Assembly (NCBI GenBank): GCA_025059715.1
Contig: JANXCE010000014.1
Location: 1-47,944, forward strand
Direction: 5' to 3'
Origin: Caldimicrobium sp.
GTDB lineage: Bacteria; Desulfobacterota; Thermodesulfobacteria; Thermodesulfobacteriales; Thermodesulfobacteriaceae
DNA: 47,944 bases
Both the position numbers and the translations under genes were made by a program. The notes under the pieces were generated by a model that worked only from the letters and a program-made list of their open reading frames with translations, was not told where the DNA came from and did not search any database. This document shows, in pieces, positions 1 through 47,944 of the stretch (position 1 is the stretch's first letter; every line of letters starts with the position of its first letter).

Positions 1-545
1 CTCTGCACGCCCCGCGTCTCACAAGAAGCTTCCGCCTTAAACTTACTTCAAAAGTCCCTCCCACTCCTGCTCGATAAATGACTACTCTTCATGGGCAAAT
101 CCAAATTTACTAATCTACTCCTCTTCTCCCTCTCAATAAATCTTCCCCTCTTCCTACAAAAACTAAAGCTTCTTCACTGCCTCTTCTCAAGGTAATCCCC
201 TCTCTTTCAAATACTCTATAATCCTTTCAATGATAGATACGGACTCCAAAGCTATACCCCTCTCCCTACAAAATCTATCCACCAAAGGCTTAAGCTTCTC
301 CTTGCCTATGCGAGGATGTTCTCTCCTGTAACTCAGGATAAATTCTATTACCTCCTGTGGCCCCTTCTTTGTGCATTTCCTCTTTGGTCAATCTGTGGGC
401 TTCTGTGCCAAAGGGGTTGTGAAATTCTATGACCTTTAGCCTAAAGGCGACTTCTTTTCTTTGGGATGCATCTTTTATTGCTTCAAGTCTTTGTAGCATT
501 TTTTAGTCTTTGAGGGGAGAAGGGATTGGTGAGAAGCTAAATATT
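1..545 (-). pseudogene. Decayed IS transposase 5' part (left copy)
   Basis: Read on the minus strand, this stretch begins with an ATG at 499 and encodes the start of a helix-turn-helix transposase (MLQRLEAIKDASQRKEV). The frame is then lost: an internal deletion removes the helix-turn-helix, and the downstream part that should read PRIGKEKL followed by STIGRIIKYLKERG is in other frames with stops. The layout (helix-turn-helix, basic linker, then an integrase-like segment) resembles IS481-type transposases; the catalytic core would lie beyond position 1 and is not visible. The same sequence occurs at 47385-47944 on the plus strand, clearly alignable at DNA level. Non-functional. The family name is an inference from motif style. 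Confidence 0.7.
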
Positions 546-694
546 GGAACACCAAACCTACTTTTTATTTTCTTTGACCTTTCTCCCTACTTCTTTTAAT
601 ATTTAATTTTTAATTTTAACACTTTTTTCCTAACAGCACAAAGGATCTACCCCAAATCTTGCTACTGGATTAGATTAACCTTCATAATTATTAG

Positions 695-719
695 TTGTCC
701 AAAAATTGTGTCCAAAAAA
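695..719. repeat. Tandem TTGTCCAAAAA-type repeat, possible IS end
   Basis: Two near-identical units lie head to tail: TTGTCCAAAAA at 695-705 and TTGTGTCCAAAAAA at 706-719. Short tandem motifs like this are common at insertion-sequence ends, and the decayed transposase lies just to the left and points away. No matching copy was found beside the right-hand remnant, so the link to the IS is a guess. Confidence 0.3.
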
Positions 720-752
720 GAGAAGCAATCCATACGGACAAAGTTGAAATAA

Positions 753-1421
753 TTAGTTTAATATTACGGAGAGGGGAGTTATGAGATAGTTAGGATCATA
801 GAGTATTTTGGCTTCACATTTTATAAAAGTTTCAAATGAGTTAGCTAGGGCCAGAAAAAAGGCATTTTCAGTATTATTTTTAATGCTCTGAATAAATTGT
901 AAACAAAAATTGTACAAATACCTATTAAAGAAGAATTTTTGTTTTTTAAAAAATTGATTGATTAATTCTTCATTGCCTGCAATTTGAACGTCCATTTCTT
1001 TTAAGGCTAAGTATCCCATGAATTCAAGTTCGGGGACTATGTGATCGGGAGGATGGGGCCAATTATCGTCAACTTGTAAGCCCTCTCTTTGATAAAAATT
1101 TTTTACTTCTATAGTAGTTTTTCCCATAATTTGACGATCTTCTAAATAGACAGATCCATAAGGAGGAGCGGGGACCTCTAAGCTGGTCCCCAAAAATAGA
1201 CGAGTATATTCAATTTGAAGCTCCTCCTCATCAAACTCTTCAAAAGCGAACTTTAAAGTTTTAACTTGTTCGTAAAGAGTATAATCATACTCCATTGCGC
1301 ATTCTAAGAAATCTTGCCAAACTAAGGGATCACCGTGCACCTCCTTTTCAGGTAAACAAAAAAAGGCTGAAAAATATCTATAAAGTTTACCTCTCAACAG
1401 TCCCCTTGACCTCTCCTCCAT
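753..1421 (-). CDS. TorD/DmsD-family redox enzyme maturation chaperone
   Basis: This is a 222-residue all-helical protein of the TorD family. Such cytoplasmic chaperones bind the Tat signal of a molybdoenzyme and hold it for cofactor insertion. The family signature is visible around residues 120-135 (PPDHIVPELEFM), and the length is typical. It is the last gene of the minus-strand run, 13 bases after the ferredoxin-like subunit, which fits a dedicated chaperone for the Tat-exported molybdopterin oxidoreductase two genes upstream. The ATG at 1421 has no good Shine-Dalgarno; a TTG eight codons in, preceded by AAGGGG, is an alternative start. The role is known for the family; the pairing with this enzyme is inferred from position. 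Confidence 0.85.
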   Translation of the reverse strand: MEERSRGLLRGKLYRYFSAFFCLPEKEVHGDPLVWQDFLECAMEYDYTLYEQVKTLKFAFEEFDEEELQIEYTRLFLGTSLEVPAPPYGSVYLEDRQIMGKTTIEVKNFYQREGLQVDDNWPHPPDHIVPELEFMGYLALKEMDVQIAGNEELINQFFKKQKFFFNRYLYNFCLQFIQSIKNNTENAFFLALANSFETFIKCEAKILYDPNYLITPLSVILN

Positions 1422-1434
1422 TCTTGAGAGGCTT

Positions 1435-2316
1435 TTATCCCTTTACACTATAACTTCTAATATAATACACATTTGGTTTTGTGCTTTTTTCAATTTCCGT
1501 CTCTTTCAGCCATTCTCCTTTGTTGTTTTTCAATCTCATAGGTTTATACTTTGCAAGTAGTTTAGCAACTTCACTGTTGGGATCATTTTTATCACCAAAA
1601 ACTCTGGCTCCAGCGGGACAAGATACTACACAGTAGGGCAATTCACCCCTCCTTACTCTGTGGATACAAAAATGACACTTTTCAATCCATTCCGGCTCTC
1701 TGATGATACTGGTTTCACCTCTTCCCATAGTTCGCATTCCAGGCTGTTTATGATAATCTCCTACCGGGCGATCGTCCCTAAAGGTATACTCATGTCTATA
1801 TGGTGGAAAAACCCCCACTCTTTTTGATAACTCTTCGGGAGAAGCTGTAGCTCCTGGATAATAATCACTCTTTTCTGCCCACTCAGGGTGAGCCCGAGCT
1901 CCCACTCGATTAAAACTTATCACTGAATAGGCAGTTCCCGCTTTGGCCGGATTTTCTGAGGAGTAAGGACACTTATTCTTTTCGTCAATTAAACACTTTC
2001 TACACTTTTCTCCTAAACAATATCTTCTATTATACATAACAATACCTTCTTCCGTCTTGTATAATGCCTTCGGTTCTGGACAGGCCTTAATGCAGTTGGG
2101 ATCCTCACAGTGATTGCATAGAACTGGCACAACTGTATACTTTACATTGGGAAACTTTCCCTCCATAGTTATCACGTAGTCCGCCCAGTTAAAAGGACTT
2201 CCATCTCTTGCAGGAGATTGAGTATTGTTCATAGTTTTACAGGCAATAGCACAGGCCCCACACCCAGTGCATTTTAGTAAATCTATAACCATAGCCATTT
2301 GTTTTGGTTTACTCAT
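1435..2316 (-). CDS. 4x[4Fe-4S] electron-transfer subunit of molybdopterin oxidoreductase
   Basis: This is a DmsB/PhsB/ArrB-like ferredoxin subunit. It carries four cysteine clusters: CTGCGACAIAC near the N terminus, LCNHCEDPNCIKACP, an atypical group CLGEKCRKC..CP, and CHFCIHR..CVVSCP. Its job would be to pass electrons between the catalytic Mo subunit and a cytochrome or quinone partner. A GTG three codons upstream (2325) lies inside the Shine-Dalgarno AGGAGGTG, so the ATG at 2316, eight bases after AGGAGG, is the better start. At 293 residues it is longer than typical ArrB or PsrB; the extra length is an insert of roughly 60-70 residues between the third and fourth clusters. It has no signal peptide, as expected for a subunit carried through Tat by its partner. 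Confidence 0.87.
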   Translation of the reverse strand: MSKPKQMAMVIDLLKCTGCGACAIACKTMNNTQSPARDGSPFNWADYVITMEGKFPNVKYTVVPVLCNHCEDPNCIKACPEPKALYKTEEGIVMYNRRYCLGEKCRKCLIDEKNKCPYSSENPAKAGTAYSVISFNRVGARAHPEWAEKSDYYPGATASPEELSKRVGVFPPYRHEYTFRDDRPVGDYHKQPGMRTMGRGETSIIREPEWIEKCHFCIHRVRRGELPYCVVSCPAGARVFGDKNDPNSEVAKLLAKYKPMRLKNNKGEWLKETEIEKSTKPNVYYIRSYSVKG

Positions 2317-2356
2317 AATTGTCACCTCCTATGGAAATTTTTAATTATTAAAATCT

Positions 2357-4888
2357 TTATACTTTTTCAATTTTGACCCCAACGAAACCACCATTTCTGG
2401 CTGTGCTACCACTTAAGTAGTCGTAATCATCGGGCATCAACTCATTGAAGTTAACTCCCCTAGGAAGGTATTTTTTGGGGTCGCTTACCGCAAGCCTTCC
2501 ATAAGCCCAATGCCCTTGTCCAAAAGTCTTCACAACACAGCCTGGCCGAACTCCTTCCCACAAACGAACTTTAATTATGGCACTACCTTTAATAGTTGTT
2601 ACTTTTACTCTATCACCGTCTTTAATGCCAAGACGAGCCGCATCCGCGGGATTCATCTGAAGCACATCCTCCATTGATAAATCTCCAGGATCACATTTTT
2701 TAAAGATGTAATACCAGGAAATATTGGCAGATCTTCCTTCTTGATTAAACCTGCTCTTATAATCTATTAAGTCAAAGGGATACTCCTTTCTATCGCCGTG
2801 TCTTCTTGGAGCTTCATAATGGGGTATAAAGGCTTTCTCACCGCGGGCATCATATCCTGTGACTTCCATTACCTTATCTACGGTGACTTTATGTCTCTCT
2901 GCATGAGCGGTAAGCGCTCTCTTCAAAGTCTCACTGTAAAATTCAAACTTTTTCGTAGCTGTGGGGAAGCCGTCTGTCCAGAACCTTCTAAAGGTATAGC
3001 GTGGTGAATTCACAACGCCTCGTTTCACAAAGTCCTCCCAACCTTGGGGTCTATCACCCTTGTAATCTTTATTCAAGTTGGGATCCCAGATCTTATGAGT
3101 TACTCTTTTTACCGCAAAGAGGGCAAACTCTTCAGGTGTAGTAGGAGACTTTCCAGTCTCAGGATCCTTAAATTCATTGACATAATAGTCATAAAGATTT
3201 GGAAAGCCCTTTTCCTTGAGCTTCATTGCAATCATAAAGGGAATTTCTGTTTCTGCTGCTTTAACATCGAAGACCCTTTTGATTACGGGTTGAATTATAG
3301 ATAAATGAGCATATCCATCGCCTTTGTTTGTGCTTATAGCCCACTCCTCAAAGGGAGTAAAGGTGGAAGGTAAAACAATATCTGCAAACTGAGCCATCTC
3401 AGAGAGATGCGTTCCTATATAGACAAAAAAGGGAACTTTTGCCATGGCTTTATCCCACCTACTTGTTTCAGTACAAGAGAAATTAAAATTGGCAAAATAG
3501 GCAATAGCTACTTTTATATCGTAAGGGTCATTGGTTAAAATAGCATTGGCTACATTATTTGTTGCTACTCCCCTTCCTGGAGTTCCCTCTGCTAAGTTAG
3601 GAAATTTTAAATAACCTCTTTGGTCAATTTTTTGTTTTTTAGACCCTTCCTTGGCAAGGTCATCTAAGTATTTGTCAATAGGTGGAAATTCCCCTCTTGG
3701 GGCACTTGCTCCTCGGAAAGTTCCCCCTGGGCTATCTACCGCCCCCACAAGTCCGTTTAAAGCCTCTATACAGAGTGCTACATAGGTTCCCTTTGGCATC
3801 ATGGTTGGTCCATTCCAGATGGCACAATTAGGAGCTGCCTTAGCAAAACCAATGGCAACTCTTCTAATTTGATCCCTTGGAATTCCGCAAATGGGCTCTG
3901 CCCATTCTGGAGTTCTATCTTTGAGCTCTAAATTCCACCACTTTACCAAGCCATGGGTCAATTTTTCATTGAACGTCGTTTCATCAACTGTTTGACCAGG
4001 TTTAAACCTATTAACTCCATCTTTGAAATCTCCTACAAACTCTTTGTTCCACAGGCCCTCTACCAGAATTACATGGGCCATAGCTAGGGCTAAAGCCGCG
4101 TCTTCCCCTGGTTTAACAGGTAACCACTCGTGGGCCTTTGCTGCTATGTTATCCATTCTTGGATTAACTGATACTACTGTCCCTTGCTCTAAAAGCCGTC
4201 CTAATCTGTTCATAGTTACTGGTACATTTCTATTGGAAGATACAGGATCACAACCCCATACAATTAAGTATTTCATCTGGTCTAAATCAAAGTCCGCATA
4301 CCCAAAGAAGCCCCAGGTATAATATCTTCCCATTTTTTCCACTTCGGCACAAATTGAACTATGGGAAATGTTATTTGGAGAACCAATTATTTTTACGAAG
4401 GCATCATATAACAGTGGGAACATACCAGTATATCTACCACGCATAAGAAGTAGTTTGTGAGGTTCCTTGTTCTTTCTTAATTCCATAATCTTGTCTGCAA
4501 TAGTATTTACCGCCTCATCCCAGGAAATTGGAACAAATTTTGGATCCACACCTCTTCCCTTCTGGGGATTCGTTCTTTTGAGAGGCACCTTCACCCTGTC
4601 AGGATCATAAGCTAATTGTAGATTGAGATGCCCACGGGGGCAGCAATAACCGCGATTAACTTTACTATGTTGATTTCCCCTAACTAAAGTTGCCCGACCT
4701 CTCTGGACAAACACCTCTAAAGGACACCACTGAGTACATCCTTTACAAGTGGTTGGCACCCAACTGCCAGCCTCTCTGGTCGCTGGAGTCTGAGCTTGAG
4801 CTAAGGTGTTGAATATGGAATTTGGCATCACCCCCAGGGCTCCCATCATGGCTGTTACTTTTAAAAAGTCTCTTCTTCTGAGCTTCAT
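2357..4888 (-). CDS. Tat-exported Mo-bisPGD oxidoreductase, ArrA/ArxA-like catalytic subunit
   Basis: This is a DMSO-reductase superfamily catalytic subunit of about 843 residues. Numbering from the upstream ATG at 4894, it has a twin-arginine signal (LRRRDFLK, 5-12) and an N-terminal [4Fe-4S] site C50-x2-C53-x3-C57-x27-C85. The likely Mo ligand is Cys182 in HSSICAEVEK. Around it R154, H178, K187 and Y199 have the same spacing as R165, H189, C193, K198 and Y210, which I recall as active-site residues of Shewanella ArrA (constant offset of 11). The segment RGRYT resembles ArrA rather than the GRGWG-type motif recalled for ArxA. The length also suits ArrA (about 850) better than TtrA. GGAGGG abuts the ATG at 4894 but stands six bases from the ATG at 4888, which is chosen. 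Polysulfide, thiosulfate or another oxyanion remains possible; the substrate is inferred, not shown. Confidence 0.85.
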   Translation of the reverse strand: MKLRRRDFLKVTAMMGALGVMPNSIFNTLAQAQTPATREAGSWVPTTCKGCTQWCPLEVFVQRGRATLVRGNQHSKVNRGYCCPRGHLNLQLAYDPDRVKVPLKRTNPQKGRGVDPKFVPISWDEAVNTIADKIMELRKNKEPHKLLLMRGRYTGMFPLLYDAFVKIIGSPNNISHSSICAEVEKMGRYYTWGFFGYADFDLDQMKYLIVWGCDPVSSNRNVPVTMNRLGRLLEQGTVVSVNPRMDNIAAKAHEWLPVKPGEDAALALAMAHVILVEGLWNKEFVGDFKDGVNRFKPGQTVDETTFNEKLTHGLVKWWNLELKDRTPEWAEPICGIPRDQIRRVAIGFAKAAPNCAIWNGPTMMPKGTYVALCIEALNGLVGAVDSPGGTFRGASAPRGEFPPIDKYLDDLAKEGSKKQKIDQRGYLKFPNLAEGTPGRGVATNNVANAILTNDPYDIKVAIAYFANFNFSCTETSRWDKAMAKVPFFVYIGTHLSEMAQFADIVLPSTFTPFEEWAISTNKGDGYAHLSIIQPVIKRVFDVKAAETEIPFMIAMKLKEKGFPNLYDYYVNEFKDPETGKSPTTPEEFALFAVKRVTHKIWDPNLNKDYKGDRPQGWEDFVKRGVVNSPRYTFRRFWTDGFPTATKKFEFYSETLKRALTAHAERHKVTVDKVMEVTGYDARGEKAFIPHYEAPRRHGDRKEYPFDLIDYKSRFNQEGRSANISWYYIFKKCDPGDLSMEDVLQMNPADAARLGIKDGDRVKVTTIKGSAIIKVRLWEGVRPGCVVKTFGQGHWAYGRLAVSDPKKYLPRGVNFNELMPDDYDYLSGSTARNGGFVGVKIEKV

Positions 4889-4953
4889 AGGCATCCCTCC
4901 ATTTAGTTTTTTAATTGTTTAATCATTTATAATAAATATTTATACTTTAAATT

Positions 4954-6534
4954 TTATTTTTGTGAAGAAACTAATTTTTCATACCTAACCAAAATTTCTT
5001 CCAATTCAATCATAGCATTATCTAAAAGCATGATTGCAAACTTTTTGTTATGGACACCACCTCCGCCCTCTACCACATTAATAAACTGCTTAGCTCTTCG
5101 GTATCTTCGCCAAACTTCTTCATGCTCCTTTGGAGGAATCTGTGGTTTTATCTTTTCCAAGATTTCCTTAACTTTAGCTTCTAAGAGCTTTACTTCTTTT
5201 AAACTACTTTCAATCTCTTCCTTCCATTTTTTCAGACTTTCAGGGGTTTTTTCCTCATGACAATCAATACAGCTCTTTTCGTCAAACACTCTAACCTTTC
5301 TGCCTAGTTTGTCGTGGCTTTCCTTGGTATGACAGGAGATGCAAAGGGTATTTACATCATGATGTTTTATGGGGAACTCCCCCTCAATTCCTTCAAGGCC
5401 CTTACCTCTCAGAAGAATAACCTGATATTGATGAGGATTAGGATGGCAGATTCTACAACTTTCTAAAGAGGCATCAATGTATGTAAAGTGTTTTAACTTC
5501 TTATGTTCAATAGGTTCATGACAATTAAAGCAACTTGCTGTCTGTTTGGCTACATGTTCTTTGTGCATCACCCTTTTGTTCTTAAAATCCTTCCAAAGGT
5601 CTTTGCTATTTTCATGACAATCCAAACACTTTTCCTTAGCCACCTCGCCTCTTCCTCTTACCTGATGAAGATGGCAATTGGCACAGTCAATTTTTCTATC
5701 CTTGTAGTCCTTATGAGTTAGGGGTCTCTCAGTTCCAGCGTCTCCTTCTTCCGCCTTTTTAAAGGGTTCTTCTGGAAGTCTATGACAGAGAGTACAATCT
5801 GCTCTACCTTTTGCAAAGCCAGTATCCTTTGAGGGAGTGTATTTAAAATGGCAAAGATAACAAGACTCTTTAGAAACTTCAAAGTGTTTTTTTTCTGTCT
5901 CTTTCCGATGACAAGTCACACAATGAAGTTCATGTCCCTCAACCCATTTCTTTTTATCATAGTGTTCCTTATGAGTAAAACCTATAGTTACTTTTTCTTT
6001 TCTTCCATCAAGAGTAGTTCTTTCATACTCCATGAATTTTAATTTCTTTGTCCAATAGGCCCCTTCTTTAGTGTGGGGTTTATCAGTAGGATGACACCTT
6101 GTACAACTGGAATCCGCAATGGGTGGTTTTCTCATGACTACCTTCTCATCCATATTTAGAATGGTTACAAGGCGAGTCATCACTTCAATTTCTGTTTTCA
6201 TGGCTTCAAATTCCCGAGAGGGAAGAGTTTTTCTCTTGGGGATGCGTCGGTGTTCAGGTATTAAAGGCATGTCCGGAGGATAATGACATTCCACACATCC
6301 AACGTCTTTGTGTTTTTCATCCTTTTTCCAAGTATTATGGGCTCTTTTGATTACCTCTGGATAGGTAAGGACATGACAATAACCACAAAAGAATATTGTT
6401 TTGCGTTGAGGTCTTTCTATCCCTATTCTTCTAATAGAAGGGTCTTTAGTTATTGTTATGCCCAGTATATCGCTAAAGAAAATCATTGATAATAAAGAAG
6501 AAATAATAAATATTCTTAAGACGGTTCTTTCCAT
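4954..6534 (-). CDS. Dodecaheme c-type cytochrome
   Basis: This is a 526-residue exported cytochrome with an N-terminal hydrophobic signal or anchor (residues about 6-26) and twelve CXXCH heme-binding motifs spread over residues 50-430. The C-terminal 90 residues lack hemes and form a charged, probably helical segment ending with GGGGVHNKKFA. I recall that Gly-rich/HN motif from the C-terminal helices of several multiheme reductases. The start has an excellent AGGAGG six bases upstream. It lies between the NrfD gene (12-base gap) and the molybdoenzyme gene (65-base gap), so it probably carries electrons between the membrane quinone module and the periplasmic Mo enzyme. Whether it has its own catalytic heme cannot be told from motifs alone. 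Confidence 0.87.
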   Translation of the reverse strand: MERTVLRIFIISSLLSMIFFSDILGITITKDPSIRRIGIERPQRKTIFFCGYCHVLTYPEVIKRAHNTWKKDEKHKDVGCVECHYPPDMPLIPEHRRIPKRKTLPSREFEAMKTEIEVMTRLVTILNMDEKVVMRKPPIADSSCTRCHPTDKPHTKEGAYWTKKLKFMEYERTTLDGRKEKVTIGFTHKEHYDKKKWVEGHELHCVTCHRKETEKKHFEVSKESCYLCHFKYTPSKDTGFAKGRADCTLCHRLPEEPFKKAEEGDAGTERPLTHKDYKDRKIDCANCHLHQVRGRGEVAKEKCLDCHENSKDLWKDFKNKRVMHKEHVAKQTASCFNCHEPIEHKKLKHFTYIDASLESCRICHPNPHQYQVILLRGKGLEGIEGEFPIKHHDVNTLCISCHTKESHDKLGRKVRVFDEKSCIDCHEEKTPESLKKWKEEIESSLKEVKLLEAKVKEILEKIKPQIPPKEHEEVWRRYRRAKQFINVVEGGGGVHNKKFAIMLLDNAMIELEEILVRYEKLVSSQK

Positions 6535-6546
6535 TTATACCTCCTA

Positions 6547-7809
6547 TTATGACTTATACTTATCAAGTATAGGAAGATATTTTAGCCCTAAACTAAGGCA
6601 AAATAAAAATCCTCCAAATAGCCCTAATATCAAAAAAATTTCAAAAATAGTAGGGAAAAAAGATGGAATAATTTCTAGAGGAGATTTTCCAAGTGGGTTA
6701 AATAGTGGATAAATCTGGCCTACAATGAGAAAATTATATCTTGCAAAAAAAATACCTAATAAAATAAAAAATGAGGCATACATTATTCCACTTAAGAGTT
6801 CCCTTCTTATTGAGTATAATAAAATTGTTATAGGAATTATATTTCCTAATAGAATTTCAAAGATCCAAAATGAGTATTTAAATGGGCCAGTTAAAAGTAT
6901 TTCAATAGTCATAATCTCTATGATATTATCTAATCCAAACCATAATTTTAAACTAACTAAGCACATATTAAGCCCAAGAAATAGTGTTAAGATTTGTGAC
7001 AATTCTAGGATCAGACATTTTAAACTATTTTCTATAACTATATTTAAAATTTTATGAATTAGTATAATTGTTCCTAAAAACCATGCTAACCCACTAAAGA
7101 AAGCTGAAATTAACATATAAGATGGATAAAATCCTCCATACCAAAAAAATCTACTTTCAGTATGGCCGAAAACAGCACCAAGAGTACTTGTGGCTGACAT
7201 TCCTGTAATTAGAGCTAAAACCCCGACAATTTTTGATATTTGATGTTCCGTTATAGAGGGTAAGTAAGTTATTAATTTATGCCATAATCCTTTTAAAGCC
7301 AACATTTCATAAAAACGTTTTTTAAAACCTCCCTTGGTTTCAGCTATTTTTAGTAAATCTTGTCTAATTAAACACCAGAATTCCACTAATAGAAAAATTA
7401 AATAGAAGGAGTATAATGTGCCCATCCACCAAATGGCTGATACTGGATTGGGGGTTAGAATATTGTATATTAATCTATCAGGCCTTCCTAAATGAAAACC
7501 TATAGAGATCATTCCAAATAATATGGTTAATATAGCTAAATAAAGACCGAATTTGGAAATTTGTTCATATTTTTTTATACCAAATATATGTCCTAAAGAA
7601 GTAATCATGCATAAGCCCGTTCCCGAAACAACAAAAAAAATATAGTTTGATACCATGAGTGCCCAAATTATTTTTAGAGAGAATTCAAATATTTCAGGAG
7701 TAAAAACAAGAGAAAGTATCAAAGAGTAGATACCAAGTAATATTATAAAGGATAATATTACTAACCATAATTGATAATGAATCTTGTTTGTAATTTTAAT
7801 TTTGATCAT
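6547..7809 (-). CDS. NrfD/PsrC-type integral membrane quinone-interacting subunit
   Basis: This hydrophobic protein of about 420 residues has roughly ten predicted transmembrane helices and matches the NrfD/PsrC family in length and layout. These subunits exchange electrons between menaquinone and a periplasmic iron-sulfur partner. The ATG at 7809 lies nine bases after AAAGG and overlaps the last 14 bases of the iron-sulfur gene upstream, which suggests translational coupling; an in-frame ATG at 7842 has no Shine-Dalgarno. The coding sequence is strikingly AT-rich with many ATA, TTA and AAT codons, more so than the cytochrome genes, though membrane composition explains part of this. With the preceding Fe-S protein it forms an NrfCD-like pair. 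Confidence 0.85.
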   Translation of the reverse strand: MIKIKITNKIHYQLWLVILSFIILLGIYSLILSLVFTPEIFEFSLKIIWALMVSNYIFFVVSGTGLCMITSLGHIFGIKKYEQISKFGLYLAILTILFGMISIGFHLGRPDRLIYNILTPNPVSAIWWMGTLYSFYLIFLLVEFWCLIRQDLLKIAETKGGFKKRFYEMLALKGLWHKLITYLPSITEHQISKIVGVLALITGMSATSTLGAVFGHTESRFFWYGGFYPSYMLISAFFSGLAWFLGTIILIHKILNIVIENSLKCLILELSQILTLFLGLNMCLVSLKLWFGLDNIIEIMTIEILLTGPFKYSFWIFEILLGNIIPITILLYSIRRELLSGIMYASFFILLGIFFARYNFLIVGQIYPLFNPLGKSPLEIIPSFFPTIFEIFLILGLFGGFLFCLSLGLKYLPILDKYKS

Positions 7810-8617
7810 GCTTAAAAACCTTTGAATATAAATAAAATACAATAAAAAAACTTAATCCTGTAAGGATTCCATAACTTGAAATTCGCAATTTGTCAAAAGA
7901 TTCATTTACTGTTTTAGGTGGAGCAACTACTAAACCAAAATTTTGAGGTGGTGAGGGTAAAAGAGTGAGGAAATTTGTTCCTCCAGCCTCAATTTCTCCA
8001 AGGAGATAATAGTCTTTTTTTTCTAAGAGGGGTTTTACTTTTGATAAAATTTCATTTCTTAGACCAAAATCGAGAGCAGAAACTGGGCAAGCTTCAACAC
8101 AGGCCGGTTTTAGACGGGGAATTCGATCATAACACAAAGTACACTTTCTACTAACTCTTTTTTCAAAGTCAAAGCGAGGAATTTTATATGGACATGATTG
8201 ATAACAGTATCTACACCCTATACATTTATTTTCATCAATAACTACAGCACCTGTTAAATATTGTTTGATGGCGGAAACAGGGCAGGCGCCCATACAGGCA
8301 GGTTTTTCACAGTGTTGACAGGCCCAGTGGATGTAAAATAGATTTTCTACATTCCTCTGATCTCTAATCAAATTCACTACAACCCAAGTATTTCCTGTTA
8401 AATCAGTTTCTCTATCGGTTAAGTCTTCGTTTCTGTCTAATTTTAATTTGTTCCATCTTTTGCAGGCAGACATACATCGTTTACAACCTATACATTTTGT
8501 TACATCATGGAATTTGATATATCGGTCTTTCTCTGCCCATACATTTGTATTATGAACAATAAAATTGATTAAACTTAATGAAGAAATTTTCAAAAATTTT
8601 CGTCTATCTATAATCAT
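7796..8617 (-). CDS. Tat-exported 4x[4Fe-4S] ferredoxin-like subunit (NrfC/PsrB type)
   Basis: This protein has a twin-arginine signal right at its N terminus (MIIDRRKFLKIS) if translation starts at 8617. An upstream in-frame start at 8695 would bury that signal and overlap the cytochrome gene by 71 bases, so 8617 is preferred; it follows the cytochrome stop by seven bases. Four cysteine clusters are visible: CIGCKRCMSAC, CQHCEKPACMGACP, CIGCRYCYQSCP and CTLCYDR..CVEACP. A C-terminal hydrophobic stretch just before the stop may act as a membrane anchor. It should sit on the outer face of the membrane and shuttle electrons between the NrfD-like subunit and the multiheme cytochromes. It is distinct from the second ferredoxin at 1435-2316, so the locus carries two such proteins. 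Confidence 0.87.
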   Translation of the reverse strand: MIIDRRKFLKISSLSLINFIVHNTNVWAEKDRYIKFHDVTKCIGCKRCMSACKRWNKLKLDRNEDLTDRETDLTGNTWVVVNLIRDQRNVENLFYIHWACQHCEKPACMGACPVSAIKQYLTGAVVIDENKCIGCRYCYQSCPYKIPRFDFEKRVSRKCTLCYDRIPRLKPACVEACPVSALDFGLRNEILSKVKPLLEKKDYYLLGEIEAGGTNFLTLLPSPPQNFGLVVAPPKTVNESFDKLRISSYGILTGLSFFIVFYLYSKVFKHDQN

Positions 8618-8624
8618 AAAATTT

Positions 8625-9875
8625 CTACCAGCCCCATCTTTCTGGTCTACGATGAGCACTAAAGGGTAAAGGCATGTCTCCCTTTTTTGCTGCATCTAAA
8701 AATTCAACTAGATCTAAGAGATTTGTTTTTTTATGATAATGGCATCCACTGCATGAATTAGGTTGTCTATCAAAGTTACCAGCACCAAATCTTATAGTTA
8801 ACTCAGGAGAAAGAAAATTAAAACTATGACTTCGTAACTCATAAGATCGCCCTTTAGTGATTTTAACTATTTTCGGCATGTGACACTCAATACAGCTTCC
8901 AAAGGTGTGAATCCTATGAACCATCCTATTTTCTGTTGTTTGATGACAACTTTTACATAGGTTGTCGCCTATTTGACGAGTTTGGGTAGGAGGCAATCCT
9001 ATTTGACCAACTTTTATTTTGGATTCATGAATGAAATGGCAGTTGGTGCAGGTTATTCCAGCTTGAGCATGGGCACTCATTAACCAGTCATTGTATTCCC
9101 CATAGGGAACCTTAGCTTCTCCACTGGGCCAGAAAGCCTGAGGATTGGTCTTTTGGTTATCAACTGAAAAATAATTGTAAAGGTTTCCTGCGCCTCTTAT
9201 GGAGAGATATTGTGAAGGATAGGGATGGCCTGCCTTGTCTTTACCAATACTATGGCAGGAACCACAGAGTTGAGCAGAAGCTAAAGGGGTAAGTCTGGCT
9301 GGATTAATTATAGTTGTTATTTCATAACCAGGCATGGCTTCTACATGATTGCTACCGGGGCCATGACAGGCTTCACAGCCAACTCCAGGCTCCTTAAATG
9401 TTTTCTTAGTCAAATCTACTCCCGTAGCATGACATCCCGCACATTCTTTAAACCAATCCTTTCTTTCCGCAACTTCCCAGGTGTTCTCCCAAATATTATA
9501 CTGAACAGGAAGTGTGTAATAAGTATCTCCTTCCTTTATAAGATATTGCTGTCTCCACTTAGAACCTAAGGCGTACTCAATAAGATCCTTTTTAAAGCCC
9601 TGCACCTGAGGATGGGAAAAATCTCCTAAGATAGCCATTGGATTTTCCTTTACATCTTGCATAATTTTGGCATGTAATGTAGCCTTCCATTCGAGATATT
9701 TCCTCTCATGGCATTTCTTACATTCCTGCGATCCTACATAGGTAGCTCCACTCATATTTTTGTATTTACCTGTTAAGGTCTTGTGTTTGGCTTTAAGTTT
9801 CCAGGTGGTAAAGATTATCAAACCTACACTTATCAGAATTAAAAAAATCATGATAAGTAAAAAAGACTTACGCAT
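8625..9875 (-). CDS. Octaheme c-type cytochrome (cytochrome c554-like)
   Basis: This is a 416-residue cytochrome with an N-terminal transmembrane anchor (about residues 5-24) and eight CXXCH motifs. The arrangement CAGCHATGVD followed by VGCEACHGPGSNH is characteristic of the cytochrome c554/multiheme family, where the extra histidines act as distal ligands. It is the first gene of the structural operon, preceded at 9948-9963 by a sigma-54 promoter and a Shine-Dalgarno AGGAGG. It probably takes electrons to or from the NrfCD-like module immediately downstream. A reductase function of its own (nitrogen or sulfur oxyanions) cannot be excluded, because octaheme reductases also have eight hemes; the CXXCK active-site motif of such enzymes was not seen. 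Confidence 0.85.
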   Translation of the reverse strand: MRKSFLLIMIFLILISVGLIIFTTWKLKAKHKTLTGKYKNMSGATYVGSQECKKCHERKYLEWKATLHAKIMQDVKENPMAILGDFSHPQVQGFKKDLIEYALGSKWRQQYLIKEGDTYYTLPVQYNIWENTWEVAERKDWFKECAGCHATGVDLTKKTFKEPGVGCEACHGPGSNHVEAMPGYEITTIINPARLTPLASAQLCGSCHSIGKDKAGHPYPSQYLSIRGAGNLYNYFSVDNQKTNPQAFWPSGEAKVPYGEYNDWLMSAHAQAGITCTNCHFIHESKIKVGQIGLPPTQTRQIGDNLCKSCHQTTENRMVHRIHTFGSCIECHMPKIVKITKGRSYELRSHSFNFLSPELTIRFGAGNFDRQPNSCSGCHYHKKTNLLDLVEFLDAAKKGDMPLPFSAHRRPERWGW

Positions 9876-9947
9876 TTATTTCCTCCTAATAATTTCTTTA
9901 CAATTTCAAAATTAAAGTTTAACAAATTATTAATTTTCTTAAACATG

Positions 9948-9963
9948 TGCAAACTATATGCCA
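9948..9963 (-). promoter_or_regulatory. Sigma-54 (-24/-12) promoter of the respiratory operon
   Basis: The minus strand reads TGGCATATAGTTTGCA. The invariant GG and GC are exactly ten bases apart, as in the TGGCAC-N5-TTGCA consensus. Transcription would start near 9937, leaving a leader of about 60 bases before the cytochrome gene. The gene immediately upstream encodes a sigma-54-dependent activator, which supports the call. No clear paired activator-binding site was recognised in the remaining 80 bases. Confidence 0.8.
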
Positions 9964-10045
9964 AACTGAAACCTATAAAAAAGACTTTTTTTTAAAAGAG
10001 ATTTGTATATTTTATAACCAAAGGTGGTAAAAATATAAACACTTT

Positions 10046-11428
10046 TTAAATATATTTTTTAATATTATATTCTTTTATTTTTTTTCTTAGAGTAAGTCTA
10101 TTTATCCCCAAAAGAAAAGAAGCTTTAAGTTGATTGCCACCGGTTATTTCAAGGGCCCTTTGAATCATAATCTGCTCTATTTGTGAGAGGAGTGCATGAT
10201 AGGGAGAGTTTTGTCCGGATAGGAGGACACTATTAACAAGATCCTCTATGGTTTTAACATGAGAGAACTCCCTTTTTTCCTTGTCTAAGAAAAGTTCCTC
10301 CTTTGTTATATAAGATCCCTTACAGAGAATCACTGCCCTGCGAAGGACATTTTCAAGTTCCCTCACATTTCCTGGCCAGTTATAATTTAAAAGGACCTCT
10401 AATGCTTCCTTAGTTATACCCCTGATTTTTAAATCAGCTTCACTGGCGTATTTTTTAACAAAATACTCTACAAGCAGGGGGATATCTTCTCTTCTCTCTC
10501 TCAAAGGTGGTATTTTAATGTTTACCACATTTAAACGATGATAGAGATCCTTTCGGAAATTACCTCTTTTGGTCTCTTCGCTTAGATCCTTGTTTGTGGC
10601 GGCAATAATTCTCACCTCTACTTTAATAGGTGTATTTCCACCAAGTCTTTCAAAGGTTTTCTCTTGCAATACTCTTAAGATTTTAGCCTGGGTAAGGGGG
10701 CTCATGTCACCAATTTCATCTAAAAAAATAGTTCCACCCTGAGCTACTTCAAATTTGCCTAATTTTCTCTTTTCAGCAGAAGTAAATGCTCCTGGTTCAT
10801 AGCCAAAGAGTTCGCTTTCAACCAAACCTTCCGGCAAGGCAGCACAATTTACCACTACAAAGGGCTTGTTTCTGCGTTTGCTATTTTCGTGTATAGCCCT
10901 AGCAACCAATTCCTTTCCTACTCCTGATTCTCCTTCAATTAAGACAGGCACATCATGATCTGCTAGCTGACCAATAAGTTTGGAAATTTCAAGAATGGCC
11001 TGGCTTTTCCCAATGAGTCGTCTTATGGAGGAAACTTCTTGGAAATTGGAAAATTCTATAACCTCTTCTAAGTGACTTTCTTCTGCTCTTTTGATTATCT
11101 CTCTTATCTTCTGAATATCAAAGGGTTTGCTGACATAGTCAAAGGCTCCCTCTTTCATGGCTGAGGTTGCCGTTTCAGAGTCGGCAAAGGCTGTTATAAC
11201 TATAACCGGGACTTCGGGATTAAGCTCCTTTAATTTTTTTAAAACCTCCAATCCAGAAATATCAGGTAATTTAAGATCAAGCAGCACGACATGGGGTTTA
11301 TTTTTTTGAAAGCCCTCTATACCTTTCTTTCCGCTTTCGGCAGTGATTACTAAGTAATCCTTAGAAAAGGCCTTTTCAAAGGCATAAAGAACTGAAGGTT
11401 CATCATCAATTATTAAAAGTCTCTTCAT
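10046..11428 (-). CDS. NtrC-family sigma-54-dependent response regulator
   Basis: This 460-residue protein has three domains in order. A receiver (1-120) shows acidic residues D8/D9, phospho-acceptor D51 and K101. An AAA+ domain follows, with Walker A GESGVGK (166-172) and Walker B IFLDE (234-238). A C-terminal Fis-type helix-turn-helix occupies about 415-455. The sigma-54-contacting loop reads GAFTSA (213-218) instead of the usual GAFTGA. The start overlaps the kinase gene by 23 bases and has GGGAGG seven bases upstream. It should be phosphorylated by the adjacent kinase and activate the -24/-12 promoter of the cytochrome/molybdoenzyme operon that begins 170 bases downstream; this is inferred from adjacency. 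It matches the R of XSR sets such as aio/arx. Confidence 0.92.
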   Translation of the reverse strand: MKRLLIIDDEPSVLYAFEKAFSKDYLVITAESGKKGIEGFQKNKPHVVLLDLKLPDISGLEVLKKLKELNPEVPVIVITAFADSETATSAMKEGAFDYVSKPFDIQKIREIIKRAEESHLEEVIEFSNFQEVSSIRRLIGKSQAILEISKLIGQLADHDVPVLIEGESGVGKELVARAIHENSKRRNKPFVVVNCAALPEGLVESELFGYEPGAFTSAEKRKLGKFEVAQGGTIFLDEIGDMSPLTQAKILRVLQEKTFERLGGNTPIKVEVRIIAATNKDLSEETKRGNFRKDLYHRLNVVNIKIPPLRERREDIPLLVEYFVKKYASEADLKIRGITKEALEVLLNYNWPGNVRELENVLRRAVILCKGSYITKEELFLDKEKREFSHVKTIEDLVNSVLLSGQNSPYHALLSQIEQIMIQRALEITGGNQLKASFLLGINRLTLRKKIKEYNIKKYI

Positions 11429-12701
11429 AGGGAATCCTCCCTTCAGAAGGTAGGGTGATCTCTACAGTAGTTCCTTTATTCTCCTCAGATGTAATGTTAA
11501 TTTTTCCCTGATGTTCCTTTAGGATGTTGTATACGATGGCTAACCCCATTCCCGTTCCCTCTGGTTTTGTTGAAAAAAAGGGATCAAATATCTTTGATTG
11601 AATAGCTTTTGGTATGCCACTCCCATTATCTTTAATGTAAACCTTGACCTCCCTTTCTAATTTCCTAAGCTTGACCTCTATTTTTCCACTTCTTTCTTTG
11701 AAAGATTCATAGGCATTTAAGAGCAGGTTAAGAAAGACCTGTTTTAAGGCATCTGCATCTCCGGTAATCCAGGCTTTTCTCTCATCTAACTCTATTTTCA
11801 ATTCTATACCAGACAGTTTGAACTTGCTTTTACATAATGCAGCACATTCCTCTATAAGAGTATTTACTTCAACAGGTTTCCACTCTCTACGATTAACTCG
11901 GGAAAAGTTTAGGAAATCTGCCACCACTTTATCTATTCGATTAAGTTCCTTTTCCATAATCTGTAGATCCCTCTTTTCAAGGGGAGTATCTTCTTGGAGG
12001 CTCGTTTGCACCAGCATTTTTAGAGAAGTAAGAGGGTTTTTGATTTCATGAGCAAGCCCTGTCGCAAGTTGTCCCAAAGCTGATAGCTTTTCAGCTCTAA
12101 TAAGACGACTTTGGGCAGGATAGATTACTCTTTTTGTAATATAAGTAGCTATTAGTATACCCATTATTATTATAATTAAGAATATTTCTAAAACTTGATT
12201 TTTCAATTTTTCAAAACTATCTCTCCAGGTTTTATAACTTACGCCCAAACGCAGGTAACCAATTATACCAAAATTTTTAGCTACAACAGGGGCTATTATT
12301 TCGTAATGCTCGGTGTAATTTTTGAATTGGAGTTCCCTTGTGTTTCTTAAAATTTCAGGGTTTAGTGGCTGGGGAGCCAGATCTTTTATTAGGGTTAGAA
12401 AAAGTTCTCCTTCTGGGGAGTAGACCTCGCTAAAAAGAAGAAAATTGGGCTCTGCAGTAAAGGCTGCCTCGATGATTCTATAAGCAGAGAGTCTCTCCTC
12501 ATATAGTAATGGCTCTATTAGTTGTTCTGAGAGCATTTTGGTTAAATATAGACCCTTTTTCTGAAGTTCCTTTTCAAAAAAATATCGGCTCTCTCTAAAT
12601 ACGATCCAGCTTATAAGAAAAGAGGTAAGTATTATTATCAAGATTATTGAGAGCGAGAGCTTAAAGGTGAGATTATTCCACAAATTTTGAAATTTCATCA
12701 T
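11406..12701 (-). CDS. Membrane sensor histidine kinase
   Basis: This 431-residue kinase has two transmembrane helices (about 14-35 and 170-189) framing a periplasmic domain of about 130 residues. A short linker leads to the dimerisation domain with H218 in LAHEIKNP, then a HATPase_c domain (N box LNLLLNAYES, G1 DNGSGIP, F box DPFFST, G2 GTGMGLA). The start overlaps the stop of the binding-protein gene (ATGA), so the two are translationally coupled. By analogy with AioXSR and ArxXSR it would read the ligand state of the periplasmic binding protein and phosphorylate the sigma-54 activator encoded next. The ligand is not evident from the sequence. Confidence 0.9.
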   Translation of the reverse strand: MMKFQNLWNNLTFKLSLSIILIIILTSFLISWIVFRESRYFFEKELQKKGLYLTKMLSEQLIEPLLYEERLSAYRIIEAAFTAEPNFLLFSEVYSPEGELFLTLIKDLAPQPLNPEILRNTRELQFKNYTEHYEIIAPVVAKNFGIIGYLRLGVSYKTWRDSFEKLKNQVLEIFLIIIIMGILIATYITKRVIYPAQSRLIRAEKLSALGQLATGLAHEIKNPLTSLKMLVQTSLQEDTPLEKRDLQIMEKELNRIDKVVADFLNFSRVNRREWKPVEVNTLIEECAALCKSKFKLSGIELKIELDERKAWITGDADALKQVFLNLLLNAYESFKERSGKIEVKLRKLEREVKVYIKDNGSGIPKAIQSKIFDPFFSTKPEGTGMGLAIVYNILKEHQGKINITSEENKGTTVEITLPSEGRIPYEETFNN

Positions 12702-13531
12702 TCAGCCTTATTAATAACCTCCCAAGCTGTTCTATATAAGGAATGATCAGGAGGGTCAAAACGATCAATACCTATCTTTTTCAAGACCTCCTTTCCCTCT
12801 GGATCTTTATGCATGTTTAGTAGTAGCCTAAGTAACCTTATTTTATCCCTTTGGGATAAACTTGCAGAAACCACGAAGGGAGGCATACCAAATTCCTGTG
12901 ACTTGTAGATGACTTTTACCCTCTTGGCATAGGGATTATCATATTCCATCATTTCCTCATAGACAAGACCGTCAATGGTTGCCCCTTGAGCCAAACCTAA
13001 GGCCACGGCCTCAATGGACTTTTCGTGACTTCCCGTGAAAAAAAATTTTTTAAAGTATTCTTCAGGTTTTTGAGCCCTTTGTTTTAGATAGGCTTTAATA
13101 AAAAGATGTCCTGTGAGGGAGAGAGGATCAGTAAATGCAAATACCGTCCCCTTAAGGTCTTCAATTGACCTATAAGAGGCTTTTTGATGAGTTATTATAT
13201 ATGCCCTGTAGGTTTTTTTGCCCTTAATTACAGGAATGGCTAAAAGTTCTATATTAAACTCCTTTCTTCCCATTAAGTATCCGCCAGTGCATAAATGGGC
13301 AAAATGAGCTTTACCCTCCTTCAGAAGCTCATTAACCGCTTTGTATGTTTTCTTTTGTTTTAATTTAATCCTTTTTCCTAATCTCTTCTCTAAATAATCT
13401 ACAAGAGGGTGAAATTTCGTTAGAGTGCTAATAGGTGAGGTCATAGGAGAAATTAGAAAAATTAATTCCTCTTTTGCCTCTGCAGTGGCCAAGAAGGATA
13501 ATAGGAACAAACTTAAAAATATACCTCTCAT
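12698..13531 (-). CDS. PhnD-like periplasmic oxyanion-binding protein (X of an XSR sensor set)
   Basis: This is a secreted protein of about 277 residues with a cleavable signal peptide ending near ATAEA. It belongs to the PhnD-like phosphate/phosphonate/phosphite-binding family: ISPMTSP near the N terminus, FHPLVDYLEKRLGK, a central DLKGTVFAFTDP hinge segment, and conserved spacing to the C-terminal half. No ABC permease or ATPase lies nearby; it is followed directly by a kinase and a sigma-54 regulator, so a sensing role is more likely than uptake. Homologues AioX and ArrX/ArxX bind arsenite or arsenate. ATG 13531 is used; a GTG at 13540 is also in frame. Neither has a Shine-Dalgarno, and the promoter lies so close that the mRNA may be nearly leaderless. 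Confidence 0.82.
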   Translation of the reverse strand: MRGIFLSLFLLSFLATAEAKEELIFLISPMTSPISTLTKFHPLVDYLEKRLGKRIKLKQKKTYKAVNELLKEGKAHFAHLCTGGYLMGRKEFNIELLAIPVIKGKKTYRAYIITHQKASYRSIEDLKGTVFAFTDPLSLTGHLFIKAYLKQRAQKPEEYFKKFFFTGSHEKSIEAVALGLAQGATIDGLVYEEMMEYDNPYAKRVKVIYKSQEFGMPPFVVSASLSQRDKIRLLRLLLNMHKDPEGKEVLKKIGIDRFDPPDHSLYRTAWEVINKAE

Positions 13532-13547
13532 GAAGAGCACTTTTTTT

Positions 13548-13581
13548 ATTATATCATATAGACAAAAAAGTAATAAACCAA
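13548..13581 (-). promoter_or_regulatory. Sigma-70 type promoter of the binding-protein/kinase/regulator operon
   Basis: On the minus strand a -35 TTGGTT (13576-13581) is followed after 17 bases by TATGAT (13553-13558). A second possible -10, TATAAT, overlaps it at 13548-13553. Transcription would start at about 13541-13546, only a few bases before the first start codon. Confidence 0.5.
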
Positions 13582-13792
13582 GGGATTATTCATCTCCTTA
13601 TAATTTTATCTTTCAACCTGTGATCCCTCTCTCGCTAATTTAAATCCTAAATTATATTCCATCTTAGGCCAGGGAACCAGTTGTTTCTATTAGGCATTTT
13701 AGAAAAAAGTTATTTCTCGCTATAAATTATTTAACTTACTTAGCTAACCTTGGTAAATAAATTTTGCCATCTAAGCTCGTATACAAAAGGTA

Positions 13793-13817
13793 ATAGGGTA
13801 GAGACAAGCTACCCTAT
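13793..13817 (-). terminator. Hairpin after the EAL gene, probable terminator
   Basis: ATAGGGTAG (13793-13801) and CTACCCTAT (13809-13817) form a perfect 9-bp stem with a 7-base loop, 11 bases past the stop of the EAL gene. The trailing T-run on the minus strand is short and interrupted, so termination strength is uncertain. The rest of 13582-13828 holds no recognisable gene. Confidence 0.5.
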
Positions 13818-13828
13818 GGTAATTGAGG

Positions 13829-14659
13829 TTAGATTATTGAATTGGCAGAAAATAGACTTTTACTAATTTGTCTTTCATTATGAAAATAGCGGTTATTAAG
13901 ATGGAGAAGGGTTTCCGAGGGCTTCCCCAGAAGAAAACCTTGACCTGCTTTTATGTTAAGTGCAAGAACCTCTTTTAAAATTAATGAATCTTCAATTCCC
14001 TCTGCAATGATTGTTGCTCTAAAGTCTTCAGCTAAGCCAAGAATAAATTGGGTAAATTTTTTAAAACATGGACTGTAAGGAAGATCCCTTACAAAATATT
14101 TATCAAGTTTCACATAGGTAGGCAAAACTTCAAAAAAAGCTTTAAAGGATAGACATCCTGAACCAAAGTCATCTAAGCTTATTTCAAAGCCCCTTGAAGT
14201 AAGGACGGAAATACCCTCAACATAAGTTTCAAAATCAAGAGGTTGTTCATGCTCAGTCAGTTCAAATACAATAGCCGAGGGGTGAAGATTAAAGGAATCT
14301 AATAGTAGATCAAGGAAAGGAGCTAATTCTTTCAGATATAATACTGTCTTAGGATGTAGATTAAAGAATAATTTACATTCACCAAAATATCCTAATTCCC
14401 AGGCTTTGCTTAATCCTTTAAATACGCAATATATGTCAAAACATGGTAGCATTTTTTCTTTAGATGCATGATTTATCAGCTCTAAAATGTTTTTTCCATT
14501 TTTAGGTTTGGTATACACCTCATATCCAAGAAGTTTTTGCTCTGGTAATAGATAAATTGGTTGATACAAAGACTCAATTTCAGTATACTCTTTACTTAGA
14601 TTTAAAAGATTTTCCAAATTATTTATCGAGAAAAAAGCCTCATTTGCAGGGACACACAT
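13829..14659 (-). CDS. EAL-domain cyclic-di-GMP phosphodiesterase
   Basis: This 276-residue protein is almost entirely one EAL domain with a short N-terminal extension (30 residues) and no membrane segment. The signature EAL is EVY here, but the metal-binding Glu47 is kept. The other catalytic elements are present in order: FNLHP, FELTE, LDDFGSG, VKLDK, AEGIE and GQGFLLGKP. Hydrolysis of c-di-GMP to pGpG is therefore plausible. AAGGAG stands nine bases before the ATG. It is monocistronic, flanked by a hairpin downstream and a 150-base AT-rich gap upstream. No GGDEF partner occurs in the window. A binding-only (effector) role is possible but not suggested by missing residues. Confidence 0.85.
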   Translation of the reverse strand: MCVPANEAFFSINNLENLLNLSKEYTEIESLYQPIYLLPEQKLLGYEVYTKPKNGKNILELINHASKEKMLPCFDIYCVFKGLSKAWELGYFGECKLFFNLHPKTVLYLKELAPFLDLLLDSFNLHPSAIVFELTEHEQPLDFETYVEGISVLTSRGFEISLDDFGSGCLSFKAFFEVLPTYVKLDKYFVRDLPYSPCFKKFTQFILGLAEDFRATIIAEGIEDSLILKEVLALNIKAGQGFLLGKPSETLLHLNNRYFHNERQISKSLFSANSII

Positions 14660-14815
14660 AACATTGATCTCCTTAAAATTTTTGTGTAGTGTTAATTAAA
14701 TTAGTTTAAATGTCATAAACATTAGCCAGTTCTATCAATTAAAAATTAAAACTTGGTTTTTAAAGCATTGTTAAAAAATCAATTAAAAAGATTTAAATAG
14801 CGGAGAAATAGATGA

Positions 14816-15346
14816 TCAGTTTTTTTCTATATCCTCTTTTATCCTTTGAAGATACAATTGAGCTTTATGAGTTAGATCTTGAAGGAGCTTTTCCTTTTTC
14901 TTGAGGAGAGCGTCCTGACAGAAACCCCCAGTTTTAAAGATAAATTGAAGTAATGATTGAAAGAGGCTTTGATTACTTTCTTCCTCTTTTAGTAGGATTT
15001 CTGGTGGTAGTTCAAATTCTTCGGTATAAGAGAGAAGTGTTCCCTGAGGAATGGGTTTAAGTTCCATGGTTATCCTGAGTTTACCACTGGTATCCTCGGT
15101 TACCATTCTTTCATTATCCTTTAGTTCTTTGACAATTCCATAATAACTTATAATTCCCTGGGGGGTCTCGGCGGTAATCCTATATTGGGTTCCCTCTTGT
15201 ATGGGGCCCTCGCTTAGTTTTTCGAATTTTACAAGTTTATAGGAGGGATTTAATTTTAAGCGTCTTTCTATTGACTTCAAATAATCAAATACCTCTGAAG
15301 GGGGTTTGTTTATCCTAATAGTTAAAGAAATTTTTTCTAAACTCAT
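14816..15346 (-). CDS. START/SRPBCC-fold (polyketide cyclase-like) protein
   Basis: This soluble protein of about 176 residues begins with ISLTIRINKPPSEVFDYL, the usual opening of SRPBCC-fold proteins, which bind hydrophobic ligands in a helix-grip pocket. The middle shows the expected antiparallel strands (YRITAETPQGIISYYG; ITMELKPIPQGTLLSYT). The C-terminal 60 residues are helical and charged, longer than in minimal members. The ATG at 15346 is chosen because the upstream extension would start at a TTG without Shine-Dalgarno; even the chosen start has only AAAGG 15 bases away. No neighbour hints at the ligand; function unknown. Confidence 0.6.
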   Translation of the reverse strand: MSLEKISLTIRINKPPSEVFDYLKSIERRLKLNPSYKLVKFEKLSEGPIQEGTQYRITAETPQGIISYYGIVKELKDNERMVTEDTSGKLRITMELKPIPQGTLLSYTEEFELPPEILLKEEESNQSLFQSLLQFIFKTGGFCQDALLKKKEKLLQDLTHKAQLYLQRIKEDIEKN

Positions 15347-16058
15347 GGATAAGAATAAGGCCTTTGCAAAATTAAATTCTCTAATATGTATTTTAGGATA
15401 AAACAATTAAAAAACAAGAAGATTCTTTAAGCATATAAAATTGGTATTTAAAAAAGGATTCTTTGCCTTGATTTCTCTTTGAGATACTTCTATTAAAACT
15501 AAGGGGCTTGTAAAGCTCTTCCGTAAATAGGTTTTATTTATGGCTAAGGAATAAGTGCTTATAAAGGGTAAAGAGTTAAATCTAAGTAATCAAAAAGTTT
15601 AGAACTTTTTTGGTTTAAAGGGTTGATAGAATCCCTAAAGGCATCTCTCCTGAAATAGGTAAGAAAGGTAGGTTTTAGCACCCATTATTTACACTTAAGA
15701 GTCATTAACTCTACTTAAGAATTTATATGTGAAAATATGCAGATTTCTCTTTACCGGGATACTTGGAGTAGTTTTATGAAAGCTATAGCACAAGGTTATG
15801 GGGGTAGACATGAGCAGAATCGGTTGAAGAGGACTTTCTTGAGATTGATGGGGAAGAAGACTCGATGTTTACTATTTTGTGTAAGGGAGATAAATGCTTT
15901 TGGCAAGGAAAAGGGAAGAGTTTTAGATACTGAAAGATGCAAAAGTTTTCAGGCAAAAGCAAGTAACTGAATTTCTTTTCCAGAACCTAAGAATAAAGAT
16001 CGGTATAAAATGGATGGATGTTGTTAGTGAATTTGTTTGGATTTTCGATATCTGAAAA
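15347..16058. other. Gene-free, apparently degenerate stretch
   Basis: No intact gene is visible in about 700 bases. A 77-codon frame at 15737-15970 (plus) has no Shine-Dalgarno. A neighbouring frame over 15830-15950 reads protein-like (EEDFLEIDGEEDSM, then LCKGDKCFWQGKGKSFR) before a stop, and a third frame reads VTEFLFQNLRIKIGIKW. This looks like a frameshifted remnant of an unidentified gene, possibly a transposase. An 8-bp AT-only hairpin (AAAAAGTT/AACTTTTT, 15592-15610) lies in its middle. Confidence 0.4.
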
Positions 16059-16379
16059 TTAAGAGAAAAGCAAACTGACTCCTGTGAAAGCTATTACAAA
16101 AGATAGTAGTAATAAAGCCCATTGTAAAGCTTTTAAAAGGGTAGTATTTTTTGTATATTCTTTAATTATTGTGTTAATACCATAAACTCCATGATAAATA
16201 GAACTTATAAGAAAAATAAGATAAAACAGTTTCCATGGTAACTTTTCTATTCTCAATACTATATCAATATAATCGTATGAATTGTTGAACCAGTGAAAAT
16301 ACAGTATATGAAAAATAAGAAAAAATACTAATAAAAAACCAGTTAATCGATGAAGCAACCAAAGATAAATTCTGATCAT
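16059..16379 (-). CDS. sdhD: Succinate dehydrogenase/fumarate reductase membrane anchor (SdhD-like)
   Basis: This is a 106-residue protein with three transmembrane helices. Helix 1 carries LHRLTGFLLVFFLIFHI, with a histidine in the position used as heme b ligand in Sdh anchors, and helix 2 carries YHGVYGI with a second histidine. It is the last gene of the sdhABCD run, five bases after the SdhC-like anchor, and is very AT-rich. Together the two anchors would bind heme and quinone and fix the SdhAB dimer to the membrane. Whether the complex works as succinate dehydrogenase or fumarate reductase cannot be told from sequence. Confidence 0.75.
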   Translation of the reverse strand: MIRIYLWLLHRLTGFLLVFFLIFHILYFHWFNNSYDYIDIVLRIEKLPWKLFYLIFLISSIYHGVYGINTIIKEYTKNTTLLKALQWALLLLSFVIAFTGVSLLFS

Positions 16380-16384
16380 AGGAT

Positions 16385-16726
16385 CTAAGTTTTTAGAAAC
16401 ATTTTATGGAAAAATATAAAAATAAGTAAAACATAAAAAAATAGAAGGAATTTTGTAAGAGGAGTTCTTTTTGGTGTAGTTAGCTCAAACTCTAAAAATA
16501 AAATTCTTAATCCAGTTAAAATATGCATTAGTGTTATAGAAACTAAAATAAATTCACTAAATTTAATAAAAAGGGAGTTTTTTAGTAAAAATAGTTTAGT
16601 ATTTTCTGCATTTTTTTTTAGAAAATTTAGCATTAAAATGTGTATTATCAAAAAGAGAAAAATTATAATACCAGAGATTCTATTCACTAACCAGAAAATA
16701 TAGTCTATACCACCCTTGTAGTTCAT
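16385..16726 (-). CDS. sdhC: Succinate dehydrogenase/fumarate reductase cytochrome b subunit (SdhC-like)
   Basis: This 113-residue membrane protein has three helices. NRISGIIIFLFLIIHIL in the first helix and MHILTGLRIL in the second match the Sdh cytochrome b pattern (conserved Arg-x-Ser/Thr-Gly, then a histidine). It overlaps the end of sdhB by four bases (ATGA), a sign of coupled translation. It pairs with the SdhD-like anchor that follows. Both anchors are short compared with the single-polypeptide anchors of epsilonproteobacterial fumarate reductases. Confidence 0.75.
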   Translation of the reverse strand: MNYKGGIDYIFWLVNRISGIIIFLFLIIHILMLNFLKKNAENTKLFLLKNSLFIKFSEFILVSITLMHILTGLRILFLEFELTTPKRTPLTKFLLFFYVLLIFIFFHKMFLKT

Positions 16727-17451
16727 ATCTTAAGGGATCTTCTTAGAGCCTTTTTTACAGCTAATTTTTTGAGTTTAATTATGTGTTGAGGGATATTAAT
16801 TTCCTTTGGACATGCCTTAAGACAGTTCAGAGCAGAATGGCAGTGGAAGATCCCCATTTGTTCTACTACACTTATTAGTCTATCCGCTTGAGCAGTATCT
16901 CGGGTGTCAAAGATAAAACGGTAGGCTTTTAGTAAAGCGGAGGGGCCAAGAAAATTTTCGTTTATCCAAAAAGTTGGGCATGCGGTGGTGCAACATCCAC
17001 ATAGAATGCAGGTAATAGCTTCCAATATTCTTTCTTGATCTTCAGGTTTTTGTAAGCGTTCTCGCTCTGGTAGATTTTCTGTGTTAATGAGGTAGGGAAG
17101 AATCTTCTCATGTTTTTCAAAAAAGGGGGTCATATCCACAACTAAATCTTTTATTACGGGAAGCTTAGGTAAGGGTTCAATCTTGATAATCTCTGGAAGA
17201 TCTTTTACTAAGGTTTGACAGGCAAGCCTGTTAATGTCGTTGATTTTCATTGCACAGGAGCCACAAATACCGTGAGCACAGGATTTTCGAAAACCTAAAC
17301 TGGAATCCAGGTAGTCCTGGATTTTAATTAGTCCGTCAAGAACCCTTTCCCAGGAGGAAAGAGTGAGCTCATAGGTTTGCCAAAAAGGCTCCGATGATAT
17401 CTCGGGCAAAAACCTTTTTATATGAAAGATGTAGCGTCTCTCTTGAGCCAT
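16723..17451 (-). CDS. sdhB: Succinate dehydrogenase/fumarate reductase iron-sulfur subunit
   Basis: This 242-residue iron-sulfur subunit has the three centres expected: a [2Fe-2S] site at CAHGICGSC with the distal LAC, a [4Fe-4S] site at CILCGCCTTACP, and a [3Fe-4S] site formed by CHSALNC with LKACPKEI. It transfers electrons between the flavin of SdhA and the membrane quinone site. The ATG follows the sdhA stop directly. Length and motif order are standard for the family. Confidence 0.92.
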   Translation of the reverse strand: MAQERRYIFHIKRFLPEISSEPFWQTYELTLSSWERVLDGLIKIQDYLDSSLGFRKSCAHGICGSCAMKINDINRLACQTLVKDLPEIIKIEPLPKLPVIKDLVVDMTPFFEKHEKILPYLINTENLPERERLQKPEDQERILEAITCILCGCCTTACPTFWINENFLGPSALLKAYRFIFDTRDTAQADRLISVVEQMGIFHCHSALNCLKACPKEINIPQHIIKLKKLAVKKALRRSLKI

Positions 17452-19185
17452 TCAAAAAATCCTCTCCGTAGGTTGAAATTTGGTGATAACCACTGGTTTA
17501 AATTTAAATTCTACGCCTTGAGGTGTTTTAAAAATAAAGGTATGTTTTAGCCAATTTTGATCGTCTCTATAGGGGAAATCCTCTCTGTAATGGGCTCCTC
17601 TACTTTCCTCTCTAACTAAGGCGGACCTAACTAAGGCCTCTGCTAAATTAAACATATGATAAAGTTCAAAGGCTTGAAGCCTTTCCTGATTGAACACAGT
17701 GCCTTTGTCCTTTAGCTCAACTTTCCGAAATCTCTCTCGAAGGTTATTAATTTCCTCTAAAGCTTCCTCAAGAGACCTCTTAGTTCTGAATACAGAGGCT
17801 TTGTCCATGAGAGTTCTTTGCAAACGCTCCCTTAAAGGGGCAACTCTCTCTGCTCCTTTGTTAGAGTTTAAAAATTCAATAAAGCCTTTGACTTTCTCTA
17901 TCCGATAAGATGGGATCTTTCCCCTTAAGAAATTTTTGAAATTCTTAGCTACATCTAAACCTGCCTCTTTTCCGAAAACTAAGGTATCAAGAAGAGAGTT
18001 ACATCCTAAACGATTAGCTCCGTGAACGGAGACACAGGCACACTCTCCTGCAGCATATAAACCAGCCACATAACTTCCATTGGTGTCTCTCAAAACCCTT
18101 CCTTTTATATCAGTGGGGATGCCTCCCATGGCATAGTGAGCAGTTGGCACAACAGGGATAGGCTCTTTAGCTGGATCAATCCCTAAGTAGGTCTTGCAAA
18201 AGGAACTAATTTCTGGCAAGCGTTTCTCAAGGATCTTGGGATCAAGATGGGTTAGGTCTAAGTAAACATATTCTTTACCTTTTATACCTCTTCCTTCTTT
18301 TATTTCGGTCAGGATGGCTCTTGAGATGACATCTCTTGGAGCAAGATCCTTAAGGGTAGGGGCATATTTTTCCATAAATCGCTCGCCTCTTCCATTTATT
18401 AAGATACCTCCCTCTCCGCGAGCACCTTCAGTGATAAGAATTCCTAAACCATAAAGACCAGTAGGGTGGAACTGGAAAAACTCCATATCCTCAAGGGGTA
18501 TGCCCTGTTCAAAGAGAATGCTGAGACATTCCCCAGTGGTAGCAAAGGCGTTGGAGGTAACCTTAAAAATTTTGCCAAAACCACCTGAGGCCACAATTAT
18601 TGCCTTAGTTTCAAAGAGATGAAGAATACCTCTCTTGATTTCAAGGGCAATAACGCCCTGGGCTATCCCATCTTCTATAACTATGTCAAGCACTTGAAAT
18701 TCTTCAAAGAATTTTACCTGATTTTTTAAGGCTTGCTCATACAGAGCATGAAGAACCGCATGACCAGTGCGATCCGCAGAATAACAGGCCCTTCTTACAG
18801 GTTCCTTGCCAAAATATTTAGTGTGTCCCCCAAATCTTCTTTGGGCAATTTTACCATCAGCGGTTCGGGAAAAGGGAACTCCCAAGTGTTCCAGTTCTAT
18901 GACTATAGGTATGGCCGAGTAACACATAAATTCAATGGCATCTTGGTCACCGAGGAAATCACTTCCCTTAACGGTGTCAAAAAAGTGCCACTCAGGATCG
19001 TCCTCTTCTTCATTACCCAGAGCCGCACCAATACCACCTTGAGCTGCAGTAGAATGAGACCGAGTGGGATATAACTTAGTTAAAATTACAACAGATCCTA
19101 CTTTTACGGCTTCAAGACTTGCCCTTAAACCCGCAAGCCCAGAACCTATGATTACGGTGTCATACTGATGTTTCACAATCTCCAT
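17452..19185 (-). CDS. sdhA: Succinate dehydrogenase/fumarate reductase flavoprotein subunit
   Basis: This is the catalytic flavoprotein (577 residues) with an N-terminal FAD-binding GSGLAGLRA motif, the covalent FAD histidine in RSHSTAAQGGIGA, and the C-terminal HGANRLGCNSLLDTLVFG segment. It interconverts succinate and fumarate. The ATG at 19185 (MEIVKHQYDTVIIG) matches the usual N terminus; a TTG eight codons upstream (19209) is in frame with a weak AGG. It heads the sdhABCD operon, which diverges from the TRAP operon across a gap of about 140 bases. In a sulfur-metabolising anaerobe it could serve the oxidative TCA cycle or fumarate respiration. Confidence 0.93.
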   Translation of the reverse strand: MEIVKHQYDTVIIGSGLAGLRASLEAVKVGSVVILTKLYPTRSHSTAAQGGIGAALGNEEEDDPEWHFFDTVKGSDFLGDQDAIEFMCYSAIPIVIELEHLGVPFSRTADGKIAQRRFGGHTKYFGKEPVRRACYSADRTGHAVLHALYEQALKNQVKFFEEFQVLDIVIEDGIAQGVIALEIKRGILHLFETKAIIVASGGFGKIFKVTSNAFATTGECLSILFEQGIPLEDMEFFQFHPTGLYGLGILITEGARGEGGILINGRGERFMEKYAPTLKDLAPRDVISRAILTEIKEGRGIKGKEYVYLDLTHLDPKILEKRLPEISSFCKTYLGIDPAKEPIPVVPTAHYAMGGIPTDIKGRVLRDTNGSYVAGLYAAGECACVSVHGANRLGCNSLLDTLVFGKEAGLDVAKNFKNFLRGKIPSYRIEKVKGFIEFLNSNKGAERVAPLRERLQRTLMDKASVFRTKRSLEEALEEINNLRERFRKVELKDKGTVFNQERLQAFELYHMFNLAEALVRSALVREESRGAHYREDFPYRDDQNWLKHTFIFKTPQGVEFKFKPVVITKFQPTERIF

Positions 19186-19267
19186 TTGAGTATGGTCAGT
19201 ATATCCCAATAAAGTTTAACCTAAATGTTATGTTAGAAAAATCACAATGTCTTTTCTCTGGCAAAAA

Positions 19268-19296
19268 TTTACATACAATCTCTTTTTGGCTATAGT
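19268..19296 (+). promoter_or_regulatory. Sigma-70 promoter of the TRAP operon
   Basis: TTTACA (19268-19273) and TATAGT (19291-19296) are separated by exactly 17 bases, 30 bases before the first start codon, which has AGGAGG just upstream. No clear promoter was identified for the divergent sdhA in the same gap. Confidence 0.7.
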
Positions 19297-19325
19297 AGTG
19301 TTACCATTTAAAGTGAGGAGGTAAT

Positions 19326-20327
19326 ATGATGAGATTTAAGTTTATTTTATTTAGTTTTTTAGTTTTTTTGTTGGTTTTTCCTGCAGGCTCTTTTGCAAAG
19401 TCTAAATATTACTTAAAGTGGGGTGCTACGTCAGTTCGGTCTGGACTATATGCTAACACTGTGGCCATGGCTAAAGTGGTTAACAAGGCCTATCCTGGAG
19501 AAATAGAAGTAGTTGTTGTGGAAACAGGTGGCTTTCTTGAAAATCTATCACGCATCCAGAGAAAGGCCATTCACTTAGGTCCAGCAGATGCCTCTGCGGG
19601 TTATGCTAACTATGCTGGGATTATAGATTTTCAAGGTAAACCTAATCCTGATCTACGAACCCTTTGGGGTGGTTATATTACTCCTATACATATTGTGGTG
19701 AACGCTAAAGAGAAAGTCTATTCGGTTCAAGATCTTACGGGAATTCCCTTTGCCTTTAACCCAGGAACTACCTCAGGTAGACTTGTAGATCTCTTTTTTA
19801 AGTCCTTGGGCGTAAAGCCTGATTACAAGATGATGGGTATTGGGGCTAGTGTAGATGCGATGAAAGCAGGTGTTGTTAAAGCATGGTATAAAGCGGGATT
19901 TAAAGATTCCGCTATTCTTGACTTAGAATCTGTTATGGAGATAAGAATATTACCAGTAACTAAAGAGATGATTGATAAATTTAACAGTGTTTATCCGGGA
20001 CAAGGGATTTCTATGACCATTCCCGCAGGGCTTTTTAAGAGTGTAACTAAACCTCAATTAAGTTTGGCATATATTGTCACTGATTTTGTGCATAAAGATG
20101 TCCCTGAGGAGGTTGTCTATAAGATCGTCAAGGCAGTATGGGAGAATAGAAAGGAGATAGCAGACTCTGTTTTAACCCTTAAAGAGGGAAACTTTGAAGA
20201 TATGTATGGTATGGCAATTAAATACTTAAAGGTCCCTTTACATCCTGGAGCGGTCAAGTTTTATGGAGAGAAGGGATTTTCTATTCCTGACCATCTGATC
20301 CCTCCAGAACTTAAGGCTAAAAGATAA
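19326..20327 (+). CDS. TRAP transporter TAXI-family solute-binding protein
   Basis: This is a secreted 333-residue binding protein with a signal peptide ending at FPAGSFA. The TAXI signature is seen in KWGATSVRSGLYANTVAMA and in the segment around GIPFAFNPGTTSG. TAXI proteins deliver an organic acid or amino acid to a TRAP permease driven by an ion gradient. It is followed by a small secreted protein and the fused permease on the same strand. Two adjacent ATGs (19326, 19329) follow AGGAGG; either could be used. Divergence from sdhABCD hints at a C4-dicarboxylate or other central carbon acid as substrate, but that is only positional. Confidence 0.9.
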   Translation: MMRFKFILFSFLVFLLVFPAGSFAKSKYYLKWGATSVRSGLYANTVAMAKVVNKAYPGEIEVVVVETGGFLENLSRIQRKAIHLGPADASAGYANYAGIIDFQGKPNPDLRTLWGGYITPIHIVVNAKEKVYSVQDLTGIPFAFNPGTTSGRLVDLFFKSLGVKPDYKMMGIGASVDAMKAGVVKAWYKAGFKDSAILDLESVMEIRILPVTKEMIDKFNSVYPGQGISMTIPAGLFKSVTKPQLSLAYIVTDFVHKDVPEEVVYKIVKAVWENRKEIADSVLTLKEGNFEDMYGMAIKYLKVPLHPGAVKFYGEKGFSIPDHLIPPELKAKR

Positions 20328-20351
20328 AGAGACTTTCCGAAGGAGGTCACT

Positions 20352-20699
20352 ATGTTTGTCCACATCCTCTTATTGACGCTTTTTTTGTTTTATGGGATTG
20401 TTTGGGCTCAACCACAGGTGGTTGCAGAGCCCCCGTCTGGTAAACCTGAGGCTAAGCTAATCATAAAGGGTTTTGGATTTAAACCCGATGAGGAGATAGA
20501 CATTATTCTCAAGGTATCAGAGGAAGAGAAAATTGGATTGGGCACAACCAAAGTAGATGTGATAAAAGCAAACGCTCAGGGAAGTTGGGAGGCAGAAAGT
20601 GCCTTTCCTGTATTTCTTAAACCAGGTATATACGAAATCATCATCCAAGGTGATAAGGGCAGTCAAGGTAAACTTAAAATTGAGATTCTACCAAAGTAA
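20352..20699 (+). CDS. Small secreted beta-sandwich protein in TRAP operon
   Basis: This 115-residue protein has a signal peptide ending near GIVWA, then one predicted beta-rich domain. The pattern KLIIKGFGFKPDEEIDIIL ... WEAESAFPVFLKPGIYEIIIQG resembles IPT/Big-type immunoglobulin-like folds, where a functional or hydration domain presents a binding surface. It has a strong AGGAGG and sits between the TAXI binding protein and the fused permease, with its stop touching the permease start. A lipobox cysteine is absent, so it is probably free in the periplasm. I know of no assigned function; an accessory role in TRAP transport is inferred from position. Confidence 0.7.
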   Translation: MFVHILLLTLFLFYGIVWAQPQVVAEPPSGKPEAKLIIKGFGFKPDEEIDIILKVSEEEKIGLGTTKVDVIKANAQGSWEAESAFPVFLKPGIYEIIIQGDKGSQGKLKIEILPK

Positions 20700-22637
20700 A
20701 TGCGCCAACTTTCAAAATTTTGGAAAATTTTACTTTACTTTGTAGTAGCACTATGGATATTTTTGATTTTTTATACCTCACTTTTCCAAGCCTTGCATCC
20801 TTTACTTCAGGGTGGGCTTGCAGTTATCTTAAGTAGTATAATTGTGTATTTCTCCTACCCTGTCTCTTCAAAACTATTGAAGAAAGGAGAAAACTCAGTT
20901 TTTATAAGATTACTGATTTCTGGGAGTAAAACCCATCCTTCCCTTTTAGATCTAACCCTATTAATGTTTTCCCTTATTCCTTCTCTATATGTGCTCCTAA
21001 ACTGGGAAACCTTAGTGATCAATCCTGGGGTATTTGAAACAAAACACCTGATTATGGGAGCCCTTTTAGTGTTCTCACTCCTTGAGGCAACTAGAAGAAG
21101 TGTAGGAATAATTATCCCTTTACTTGTTGTAGCCTTTATTCTCTATACCCTATGGGGAAATTTTATACCTGGCAGGTTTGGACATCCTGGTTTTAGCCTT
21201 ACAGACATTTTATATCAGCTATATCTTATGACTGAAGGTATATGGGGCATGTTAACTGACCTTACCAGCAGAATTATAGCTCCCTTTATTATTTTTGGGC
21301 CAGTGCTTTTTGCTACTGGTGTAGGAGATACTATTATGAAACTTTCAACCTATGTGGGTGGAAGGATAGCCGGGGGCTCAGGCCATGTAGCAGTCATATC
21401 CAGTTCCCTCTTTGGAATGCTTAGTGGTTCATCGGTGGCTAATGCTGCAACAACAGGTGCTTTCACTATTCCTCTTATGAAAAAAACAGGCTTTACCAGA
21501 GAATTTGCTGGGGCAGTAGAGGCCTCTGCCTCTTCAGGAGGACAGATTATGCCACCCATCATGGGGGCAGGTTGTTTTGTAATGGCAGAATTCCTGGGCA
21601 TACCCTATGCTAAGATTATGATTGCGGCAACTATTCCCGCTTTGCTATACTTTATCGGTATCTCTGCAGGAATTTGGATCGAAGCTAAAAGAAGAAAAAT
21701 AAAGGGTATTCCTAAGGAATTGTTACCCTCTTTGTCGGAAATATTAGACTGGAGGAATATTTTAGGTTTCGTTTTACCCATTGGAACTTTGCTTGTTCTT
21801 CTTTTCCTCTTTTTGCCTCCTCAGGTGTGTGCGGTATGGGCGCTGATTGTATCCATTAGTTTTTTTCTTCTTTTTGGTGGAGGCATCCGAGAAATTTTAG
21901 TTCGAGCTTTGAAAATTTGGGATAGTCTTGTTGAGGGCGTTGTTAAAACTTTAGCTTGGTTGATGATAATGATGACCTCGGTTCAGATTGTGGTTAGTCT
22001 CATATCTTTGACAGGATTTGGGGTAAAGATTTCAGAATTTATACTTGATCTATCGGGATATAATTTATACTTAGCACTGTTTTGTGCTATGCTCACCTCC
22101 ATGATATTAGGTATGGGGATGACCACCACTGCCGCCTATGTGGTGGCAGCCGCAGTTATTGCTCCTGCCTTACAAAAAATGGGACTTGATCCCTTAGCCA
22201 CCCATCTCTTTATCTTTTATTTTGCTATAAAATCAGGACTTACTCCTCCCGTATGCATAACTGTCTTTACTACTGCGGCTATTGCAGGAGCTAATTGGTT
22301 TAGAACAGCTATGGAATCGATTAAATTAGGTATTGGCGGTTACATCATGCCCTTTTTCTTTGTGTTTTTTCCAGCTTATCTTTTAAAGGGTAGTCTATGG
22401 GAAATATCTCTTGCTTTTACAGGGGCAACTCTTGCAATGTTTGCAATAGAGGCCAGTCTTCTGGGTTACTGGTCTAATAAATTAAACATTCTTATAAGAG
22501 TGATTTTACTCATTGCAGGATTATTGCTCATGATACCCAAATTGCTACCACTATCTATCGGATTTGTCCTCTTTATAGGATCTTTACTTTTCTTAAGGAT
22601 CCTACCATCATCCAAAGGCCCCAGAGCCTTAATTTAA
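20700..22637 (+). CDS. TRAP transporter fused permease (4TM + 12TM, DctQM-type)
   Basis: This is a 645-residue multi-helix membrane protein in which the small (DctQ-like) and large (DctM-like) permease subunits are joined, as is normal for TAXI-type TRAP systems. The large-subunit signature appears in FGMLSGSSVANAATTGAFTIP and ASSGGQIMPPIMGAG, with a second repeat at MILGMGMTTTAAYVVAA. It starts immediately after the preceding stop without a separate Shine-Dalgarno, suggesting translational coupling. It imports an unidentified organic solute with Na+ or H+. Confidence 0.92.
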   Translation: MRQLSKFWKILLYFVVALWIFLIFYTSLFQALHPLLQGGLAVILSSIIVYFSYPVSSKLLKKGENSVFIRLLISGSKTHPSLLDLTLLMFSLIPSLYVLLNWETLVINPGVFETKHLIMGALLVFSLLEATRRSVGIIIPLLVVAFILYTLWGNFIPGRFGHPGFSLTDILYQLYLMTEGIWGMLTDLTSRIIAPFIIFGPVLFATGVGDTIMKLSTYVGGRIAGGSGHVAVISSSLFGMLSGSSVANAATTGAFTIPLMKKTGFTREFAGAVEASASSGGQIMPPIMGAGCFVMAEFLGIPYAKIMIAATIPALLYFIGISAGIWIEAKRRKIKGIPKELLPSLSEILDWRNILGFVLPIGTLLVLLFLFLPPQVCAVWALIVSISFFLLFGGGIREILVRALKIWDSLVEGVVKTLAWLMIMMTSVQIVVSLISLTGFGVKISEFILDLSGYNLYLALFCAMLTSMILGMGMTTTAAYVVAAAVIAPALQKMGLDPLATHLFIFYFAIKSGLTPPVCITVFTTAAIAGANWFRTAMESIKLGIGGYIMPFFFVFFPAYLLKGSLWEISLAFTGATLAMFAIEASLLGYWSNKLNILIRVILLIAGLLLMIPKLLPLSIGFVLFIGSLLFLRILPSSKGPRALI

Positions 22638-23156
22638 TACCTGTTCCTATCCTCCGCAACTATTGCCTAAAAGTTAGGGGTCATAAAGGCCTTTGAAACT
22701 CAATTGAAAAGATTAGGGCTCCAAGTTACTTTGTGAAAATTTTGTAGCTTTGAGATGGCTATAGAGGCCCTTCAAGCACTAATAATTATAATTGGCAACC
22801 TTTAGTTAATACAGCAAGAATCCAATCACGATGAAAAAAACATACTAAAAGTTTGAGGATTTCAGAGCTTTCATGATCTACTTCTTTAGGAGTTATTTCC
22901 GCCAATCTTCTGAATTATTTGGGCATCCATAGTCGTATTTTTAATCCTAAAGCTTAGCGACATGATTTAATAGAGAATGATCACAGGCGTAAAGACTTCA
23001 AAGGGCCTTTTTCTTCAGATTTTAACGCCTAACTTTGCCCTTACATAACAAAACCTATGTTTTCATTGCACTTTAAGTCTGTGGCTCATTATGGTATTTT
23101 CGGTTGCTAAGGTGGCTTTGTTTGAGTTTTGAAAAAGTAAAGATCAGCACCTAACT
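22638..23156. other. Gene-free stretch after the TRAP operon
   Basis: About 520 bases without a supportable gene. All six frames are broken by frequent stops. A frame on the plus strand reads MAIEALQALIIII near 22754 and then ends, so it may be an old gene remnant. A weak CCTAA/TTAGG hairpin lies close to the permease stop; its T-run is absent, so it is not called a terminator. Confidence 0.4.
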
Positions 23157-23717
23157 TTATTCCTCTTTCTGCCACGTGGACCTAGAGGGAAATCCAAGGT
23201 TTATTAGCAAAAATATCGCCACTGCAGCGGCCACTGCCACATTTAGGGACTCCTTTTCTCCAAAAAGGGGGATCTCCACCACAAAATGGGAATTTTCTAA
23301 GACTTTTTCGTCTACTCCTGTTACTTCGTTTCCTATCACTAAAGCTATGGGAAAAGAAAGCTCAGACAAACTCTGAATTGGTATACTTTTATCAGTAAGC
23401 TCAAGAGATATAATAGTATAGCCTCTTTTTTTGAGGTTCTCTATTGCCTCAAGTGTTGAAGGCTCATAGTGCCAGGGCACTTTTTCCATAGTCCCTAAGG
23501 CGGTTTTGGCTATACCAGGATGAGGAGGAACTGCTGTTATCCCACAGAGAATTATTCCTTCAAGATAGGCACATTCTGCAGTGCGAAATATGGATCCTAT
23601 ATTATAGGCACTCCTGAGGTTATCTAAAACCAGTAAAATGGGAAATCTTTTATCTGGACGGTTTCTTTTCCATCTCGCTAAGATCTCTTCCCCTTCAAGT
23701 CTTTTAATTCGTCTCAT
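23157..23717 (-). CDS. SpoU/TrmH-family RNA methyltransferase
   Basis: This 186-residue protein has the three SPOUT motifs: NIGSIFRTAEC (motif 1, with the catalytic Arg), VIGNEVTGV (motif 2) and IPLFGEKESLNVAVAAAVA (motif 3), which build the trefoil knot that binds S-adenosylmethionine. It would 2'-O-methylate a tRNA or rRNA ribose; the target cannot be read from the sequence. It lacks the N-terminal extension of RlmB-type enzymes, so a TrmH/TrmL-like tRNA role is likely. Its ATG overlaps the stop of the broken gene upstream (ATGA). It lies downstream of metK-ahcY, whose products make and recycle its cofactor. Confidence 0.9.
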   Translation of the reverse strand: MRRIKRLEGEEILARWKRNRPDKRFPILLVLDNLRSAYNIGSIFRTAECAYLEGIILCGITAVPPHPGIAKTALGTMEKVPWHYEPSTLEAIENLKKRGYTIISLELTDKSIPIQSLSELSFPIALVIGNEVTGVDEKVLENSHFVVEIPLFGEKESLNVAVAAAVAIFLLINLGFPSRSTWQKEE

Positions 23718-24180
23718 CTAAGGATAGCTGGAAAGGAGGAATGATGAGCTATGATTTTAAGTCCCCCATTTTCAAATTTCTGATAAACAAAAGTAAACAT
23801 TCTCTCTTTGATCTCCCTGAAATTGGCCAGGTAAAAGTCATACCACCCATAAGAGAGGACTGTGTCGTCACAACACTGCTCTCCAGCAATCTCAAACTTA
23901 ATACCTTTAATGTTTGGCAAGGCATAGCCTTTATCTTCCTCATAGAGCCCTCCGATAAAATAGGAAAGGGCCTCTTCAAAGGTCAGTCTGAATGGTCTTT
24001 CATAAACCATGGTAAGGCTTTAGGAGGGCTACACCTCTATCGTATGCATAAAGTTTACTTAAGGATTTTCAGGCATAACTCTGGTAATCTAACTTGCTGG
24101 CGATAAAGCTCTCCAATCTTAAGAATAACTTCCTTCCAGAGTTCTTGGGCCATCCTAATTTCTTCGCTCTCTATTCTCAC
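23714..24180 (-). pseudogene. Frameshifted SnoaL/SgcJ-like (NTF2-fold) gene
   Basis: Pieces of one NTF2-fold protein appear in order in different frames. A GTG at 24180 opens VRIESEEIRMAQELWKEV...IGELY. The next frame carries SKLDYQSYA, a stop, then KSLSKLYAYDRGVALLKP. The third frame (from 24010) encodes ERPFRLTFEEALSYFIGG to the C-terminal KIIAHHSSFP, a motif typical of SgcJ/EcaC-type proteins. At least two frameshifts and one stop separate them, so no full protein can be made. The last 98 codons remain open and end in ATGA overlap with the methyltransferase gene. Sequencing error is an alternative, but three lesions in 180 bases argue for decay. Confidence 0.7.
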
Positions 24181-24190
24181 AGTGAAATGC

Positions 24191-25453
24191 CTAAGTTAAA
24201 TTAATGGACAGAAGAGGTATCTTTAAAGAAGAGCCCTTTTTTAAGGGTTTTTCCTTAGTAATAGGGAGACATACTCCGTGAACCAAAGTAGTCCTACCAT
24301 ACTTTATGTTTATCTTATCTACTGACCTATAAAGGGTTTCCAGACATCCTTGGGAATTGGAATGGTCTCTTTTAAAAAGGCTCAGCTGAAAAACTCTTTT
24401 AGAAGTTAAATCTGCTAAGATTACACCAACTTGACGAAATTTAACTTCTTTTTTATAGAGCCTTTCAAAGGCTTGAGTTAGGAGAGGAAGCAATTCCTTA
24501 GGATAAGCCGATGGTAGGGACATTTTTATCTCAAAACTGTGAGTCTGAAATTCCTCATCTTTTAGAAAGACTATAAGGCGCTTAGCTAAGAGCCCATATT
24601 GCCTTGCTTTGAAACAAGCTCTCTCTAAATTAAAGGCAAGTTGAGCTAAGAGAAATTCCTTGTCTTCAGTAGGAACAAAGGAGAGGGCTTTGCTTAAACT
24701 TTTGTATTGGTCCTTTGTTGAGGCTACTACAGGATATACTTGAATTCCTCTCAGTTCAAGCCAAATTTCATACACTGGCTTAGAAAAATGTTTTCTAATA
24801 AACTCTTCGGAGGCTGAGGCTAAATCCAGAGCACTATAAATACCAAGTTTTTCACAAAGTGCAGCTCTTTGAGGACCTATTCCCCATACTTCCGAGACTG
24901 GTAAATCCCTTAAATAGCGATGAATTTCCCTTCCTGATATTAGGGTTAATCCATCAGGTTTCTTATAATTAGAAGCTATCTTAGCTAACACCTTGGTTAA
25001 ACTAATCCCGATAGAAACTTTAATACCTAAGGCCCTTTTAATGGTCTCCTTTATGTTTAAACCTATGGTTTCGTAACTCTGATGTAAATATCCTCTTAAA
25101 CCCTGAAGATCTGCAAAGGCCTCATCTATAGAATACTCCTCTACAATAGGACAAAATTTTTTCAATATATCAAACATTTTAATGGAATATAAAGAATATT
25201 TCTCATAATCAGAATTTAAGATTATGACTTCAGGAAATTTTTTTTGAACTTCTCTAATTGTCATACCTCGTTTTATTCCCAGGGCTTTTCCTTCGTAACT
25301 AACTGCAGTAACAATGCCTCTTTCTTTACCCACAACTACAGGCTTTCCCATAAGTTCTGGATTTACCGCCTGCTCTACAGAAGCAAAGAAGGCATTAGCA
25401 TCCAGATGAAGGATAGCTTGGGGAAAACTGTGAATATTAATAGGGTAGGGCAT
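24191..25453 (-). CDS. umuC: UmuC-type Y-family translesion DNA polymerase
   Basis: This 420-residue Y-family polymerase has the catalytic acidic motif LHLDANAFFASVEQ (D18), the YSIDEAF motif with the second acidic pair, and the GIGPQRAALCEKLGI helix-hairpin-helix. The C-terminal little finger and the UmuC tail with FQLSLFKRD (a beta-clamp-binding-like QLSLF) follow. It copies past DNA lesions with low fidelity. It starts ten bases after umuD, so the pair forms the usual umuDC unit. A clamp-binding motif plus the umuD neighbour makes UmuC more likely than DinB. Confidence 0.93.
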   Translation of the reverse strand: MPYPINIHSFPQAILHLDANAFFASVEQAVNPELMGKPVVVGKERGIVTAVSYEGKALGIKRGMTIREVQKKFPEVIILNSDYEKYSLYSIKMFDILKKFCPIVEEYSIDEAFADLQGLRGYLHQSYETIGLNIKETIKRALGIKVSIGISLTKVLAKIASNYKKPDGLTLISGREIHRYLRDLPVSEVWGIGPQRAALCEKLGIYSALDLASASEEFIRKHFSKPVYEIWLELRGIQVYPVVASTKDQYKSLSKALSFVPTEDKEFLLAQLAFNLERACFKARQYGLLAKRLIVFLKDEEFQTHSFEIKMSLPSAYPKELLPLLTQAFERLYKKEVKFRQVGVILADLTSKRVFQLSLFKRDHSNSQGCLETLYRSVDKINIKYGRTTLVHGVCLPITKEKPLKKGSSLKIPLLSINLT

Positions 25454-25463
25454 ACTCTAAATT

Positions 25464-25847
25464 TTAACGATACTTTCTGATTATAGCAACTACTACTCCA
25501 AAGATTTCCATATCTTGTTCTGGTGAAAGAATTATGACTTTATACTTAGGATGGGCCGGTTTTAAGATTATTTGGTTTCCCTCTTTAAAAAAATATTTGA
25601 GGGTCCATTCCTGTTCAATTCTTGCTACCACGATGTCATTGTTTTTAGGAGAAAGGCTCCGATCTACGAGAACATAATCTCCAGGAAGAATTCCAGCCTC
25701 GAGCATAGATTCTCCTGCCACTTTAATAAGAAAGGTGGAGGAAGGGTTTTTTATTAACCATTCCTCCATACTGATACTTTCCAAAAGAGTGTCCTCTACT
25801 TGTGAGGGAAACCCCGCGGAAATATATCCTAAAAAGAGGATTTCCAT
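25464..25847 (-). CDS. umuD: UmuD-type self-cleaving S24 peptidase
   Basis: This 127-residue protein has the UmuD/LexA fold and no DNA-binding domain. The cleavage site Ala11-Gly12 (SAGFPS), the nucleophile Ser47 in GESM and the general base Lys84 in LKYF are all present. RecA-stimulated cleavage would give UmuD', which activates the polymerase encoded next. It begins nine bases after the ahcY stop, without a separate promoter or visible LexA-type operator, which is unusual for a damage-inducible gene. Confidence 0.92.
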   Translation of the reverse strand: MEILFLGYISAGFPSQVEDTLLESISMEEWLIKNPSSTFLIKVAGESMLEAGILPGDYVLVDRSLSPKNNDIVVARIEQEWTLKYFFKEGNQIILKPAHPKYKVIILSPEQDMEIFGVVVAIIRKYR

Positions 25848-25856
25848 GAAGGAAAA

Positions 25857-27113
<1,257 letters not shown>

Positions 27114-27139
27114 TTACCTTCTCCTCCTTCAGAGAACAT

Positions 27140-28303
27140 TTATTTATCGATACCTGCCAGCTCTTTAATTTTTTCAACCATGTCTAACCTTTCCCAAGTA
27201 AATTCAGGCTCCTGTCGTCCAAAATGTCCGTAACAGGCTGTTTTTCTAAAAATTGGTCTCCTCAATTGAAGATAATCAATCATATGTTTGGGTCTGAAAC
27301 AAAAGAGTTTATTAATAATGTCTAAAATCTTTTCAACAGGGATAGTTTCTGTGCCGTAGGTGTTGACATTAATTGCTAAGGGCTCAGGAACACCGATGGC
27401 ATAAGCCACTTGAACTTCTATTTCCTTGGCTACCCCTGCAGCTACTAAATTCTTAGCTACATATCTTGCATAATAAGAGGGAGTTCTATCCACTTTGGTA
27501 GCGTCTTTTCCCGAGAAGGCTCCTCCTCCATGGTGTCCTCTTCCCCCATAGGTATCCACAATTATTTTTCGGCCAGTCATTCCACAATCAGCCAATGGTC
27601 CACCAATGACAAATCTTCCAGTCCCGTTGATAATTATCTTTGTATCAGGTTTTAGATGTTCTGGAGCAATAACCTTTTTAATCACCTCTTCGGTAATAGC
27701 TTCTCTCAATTCTTTGAGGGTAACTGTTGGATCGTGTTGAGCAGCTATTACTATTGTATGCACATCCACAGGGCGTCTATCCTCATATCTTATAGTGACC
27801 TGTGTTTTTCCATCAGGTCTTAGGAAGGGTAAAATTCCCTTTTTTCGCACCTCAGCAAGTCTCATAGCTAATTTATGAGCATACCAGATGGGCATAGGCA
27901 TATAATCTGGGGTTTCATCACAGGCATAACCAAACATTAGTCCCTGATCCCCAGCCCCAATTTCACCGTCTCTCTCTATGCCCATGGCTATGTCAGGGCT
28001 TTGACGGTCTATACTTATCAGCACTGCACAGGTCTGATAGTCAAAACCAAGATCAGAATGATTATAGCCAATTTCCTTTACCACTCCTCGGGCTATAGTT
28101 GGATAGTCAATCCTTGCCTCGGTGGTAATCTCCCCAGCAATGAGAATCATTCCTGTATTAACAAGGGTTTCACAGGCTACTCTGGCATAGGGATCCTTCT
28201 CTAAAATAGCATCTAAGATGGCATCGGAGATTTGATCCGCAACCTTATCTGGATGTCCCTCCACTACTGATTCTGAAGTAAAAAGAAAATTTTTCACTAA
28301 CAT
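27140..28303 (-). CDS. metK: S-adenosylmethionine synthetase
   Basis: This 387-residue enzyme makes S-adenosylmethionine from methionine and ATP. Diagnostic segments are [20 protein letters not shown] at the N terminus, [15 protein letters not shown] (ATP-binding) and [16 protein letters not shown] near the active site. AGGAGG precedes the ATG by seven bases. A promoter at 28339-28366 leaves only about 30 bases of leader, too short for a SAM riboswitch. It heads the metK-ahcY-umuD-umuC transcript. Confidence 0.97.
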
Positions 28304-28338
28304 AGGGCATCCTCCTATTCCCTAATTTTAATCTCCCA

Positions 28339-28366
28339 ATCATAATATAAATTCTAATCTTATCAA
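28339..28366 (-). promoter_or_regulatory. Sigma-70 promoter of metK operon
   Basis: The minus strand carries TTGATA (28361-28366), 16 bases, then TATGAT (28339-28344), in the 69-base gap between ccoS and metK. It separates the SAM-cycle operon from the oxidase operon upstream. Confidence 0.6.
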
Positions 28367-28372
28367 GATTGC

Positions 28373-28528
28373 CTATGATGAATTTTCTTCGTCGTCATCT
28401 TCAAGCATACGGTATTTTGGGCCTTCGGGATCGTCCATCTGTCCACTCTTTATCGACCATAGAAACCAAAGCCAAGCTCCTATTCCCATAGCAATAGAAA
28501 TGATAATTAGAAAATAGAGACTCCACAT
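28373..28528 (-). CDS. ccoS: CcoS, cbb3 oxidase maturation microprotein
   Basis: This is a 51-residue protein with one N-terminal transmembrane helix (MWSLYFLIIISIAMGIGAWL) and an acidic tail (PKYRMLEDDDEE). This is the CcoS layout; CcoS is needed to insert heme and copper into CcoN. The ATG at 28528 starts one base after the ccoI stop, giving the conserved ccoI-ccoS pair. It is the last gene of the oxidase operon. Its tail is nearly identical to that of the microprotein at 34266-34418. Confidence 0.88.
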   Translation of the reverse strand: MWSLYFLIIISIAMGIGAWLWFLWSIKSGQMDDPEGPKYRMLEDDDEENSS

Positions 28529-28529
28529 C

Positions 28530-30932
28530 TTATCTTGCCAACCTCAGGGAATTTATTACCACTAATATAGAGCTTGTGGCCATCAATAGGGCTGAAATAA
28601 CTGGATGGATCTTTCCCGTCACTGCAAGAGGGATAGCTATTATATTATAAGAAAAGGCCCAGAGCAAATTTTCTTTGGCAATTTTTAGGGTTCTTTTGGC
28701 TAAGGATAGAAATTCAGGTAAAATTCGTAAGTCCTTTTTCATAAATACTCCTTGAGCGGATTCCATTGCCAGTTCTACTCCACTTGCGAGGGCAAGGCTG
28801 GCTGTGCTTACTGCTAAAGCGGGAGCATCATTAATCCCATCTCCAATCATCATTATCCTTTTTCCCCTATTTTGCCATTCTTTTATAATTTCTGCCTTCT
28901 CTATTGGAGTTGCCTTAGAAACAGAGTAATCTATTTTTAATTCTCTTGCAACTCTCTTTACCACCTCCTCTTCATCACCACTTAAAATCCAAGTTTTTAA
29001 CCTCTTTCTTTTTAATTCCTCTATGACCTCCTTAGCCTCCTCTCGAAGGGTGTCATCTAAAACAAACAAACCTAAAACTCGCTTTTCATCACTTAGCATT
29101 ACCACCGTATAACCCGCTTGAACATAAAAAGAGCACATCTGCTTTACCTGGGGATTCAGCTTTCCTATTCTTTCCTCTATGAATTCTCTATTGCCTAAAT
29201 AATACCTTCCACCATCGATGACCCCTTCAATACCCCTTCCAGGATAGTTTTTAAAATCCGTTACTTTGTATACCTCCTCTCTATTTCCAAGTTTTAAGAA
29301 GGCCTTTGCAAGAGGGTGAGTAGAGCAGGATTCTAAGGAGAGTGCTATTTGCAAAACTATGTTTACCGGCTCCTCATAAATGTGATATTCCTTTACTTGG
29401 GGTTCTCCCTTAGTAAGGGTTCCTGTTTTGTCGAAGGCAATTATGTTAATAGAATTCACCCTCTCAATGAGGGTTCCGTCACGGATCAAAAGACCAAGTT
29501 GATAGGCTTTTTGGGTAGCAATTAGAAAAGCTAAAGGTAGAGCCAAACCAAGGGCACAGGGACAAGCTATGACTAATACTGAGACTGCCCGAAGAAGTCC
29601 TTCAGTGAGATTCTCTTGGATATATCCATAAATAAAAGTAATACAGGCAATGAGTACCACTAAAGGAACAAAGACTCTAATTACTCTATCCGCTATTCCT
29701 TGGAGTCTTGGCTTTTCTTCTAGAGCTTTTAATACGGTTTGCACGATTTTAGACAATAGGGTTTCCTTTACATCCTGAACCTTAATAATTATCTTTCCAT
29801 TTATATTCATACAGCCTGCATAAACCTTGTCGCCCTCCCTTCTGGTTACCGGCATAGGTTCACCTGTTAATAAGGATTCATCTACCTCAGAGATACCCTC
29901 AACTATGGTTCCATCTACAGGGATTTTCTCTCCCGGTTTAATAACTACAAGATCTCCAGACTTTAAGCTTTCAACTAAACTAAGTATCTCTCCTGAGGAG
30001 GTAATTTTGGTGGCATATTTGGGTTGATAGCTCAGAAGAATCCTCAAAACAGAACTGGCCTTTAATTGCATCTTTTTTTCTAAGTATCTTCCTAAGAGTA
30101 TAAAGGTTATTATCATCGCCGAGGTGTCAAAATAGACTTCCTTTCCCATAAAGATTGCCACTACACTATAAGTATAAGCGGAAAAGGATCCCATAATTAC
30201 TAACACATCCATACTGAGATGTCTTGAAAGCATACTTTTAAAAAAGTTTTTCCAAAAGGGTTGGGCGGAGTAGAACATAACTGGTGTTGAAAGTCCCCAG
30301 GCTAAATATTCAAAGAGTTTTCTCAAAGAAGCTTCAATTCCTTGAAAATATCCCGCATAGAGGGACACCGTGTAGAGCATAAGTTGCATAGAAAAAAAGC
30401 TTGCTGTTCCAAAGCGTATAAGCAAATCCTTTGCCTCACTCTCAAGAATCCTCTCAAGATCCGAGGTTATTCCAGGTAGAGGTAAATACCCTAAGATGGT
30501 AATAGACTCTAAAATTTCCTCTAAGGTTATTTCCTGTGGATTATATCTGATTGTCGCTCTATGAGTAGCAAAGTTGATACTTATTCCTCTTATCCCCCTT
30601 TTTTTTCTCAAAAACCTTTCTAATAACCAAATACAAGCAGCACACCTAATCCCAGATATACCAATCTTCAACTCTTTTTCATCCCTGTTGATCTCTCTTA
30701 TACAACTTTCAAAAAGCTGAGGCTCAACCTTTTTGAATTCTGGTTGGCCTGGAACCCAATCTCTTCTCTTAATGTAAAATTCCTCTAAATTAGCCTCTTT
30801 AATGGCTTTTCTTATAGCGAAACAGCCCTGACAACAGTAAGGTTCCCTATCACCATTAATTTCATACCAGAGAGCTTCTTTCTCTAAAATCGGTGTTAAA
30901 CAGTGAACACAACTGATTTTTCTTTCAGACAT
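28530..30932 (-). CDS. ccoI: CcoI-type copper-transporting P1B-ATPase
   Basis: This is an 800-residue P-type ATPase. It has an N-terminal cysteine-rich metal domain (CVHC...CCQGC), a heavy-metal-associated domain with RCAAC, eight transmembrane helices, the TGEP actuator motif, CPC in the transport helix (VIACPCALGLALP) and the phosphorylated Asp in FDKTGTLTKGE. The extra N-terminal cysteine domain and the adjacent ccoS are typical of CcoI/FixI, which exports copper for assembly of the cbb3 active site rather than for resistance. Confidence 0.92.
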   Translation of the reverse strand: MSERKISCVHCLTPILEKEALWYEINGDREPYCCQGCFAIRKAIKEANLEEFYIKRRDWVPGQPEFKKVEPQLFESCIREINRDEKELKIGISGIRCAACIWLLERFLRKKRGIRGISINFATHRATIRYNPQEITLEEILESITILGYLPLPGITSDLERILESEAKDLLIRFGTASFFSMQLMLYTVSLYAGYFQGIEASLRKLFEYLAWGLSTPVMFYSAQPFWKNFFKSMLSRHLSMDVLVIMGSFSAYTYSVVAIFMGKEVYFDTSAMIITFILLGRYLEKKMQLKASSVLRILLSYQPKYATKITSSGEILSLVESLKSGDLVVIKPGEKIPVDGTIVEGISEVDESLLTGEPMPVTRREGDKVYAGCMNINGKIIIKVQDVKETLLSKIVQTVLKALEEKPRLQGIADRVIRVFVPLVVLIACITFIYGYIQENLTEGLLRAVSVLVIACPCALGLALPLAFLIATQKAYQLGLLIRDGTLIERVNSINIIAFDKTGTLTKGEPQVKEYHIYEEPVNIVLQIALSLESCSTHPLAKAFLKLGNREEVYKVTDFKNYPGRGIEGVIDGGRYYLGNREFIEERIGKLNPQVKQMCSFYVQAGYTVVMLSDEKRVLGLFVLDDTLREEAKEVIEELKRKRLKTWILSGDEEEVVKRVARELKIDYSVSKATPIEKAEIIKEWQNRGKRIMMIGDGINDAPALAVSTASLALASGVELAMESAQGVFMKKDLRILPEFLSLAKRTLKIAKENLLWAFSYNIIAIPLAVTGKIHPVISALLMATSSILVVINSLRLAR

Positions 30933-30985
30933 GAACTATCATGTTAGCTAAACTTATGGCGAAATACACTTCCAAACAAGGAAAT

Positions 30986-31687
30986 CTAATTTTTAAAGAA
31001 TTCCGTCCAGATAAAATAGATTCCTGCAATAATCATGAGAAACCCTGCAATATAATTAAACTTCTCTTGGAGATAGAACTTCCCTCTGAAACCTGCCTCT
31101 GTAATTAGCACCATAGAGGGAATAGTAGCTAATCCAAAGAGAAACATGGCAATAAAACCCTTTAAAAAGGCTAAAAAAGGGATGCTTTCCTTTAATCCCA
31201 AAGCAGAAGTAGTAATTAATCCAGCATAGGACAAACCACAGGGTAGAAAGCCATTTAATATTCCTACTGGGAAAAAATAAGCTATGCCTCCGCTCTTGAG
31301 TAAATTTGCCATTCTTAAACTTATTGCCTCTGCTTTGAAGAGCACTTTTAAAAACACAGGCTTTTTTTTGAGAAGAGTAAAAATTCCTATTATAATAAGA
31401 AGAGCGGAGACAAATAGGAGCACTAACTTTTGTAATGGTTCAAGATACTTAGCCCCTATTAAAAAGGACCCAAGGAAAGCTATCATCCCTCCCATAAAGG
31501 CGTAACTTGAAGCCCTTCCTAAATGATAGGCAAAATAAGCAAGCAATCTTTGCCCAAGGGAGAGTCCTTCAATTATTGAACCAAAAAAGAGCATAATGGG
31601 GCCGCACATCCCCACACAATGTCCAAATCCTCCAACTATTCCAGAAATAATCAAGATTAAAAAAAGGGATTGAGGCGCTTCAGACAT
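30986..31687 (-). CDS. Six-TM sulfite-exporter-like (TauE/UreH/DsbD-type) membrane protein of cbb3 cluster
   Basis: This 233-residue membrane protein has about six helices. The first carries GGFGHCVGMCGP, a His/Cys/Met-containing motif found in the TSUP-like proteins that sit in cbb3 and copper-handling clusters. A second GILNGFLPCGLSYAG repeat resembles the DsbD/CcdA fold. It probably helps move copper or thiol equivalents for oxidase assembly; that is an inference from motif and position between the YtkA-like gene and ccoI. It is not related in sequence to the large TSUP permeases at 37276 and 45983. Confidence 0.78.
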   Translation of the reverse strand: MSEAPQSLFLILIISGIVGGFGHCVGMCGPIMLFFGSIIEGLSLGQRLLAYFAYHLGRASSYAFMGGMIAFLGSFLIGAKYLEPLQKLVLLFVSALLIIIGIFTLLKKKPVFLKVLFKAEAISLRMANLLKSGGIAYFFPVGILNGFLPCGLSYAGLITTSALGLKESIPFLAFLKGFIAMFLFGLATIPSMVLITEAGFRGKFYLQEKFNYIAGFLMIIAGIYFIWTEFFKN

Positions 31688-31696
31688 TAAAGACTC

Positions 31697-32110
31697 TTAT
31701 CTATTTCTTATGTGGAATAAAAACTTTACTAAACTTTTGTTACTTGATGTGTCAATTAATTCTGCTTGCCAAAGGGTTTTTTTGCATCGGGGGAGAATTA
31801 TCTTCCCCTCAAATTTTTCAGGGGTAACTCTTTTTAGCTTTGTCTTATTTTCCCCCATATACATTTCGGGCATGGTGAAATCGACTAAGATCTCCTCTGT
31901 TTTAAGAGGTGGTATTATATTTACCTCAATTTTGAGCTCCTGCATTGCTTTTACTGGTTTAGGATTGAGATCAAAGCGAAAGGTTTGTGCACCTATTGTG
32001 GCCTCACAATAGCTCTTTTGAATATCACATTCTATTGCCTTAGTCCATCCCTCAGCTATGAGAAGTAAAAGAAGGTAAAGTGAGATCTCAAGGATTTTTA
32101 CAATAGACAT
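31697..32110 (-). CDS. Secreted YtkA-like protein with Met-rich motif
   Basis: This is a 137-residue protein with an N-terminal signal or anchor helix (about 6-22) and a single beta-rich domain. The segment DFTMPEMYMG resembles YtkA/FixH-like domains that present methionines for Cu(I); three methionines fall within eight residues. Two cysteine pairs (ECDIQKSYC; PRC) may form a disulfide. It lies inside the cbb3 operon next to the NosL-like gene, so a periplasmic copper-delivery role is plausible but not established. Confidence 0.6.
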   Translation of the reverse strand: MSIVKILEISLYLLLLLIAEGWTKAIECDIQKSYCEATIGAQTFRFDLNPKPVKAMQELKIEVNIIPPLKTEEILVDFTMPEMYMGENKTKLKRVTPEKFEGKIILPRCKKTLWQAELIDTSSNKSLVKFLFHIRNR

Positions 32111-32130
32111 AATACCACCCTTACTTAATT

Positions 32131-32652
32131 CTATTTTTGAATCCTCTTCATTTTTCTTCTTTCTCTTATCATCTTTGTATCTTCATACATATCCTCATAA
32201 GAAGCTCTGATTGCCTCCTCAAAGGTGGCTATCTTACCACCATATTTTTGTATAAAGGCCTCTGCATCCTCTTTCTTCTCAAAGGCCCACTTAGCTCTTT
32301 TTGTCATTACACCTCTTAAGGAACCACCAACTACCCAATAGGCCCGTTCGGCGTCAATCAGTTTTTTGCTATTGTAATCTGCAACAAGTATTTTCACCGG
32401 GGTTTTATCTATATTTATAGCAAGATCTATAGAGGCACAATGTAAACTACAGGTTCCCACTTCTTCACCGTCATCATATACAATAAGCATTCTACTAAAA
32501 TTAAATTGCTTACGATCCATCTGACAATACTTGCACTGAGGATGCTTTAGAATATCTCCCTCTTCGGTAGAAGAGATCAATTCAGAAAAATATAAGAGGA
32601 AAAGGAAAAAACCAATAAAAATTAAAATGATAAACATCCATCTTTTAAACAT
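32131..32652 (-). CDS. NosL-like membrane-anchored copper-binding protein
   Basis: This protein of about 173 residues has an N-terminal transmembrane helix and a NosL-type domain. CKYCQMDRKQFNFSRMLI carries the CxxCxM copper-binding motif of NosL, and CSLHC is a second thiol/His site. NosL delivers Cu(I) to nitrous oxide reductase; here no nos genes are present and the gene is embedded in the cbb3 operon, so delivery to the oxidase is the likely use. The ATG at 32652 follows GGAGGTGGGG and is preferred over the one at 32688, which overlaps the preceding stop but has no Shine-Dalgarno. The C terminus is long and highly charged. Confidence 0.72.
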   Translation of the reverse strand: MFKRWMFIILIFIGFFLFLLYFSELISSTEEGDILKHPQCKYCQMDRKQFNFSRMLIVYDDGEEVGTCSLHCASIDLAINIDKTPVKILVADYNSKKLIDAERAYWVVGGSLRGVMTKRAKWAFEKKEDAEAFIQKYGGKIATFEEAIRASYEDMYEDTKMIRERRKMKRIQK

Positions 32653-32684
32653 ATCCCCACCTCCCTCTAAAAAGTTTTCATAGT

Positions 32685-33131
32685 TCATGGACCTATTACC
32701 TCAATTCTTTTAATTAATGGAAAGATCTCCCTTTCATAGGGAAGAAAAAAAAGAAGGTCCCACTTTCCTGAAAAGGGAAAGTTTATCTTAGCAACATAGA
32801 CATTATTCTTAATTAAGTGAGCTTCAAATTCTCTATCATAGGAGTTACTGGCAATCCAACTAATTCTAACTTTTATTTTATTAATTCCATATATTTTGAT
32901 AGCTTCATTATTAATTTTAAACAGCAATTCGTTTTCTCCCACTCTTAACTTATCTTTTTCTAAGCTAATTTGATAATATTTTTCTGCTTCTTTTAGTTTG
33001 TCATACTGTAACCCTAATTCATAGGTGTTTTCATAGATTTTTCCGTCAAAGGTTTTTTTTCCAATATATATAGAAATAAAAATTATTAGTAAACCAATGA
33101 ACAAAACAAAATAGGTAAGTGGTTTAATCAT
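32685..33131 (-). CDS. ccoH: FixH/CcoH-like cbb3 oxidase assembly protein
   Basis: This is a 148-residue protein with one N-terminal membrane helix (5-24) and a periplasmic beta-sandwich with the FixH pattern (FEAHLIKNNVYVAKINFPFSGKWDL). FixH/CcoH proteins bind the CcoNOPQ complex late in assembly. It begins on the last base of ccoG, the common ccoG-ccoH order, which is the strongest support because the sequence itself is divergent. Confidence 0.72.
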   Translation of the reverse strand: MIKPLTYFVLFIGLLIIFISIYIGKKTFDGKIYENTYELGLQYDKLKEAEKYYQISLEKDKLRVGENELLFKINNEAIKIYGINKIKVRISWIASNSYDREFEAHLIKNNVYVAKINFPFSGKWDLLFFLPYEREIFPLIKRIEVIGP

Positions 33132-34291
33132 TACAACCTCAATGTTTCTTTTTTTAATATTCTTTCGTTTATTGATATATTTAATTCTATATTCTTAGTT
33201 CCCTGGGGAACAAAAAGAAAGATTCTTGTTTTTATCTTTTCTTCAGGTGTAAGGGTAATTTCTTTCGGTTCGATTTTTATGGAGGGTGAGGTAGAGAATT
33301 TTAAGGTGTAAAAAGCTTTTTTCTTATTTTCTAAGGAGAGAATATATGAGTGGATAGAAAAGGTGTCTTTGGTTGAGATTTTAAAATAGGGATCCTTTAT
33401 TAAATGTGCTTCTACCGGAGCCATTTTTGTAGAATAGACCAGAGCCCCACTAAGGGTTGAAAAGAAGAGAACAGCGGAGATAGTCACAGGAGGTCTCAAT
33501 AGTTCTTTTAAAGATATTGTCTTTTTATCGCCCCAAAAATACCGTATAAGACCTGATTTTTTCTTCTTAGCAAAGATTTTATCACATACCGACAGACACT
33601 CAGCACAGGCTATACAGGCTATATTTAGGCCCTGACGTATGTCAATATTTATTGGACACTTTCTTACGCAGGCCCTACAGTTTATGCACTCTTCTTTTCT
33701 TTCTGCATCAAAGGCTATCACTAAGGTCTTACTATCAAAAAGCATAGTCTGAGCTCTTGCATAGGGGCAGACCTTAGCACAAAAACTTCTTCGCCAAAAA
33801 GCAAAATTTAAAAAAGTGGGAATAAGGATTCCAATGAAAAAAGCAGTGGTAAGTTTACCCGGAAGTTTTCCTTGAAATATATTGCTCCAAAAGTCATAGG
33901 GTGAGATAAAATACCAAATGATAGTTAGGCTAATGATTATACTCATGAAAAATACTACAGGATAAAAGAGATATTTTCTTCTCTGAAGAAAGTCTGTTAA
34001 GTCGCAAAGGACAGTTTGGGGACAACACCAGCCACACCAAATTCTTCCTAAGGTTATAGTTACTAAAAGAAAGAAAAAGGTAAAAGCCAGTGTAACAAGT
34101 AAAACTAAAAAGAAATCTTCAAGGTATAGTATAGTTCCGAAGAAATACAATCTAAGAGTAGGCACATCAAATCTGAGGATACTTTCTCCTGAAAGTTTAA
34201 TCCAAGGAATAATAAAGAAGGCGGTGGCAAGAATTATCTTAATAAACCACCGCCATCCCTGTAAATTAAAGCTTATTGTCTTCTTCTTCAT
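33131..34291 (-). CDS. ccoG: CcoG/RdxA, cbb3 oxidase accessory iron-sulfur protein
   Basis: This is a 386-residue polyferredoxin with about five transmembrane helices. GRIWCGWCCPQTV is the conserved cysteine-rich turn of CcoG (NapH-like), followed by two ferredoxin-like clusters, CINCRACVRKCP and CIACAECLSVCD, and a periplasmic C-terminal immunoglobulin-like domain. CcoG is thought to reduce Cu(II) to Cu(I) for oxidase assembly. It is about 80 residues shorter than common CcoG. The start overlaps the upstream microprotein gene by 26 bases. Confidence 0.88.
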   Translation of the reverse strand: MKKKTISFNLQGWRWFIKIILATAFFIIPWIKLSGESILRFDVPTLRLYFFGTILYLEDFFLVLLVTLAFTFFFLLVTITLGRIWCGWCCPQTVLCDLTDFLQRRKYLFYPVVFFMSIIISLTIIWYFISPYDFWSNIFQGKLPGKLTTAFFIGILIPTFLNFAFWRRSFCAKVCPYARAQTMLFDSKTLVIAFDAERKEECINCRACVRKCPINIDIRQGLNIACIACAECLSVCDKIFAKKKKSGLIRYFWGDKKTISLKELLRPPVTISAVLFFSTLSGALVYSTKMAPVEAHLIKDPYFKISTKDTFSIHSYILSLENKKKAFYTLKFSTSPSIKIEPKEITLTPEEKIKTRIFLFVPQGTKNIELNISINERILKKETLRL

Positions 34292-34418
34292 CTTCTAACA
34301 TTCGATACTTGGGAGCCTCTACTTGATCCTTACGTTTTCGGTTGTAATAGTAAAATATCACTATCAAAAAGGTTATTACTAAAACAATTCCGTAAAAGAG
34401 ATATTCGGTGGGTGTCAT
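34266..34418 (-). CDS. CcoQ-like microprotein with CcoS-type tail
   Basis: This 50-residue protein has one membrane helix (YLFYGIVLVITFLIVIFYYY) and a charged tail. The position after ccoP and the single helix fit CcoQ (FixQ), the small subunit that stabilises the oxidase. The tail (APKYRMLEDEEED) is almost the same as the tail of CcoS at 28373-28528 (GPKYRMLEDDDEE), which suggests a common origin or a shared binding partner. Its ATG overlaps the stop of the preceding microgene (ATGA), and its end overlaps ccoG by 26 bases. Confidence 0.65.
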   Translation of the reverse strand: MTPTEYLFYGIVLVITFLIVIFYYYNRKRKDQVEAPKYRMLEDEEEDNKL

Positions 34419-34504
34419 TTACCCCTCGCTTTTAAATAAAGAATGATTATTCCTACTAAAGCTAAGCTTGTAAATCCAATTGTGGCAATAATTGTCATAT
34501 CCAT
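34415..34504 (-). CDS. 29-residue single-helix microprotein in cbb3 operon
   Basis: This is a very short frame encoding MDMTIIATIGFTSLALVGII and ending LYLKARGK. It has a good Shine-Dalgarno (AGGAGG seven bases before the ATG at 34504), a single hydrophobic helix and a positively charged C-terminal end, and its stop overlaps the next start (ATGA). This supports real translation. It could be a second CcoQ-like or CcoM-like small subunit of the oxidase. No homologue is known to me. Confidence 0.6.
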   Translation of the reverse strand: MDMTIIATIGFTSLALVGIIILYLKARGK

Positions 34505-34515
34505 GGCTTATCCTC

Positions 34516-35043
34516 CTATTTCTGAAGGGTTCTAATGAAGGATACCATAGACCAAATAGCATTTTTATCAAATTGAGCCTCATAGGGTGGCATACCCTTA
34601 TCGGTCCCTTTGGCTATAATTTTAAATATTTCACTATCGGTAATTTCTCTCTCTGTTCCAAGCCAGACCTTATCCTGAAGGGATGGGCCAATTCCTCCCT
34701 CTCCATTAGCTCCATGGCAGGCAGCACAGTTTTTCACATAGAGTTCTTTACCTAAAGCAATAGCTTTAACATCACCTGCTAAGGGATTCTTTTCTTCAAC
34801 CGGAGCAGGCTCAGTCTTGGCTTTGATTCTTTGGGCAATTACAGGATCTTTGGCAAGCTCCTCTTGAAGCTCCTTTTCTTGAGACCAACCTGTAAAAGCT
34901 GGAGTATAGGCATATATGTAATAGATACCCCATATAATCAAGCCCCAAAAGAGTATCCACCATCCCTTAGGAATGGGTCTACTACAACACTCCTCTGTTT
35001 CAAATTCTCTCAAATCGTCGGTATCTTCATAGACGGGTCTCAT
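34516..35043 (-). CDS. ccoP: Monoheme CcoP-like cytochrome c subunit
   Basis: This 175-residue protein has an N-terminal cytoplasmic segment (with EECC), one transmembrane helix (WWILFWGLIIWGIYYIY), and one cytochrome c domain with CAACH and a downstream Met ligand in KGMPPY. Proteobacterial CcoP carries two hemes c; only one is present here, so the electron entry chain is shorter. It lies 18 bases after ccoO, in the expected order. Confidence 0.82.
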   Translation of the reverse strand: MRPVYEDTDDLREFETEECCSRPIPKGWWILFWGLIIWGIYYIYAYTPAFTGWSQEKELQEELAKDPVIAQRIKAKTEPAPVEEKNPLAGDVKAIALGKELYVKNCAACHGANGEGGIGPSLQDKVWLGTEREITDSEIFKIIAKGTDKGMPPYEAQFDKNAIWSMVSFIRTLQK

Positions 35044-35061
35044 AGCTTCACCTCCTTTATA

Positions 35062-35649
35062 TTATTGCTTTTTTACTGCGGTGCCCAAAACTTGCATATA
35101 GGCCACAAGGGCATCCATTTCAGTCTTATCCTTTAGGGCCTCAATTTCTTCTTTGGTGTAAGGGAAGCCGAGAGCTTTCATGTGGGCTTCGATTTGTTTT
35201 GGATTAAGCTTTCTCTCCTTCAGAAAGCCATATTTTGGCATGTTACTCTGGGGAAAGAAGGCTTGCGGATTTTCAAAGTGTTTATAATGCCACTCATCGG
35301 GATATTTGCCTCCAATACGCGCAAGATCCGGTCCAGTTCTCTTAGATCCCCATAAGAAGGGACGGTCATAGGCAAATTCCCCTGCCTTGGAATACTCTCC
35401 ATAACGCAAAACTTCGGTCTTAAGAGGTCTTACTGTCTGAGTATGACAATAAAAGCAACCCTCTCTTTGATAGATATCCCTTCCTGCTAATTGAAGAGCA
35501 GTATAGGGCTTTAGACCTTCAAGCTTAGGATGCATCTCCGGTCTAAACATAGGGTAAAGCATGGTTACAATAGTTCCTATAAGCACAGTTATTGTAGCTA
35601 ATAAAATAAGAACCAAGGGATTTCTTTCAATTAGTTGATGTAGGCTCAT
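35062..35649 (-). CDS. ccoO: cbb3 oxidase monoheme cytochrome c subunit CcoO
   Basis: This 195-residue FixO/CcoO subunit has an N-terminal transmembrane helix (13-33) and one heme motif in REGCFYCHTQTVRPL, the CcoO signature, with the distal Met in PQSNMPKYGFL. It relays electrons from CcoP or another cytochrome to the CcoN active site. It follows ccoN with an 11-base gap. Confidence 0.92.
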   Translation of the reverse strand: MSLHQLIERNPLVLILLATITVLIGTIVTMLYPMFRPEMHPKLEGLKPYTALQLAGRDIYQREGCFYCHTQTVRPLKTEVLRYGEYSKAGEFAYDRPFLWGSKRTGPDLARIGGKYPDEWHYKHFENPQAFFPQSNMPKYGFLKERKLNPKQIEAHMKALGFPYTKEEIEALKDKTEMDALVAYMQVLGTAVKKQ

Positions 35650-35660
35650 ATTCCACCCCC

Positions 35661-37061
35661 TTAAGAACTTTTGGACTTAGCTTTTTTTACAGTCATGTAG
35701 ATATTATAAAGGAAAAAGAGCATACCTATAGTAAATATCACCCCTGCCAAAGTTCTCAATTGCCAATAGGGATAGTTCTTGGCAATAATTTCAACCATAG
35801 TGTATTTAAGAGATCCGTCAGGATTTACTGCTTTCTGCAGAGCGCCCTGTTGTATACCCGTAATCCACATAGTTATAGAGAAAAGAAGTTGGCCAATTAA
35901 CACAAACCAAAAATGGAGATTAGCTATTCTAATACTATAGATCTCCGTTTTTAAAATCTTAGGAAGCATATAATAAATACAGGCAACCACAGTTAAAGTT
36001 ACCCAACCCATGGTGCCCATGTGCACATGTCCTGGAACCCAGTCTGTATAGTGGATAAGAGAGCTTACTATTCTCAAACTCTGAGTGGGGCCCTGAACAG
36101 TCTGGAGACCATAGAAGGTAATTGCAAGGATAAAGAACTTAGTTAAATAGTTGTTTTTTGCCTTTTCCCAATCCTGTCCTACAGTATAATAACCGTTTAT
36201 TACTGCACCCCAAGAAGGTGCAATCAAGAACATGGTGAATACAATACCAAGAGTCTGAATCCAATCGGGAAGGGGAGTATAGACTAAGTGATGAGCCCCT
36301 GTCCAAAGATAGGTAAAGATTAAAGACCAAAAGGAGACGATGGAGAGCCTATGGCTATAGATGGGAAGGCCTGTGGATTTAGGTAAGAAGTAATAGAACA
36401 TGGCTAAAATTGGGGTAGTAAAGACAAAACCTACTGCATTATGACCATACCACCACTGGACATTGGCACTGTTTACCCCAGCAAAGAGGTGATAGCTCTT
36501 GAGCCATCCTGCAGGTATGGCCAGGTTATTAATTATATATAGAATTGCTACTGCAATAACTGTAGCGATGATATACCAGAGGGAGATATACATCTGAGGC
36601 TCTCTTCGGGTGAAAATGGTGCCCAAGATGTTGATGGCAAACATTATCCAGAGGATAACTACAACTATGTCCAAGGGCCATTCAAGTTCCGCATACTCTA
36701 AGGATTGGGTTGCTCCTGCAAGAAGTGAAATTGCTGCTAAGGCAATAGCTATGTTAAAGAGATACACTTGAGCCCTAGCCAGCCTTGGAAAAAGTAAAGG
36801 CCTCTTACAGAGCCTCATGGTGATGTAGTAAGTAATCCCAAAGATTGCTCCAACTCCTAATCCAAAGGCAAGACCGTTAGTATGCACTGCCCTCAAGCGG
36901 CCATAAGTAAAGTAGGGTGCAATATTGGTCTCTGGTAGCCACATTTGAACAGAGATCCATAGCCCAATTAAAATGCCTACGACTCCCCAAAAAAGAGCGG
37001 AGTAAATAAATAATAAAACTGTTCGGTAATCATAACTGTAATCAAACCTTTCTTCTGCCAT
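35661..37061 (-). CDS. ccoN: cbb3-type cytochrome c oxidase catalytic subunit CcoN
   Basis: This 466-residue heme-copper oxidase subunit I has about twelve helices. The conserved histidines are seen in AVHTNGLAFG (low-spin heme), WWYGHNAVGF and TGAHHLVYTPLPDW (Cu-B), and DWVPGHVHMGTMGW (heme b and high-spin heme). It reduces O2 to water with proton pumping and usually high O2 affinity. It heads a twelve-gene operon with promoter at 37110-37138. In a presumed sulfur-respiring anaerobe it may serve microaerobic growth or O2 removal. Confidence 0.96.
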   Translation of the reverse strand: MAEERFDYSYDYRTVLLFIYSALFWGVVGILIGLWISVQMWLPETNIAPYFTYGRLRAVHTNGLAFGLGVGAIFGITYYITMRLCKRPLLFPRLARAQVYLFNIAIALAAISLLAGATQSLEYAELEWPLDIVVVILWIMFAINILGTIFTRREPQMYISLWYIIATVIAVAILYIINNLAIPAGWLKSYHLFAGVNSANVQWWYGHNAVGFVFTTPILAMFYYFLPKSTGLPIYSHRLSIVSFWSLIFTYLWTGAHHLVYTPLPDWIQTLGIVFTMFLIAPSWGAVINGYYTVGQDWEKAKNNYLTKFFILAITFYGLQTVQGPTQSLRIVSSLIHYTDWVPGHVHMGTMGWVTLTVVACIYYMLPKILKTEIYSIRIANLHFWFVLIGQLLFSITMWITGIQQGALQKAVNPDGSLKYTMVEIIAKNYPYWQLRTLAGVIFTIGMLFFLYNIYMTVKKAKSKSS

Positions 37062-37109
37062 AACTCCACCTCCTATTTAAATTTTCTCTATATCTATTTA
37101 TATAAATAA

Positions 37110-37138
37110 ATCTTACAAATGAAATTTTAATTTGTCAA
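37110..37138 (-). promoter_or_regulatory. Sigma-70 promoter of the cbb3 operon
   Basis: The minus strand has a consensus TTGACA (37133-37138), 17 bases, then TAAGAT (37110-37115), giving a start near 37103 and a leader of about 40 bases before ccoN. No FNR-type palindrome (TTGAT-N4-ATCAA) was seen nearby. Confidence 0.7.
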
Positions 37139-37205
37139 GATACAAAATTAAAATATCAAAGATTGTGGTTGTTTGGAGAAAAAATCCCCATTAGCTAATC
37201 CCCCG

Positions 37206-37234
37206 TTGACTTTTAAAAACATACTTCTTAAAAT
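37206..37234 (+). promoter_or_regulatory. Sigma-70 promoter of the TSUP/signalling operon
   Basis: TTGACT (37206-37211) and TAAAAT (37229-37234) are 17 bases apart, about 40 bases before the permease start at 37276. The -35 box lies in one arm of the inverted repeat described separately. Confidence 0.65.
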
Positions 37235-37245
37235 TTAAAAGTCAA
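37206..37245. repeat. 12-bp perfect inverted repeat overlapping the promoter
   Basis: TTGACTTTTAAA (37206-37217) and TTTAAAAGTCAA (37234-37245) are exact reverse complements with 16 bases between. A third partial copy, AAAAGTCAA, lies at 37252-37260. One arm covers the -35 and the other directly follows the -10, so it could be an operator that controls access of RNA polymerase. A hairpin in the mRNA is impossible for the first arm if transcription starts near 37241. Confidence 0.6.
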
Positions 37246-37275
37246 AAAATAAAAAGTCAAAGGGAGTTCAGAACT

Positions 37276-38529
37276 ATGGGATTGAGAAAAATTTATGAAT
37301 TTTTTGTAGCGGGTTTAGTTTACCAAGCTCAATGGGAAAAGGAGGTATCCCGTAACATACTAAACAATAAGCTTCTTCTCTGGATACTCCTTTTGTTGGT
37401 CCTTCCCCTTCTGATATTTCAGTTGGTCTTTGCTTCTAGTGATTTTCTTGGGGGAAAGTACTCTTACGGTGCGGTCCATTTTTCGCCCTATGTATTCTGG
37501 GGAGCTACTGCTATTGGTTTTGCTGCAGGTTTGATTACAGGATGCATCGGTGCAGGGGGAGGTTTTATTATAGCCCCTGCCTTAATGTCCATGGGAGTTA
37601 AAGGTATTATGGCAGTGGGGACAGATCAATTTCACATCTTTGCCAAGGCTATAATGGGTAGTGCTATTCATAAAAAACTTGGAAATGTATCCTTTAAATT
37701 AGCTATAGCTTTTATTTTAGGATCTATTCCAGGAGCTACCTTAGGAGGTTACATAAATAGAGCTATCTACTCTAAGAATCCCATATGGAGCGATATTTTT
37801 ATAAGTTCTATTTATGCTCTTTTGCTGGGTTTTCTTGGTTTTTACACTTTATATGACTTTTACAGTGCCAAGAGGCGTAGTCAACAAATGGCTTATGATA
37901 CAATAGCTAAAAAAACAGTAGGTATGACTAATTTTGCTAAAAGGCTTCAAAGTATTAAATTTTTACCTCCTAATATCAAATTTGACTATGAGTTCGGTGG
38001 TAGAGAGATCTCTTGGGTATTTGTGGCTTTAGGAGGTTTTATTGTAGGTTTAGTTGCAGCTCTAATGGGTGTTGGTGGGGGTTTTTTAGCCTTTCCCATA
38101 ATGATATATTGCCTGGGGGTTTCTACGGCAACTACAGTAGGAACGGATCTTCTACAGATTATTTTTACTGCAGGATATAGTTCTATTTTTCAATATGCTA
38201 TTTATGGTTACATTGCCTATGTGGTGGAGATGGGTTTACTTCTTGGTTCTCTTATTGGAGTGCAGATAGGAGCGCTTACTACTAAAGTAGTTCCGGGCAT
38301 GACCATTAGGGGATTCTATGCTATAACTATTCTCTCCGCCTTCGTTAATAGAATAACTGCTTTGCCCGATAAATTAAGAAGCCTTGGAATACTAAACTGG
38401 CCAAAAGAACTCTGTCTTTGGATCATGCATATTGGTAATATCCTGTTCTGGGGAATAGTTGGTATTTTTGTTTTGTGGGTTCTATACGAATTCTTTAAGA
38501 ATATAAAAACTTTGAGACAAGAGGGATAG
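37276..38529 (+). CDS. TSUP (TauE/SafE-like) anion permease, copy 1
   Basis: This 417-residue membrane protein has about nine helices and two internal repeats, each with the glycine-rich TSUP motif (GLITGCIGAGGGFIIAPALM near residue 95; GLVAALMGVGGGFLAFPIMI near 260). TSUP members move sulfite, sulfonates or other anions. It is longer than typical TauE because of an N-terminal extension beginning with a soluble helix (YQAQWEKEV) and an 80-residue middle loop. A near twin is encoded on the other strand at 45983-47239. It starts an operon with a two-TM partner and signalling genes. Substrate unknown; a sulfur oxyanion is a guess. Confidence 0.85.
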   Translation: MGLRKIYEFFVAGLVYQAQWEKEVSRNILNNKLLLWILLLLVLPLLIFQLVFASSDFLGGKYSYGAVHFSPYVFWGATAIGFAAGLITGCIGAGGGFIIAPALMSMGVKGIMAVGTDQFHIFAKAIMGSAIHKKLGNVSFKLAIAFILGSIPGATLGGYINRAIYSKNPIWSDIFISSIYALLLGFLGFYTLYDFYSAKRRSQQMAYDTIAKKTVGMTNFAKRLQSIKFLPPNIKFDYEFGGREISWVFVALGGFIVGLVAALMGVGGGFLAFPIMIYCLGVSTATTVGTDLLQIIFTAGYSSIFQYAIYGYIAYVVEMGLLLGSLIGVQIGALTTKVVPGMTIRGFYAITILSAFVNRITALPDKLRSLGILNWPKELCLWIMHIGNILFWGIVGIFVLWVLYEFFKNIKTLRQEG

Positions 38530-38532
38530 CCT

Positions 38533-39282
38533 ATGATAATAGTAGATAAAAGGAAGTTTTTCATTGGATCAACTCTTTTAACAGCCTTTTTAGTAGTTCT
38601 AATTCTTATGTTTGTCCCCATGTTTGGTCCAAAGAAAGAGCTACACTTCATTGACTATGCCCAACAGATACTAAATAGTTTAGCTAAAGGCTCCTCCTAC
38701 TTTATACCCCAATTAAATCCCCTTGTAGAAAAGTATAAGGCCTATAATTTTGACATTAGTATAGATCTCAAGAGAGAGGGGGATACTCCTGAGTCATTAA
38801 ACAAGCGCCTTCTCTTAGCTCAAAAGGTTTTTACTATTAATCAAATCTCCCATGAATTTGAGGGATCCAAGGTGCGTATTAAATTTAATTTGGGTAATTT
38901 GTTAAAGATAATACTTGAAGATTCCGATAATCTCTTTTTTAACAGGGGAGAATTAATTAGACAGAAATACAATATTGAGGAGGAAAAGAGGTTACTTAGA
39001 TTTTGGCACTTATTATTAACCAGAATGGAGAAAAACTTCGCCTTTGAATTAAAGGAGTTTGAAATAGCTAAGGATGTTAAGAATGTAGTCATGAAGGCAA
39101 TTGAACCTGCTTACAATTACTATGGAATAACTCCAGATTCGGTGCGCAAGAATCCCCTTCCTCTTACATTACTCTTAACTTGGTATATAATTTATACCCT
39201 ATGGTATGGACTCGGGACTTTATATTTCTTTGAAGGCCTTGGTCTAACCGCTAAAAGACCAAAGTCAAAAAGGGAAATTTAA
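38533..39282 (+). CDS. Two-TM partner protein of the TSUP permease, copy 1
   Basis: This 249-residue protein has an N-terminal transmembrane helix (10-31), a periplasmic domain of about 180 residues and a C-terminal helix (215-238) with a charged tail. I do not recognise the family. It is clearly homologous along its whole length to the protein at 45238-45981: shared GSxYFIP-like KGSSYFIPQL, DADN/DSDNLFFNRGE and AIEPAYNYYGI segments. In both cases it directly follows a TSUP permease (3 bases here), so it is very likely a dedicated subunit or regulator of that permease. Confidence 0.75.
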   Translation: MIIVDKRKFFIGSTLLTAFLVVLILMFVPMFGPKKELHFIDYAQQILNSLAKGSSYFIPQLNPLVEKYKAYNFDISIDLKREGDTPESLNKRLLLAQKVFTINQISHEFEGSKVRIKFNLGNLLKIILEDSDNLFFNRGELIRQKYNIEEEKRLLRFWHLLLTRMEKNFAFELKEFEIAKDVKNVVMKAIEPAYNYYGITPDSVRKNPLPLTLLLTWYIIYTLWYGLGTLYFFEGLGLTAKRPKSKREI

Positions 39283-39286
39283 TCTT

Positions 39287-39751
39287 TTGAAAATATTAGT
39301 CTCCTTAATTACTCTAAGTAAAAGTTTTATTCAAAAATTAGCTTCTTTAATCTTTTATCGCTATTTTCGGGATAGACAATCTAAAATAAAGTTAATGATC
39401 CTAACTGAGGATCCTGCATTAGTAAGATCTATCTCTGAGAGATTAGGAATCCTTGATTTAAACTCCTCTTTTGTCAAGGATAATCCAACCTTTATTGAGT
39501 TCTTCAGAGACTATCAACCCGATTTATTGATAATTGACTTAAGTAGTATAAAAAAATTAGAAAAAAATCCCCTAAGGGATTTAAAGAAAATCAATCCTGA
39601 AATAAAGGTCTTAGTAATACTTTCAGGAACGGAGGACTTTGTAGATGAAGCAGAGTGTCTACAGATGGGATTTTGCAAAATATTCAGAAAGCCTTTGGAT
39701 ATTGAAGTTCTAATTGAAGGTCTAAGAGAGGTCATTGAGCACAAAGGCTAA
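39287..39751 (+). CDS. Receiver-like protein with N-terminal hydrophobic extension
   Basis: This 154-residue protein has a receiver fold from about residue 35. ILTEDPALV supplies the acidic pair, LLIIDLSSI the phospho-acceptor Asp, ILSGTED the Ser/Thr position and KPLD the Lys. The first 30 residues are hydrophobic and basic (LVSLITLSKSFIQKLASLIF), unusual for a receiver, and may attach it to the membrane. The start is a TTG with AAAAAGGG upstream; an ATG at residue 37 has no Shine-Dalgarno and would cut into the first strand. It lies between the permease partner and the kinase. Confidence 0.65.
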   Translation: MKILVSLITLSKSFIQKLASLIFYRYFRDRQSKIKLMILTEDPALVRSISERLGILDLNSSFVKDNPTFIEFFRDYQPDLLIIDLSSIKKLEKNPLRDLKKINPEIKVLVILSGTEDFVDEAECLQMGFCKIFRKPLDIEVLIEGLREVIEHKG

Positions 39752-39760
39752 AAAGGAAAG

Positions 39761-41428
39761 ATGTTAAGAATTTATTATGGAAGTTTTCTAAAAGATTCTC
39801 TTCTTATAAAGCCAAGGGAATTATATTACAAAATTCAAAAGCGTCTTTTTATTTTACTTTTCTTAGCAGTTTCAATTGGGCCACTTTTGACTATAACTTT
39901 TTATTTAAATAATTACTATAAGACAACTTGGATAGAACACATTTCTGAAGACTTGAATAATTATGCTAAGTTACTTGCAACTAAAGTGGAAATAAGTCTT
40001 GATCAAGCACATGATTATTTACATTTAATAGGAGAATTTGTGGTAAATAATAAAATAAAGATTAAGAGTAATAAAAATTTAATTTTTGATAATAATAGGT
40101 TTGCTTGTTTATTTACTTATGAAAAGAAAAAAAATAGATACAATATGATTATAAATCAGTTAGAGTGTAAGGGAATTTTAACAAGTAATATTTTAAAGGA
40201 ATTGTTGGAAAGACCATATGAAAAGGGTATTTTGAGTGTAAAAAGCAATTCGGATAATAAGATATCAATAGTGCTATTTCATTATCATAAACACAAAGAT
40301 TTATTAGTAGTTGGTGTGTTAAAGCAAAAGTATTTAGAAGATATAATTTATGTAAAAAAGTTTAGTAAGTGGACAGATATAGAAATAATAGATGATAAAA
40401 ATAATATAATCATGTCAACAAAATATAATAAAGATCTTGTTTCAAGCTATGACGATGGGGTTTCAAATGGTAAAAAAAGAGAATATAATGAAGATGTAGA
40501 AAAAATCTTAGTTAAAGTGCCATTCAATCAAAATAAATGGTTTATAATTGTAGAGGAACAGATTGAAAACTTAATTTCAGAATTTCATGATATATTCACA
40601 AAGATATTAGTATTAATCTTTATTGCAATTTCAGTATTAATTATTGTTTCTATATTCATAATAAATTATCTGGTAGAGGGTATTGAGAGGGCCGATACTC
40701 AGAGATTAGAGCTTTCTGCGCGTATGATTGAGACAGAGAAAATGGCTCTTATTGGTAGATTGGCAGCCAATGTGGCGCATGAGATCAACAATCCTCTTCA
40801 AATAATTGAAGAGGAAGCAGGATGGATGTTGGATCTACTGATGGATGAGCACCCGGAGAAGGTTAAAAACTACCGAGAATACTCTAATTCTCTTGAAAAT
40901 ATTAAGAAACAGGTCAAGAGAGTTAAACTTATTACTCATAAGCTACTTGGTCTTAGAAAATCTGAGGTTGAAGAAGATCTGGAAATCAATATAAACGAAC
41001 TTATTGAAGAGACTGTAGGGTTGCTCAGAAAAAGTGCGGACAGAAGAGGTATAGAGATAAAATTAAATCTCGATCCCCAAATTCCCACGGTAAGAATGTC
41101 TCCTCTTCAATTTCAGCAGGCTATTCTTAATATCTTGAATAATTCAATTGATGCGATTGTAGAGAGGGGCACAATTGAAGTATCTAGTAAACTTACCCAA
41201 GATCAAAAAATTATTTTAGAATTTTCCGATACTGGACCTGGGATTCCATCTGAAATTTTGCCCAAAATTTTTGATCCCTTTTTCTCTACCAAGAAGGGAG
41301 TAAGAAATGTTGGCTTAGGGTTATATATAACTTCAACCTTTATAAAAAAATTGGGAGGCGACATAAAGGTGCAGAACAAGCCAGAGGGGGGAGCTCTTTT
41401 TACTATCATACTTCCTGTAAGAAAGTAA
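39761..41428 (+). CDS. Sensor histidine kinase with large periplasmic domain
   Basis: This 555-residue kinase has transmembrane helices at about 29-49 and 280-304 and a periplasmic domain of about 230 residues between them (Cache-like in size and secondary-structure pattern). A linker leads to H340 in VAHEINNP and a HATPase_c domain with LNILNNSIDAI, SDTGPGIP, DPFFSTKKG and GLGLYI. The DNA for the sensor domain (about 39900-40680) is noticeably richer in A+T and in ATA/AAT codons than the kinase part, which suggests separate ancestry or relaxed selection. It probably phosphorylates the receivers encoded on either side. Confidence 0.9.
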   Translation: MLRIYYGSFLKDSLLIKPRELYYKIQKRLFILLFLAVSIGPLLTITFYLNNYYKTTWIEHISEDLNNYAKLLATKVEISLDQAHDYLHLIGEFVVNNKIKIKSNKNLIFDNNRFACLFTYEKKKNRYNMIINQLECKGILTSNILKELLERPYEKGILSVKSNSDNKISIVLFHYHKHKDLLVVGVLKQKYLEDIIYVKKFSKWTDIEIIDDKNNIIMSTKYNKDLVSSYDDGVSNGKKREYNEDVEKILVKVPFNQNKWFIIVEEQIENLISEFHDIFTKILVLIFIAISVLIIVSIFIINYLVEGIERADTQRLELSARMIETEKMALIGRLAANVAHEINNPLQIIEEEAGWMLDLLMDEHPEKVKNYREYSNSLENIKKQVKRVKLITHKLLGLRKSEVEEDLEININELIEETVGLLRKSADRRGIEIKLNLDPQIPTVRMSPLQFQQAILNILNNSIDAIVERGTIEVSSKLTQDQKIILEFSDTGPGIPSEILPKIFDPFFSTKKGVRNVGLGLYITSTFIKKLGGDIKVQNKPEGGALFTIILPVRK

Positions 41429-41430
41429 AT

Positions 41431-43971
41431 ATGTTAAGTAAACTCAAAATAATTACAAAGAAAATTTTAGCCAAGCTCAAGAATAAGCGAGTAGAGGAGA
41501 GAGATAGTCTAACTGAGGAAGTATTTAAAAAGCGATATCAAAAATTTTTGGAATTGACTACTGCCAATAGTATGGCTTTAGAGGTAATGGCAGAATTAGA
41601 GGATATCTCTAGAGGGAATGTGCCTCCCAGTATAGATTATTTAAGGAGCAAGTGCACTACTTTAACAGTTAATGTGTATCGAATGATAAAGGCCTTAGAG
41701 GCTTTATCTGGTAGAGAAAATACTGAATTAGAGGAGATTTTTTCTTCGATCACGGAAAGGCTTGAGTCTATTCTGAGTGCGGAAAAGTCAAAAACCAGAG
41801 GGGTATTAGTGATGGATCTTGCGGAGATTAGTGAAGAACACTTTCTTTCAACTGGAAACAAAATGGCAAATTTAGGTGTAATTAAAAGTAAATTGGGTTA
41901 TCTAATTCCTGAGGGCTTTGTAATAACCACTGAAGCCTTTTGCTATTTTCTTGATTATAATAAGCTTGACGAAGAAATAAAACGGAGATTAACATTAGCG
42001 GGAAATCTTGATGACATGGAGCTTGTTTTCAAAACTTCTGCCTCACTAGTGAATTTAATCACCAAGGCAAAATTTCCTAAGGATTTGGAGTTTGAAATAA
42101 TAAAGGCCATAGAAAAGTTAGAAAGGTCCTATGGGGGTGAGTTATCATTTGCAGTTAGATCTAGTGCGGTGGGTGAAGATACTTCTCAAAATTCCTTTGC
42201 TGGACTTTTTAAAACTATCCTTAATGTGCCAAAGGATGAGATGTTGCAGGCTATTAAAGAGGTATTTGCCAGTAAGTATGAACCACCTGCTATAATTTAT
42301 AGAGTTCAGAGGGGATTTAGAGATGAGGAACTTCTAATGAGTGTTGGGTGTATGGTCATGATTCCAGCAGTTATTAGTGGAGTTACCTTTACCAAGGATC
42401 CAAAGGACTACGAGAGTTCCCATCTAGAAATTCAAGCGGTAAGGGGCACTGCGGAAAATCTCGTTCAGGGAATGGTAGATGGAGAGGTCTATATATTGGA
42501 TAGGGAGTCTGGAACTCTTGTTACTGAGATTACAAAAGATGGTCTTTTGAATTTTGAGGTATTACAAAAACTATGGAAGATGAGTTTAGAGATAGAACGC
42601 CTTTTTGGTTTACCTCAGGACATTGAGTGGTGCCTTGATGCAGAGGGAAAACTTTACATTCTTCAGGCTCGTCCCCTTGTGTTTTCAACAAAATATCAAA
42701 GAGAATCTGTAGAGTTCACAGCTGGCGAAGAAGATTTAAAACTTATTGCGGAGGGAGGCGTTACTGTGAATACAGGAGTGGCCACTGGAATAGCCCATAT
42801 AGTGAAGAGTGATTTAGACATGCTTTCCTTTCCTAAAGGGGGTATACTTATTGCTCCCTATGCCTTACCTAAATGGAGTGCTTTGTTAAGAAGGGCTTCT
42901 GCCTTAATTTGTGAAAGGGGCCAAGCAGTTTCTCACTTGGCAATTGTAGCACGAGAATTAGGAATTCCCTCTATTTTTGGATTGGAGGGTATTTGCCATA
43001 AAATTCCTTCGGGAGCTTGGATTACAGTGGATGCTATCGCAAGAAAGGTTTATTTGGGAAAGCTCTCTAAGACTGAGATAATTCAAAGTGAACAAAGGAT
43101 TTATTCAAAAATCAGTTCCGTAAATTTAATCCTTCATCAACTATTAAGCTTGATTATCCCTCTTAATCTAACTGACCCTGAGTCTCCTAAATTTCGTCCT
43201 AAATTTTGCACAACCCTTCATGATATTGTGAGATATTGTCACGAAAAAGCAGTGGAAGAACTTTTACATCTCGGAGATCTCCTTCAGGAGAAGGATCGAT
43301 TTGCTCAGAAAATGCTTGGTGAGGGAGCTCCTTGGTGGATAGTTGTGGATCTTGGCGGTGCCTTCCAAAAGGACCAAGGTAGATTCAAAAAGAAGGAGAT
43401 TAAGTTGGATATTATAAAAAGTATTCCCTTAAGAGCACTTTGGGAGGGACTAACCTTTGTTCCTTGGGAAGGTCCACCTGTAGATTTAAAGGGATTAGCC
43501 AGCGTTATTTATACTTCAACAATGCGTCCTGAATTAGACCCTTCTATGCCTGATCATAGTAGGGCTAAGAATTACATTCTTGCTAGTAAGAATTTTTGCC
43601 ACCTTGGTATGAAACTTGGCTTTCATTTCAGTGTGGTGGAGGCAAATTTAAGTGAACATATTATTGAAAATTATATTTATTTTTACTTTAGCGGTGGCGG
43701 AGCGGATATACAACGTAGGCTACTTCGCTTAGAATTTTTACGAGAACTTCTTGAAAGGTATAACTTCCATGTAATGATAAGAATGGATAGTCTTTTCGCT
43801 CACATAGAAAAAAAGAAGAGAGAGGATTTAATACCCTACTTAAAAATTTTGGGTTATCTATTGATGCACTTGAGACAATTAGATATGATTATGGCTAATC
43901 CGGGATTAGTATCCTTTTTTAGAGAAAAGTTTGATAGAGAACTCTCTCAGATTTATCTTGCAGGGAGGTAA
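41431..43971 (+). CDS. PEP-synthase-like phosphohistidine protein lacking the PEP/pyruvate barrel
   Basis: This is an 846-residue protein. Residues 1-125 are helical. Residues 140-420 are a PEP-synthase-type ATP-grasp domain (TGNKMANLGVIKSKLG, AVRSSAVGEDTSQNSFAGLF, then DIEW...LQARPL). Residues 440-545 are the swivelling phosphohistidine domain, with His502 in GQAVSHLAIVARELGIPSIFG. The TIM barrel that binds PEP or pyruvate is absent; instead about 300 residues of an unrecognised, mostly helical domain follow (for example VVDLGGAF; HFSVVEANLSEHI; YFYFSGGGADIQRR). It can therefore make a phosphohistidine from ATP but the acceptor is unknown. It sits between a kinase and a CheY-like receiver, so a signalling phosphotransfer role is possible. 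Annotation as phosphoenolpyruvate synthase would be wrong. Confidence 0.8.
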   Translation: MLSKLKIITKKILAKLKNKRVEERDSLTEEVFKKRYQKFLELTTANSMALEVMAELEDISRGNVPPSIDYLRSKCTTLTVNVYRMIKALEALSGRENTELEEIFSSITERLESILSAEKSKTRGVLVMDLAEISEEHFLSTGNKMANLGVIKSKLGYLIPEGFVITTEAFCYFLDYNKLDEEIKRRLTLAGNLDDMELVFKTSASLVNLITKAKFPKDLEFEIIKAIEKLERSYGGELSFAVRSSAVGEDTSQNSFAGLFKTILNVPKDEMLQAIKEVFASKYEPPAIIYRVQRGFRDEELLMSVGCMVMIPAVISGVTFTKDPKDYESSHLEIQAVRGTAENLVQGMVDGEVYILDRESGTLVTEITKDGLLNFEVLQKLWKMSLEIERLFGLPQDIEWCLDAEGKLYILQARPLVFSTKYQRESVEFTAGEEDLKLIAEGGVTVNTGVATGIAHIVKSDLDMLSFPKGGILIAPYALPKWSALLRRASALICERGQAVSHLAIVARELGIPSIFGLEGICHKIPSGAWITVDAIARKVYLGKLSKTEIIQSEQRIYSKISSVNLILHQLLSLIIPLNLTDPESPKFRPKFCTTLHDIVRYCHEKAVEELLHLGDLLQEKDRFAQKMLGEGAPWWIVVDLGGAFQKDQGRFKKKEIKLDIIKSIPLRALWEGLTFVPWEGPPVDLKGLASVIYTSTMRPELDPSMPDHSRAKNYILASKNFCHLGMKLGFHFSVVEANLSEHIIENYIYFYFSGGGADIQRRLLRLEFLRELLERYNFHVMIRMDSLFAHIEKKKREDLIPYLKILGYLLMHLRQLDMIMANPGLVSFFREKFDRELSQIYLAGR

Positions 43972-43979
43972 GAATCGAG

Positions 43980-44363
43980 ATGGACAAAGAGAATACCCTT
44001 CTCATAATAGATGATGAAGTTGATTTCTTAGAGGTAATAAGCAAAAGGTTGAAGAGAAGGGGGTTTCAGGTTTTCACCGCTGTTAACTGCAAGGAGGGGT
44101 TAGAAATATTGAAAAATAATTTAATAGATTTGATAGTCTTAGATGTGATGCTACCTGACTTACATGGTTTAGAGTGCTTAGCGGAGATAAAGAAACTTAA
44201 TGAGGTCCCTGTAATTTTACTAACGGGACATGCCTCTCTCAAGACGGGTATTGAGAGTTTAAAACTTGGAGCAAAAGATTACTGTTTAAAGCCCATAGAT
44301 TTTGAGGAATTAGTAGAAAAAATCCAGGCTACTCTAAGAGAGTCCCAGGGTAGTGAAGCTTAA
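43980..44363 (+). CDS. Single-domain response regulator (CheY-like)
   Basis: This 127-residue stand-alone receiver has all phosphorylation residues: IIDDE, acceptor Asp in LIVLDVMLPD, LTGHAS and LKPID. It has no output domain, so it must act by protein contact, for example on the PEP-synthase-like protein or on a permease. It begins eight bases after the preceding stop and ends the plus-strand operon, meeting the universal stress gene tail to tail with seven bases between. Confidence 0.9.
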   Translation: MDKENTLLIIDDEVDFLEVISKRLKRRGFQVFTAVNCKEGLEILKNNLIDLIVLDVMLPDLHGLECLAEIKKLNEVPVILLTGHASLKTGIESLKLGAKDYCLKPIDFEELVEKIQATLRESQGSEA

Positions 44364-44376
44364 CCTCTCTTTAAGC
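44358..44376. terminator. Small convergent hairpin between operons
   Basis: GCTTAA (44358-44363) and TTAAGC (44371-44376) form a perfect 6-bp stem with a 7-base loop that includes the stop codons of both converging genes. The stem is short and T-runs are weak, so this is only a possible bidirectional terminator. Confidence 0.25.
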
Positions 44377-45213
44377 CCCTTTCTTGGTAGTAACTAAAAT
44401 TGGCTTTGAAGAAAAACTTGCCACTCTCTCACTGACACTACCAATTAGTAGCCTCTCCAAACCTGTTCTTCCGTATTTGCCTAAGACAAGAAGACCCACA
44501 TCACTATTTTCACCTCTTTCTAAAATCATTTTGAAGGGTTCTCCCTGAAGGACCTCTCTTTCTACCTTGATCCCTCTTGCTTCCGCCTCCTTAGCTGCAG
44601 AGTTGACTGCTTCTTCAGCATAGGGTAAGTTTTCCAGCTTTTTAGCTACCGACATAACAATCATAGGTATACCAAGGTTTTGGGCTATTTCCATAGCTTT
44701 TTCCACCGCAACTCTACTTTGTAGTGACCCATCTGTAGCAACAAGTATCTTATTTATTTCAAAGCTTTTAACTTCTAAGGGTATAATTAAAACATCACAG
44801 GGGGCACCACCAATAATTTTCTTTTTTAATAGTCTTAAAGGGCTTCTCATTCTTCCCATTACAATTAAATCTGCCCCTATGGCTTTTGCCTCTTTGATTA
44901 TGTATTCCTCTGGACCTTCACCAATAAAACAGGTTGTCTTAACAGGTATGTTCTTTTGGATGCAGGTTTCTTTGATTTGTTTTAACTTCGTATCTACTCT
45001 TTGTTCCACTACATCAGAAACATAGGGCACAGACTCCCAAACATCTGCAAGTAAGTGTGAGATCTCTGCATAACACAAAACATGAAGAGTAGCTTGGCAA
45101 CATTGAGCTATCTTTATGGCGGTTTGGACTAGTATGTCATCACTTTGTGAGGCATCGGTAACTAAAACCACATTTTTCAAGTTGCCAAAGGGACAACAGA
45201 TTTTTTCATCCAT
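44371..45213 (-). CDS. Tandem universal stress protein (UspA x2)
   Basis: This 280-residue protein has two Usp domains. The second keeps the ATP-binding pattern (GKYGRTGLERLLIGSVSERV, then PILV); the first has a degenerate version (GRMRSPLRLLKKKIIGG). One nucleotide-binding and one degenerate domain is common in tandem Usps. It is the last gene of the minus-strand TSUP operon, 24 bases after the two-TM partner. Usp proteins are often encoded with or fused to transporters and bind nucleotides to adjust transport, so regulation of the TSUP permease is plausible. Confidence 0.9.
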   Translation of the reverse strand: MDEKICCPFGNLKNVVLVTDASQSDDILVQTAIKIAQCCQATLHVLCYAEISHLLADVWESVPYVSDVVEQRVDTKLKQIKETCIQKNIPVKTTCFIGEGPEEYIIKEAKAIGADLIVMGRMRSPLRLLKKKIIGGAPCDVLIIPLEVKSFEINKILVATDGSLQSRVAVEKAMEIAQNLGIPMIVMSVAKKLENLPYAEEAVNSAAKEAEARGIKVEREVLQGEPFKMILERGENSDVGLLVLGKYGRTGLERLLIGSVSERVASFSSKPILVTTKKGA

Positions 45214-45237
45214 AATATCCTCCTGAAGTAATTTTTT

Positions 45238-45981
45238 TTAGACTTCCTTTTTGATTTTAGCTTTTTTAGTAGATAATCCAAATCCTTCAAATAAAAGTAA
45301 GATTGAATAACCAAACCACATAGTATACACTACATAAAACAAGAGCATTCCTAACACTAACCAGGCTTGTTCACTGAGTTTTTGTGGTTCAATTTTATAA
45401 AAATTATAGGCGGGTTCTATAGCCTTGGTCAAAACTGAATTTATTATCTTAGCCTCTACAGTTTTCTTTTTTAAAATGTAATCTTTTTGAAGTTGTCCCA
45501 GAGTAAAGTGCCATTGTCTAAAGAGTCTTTTTTCATCTTGGACTTCATATTTGTTTCTTATAAATTCCCCCTTGTTCCAATACATATTGTCCGCATCTTC
45601 TAAAGCGGATATTAAAACCTGACCCAAATCACCACTGATTTTAACAGTATGTTCGTTAATTTCTACAGATGCTCCCTGTTTTTCATAGAGGAGTTTAATA
45701 AAATGGATTCTTCTTTGAGTATCCGCAGGAGTATCTTCAGGTCTTCTGGGATTAATTTCTAAGTTAAAGGTAATTCCTAAGTATTTTTGGACATCCCTTT
45801 GTAGCTTGGGTATAAAATAAGCGGAACCTTTAGCCAGACGATTAAAGATGTTATCGGAGTAGCTTAGAAAGTTTTCTTTGTTAGGTCCATATAGGGGAAG
45901 AAACATAAGAATGAGCACCCCAAGAAAACCAATCATTAGTAAAGAACCTAAAAGGAACTTGTCTTTATTTTTAATAAGCAT
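45238..45981 (-). CDS. Two-TM partner protein of the TSUP permease, copy 2
   Basis: This 247-residue homologue of the protein at 38533-39282 shares the same plan: N-terminal helix (10-31), periplasmic domain, C-terminal helix and charged tail. Conserved segments include FLPLYGPNKE, RLAKGSAYFIPKL, ALEDADNMYWNKGEFIRNKY and KAIEPAYNFYKI. It starts one base before the permease stop region and precedes the universal stress gene. No known family is recognised; the strict pairing with TSUP permeases argues for a joint complex. Confidence 0.75.
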   Translation of the reverse strand: MLIKNKDKFLLGSLLMIGFLGVLILMFLPLYGPNKENFLSYSDNIFNRLAKGSAYFIPKLQRDVQKYLGITFNLEINPRRPEDTPADTQRRIHFIKLLYEKQGASVEINEHTVKISGDLGQVLISALEDADNMYWNKGEFIRNKYEVQDEKRLFRQWHFTLGQLQKDYILKKKTVEAKIINSVLTKAIEPAYNFYKIEPQKLSEQAWLVLGMLLFYVVYTMWFGYSILLLFEGFGLSTKKAKIKKEV

Positions 45982-45982
45982 T

Positions 45983-47239
45983 TTACACCTCCTCTCTTAA
46001 GTCTTTGATATGTCTGAAAAATTCAAAAATAACCCAGAGACCAAAGAGAGCTACAATTGCCCAAAAGAGAATGTTCCCCACTTGAGCAATTATCAGGCAT
46101 AATTCCTTAGGCCAGTTTATTAAATTCATAGAACGAAACTTATCTGGAAGCACGGTAATTCGGTTGACAAAACCAGCTAAGATAGTTAAAGCATAAAAAC
46201 CTCTGATAACAATACCAGGAACTACTTTAGTAGTTAGGGCTCCTATTTGAATACCAATTAGAGAGCCTAAAAGTAGTCCCATAGCTAAGGTGTAAAATAC
46301 AAATCCATAAATAGCATATTGGGTGATTGAGGCGTATCCTGCAGTAAAAATTATTTGAAAGATATCGGTGCCAACTGTGGTAGGTGTGGAAACACCAAAT
46401 ACATATATGAACATCGGAAAGGTTATAAATCCACCACCTACTCCCATTATTGCAGCCAATAAGCCAACAATGAATCCACCGATAGCCAAAAATAACCAAG
46501 AGATCTGTCTTCCGCCAAAATCTTCGTCAAAGTGTAAAATAGGAGGAGGAAATTTTATGCTCTGTAATTTTATAGCCACTCCTGTTAAACCAACAGGAGC
46601 TTTGATGCTAGTTGATAAAATCTTTCCTTCTTTAGCTTTTCTTCTTGTAACAAAGAAGTCATAAAGAGCATAAAAGCCGAGAATTCCCAATATTATCGCA
46701 TAAACAATACTTATAAAGGCATCGCTAAGTAAGGGATCTATGTTGTAGAGAGTCCGATTTATATACCCGCCTACAGTAGCTCCTCCCACAGAACCAATGA
46801 GAAAGGCTATCGCCAAGGCAATGTTGACATTTCCTAATTTTTTATGGATTACGGTCCCCATAATAGCTTTAGCAAAGATATGGAACTGATCGGTTCCTAC
46901 CGCCATGATGCCCTTAACTCCCATGGACATAAGGGCTGGAGCTATTACAAATCCACCTCCAGCACCAATACATCCCGTAATTAATCCTGCAGCAAAACCT
47001 ACAGCTGTTGATCCCCAGAAAATAAGACTTGTGTAATACACGGGGCCATAGGCTTGTTTACCTCCAATAAAATCCTTACCTGAGGCCTCTAAAACAGTGA
47101 CCAAAAAAATAGGCACTAACAGGGCAATTAAGATTAAAAATCTCTTCCTACTTTTGAGAATGTTATCAGCCATTTGCTTTTCCCATTGTGCATGATAGCT
47201 TGAAGCAAGCATCATAGCATTATAAAATTTTCTTAACAT
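45983..47239 (-). CDS. TSUP (TauE/SafE-like) anion permease, copy 2
   Basis: This 418-residue near twin of the permease at 37276-38529 shares long identical stretches (for example FAAGLITGCIGAGGGF, MSMGVKGIMAVGTDQFHIFA and GALTTKVVPG). It also has the YHAQWEKQM soluble N-terminal helix and the same central loop. It leads the minus-strand operon permease / two-TM partner / universal stress protein, and GGGAGGGGGC precedes its ATG. The two copies may differ in regulation (one with kinases, one with Usp) rather than in substrate. Confidence 0.85.
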   Translation of the reverse strand: MLRKFYNAMMLASSYHAQWEKQMADNILKSRKRFLILIALLVPIFLVTVLEASGKDFIGGKQAYGPVYYTSLIFWGSTAVGFAAGLITGCIGAGGGFVIAPALMSMGVKGIMAVGTDQFHIFAKAIMGTVIHKKLGNVNIALAIAFLIGSVGGATVGGYINRTLYNIDPLLSDAFISIVYAIILGILGFYALYDFFVTRRKAKEGKILSTSIKAPVGLTGVAIKLQSIKFPPPILHFDEDFGGRQISWLFLAIGGFIVGLLAAIMGVGGGFITFPMFIYVFGVSTPTTVGTDIFQIIFTAGYASITQYAIYGFVFYTLAMGLLLGSLIGIQIGALTTKVVPGIVIRGFYALTILAGFVNRITVLPDKFRSMNLINWPKELCLIIAQVGNILFWAIVALFGLWVIFEFFRHIKDLREEV

Positions 47240-47291
47240 GCCCCCCTCCCGATGAATTTTTATTGTAGATTTTGTTTTGAAAATTTGTTTT

Positions 47292-47319
47292 TGTTTAGCA
47301 TAATCTTCTTAGTTGTCAA
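47292..47319 (-). promoter_or_regulatory. Possible sigma-70 promoter of the second TSUP operon
   Basis: On the minus strand a perfect TTGACA (47314-47319) is followed after 16 bases by TAAACA (47292-47297), a poor -10. The start would fall about 45 bases before the permease gene. Confidence 0.4.
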
Positions 47320-47384
47320 GATTAATTATGGTTAGTTTTAGTGGAAATTTTCTCAAATAACACTAGCCCCCTCCCCTGCATAAG

Positions 47385-47944
47385 TTCAAGGTCTTTTTAG
47401 CCTCTCACTAACCCCTTCTCCCATCAAAGACTTAAAAATGCTGCAAAAACATGAAGCAATCAAAGATGCATCCCAAAGAAAAGAAGTTGCCCTTAGACTA
47501 AAGGTCATCGAATTCTCAACTCCTTCGGCACAAAGGCCCACAGTCGAAGTATTCGGTATCTGAAGAGCTTACGATTTATAGATCGAAGAAACTTTTTATA
47601 TTCAAACCAAGGACACCAAAAAGGAAACGCTTAAAAGAGGGTGGCCATAGGAGGTAATGGAATTTATCCTGAGTTGCAGGAGTGAATCTCCTCGCATAGG
47701 CAGGGAAAAACTTAAGCTTTTGATGGATAGATTTTATAGGAAGAGGGGTATAGTTAGGGTGTCCGTATCTACGATTGGAAGGATTATAAGGTATTTGAAA
47801 GAGAGGGGGTTACTTCGAGGAGAGGAAGTGAAGAAGCTTAGTTATTATGGGAAGACGGGAAGGTTTATTGAGAGGGAGAAGAGGAGGCAAAAGATGTGTC
47901 TATTAGATTTGGATTTGCCTTTGAAATGTAGTCGTTTATCGAGG
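47385..47944 (+). pseudogene. Decayed IS transposase 5' part (right copy)
   Basis: Starting with an ATG at 47440, the plus strand encodes MLQKHEAIKDASQRKEV like the left remnant. A shifted frame carries a helix-turn-helix (SEELTIYRSKKLF) and the basic linker PRTPKRKRLKRGWP. After a stop, EVMEFILS, PRIGREKLKLLMDRF and VSVSTIGRIIRYLKERGLL follow. Several frameshifts and stops make it inactive. Unlike the left copy it keeps the helix-turn-helix region. The catalytic core, if any, lies beyond the window. IS481-type by motif style. Confidence 0.7.

Follow-up and report, generated by a model that had tools for sequence, protein, structure and literature searches.

A probable respiratory arsenate reductase operon adjoining a multihaem cytochrome and NrfD-type module in a Caldimicrobium genome

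Gene organization of the locus

The window, that is, the whole stretch of 47,944 nucleotides analysed here, opens one contig of a Caldimicrobium sp. genome of 1.84 Mb in 80 contigs. A run of seven genes is arranged, starting from the promoter, in the order 8-haem cytochrome, FeS protein, NrfD, 12-haem cytochrome, arrA, arrB and arrD (Table 1). Throughout the run, consecutive genes either overlap or are separated by at most 59 bp. In front of it, the 170-bp gap between the 8-haem gene and arrR contains TGGCATATAGTTTGCA, the only strict sigma-54 site within the window, where 0.1 are expected. The genes of an ArrX-ArrS-ArrR sensor system lie behind this site. At the contig edge, downstream of arrD, a frameshifted stretch (1-750) looks like what is left of a transposase or integrase gene.

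The best NCBIfam match of arrB is the ArrB model NF041715, with a score below the cut-off of 450. Homologues of arrD adjoin arrB in most other arr loci, and a PHROGs scan of arrD gave no match.

Table 1. Features of the locus and of related loci. Positions refer to the window, except in the last four lines, where they refer to the locus named.
Feature	Position	Strand	Remarks
arrD, TorD/NarJ-type assembly chaperone	753..1421	minus	222 aa; PF02613 103 bits; TorD-family matches
arrB, four-cluster ferredoxin-like subunit	1435..2325	minus	296 aa; 16 cysteines; NF041715 ArrB 193 bits
arrA, molybdopterin catalytic subunit	2357..4894	minus	845 aa from ATG; stop codon within range
H178-to-Y199 stretch of arrA	4298..4363	minus	H178, C182, K187, Y199 = ANA-3 H189, C193, K198, Y210
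RGRYT motif of arrA, ArrA-type	4427..4441	minus	residues 152-156; R154 = ANA-3 R165
12-haem c-type cytochrome	4954..6534	minus	526 aa; N-terminal signal; 12 CXXCH
NrfD-type quinol-binding membrane subunit	6547..7842	minus	PF03916 109 bits; start probably ATG at 7809
NrfC/HmcB-type ferredoxin	7796..8695	minus	four [4Fe-4S] clusters; start probably ATG at 8617; Tat motif RRKFLK
8-haem c-type cytochrome	8625..9875	minus	416 aa; N-terminal membrane anchor; 8 CXXCH; cytochrome c554-type domain
Sigma-54 -24/-12 site TGGCATATAGTTTGCA	9948..9963	minus	72 bp before 8-haem gene
arrR, sigma-54-dependent response regulator	10046..11428	minus	PF00158, PF00072
arrS, sensor histidine kinase	11406..12701	minus	PF00512, PF02518
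arrX, periplasmic oxyanion-binding sensor, PhnD-like	12698..13540	minus	280 aa; GTG start as listed
cbb3-type oxidase, FixO	35062-35649
cbb3-type oxidase, COX1	35661-37061
Small 3-haem cytochrome gene, locus L007	9622-9978
Small 3-haem cytochrome gene, locus L020	9460-9978
Small 3-haem cytochrome gene, locus L021	9620-9979
Small 3-haem cytochrome gene, locus L029	9600-9986

Conserved residues of the catalytic subunit

The frame of arrA is intact. Its product carries a Tat signal (RRRDFLK), the [4Fe-4S] cysteines C50, C53, C57 and C85, and the molybdenum ligand C182; these cysteines, together with R7 and R8, do not vary across an alignment of 39 proteins, three ArxA included. The sequence-only reading had ended the frame at 4888, which is the third codon (M3) of the gene, and had rightly counted residues from M1 at 4894.

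Window ArrA aligns over its full length with the Shewanella sp. ANA-3 enzyme (PDB chain 6cz7_A; 910 bits, 50.5% identity over 800 residues). In this alignment, R154, H178, C182, K187 and Y199 face R165, H189, C193, K198 and Y210, which we take to be active-site residues of the ANA-3 crystal structure. The offset is 11 at all five positions, exactly as the sequence-only reading had stated, and given the extent and score of the alignment this match in spacing is not due to chance. The same reading had called the set ArrA-like. All five residues are indeed present, but they are invariant across the 39-protein alignment, in the ArxA rows as well. Hence, the set marks the joint Arr/Arx lineage as opposed to other molybdoenzymes, and it was ruled out as proof of ArrA over ArxA.

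The motif that precedes H178 is more telling. (R/K)GRY has been described as a mark of ArrA and XGRGWG as a mark of ArxA (PMC6549141), and R/KGRY is likewise taken as an ArrA mark in PMC11283718. At this site the ArxA rows of our alignment read GRGWG, whereas the window protein has RGRYT, which bears out the distinction made from the sequence alone. In addition, at 30 columns that separate ArrA from ArxA, the window protein is ArrA-type at 27, ArxA-type at none and neither at three. It also keeps 172 of 178 near-invariant ArrA columns; the six that are changed include the position of ANA-3 H506, occupied by Y492.

Phylogeny and predicted structure

Relatives for the trees (ArrA-like, ArxA, Psr/Phs and TtrA-type proteins as well as uncharacterised ones) were gathered by genome searches. 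In a 69-row maximum-likelihood tree, the window protein falls in the ArrA clade together with 6cz7, and ArxA, Psr/Phs and TtrA lie outside. ArxA forms a separate clade with a support of 100. The single TtrA-type row is far from the window protein, and a Psr/Phs-type protein (L098) groups with Psr/Phs. Forcing the window protein to group with ArxA was rejected in a 29-row tree (AU test, p 7.8e-10). The rows nearest to window ArrA have 65-69% identity to it, and its terminal branch is long (0.5). Among plasmids, the named references gave a single match (31%).

Against the NCBIfam ArrA model NF041714, the window protein scores 1044 bits, below the cut-off of 1600. With the same model, ANA-3 ArrA reaches 1706, a Geobacteraceae protein of the ArrA clade 1008 and an ArxA 435, and no match above the cut-off was found in about 980 sampled genomes. 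Since an ArrA-clade protein scores just 1008, the cut-off is narrow. We treated it as an annotation threshold that does not define ArrA; its use as a membership criterion was dropped after calibration on the ANA-3 and Geobacteraceae proteins.

An AlphaFold2 model of window ArrA (pLDDT 89, pTM 0.88) has ArrA 6cz7 as its best structural match, with Z 58.1 and 1.4 Å over 804 residues in a superposition of the overall fold. Polysulfide reductase comes next (Z 37.9, 2.6 Å). Phylogeny and superposition had both been proposed as checks on the sequence-only reading, and its view of the molybdoenzyme as ArrA-like is supported by the trees and, for the overall fold, by the model. Genes of the operon that this reading left unmentioned (arrB, the TorD-type chaperone, the ArrX-type sensor and the sigma-54 regulator) agree with it.

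Two sets of relatives deserve mention on their own account. Four molybdoenzymes of about 800 aa (L005, L052, L054, L055) branch between Arr/Arx and Psr/Phs and mostly have GGRYRGH or GGRSRGH where ArrA has RGRY; their host genomes carry ArrA too, and L005, the only one of them aligned at the site, is without the ArrA His and Cys. A deep-branching protein with RGRYT (L094, genome G728) lies outside all other ArrA and has 42% identity to the window protein; it may represent an early form of ArrA or a reductase for some other oxyanion.

Sensor system and promoter

The ArrX of the window has its best PDB match in the ArrX of XSR sensors (6x6b), from which its sequence is otherwise clearly diverged. 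The ArrX chains score 174 bits as against 126 for AioX, and phosphite and phosphonate proteins are also lower. Its pocket, which would serve ligand binding as judged from sequence, comprises Y66, C84, Y111, S141, T143, H172 and D190. Six of the seven AioX pocket residues are identical, the exception being S163, replaced by Thr143. The AioX/ArrX pocket includes a cysteine that is absent from PhnD (PMC5908839); Cys84 corresponds to it. ArrX binds arsenate, and AioX and ArxX bind arsenite (PMC5908839). Because the window sensor is closest to ArrX, its sequence favours arsenate as the signal.

Of 23 arr-type operons, 7 are preceded by a sigma-54 site with at most one mismatch, compared with a background of 3.5%.

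The electron-carrier module and other arr loci

The layout was compared with 50 other ArrA loci, 40 of which have at least 4 kb of upstream sequence. An ArrX-type gene occurs in 25 of the 50 and an NrfD gene in five, and neither the full cytochrome module nor a 12-haem homologue was found in any of them. In a single locus (L149), a gene near arrA is distantly related to that of the 8-haem cytochrome (93 bits). Four Geobacteraceae-type loci have a small 3-haem cytochrome gene directly before arrA; the presence of a cytochrome in an arr cluster is thus in itself nothing new.

The NrfD subunit is a possible orthologue of ArrC, the NrfD-type anchor of ArrABC. Within the run, its gene is split from arrA by the 12-haem gene. 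NrfD matches the NrfD genes of one arr and one arx locus with only 82 and 105 bits, and neither NrfD nor the 12-haem cytochrome has a PDB sequence match. The 12-haem cytochrome was not found in 60 sampled relatives, apart from distant partial matches; at E 1e-20 there is none in 6 relatives of the genus, 23 of the family and 11 of the order. The 8-haem cytochrome has relatives in the phylum at 39-47% identity. Away from Arr, relatives of this cytochrome have small 3- or 5-haem cytochromes as partners.

Both cytochromes occur together in a second organism (L135; 12-haem 449 bits, 8-haem 234 bits), with FeS and NrfD genes of its own that are not close to their window counterparts. That cluster adjoins a divergent XSR system, and a strict sigma-54 site is present there as well. 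The contig breaks off immediately behind the 12-haem gene; in the rest of the assembly (G082), the search for arrA detected no more than a 125-bit molybdoenzyme.

Compared with known systems, ANA-3 ArrAB resembles the window enzyme in fold, the five residues, RGRY, the Tat signal and the adjacent arrB. They differ in the electron supply: electrons reach ANA-3 Arr via CymA (PMC2500031), whereas the window run has the NrfD/FeS/multihaem module. Desulfobacterota and Geobacteraceae-type loci (L001, L036, L026, L007 and others) have the same arrA-arrB-chaperone order, X-S-R genes in many cases, and ArrA at 56-69% identity to that of the window; unlike the window, they contain at most the 3-haem gene or the 8-haem relative of L149. 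ArxA, the anaerobic arsenite oxidase, shares the five residues and a B subunit with the window molybdoenzyme but has about 33% identity to it. The combination of an NrfC-type FeS protein, NrfD and a multihaem cytochrome is also that of NrfCD, Hmc, Nhc and related quinol/cytochrome complexes. The window module gives weak NCBIfam matches to HmcC and DsrP (33-37 bits) and, unlike these complexes, shares a gene run with arrAB behind a sigma-54 site.

Assignment of the locus and alternative readings

Placement in the ArrA clade, the diagnostic columns, the fold, the sensor and the promoter all speak for ArrA, as do the neighbouring arrB, chaperone and XSR genes; about half of the 50 other loci likewise have genes of XSR type close to arrA. 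We consider it highly probable that this operon encodes a respiratory arsenate reductase, and one of the ArrA type. We infer arsenate as the substrate, together with the direction of the reaction, its regulation and the order of the electron carriers, and the host may accordingly be predicted from its genes to respire arsenate. This reading is weakened by the score below the NF041714 cut-off, the long branch, the six column changes, the lack of detected Acr3 or ArsB, the absence of the module from the 50 loci and possible misbinning of the contig.

A polysulfide, thiosulfate or tetrathionate reductase would belong to the same superfamily, and Psr/Phs-type homologues are common among the relatives of the host. 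Nevertheless, such an activity is extremely improbable: a PsrA/PhsA placement was ruled out by the tree and by the AU test (p 2e-42 in the 29-row tree), the match to Psr is 172 bits against 910 to ArrA, and the structural Z score of 37.9 compares with 58.1. Slightly more credit, although still very little, can be given to an enzyme that for the most part oxidizes arsenite, the reverse reaction, and passes electrons through the cytochromes to the cbb3-type oxidase encoded at 35062-37061. The cytochromes could conduct in either direction and the five active-site residues are common to ArxA, but the rejected ArxA grouping, the lack of any ArxA-type diagnostic column and a sensor of ArrX rather than AioX type all speak against it. 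Hardly more probable is an ArrA that has drifted to another oxyanion, such as antimonate or selenate, or whose function has weakened. The long terminal branch, the replacement of H506 by Tyr with five further changes at near-invariant columns, and the failure to find Acr3 and ArsB in the host genome would fit such a drift, and ArrAB has been cited as acting on antimonate (PMC11521347). Retention of all five pocket residues and of RGRY, the intact 845-aa frame and the ArrX-type sensor argue against it.

The assignment of the cytochrome/NrfD/FeS module is less firm than that of arrA. It could have a separate job, in another reductase or in extracellular electron transfer, with ArrAB fed by another quinol dehydrogenase and merely sharing the promoter. 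This is a serious competitor, although the less likely of the two: the full module is missing from all 50 loci, the 8-haem relatives have their partners elsewhere, and the L135 cluster combines unlike FeS and NrfD proteins with an assembly in which arrA was not found. Against it stand the tight spacing of the whole run behind one sigma-54 site, the vicinity of the same two cytochromes to an XSR system in L135, and the cytochrome genes directly before arrA in Geobacteraceae-type loci. On balance, we lean towards a cytochrome module that serves Arr.

Proposed mechanism and significance

In a respiratory arsenate reductase operon so fed, arsenate would be bound by ArrX in the periplasm, and the kinase ArrS would relay the signal to ArrR. 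As a sigma-54 activator, ArrR would then switch on a seven-gene transcript at the -24/-12 promoter. ArrA would be matured by ArrD ahead of Tat export. Quinol would be oxidized at the NrfD subunit. The NrfC-type FeS protein may then take over the electrons and the 8- and 12-haem cytochromes carry them on to ArrB, from which they would reach the Mo-bisPGD of ArrA, where arsenate would be reduced to arsenite.

The kind of enzyme is already well known, and window ArrA is an additional member, probably from a thermophile, and a candidate for a thermostable form. Apparently, the operon brings its own quinol-to-cytochrome chain, and this electron-supply module is unusual and possibly dedicated to Arr. 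We give about even chances to a new wiring of Arr to the quinone pool, in which a dedicated NrfC/NrfD quinol dehydrogenase feeds ArrAB through the 8- and 12-haem cytochromes, all switched on together as a single ArrR/sigma-54 unit, the host being a thermophile whose order shows no further ArrA in the genomes that were sampled. Canonical ArrA would be extended to this probably thermophilic lineage, with a bearing on arsenic release in hot springs.

Host genome and neighbouring genes

No ArrA was found in 40 sampled relatives of the host (6 of the genus, 23 of the family, 11 of the order), and a full-text search of part of the literature found no published report of arr genes in Thermodesulfobacteriales. 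The arr operon was possibly gained by transfer; it is also possible that the contig was misbinned, given a contamination estimate of 4.8% for the host genome. The arsenite exporters Acr3 and ArsB were not found in this arr-carrying genome (G000).

Elsewhere in the window, the cbb3-type oxidase genes lie in a region (28530-37061) together with heavy-metal P-type ATPase, DsbD-like and CcoG-like genes, and they point to an oxygen-reducing capacity in a probable anaerobe. Closer to the arr genes, at 16385-22637, fumarate reductase/succinate dehydrogenase genes are divergent from a TRAP-type transporter, which suggests dicarboxylate uptake and reduction.
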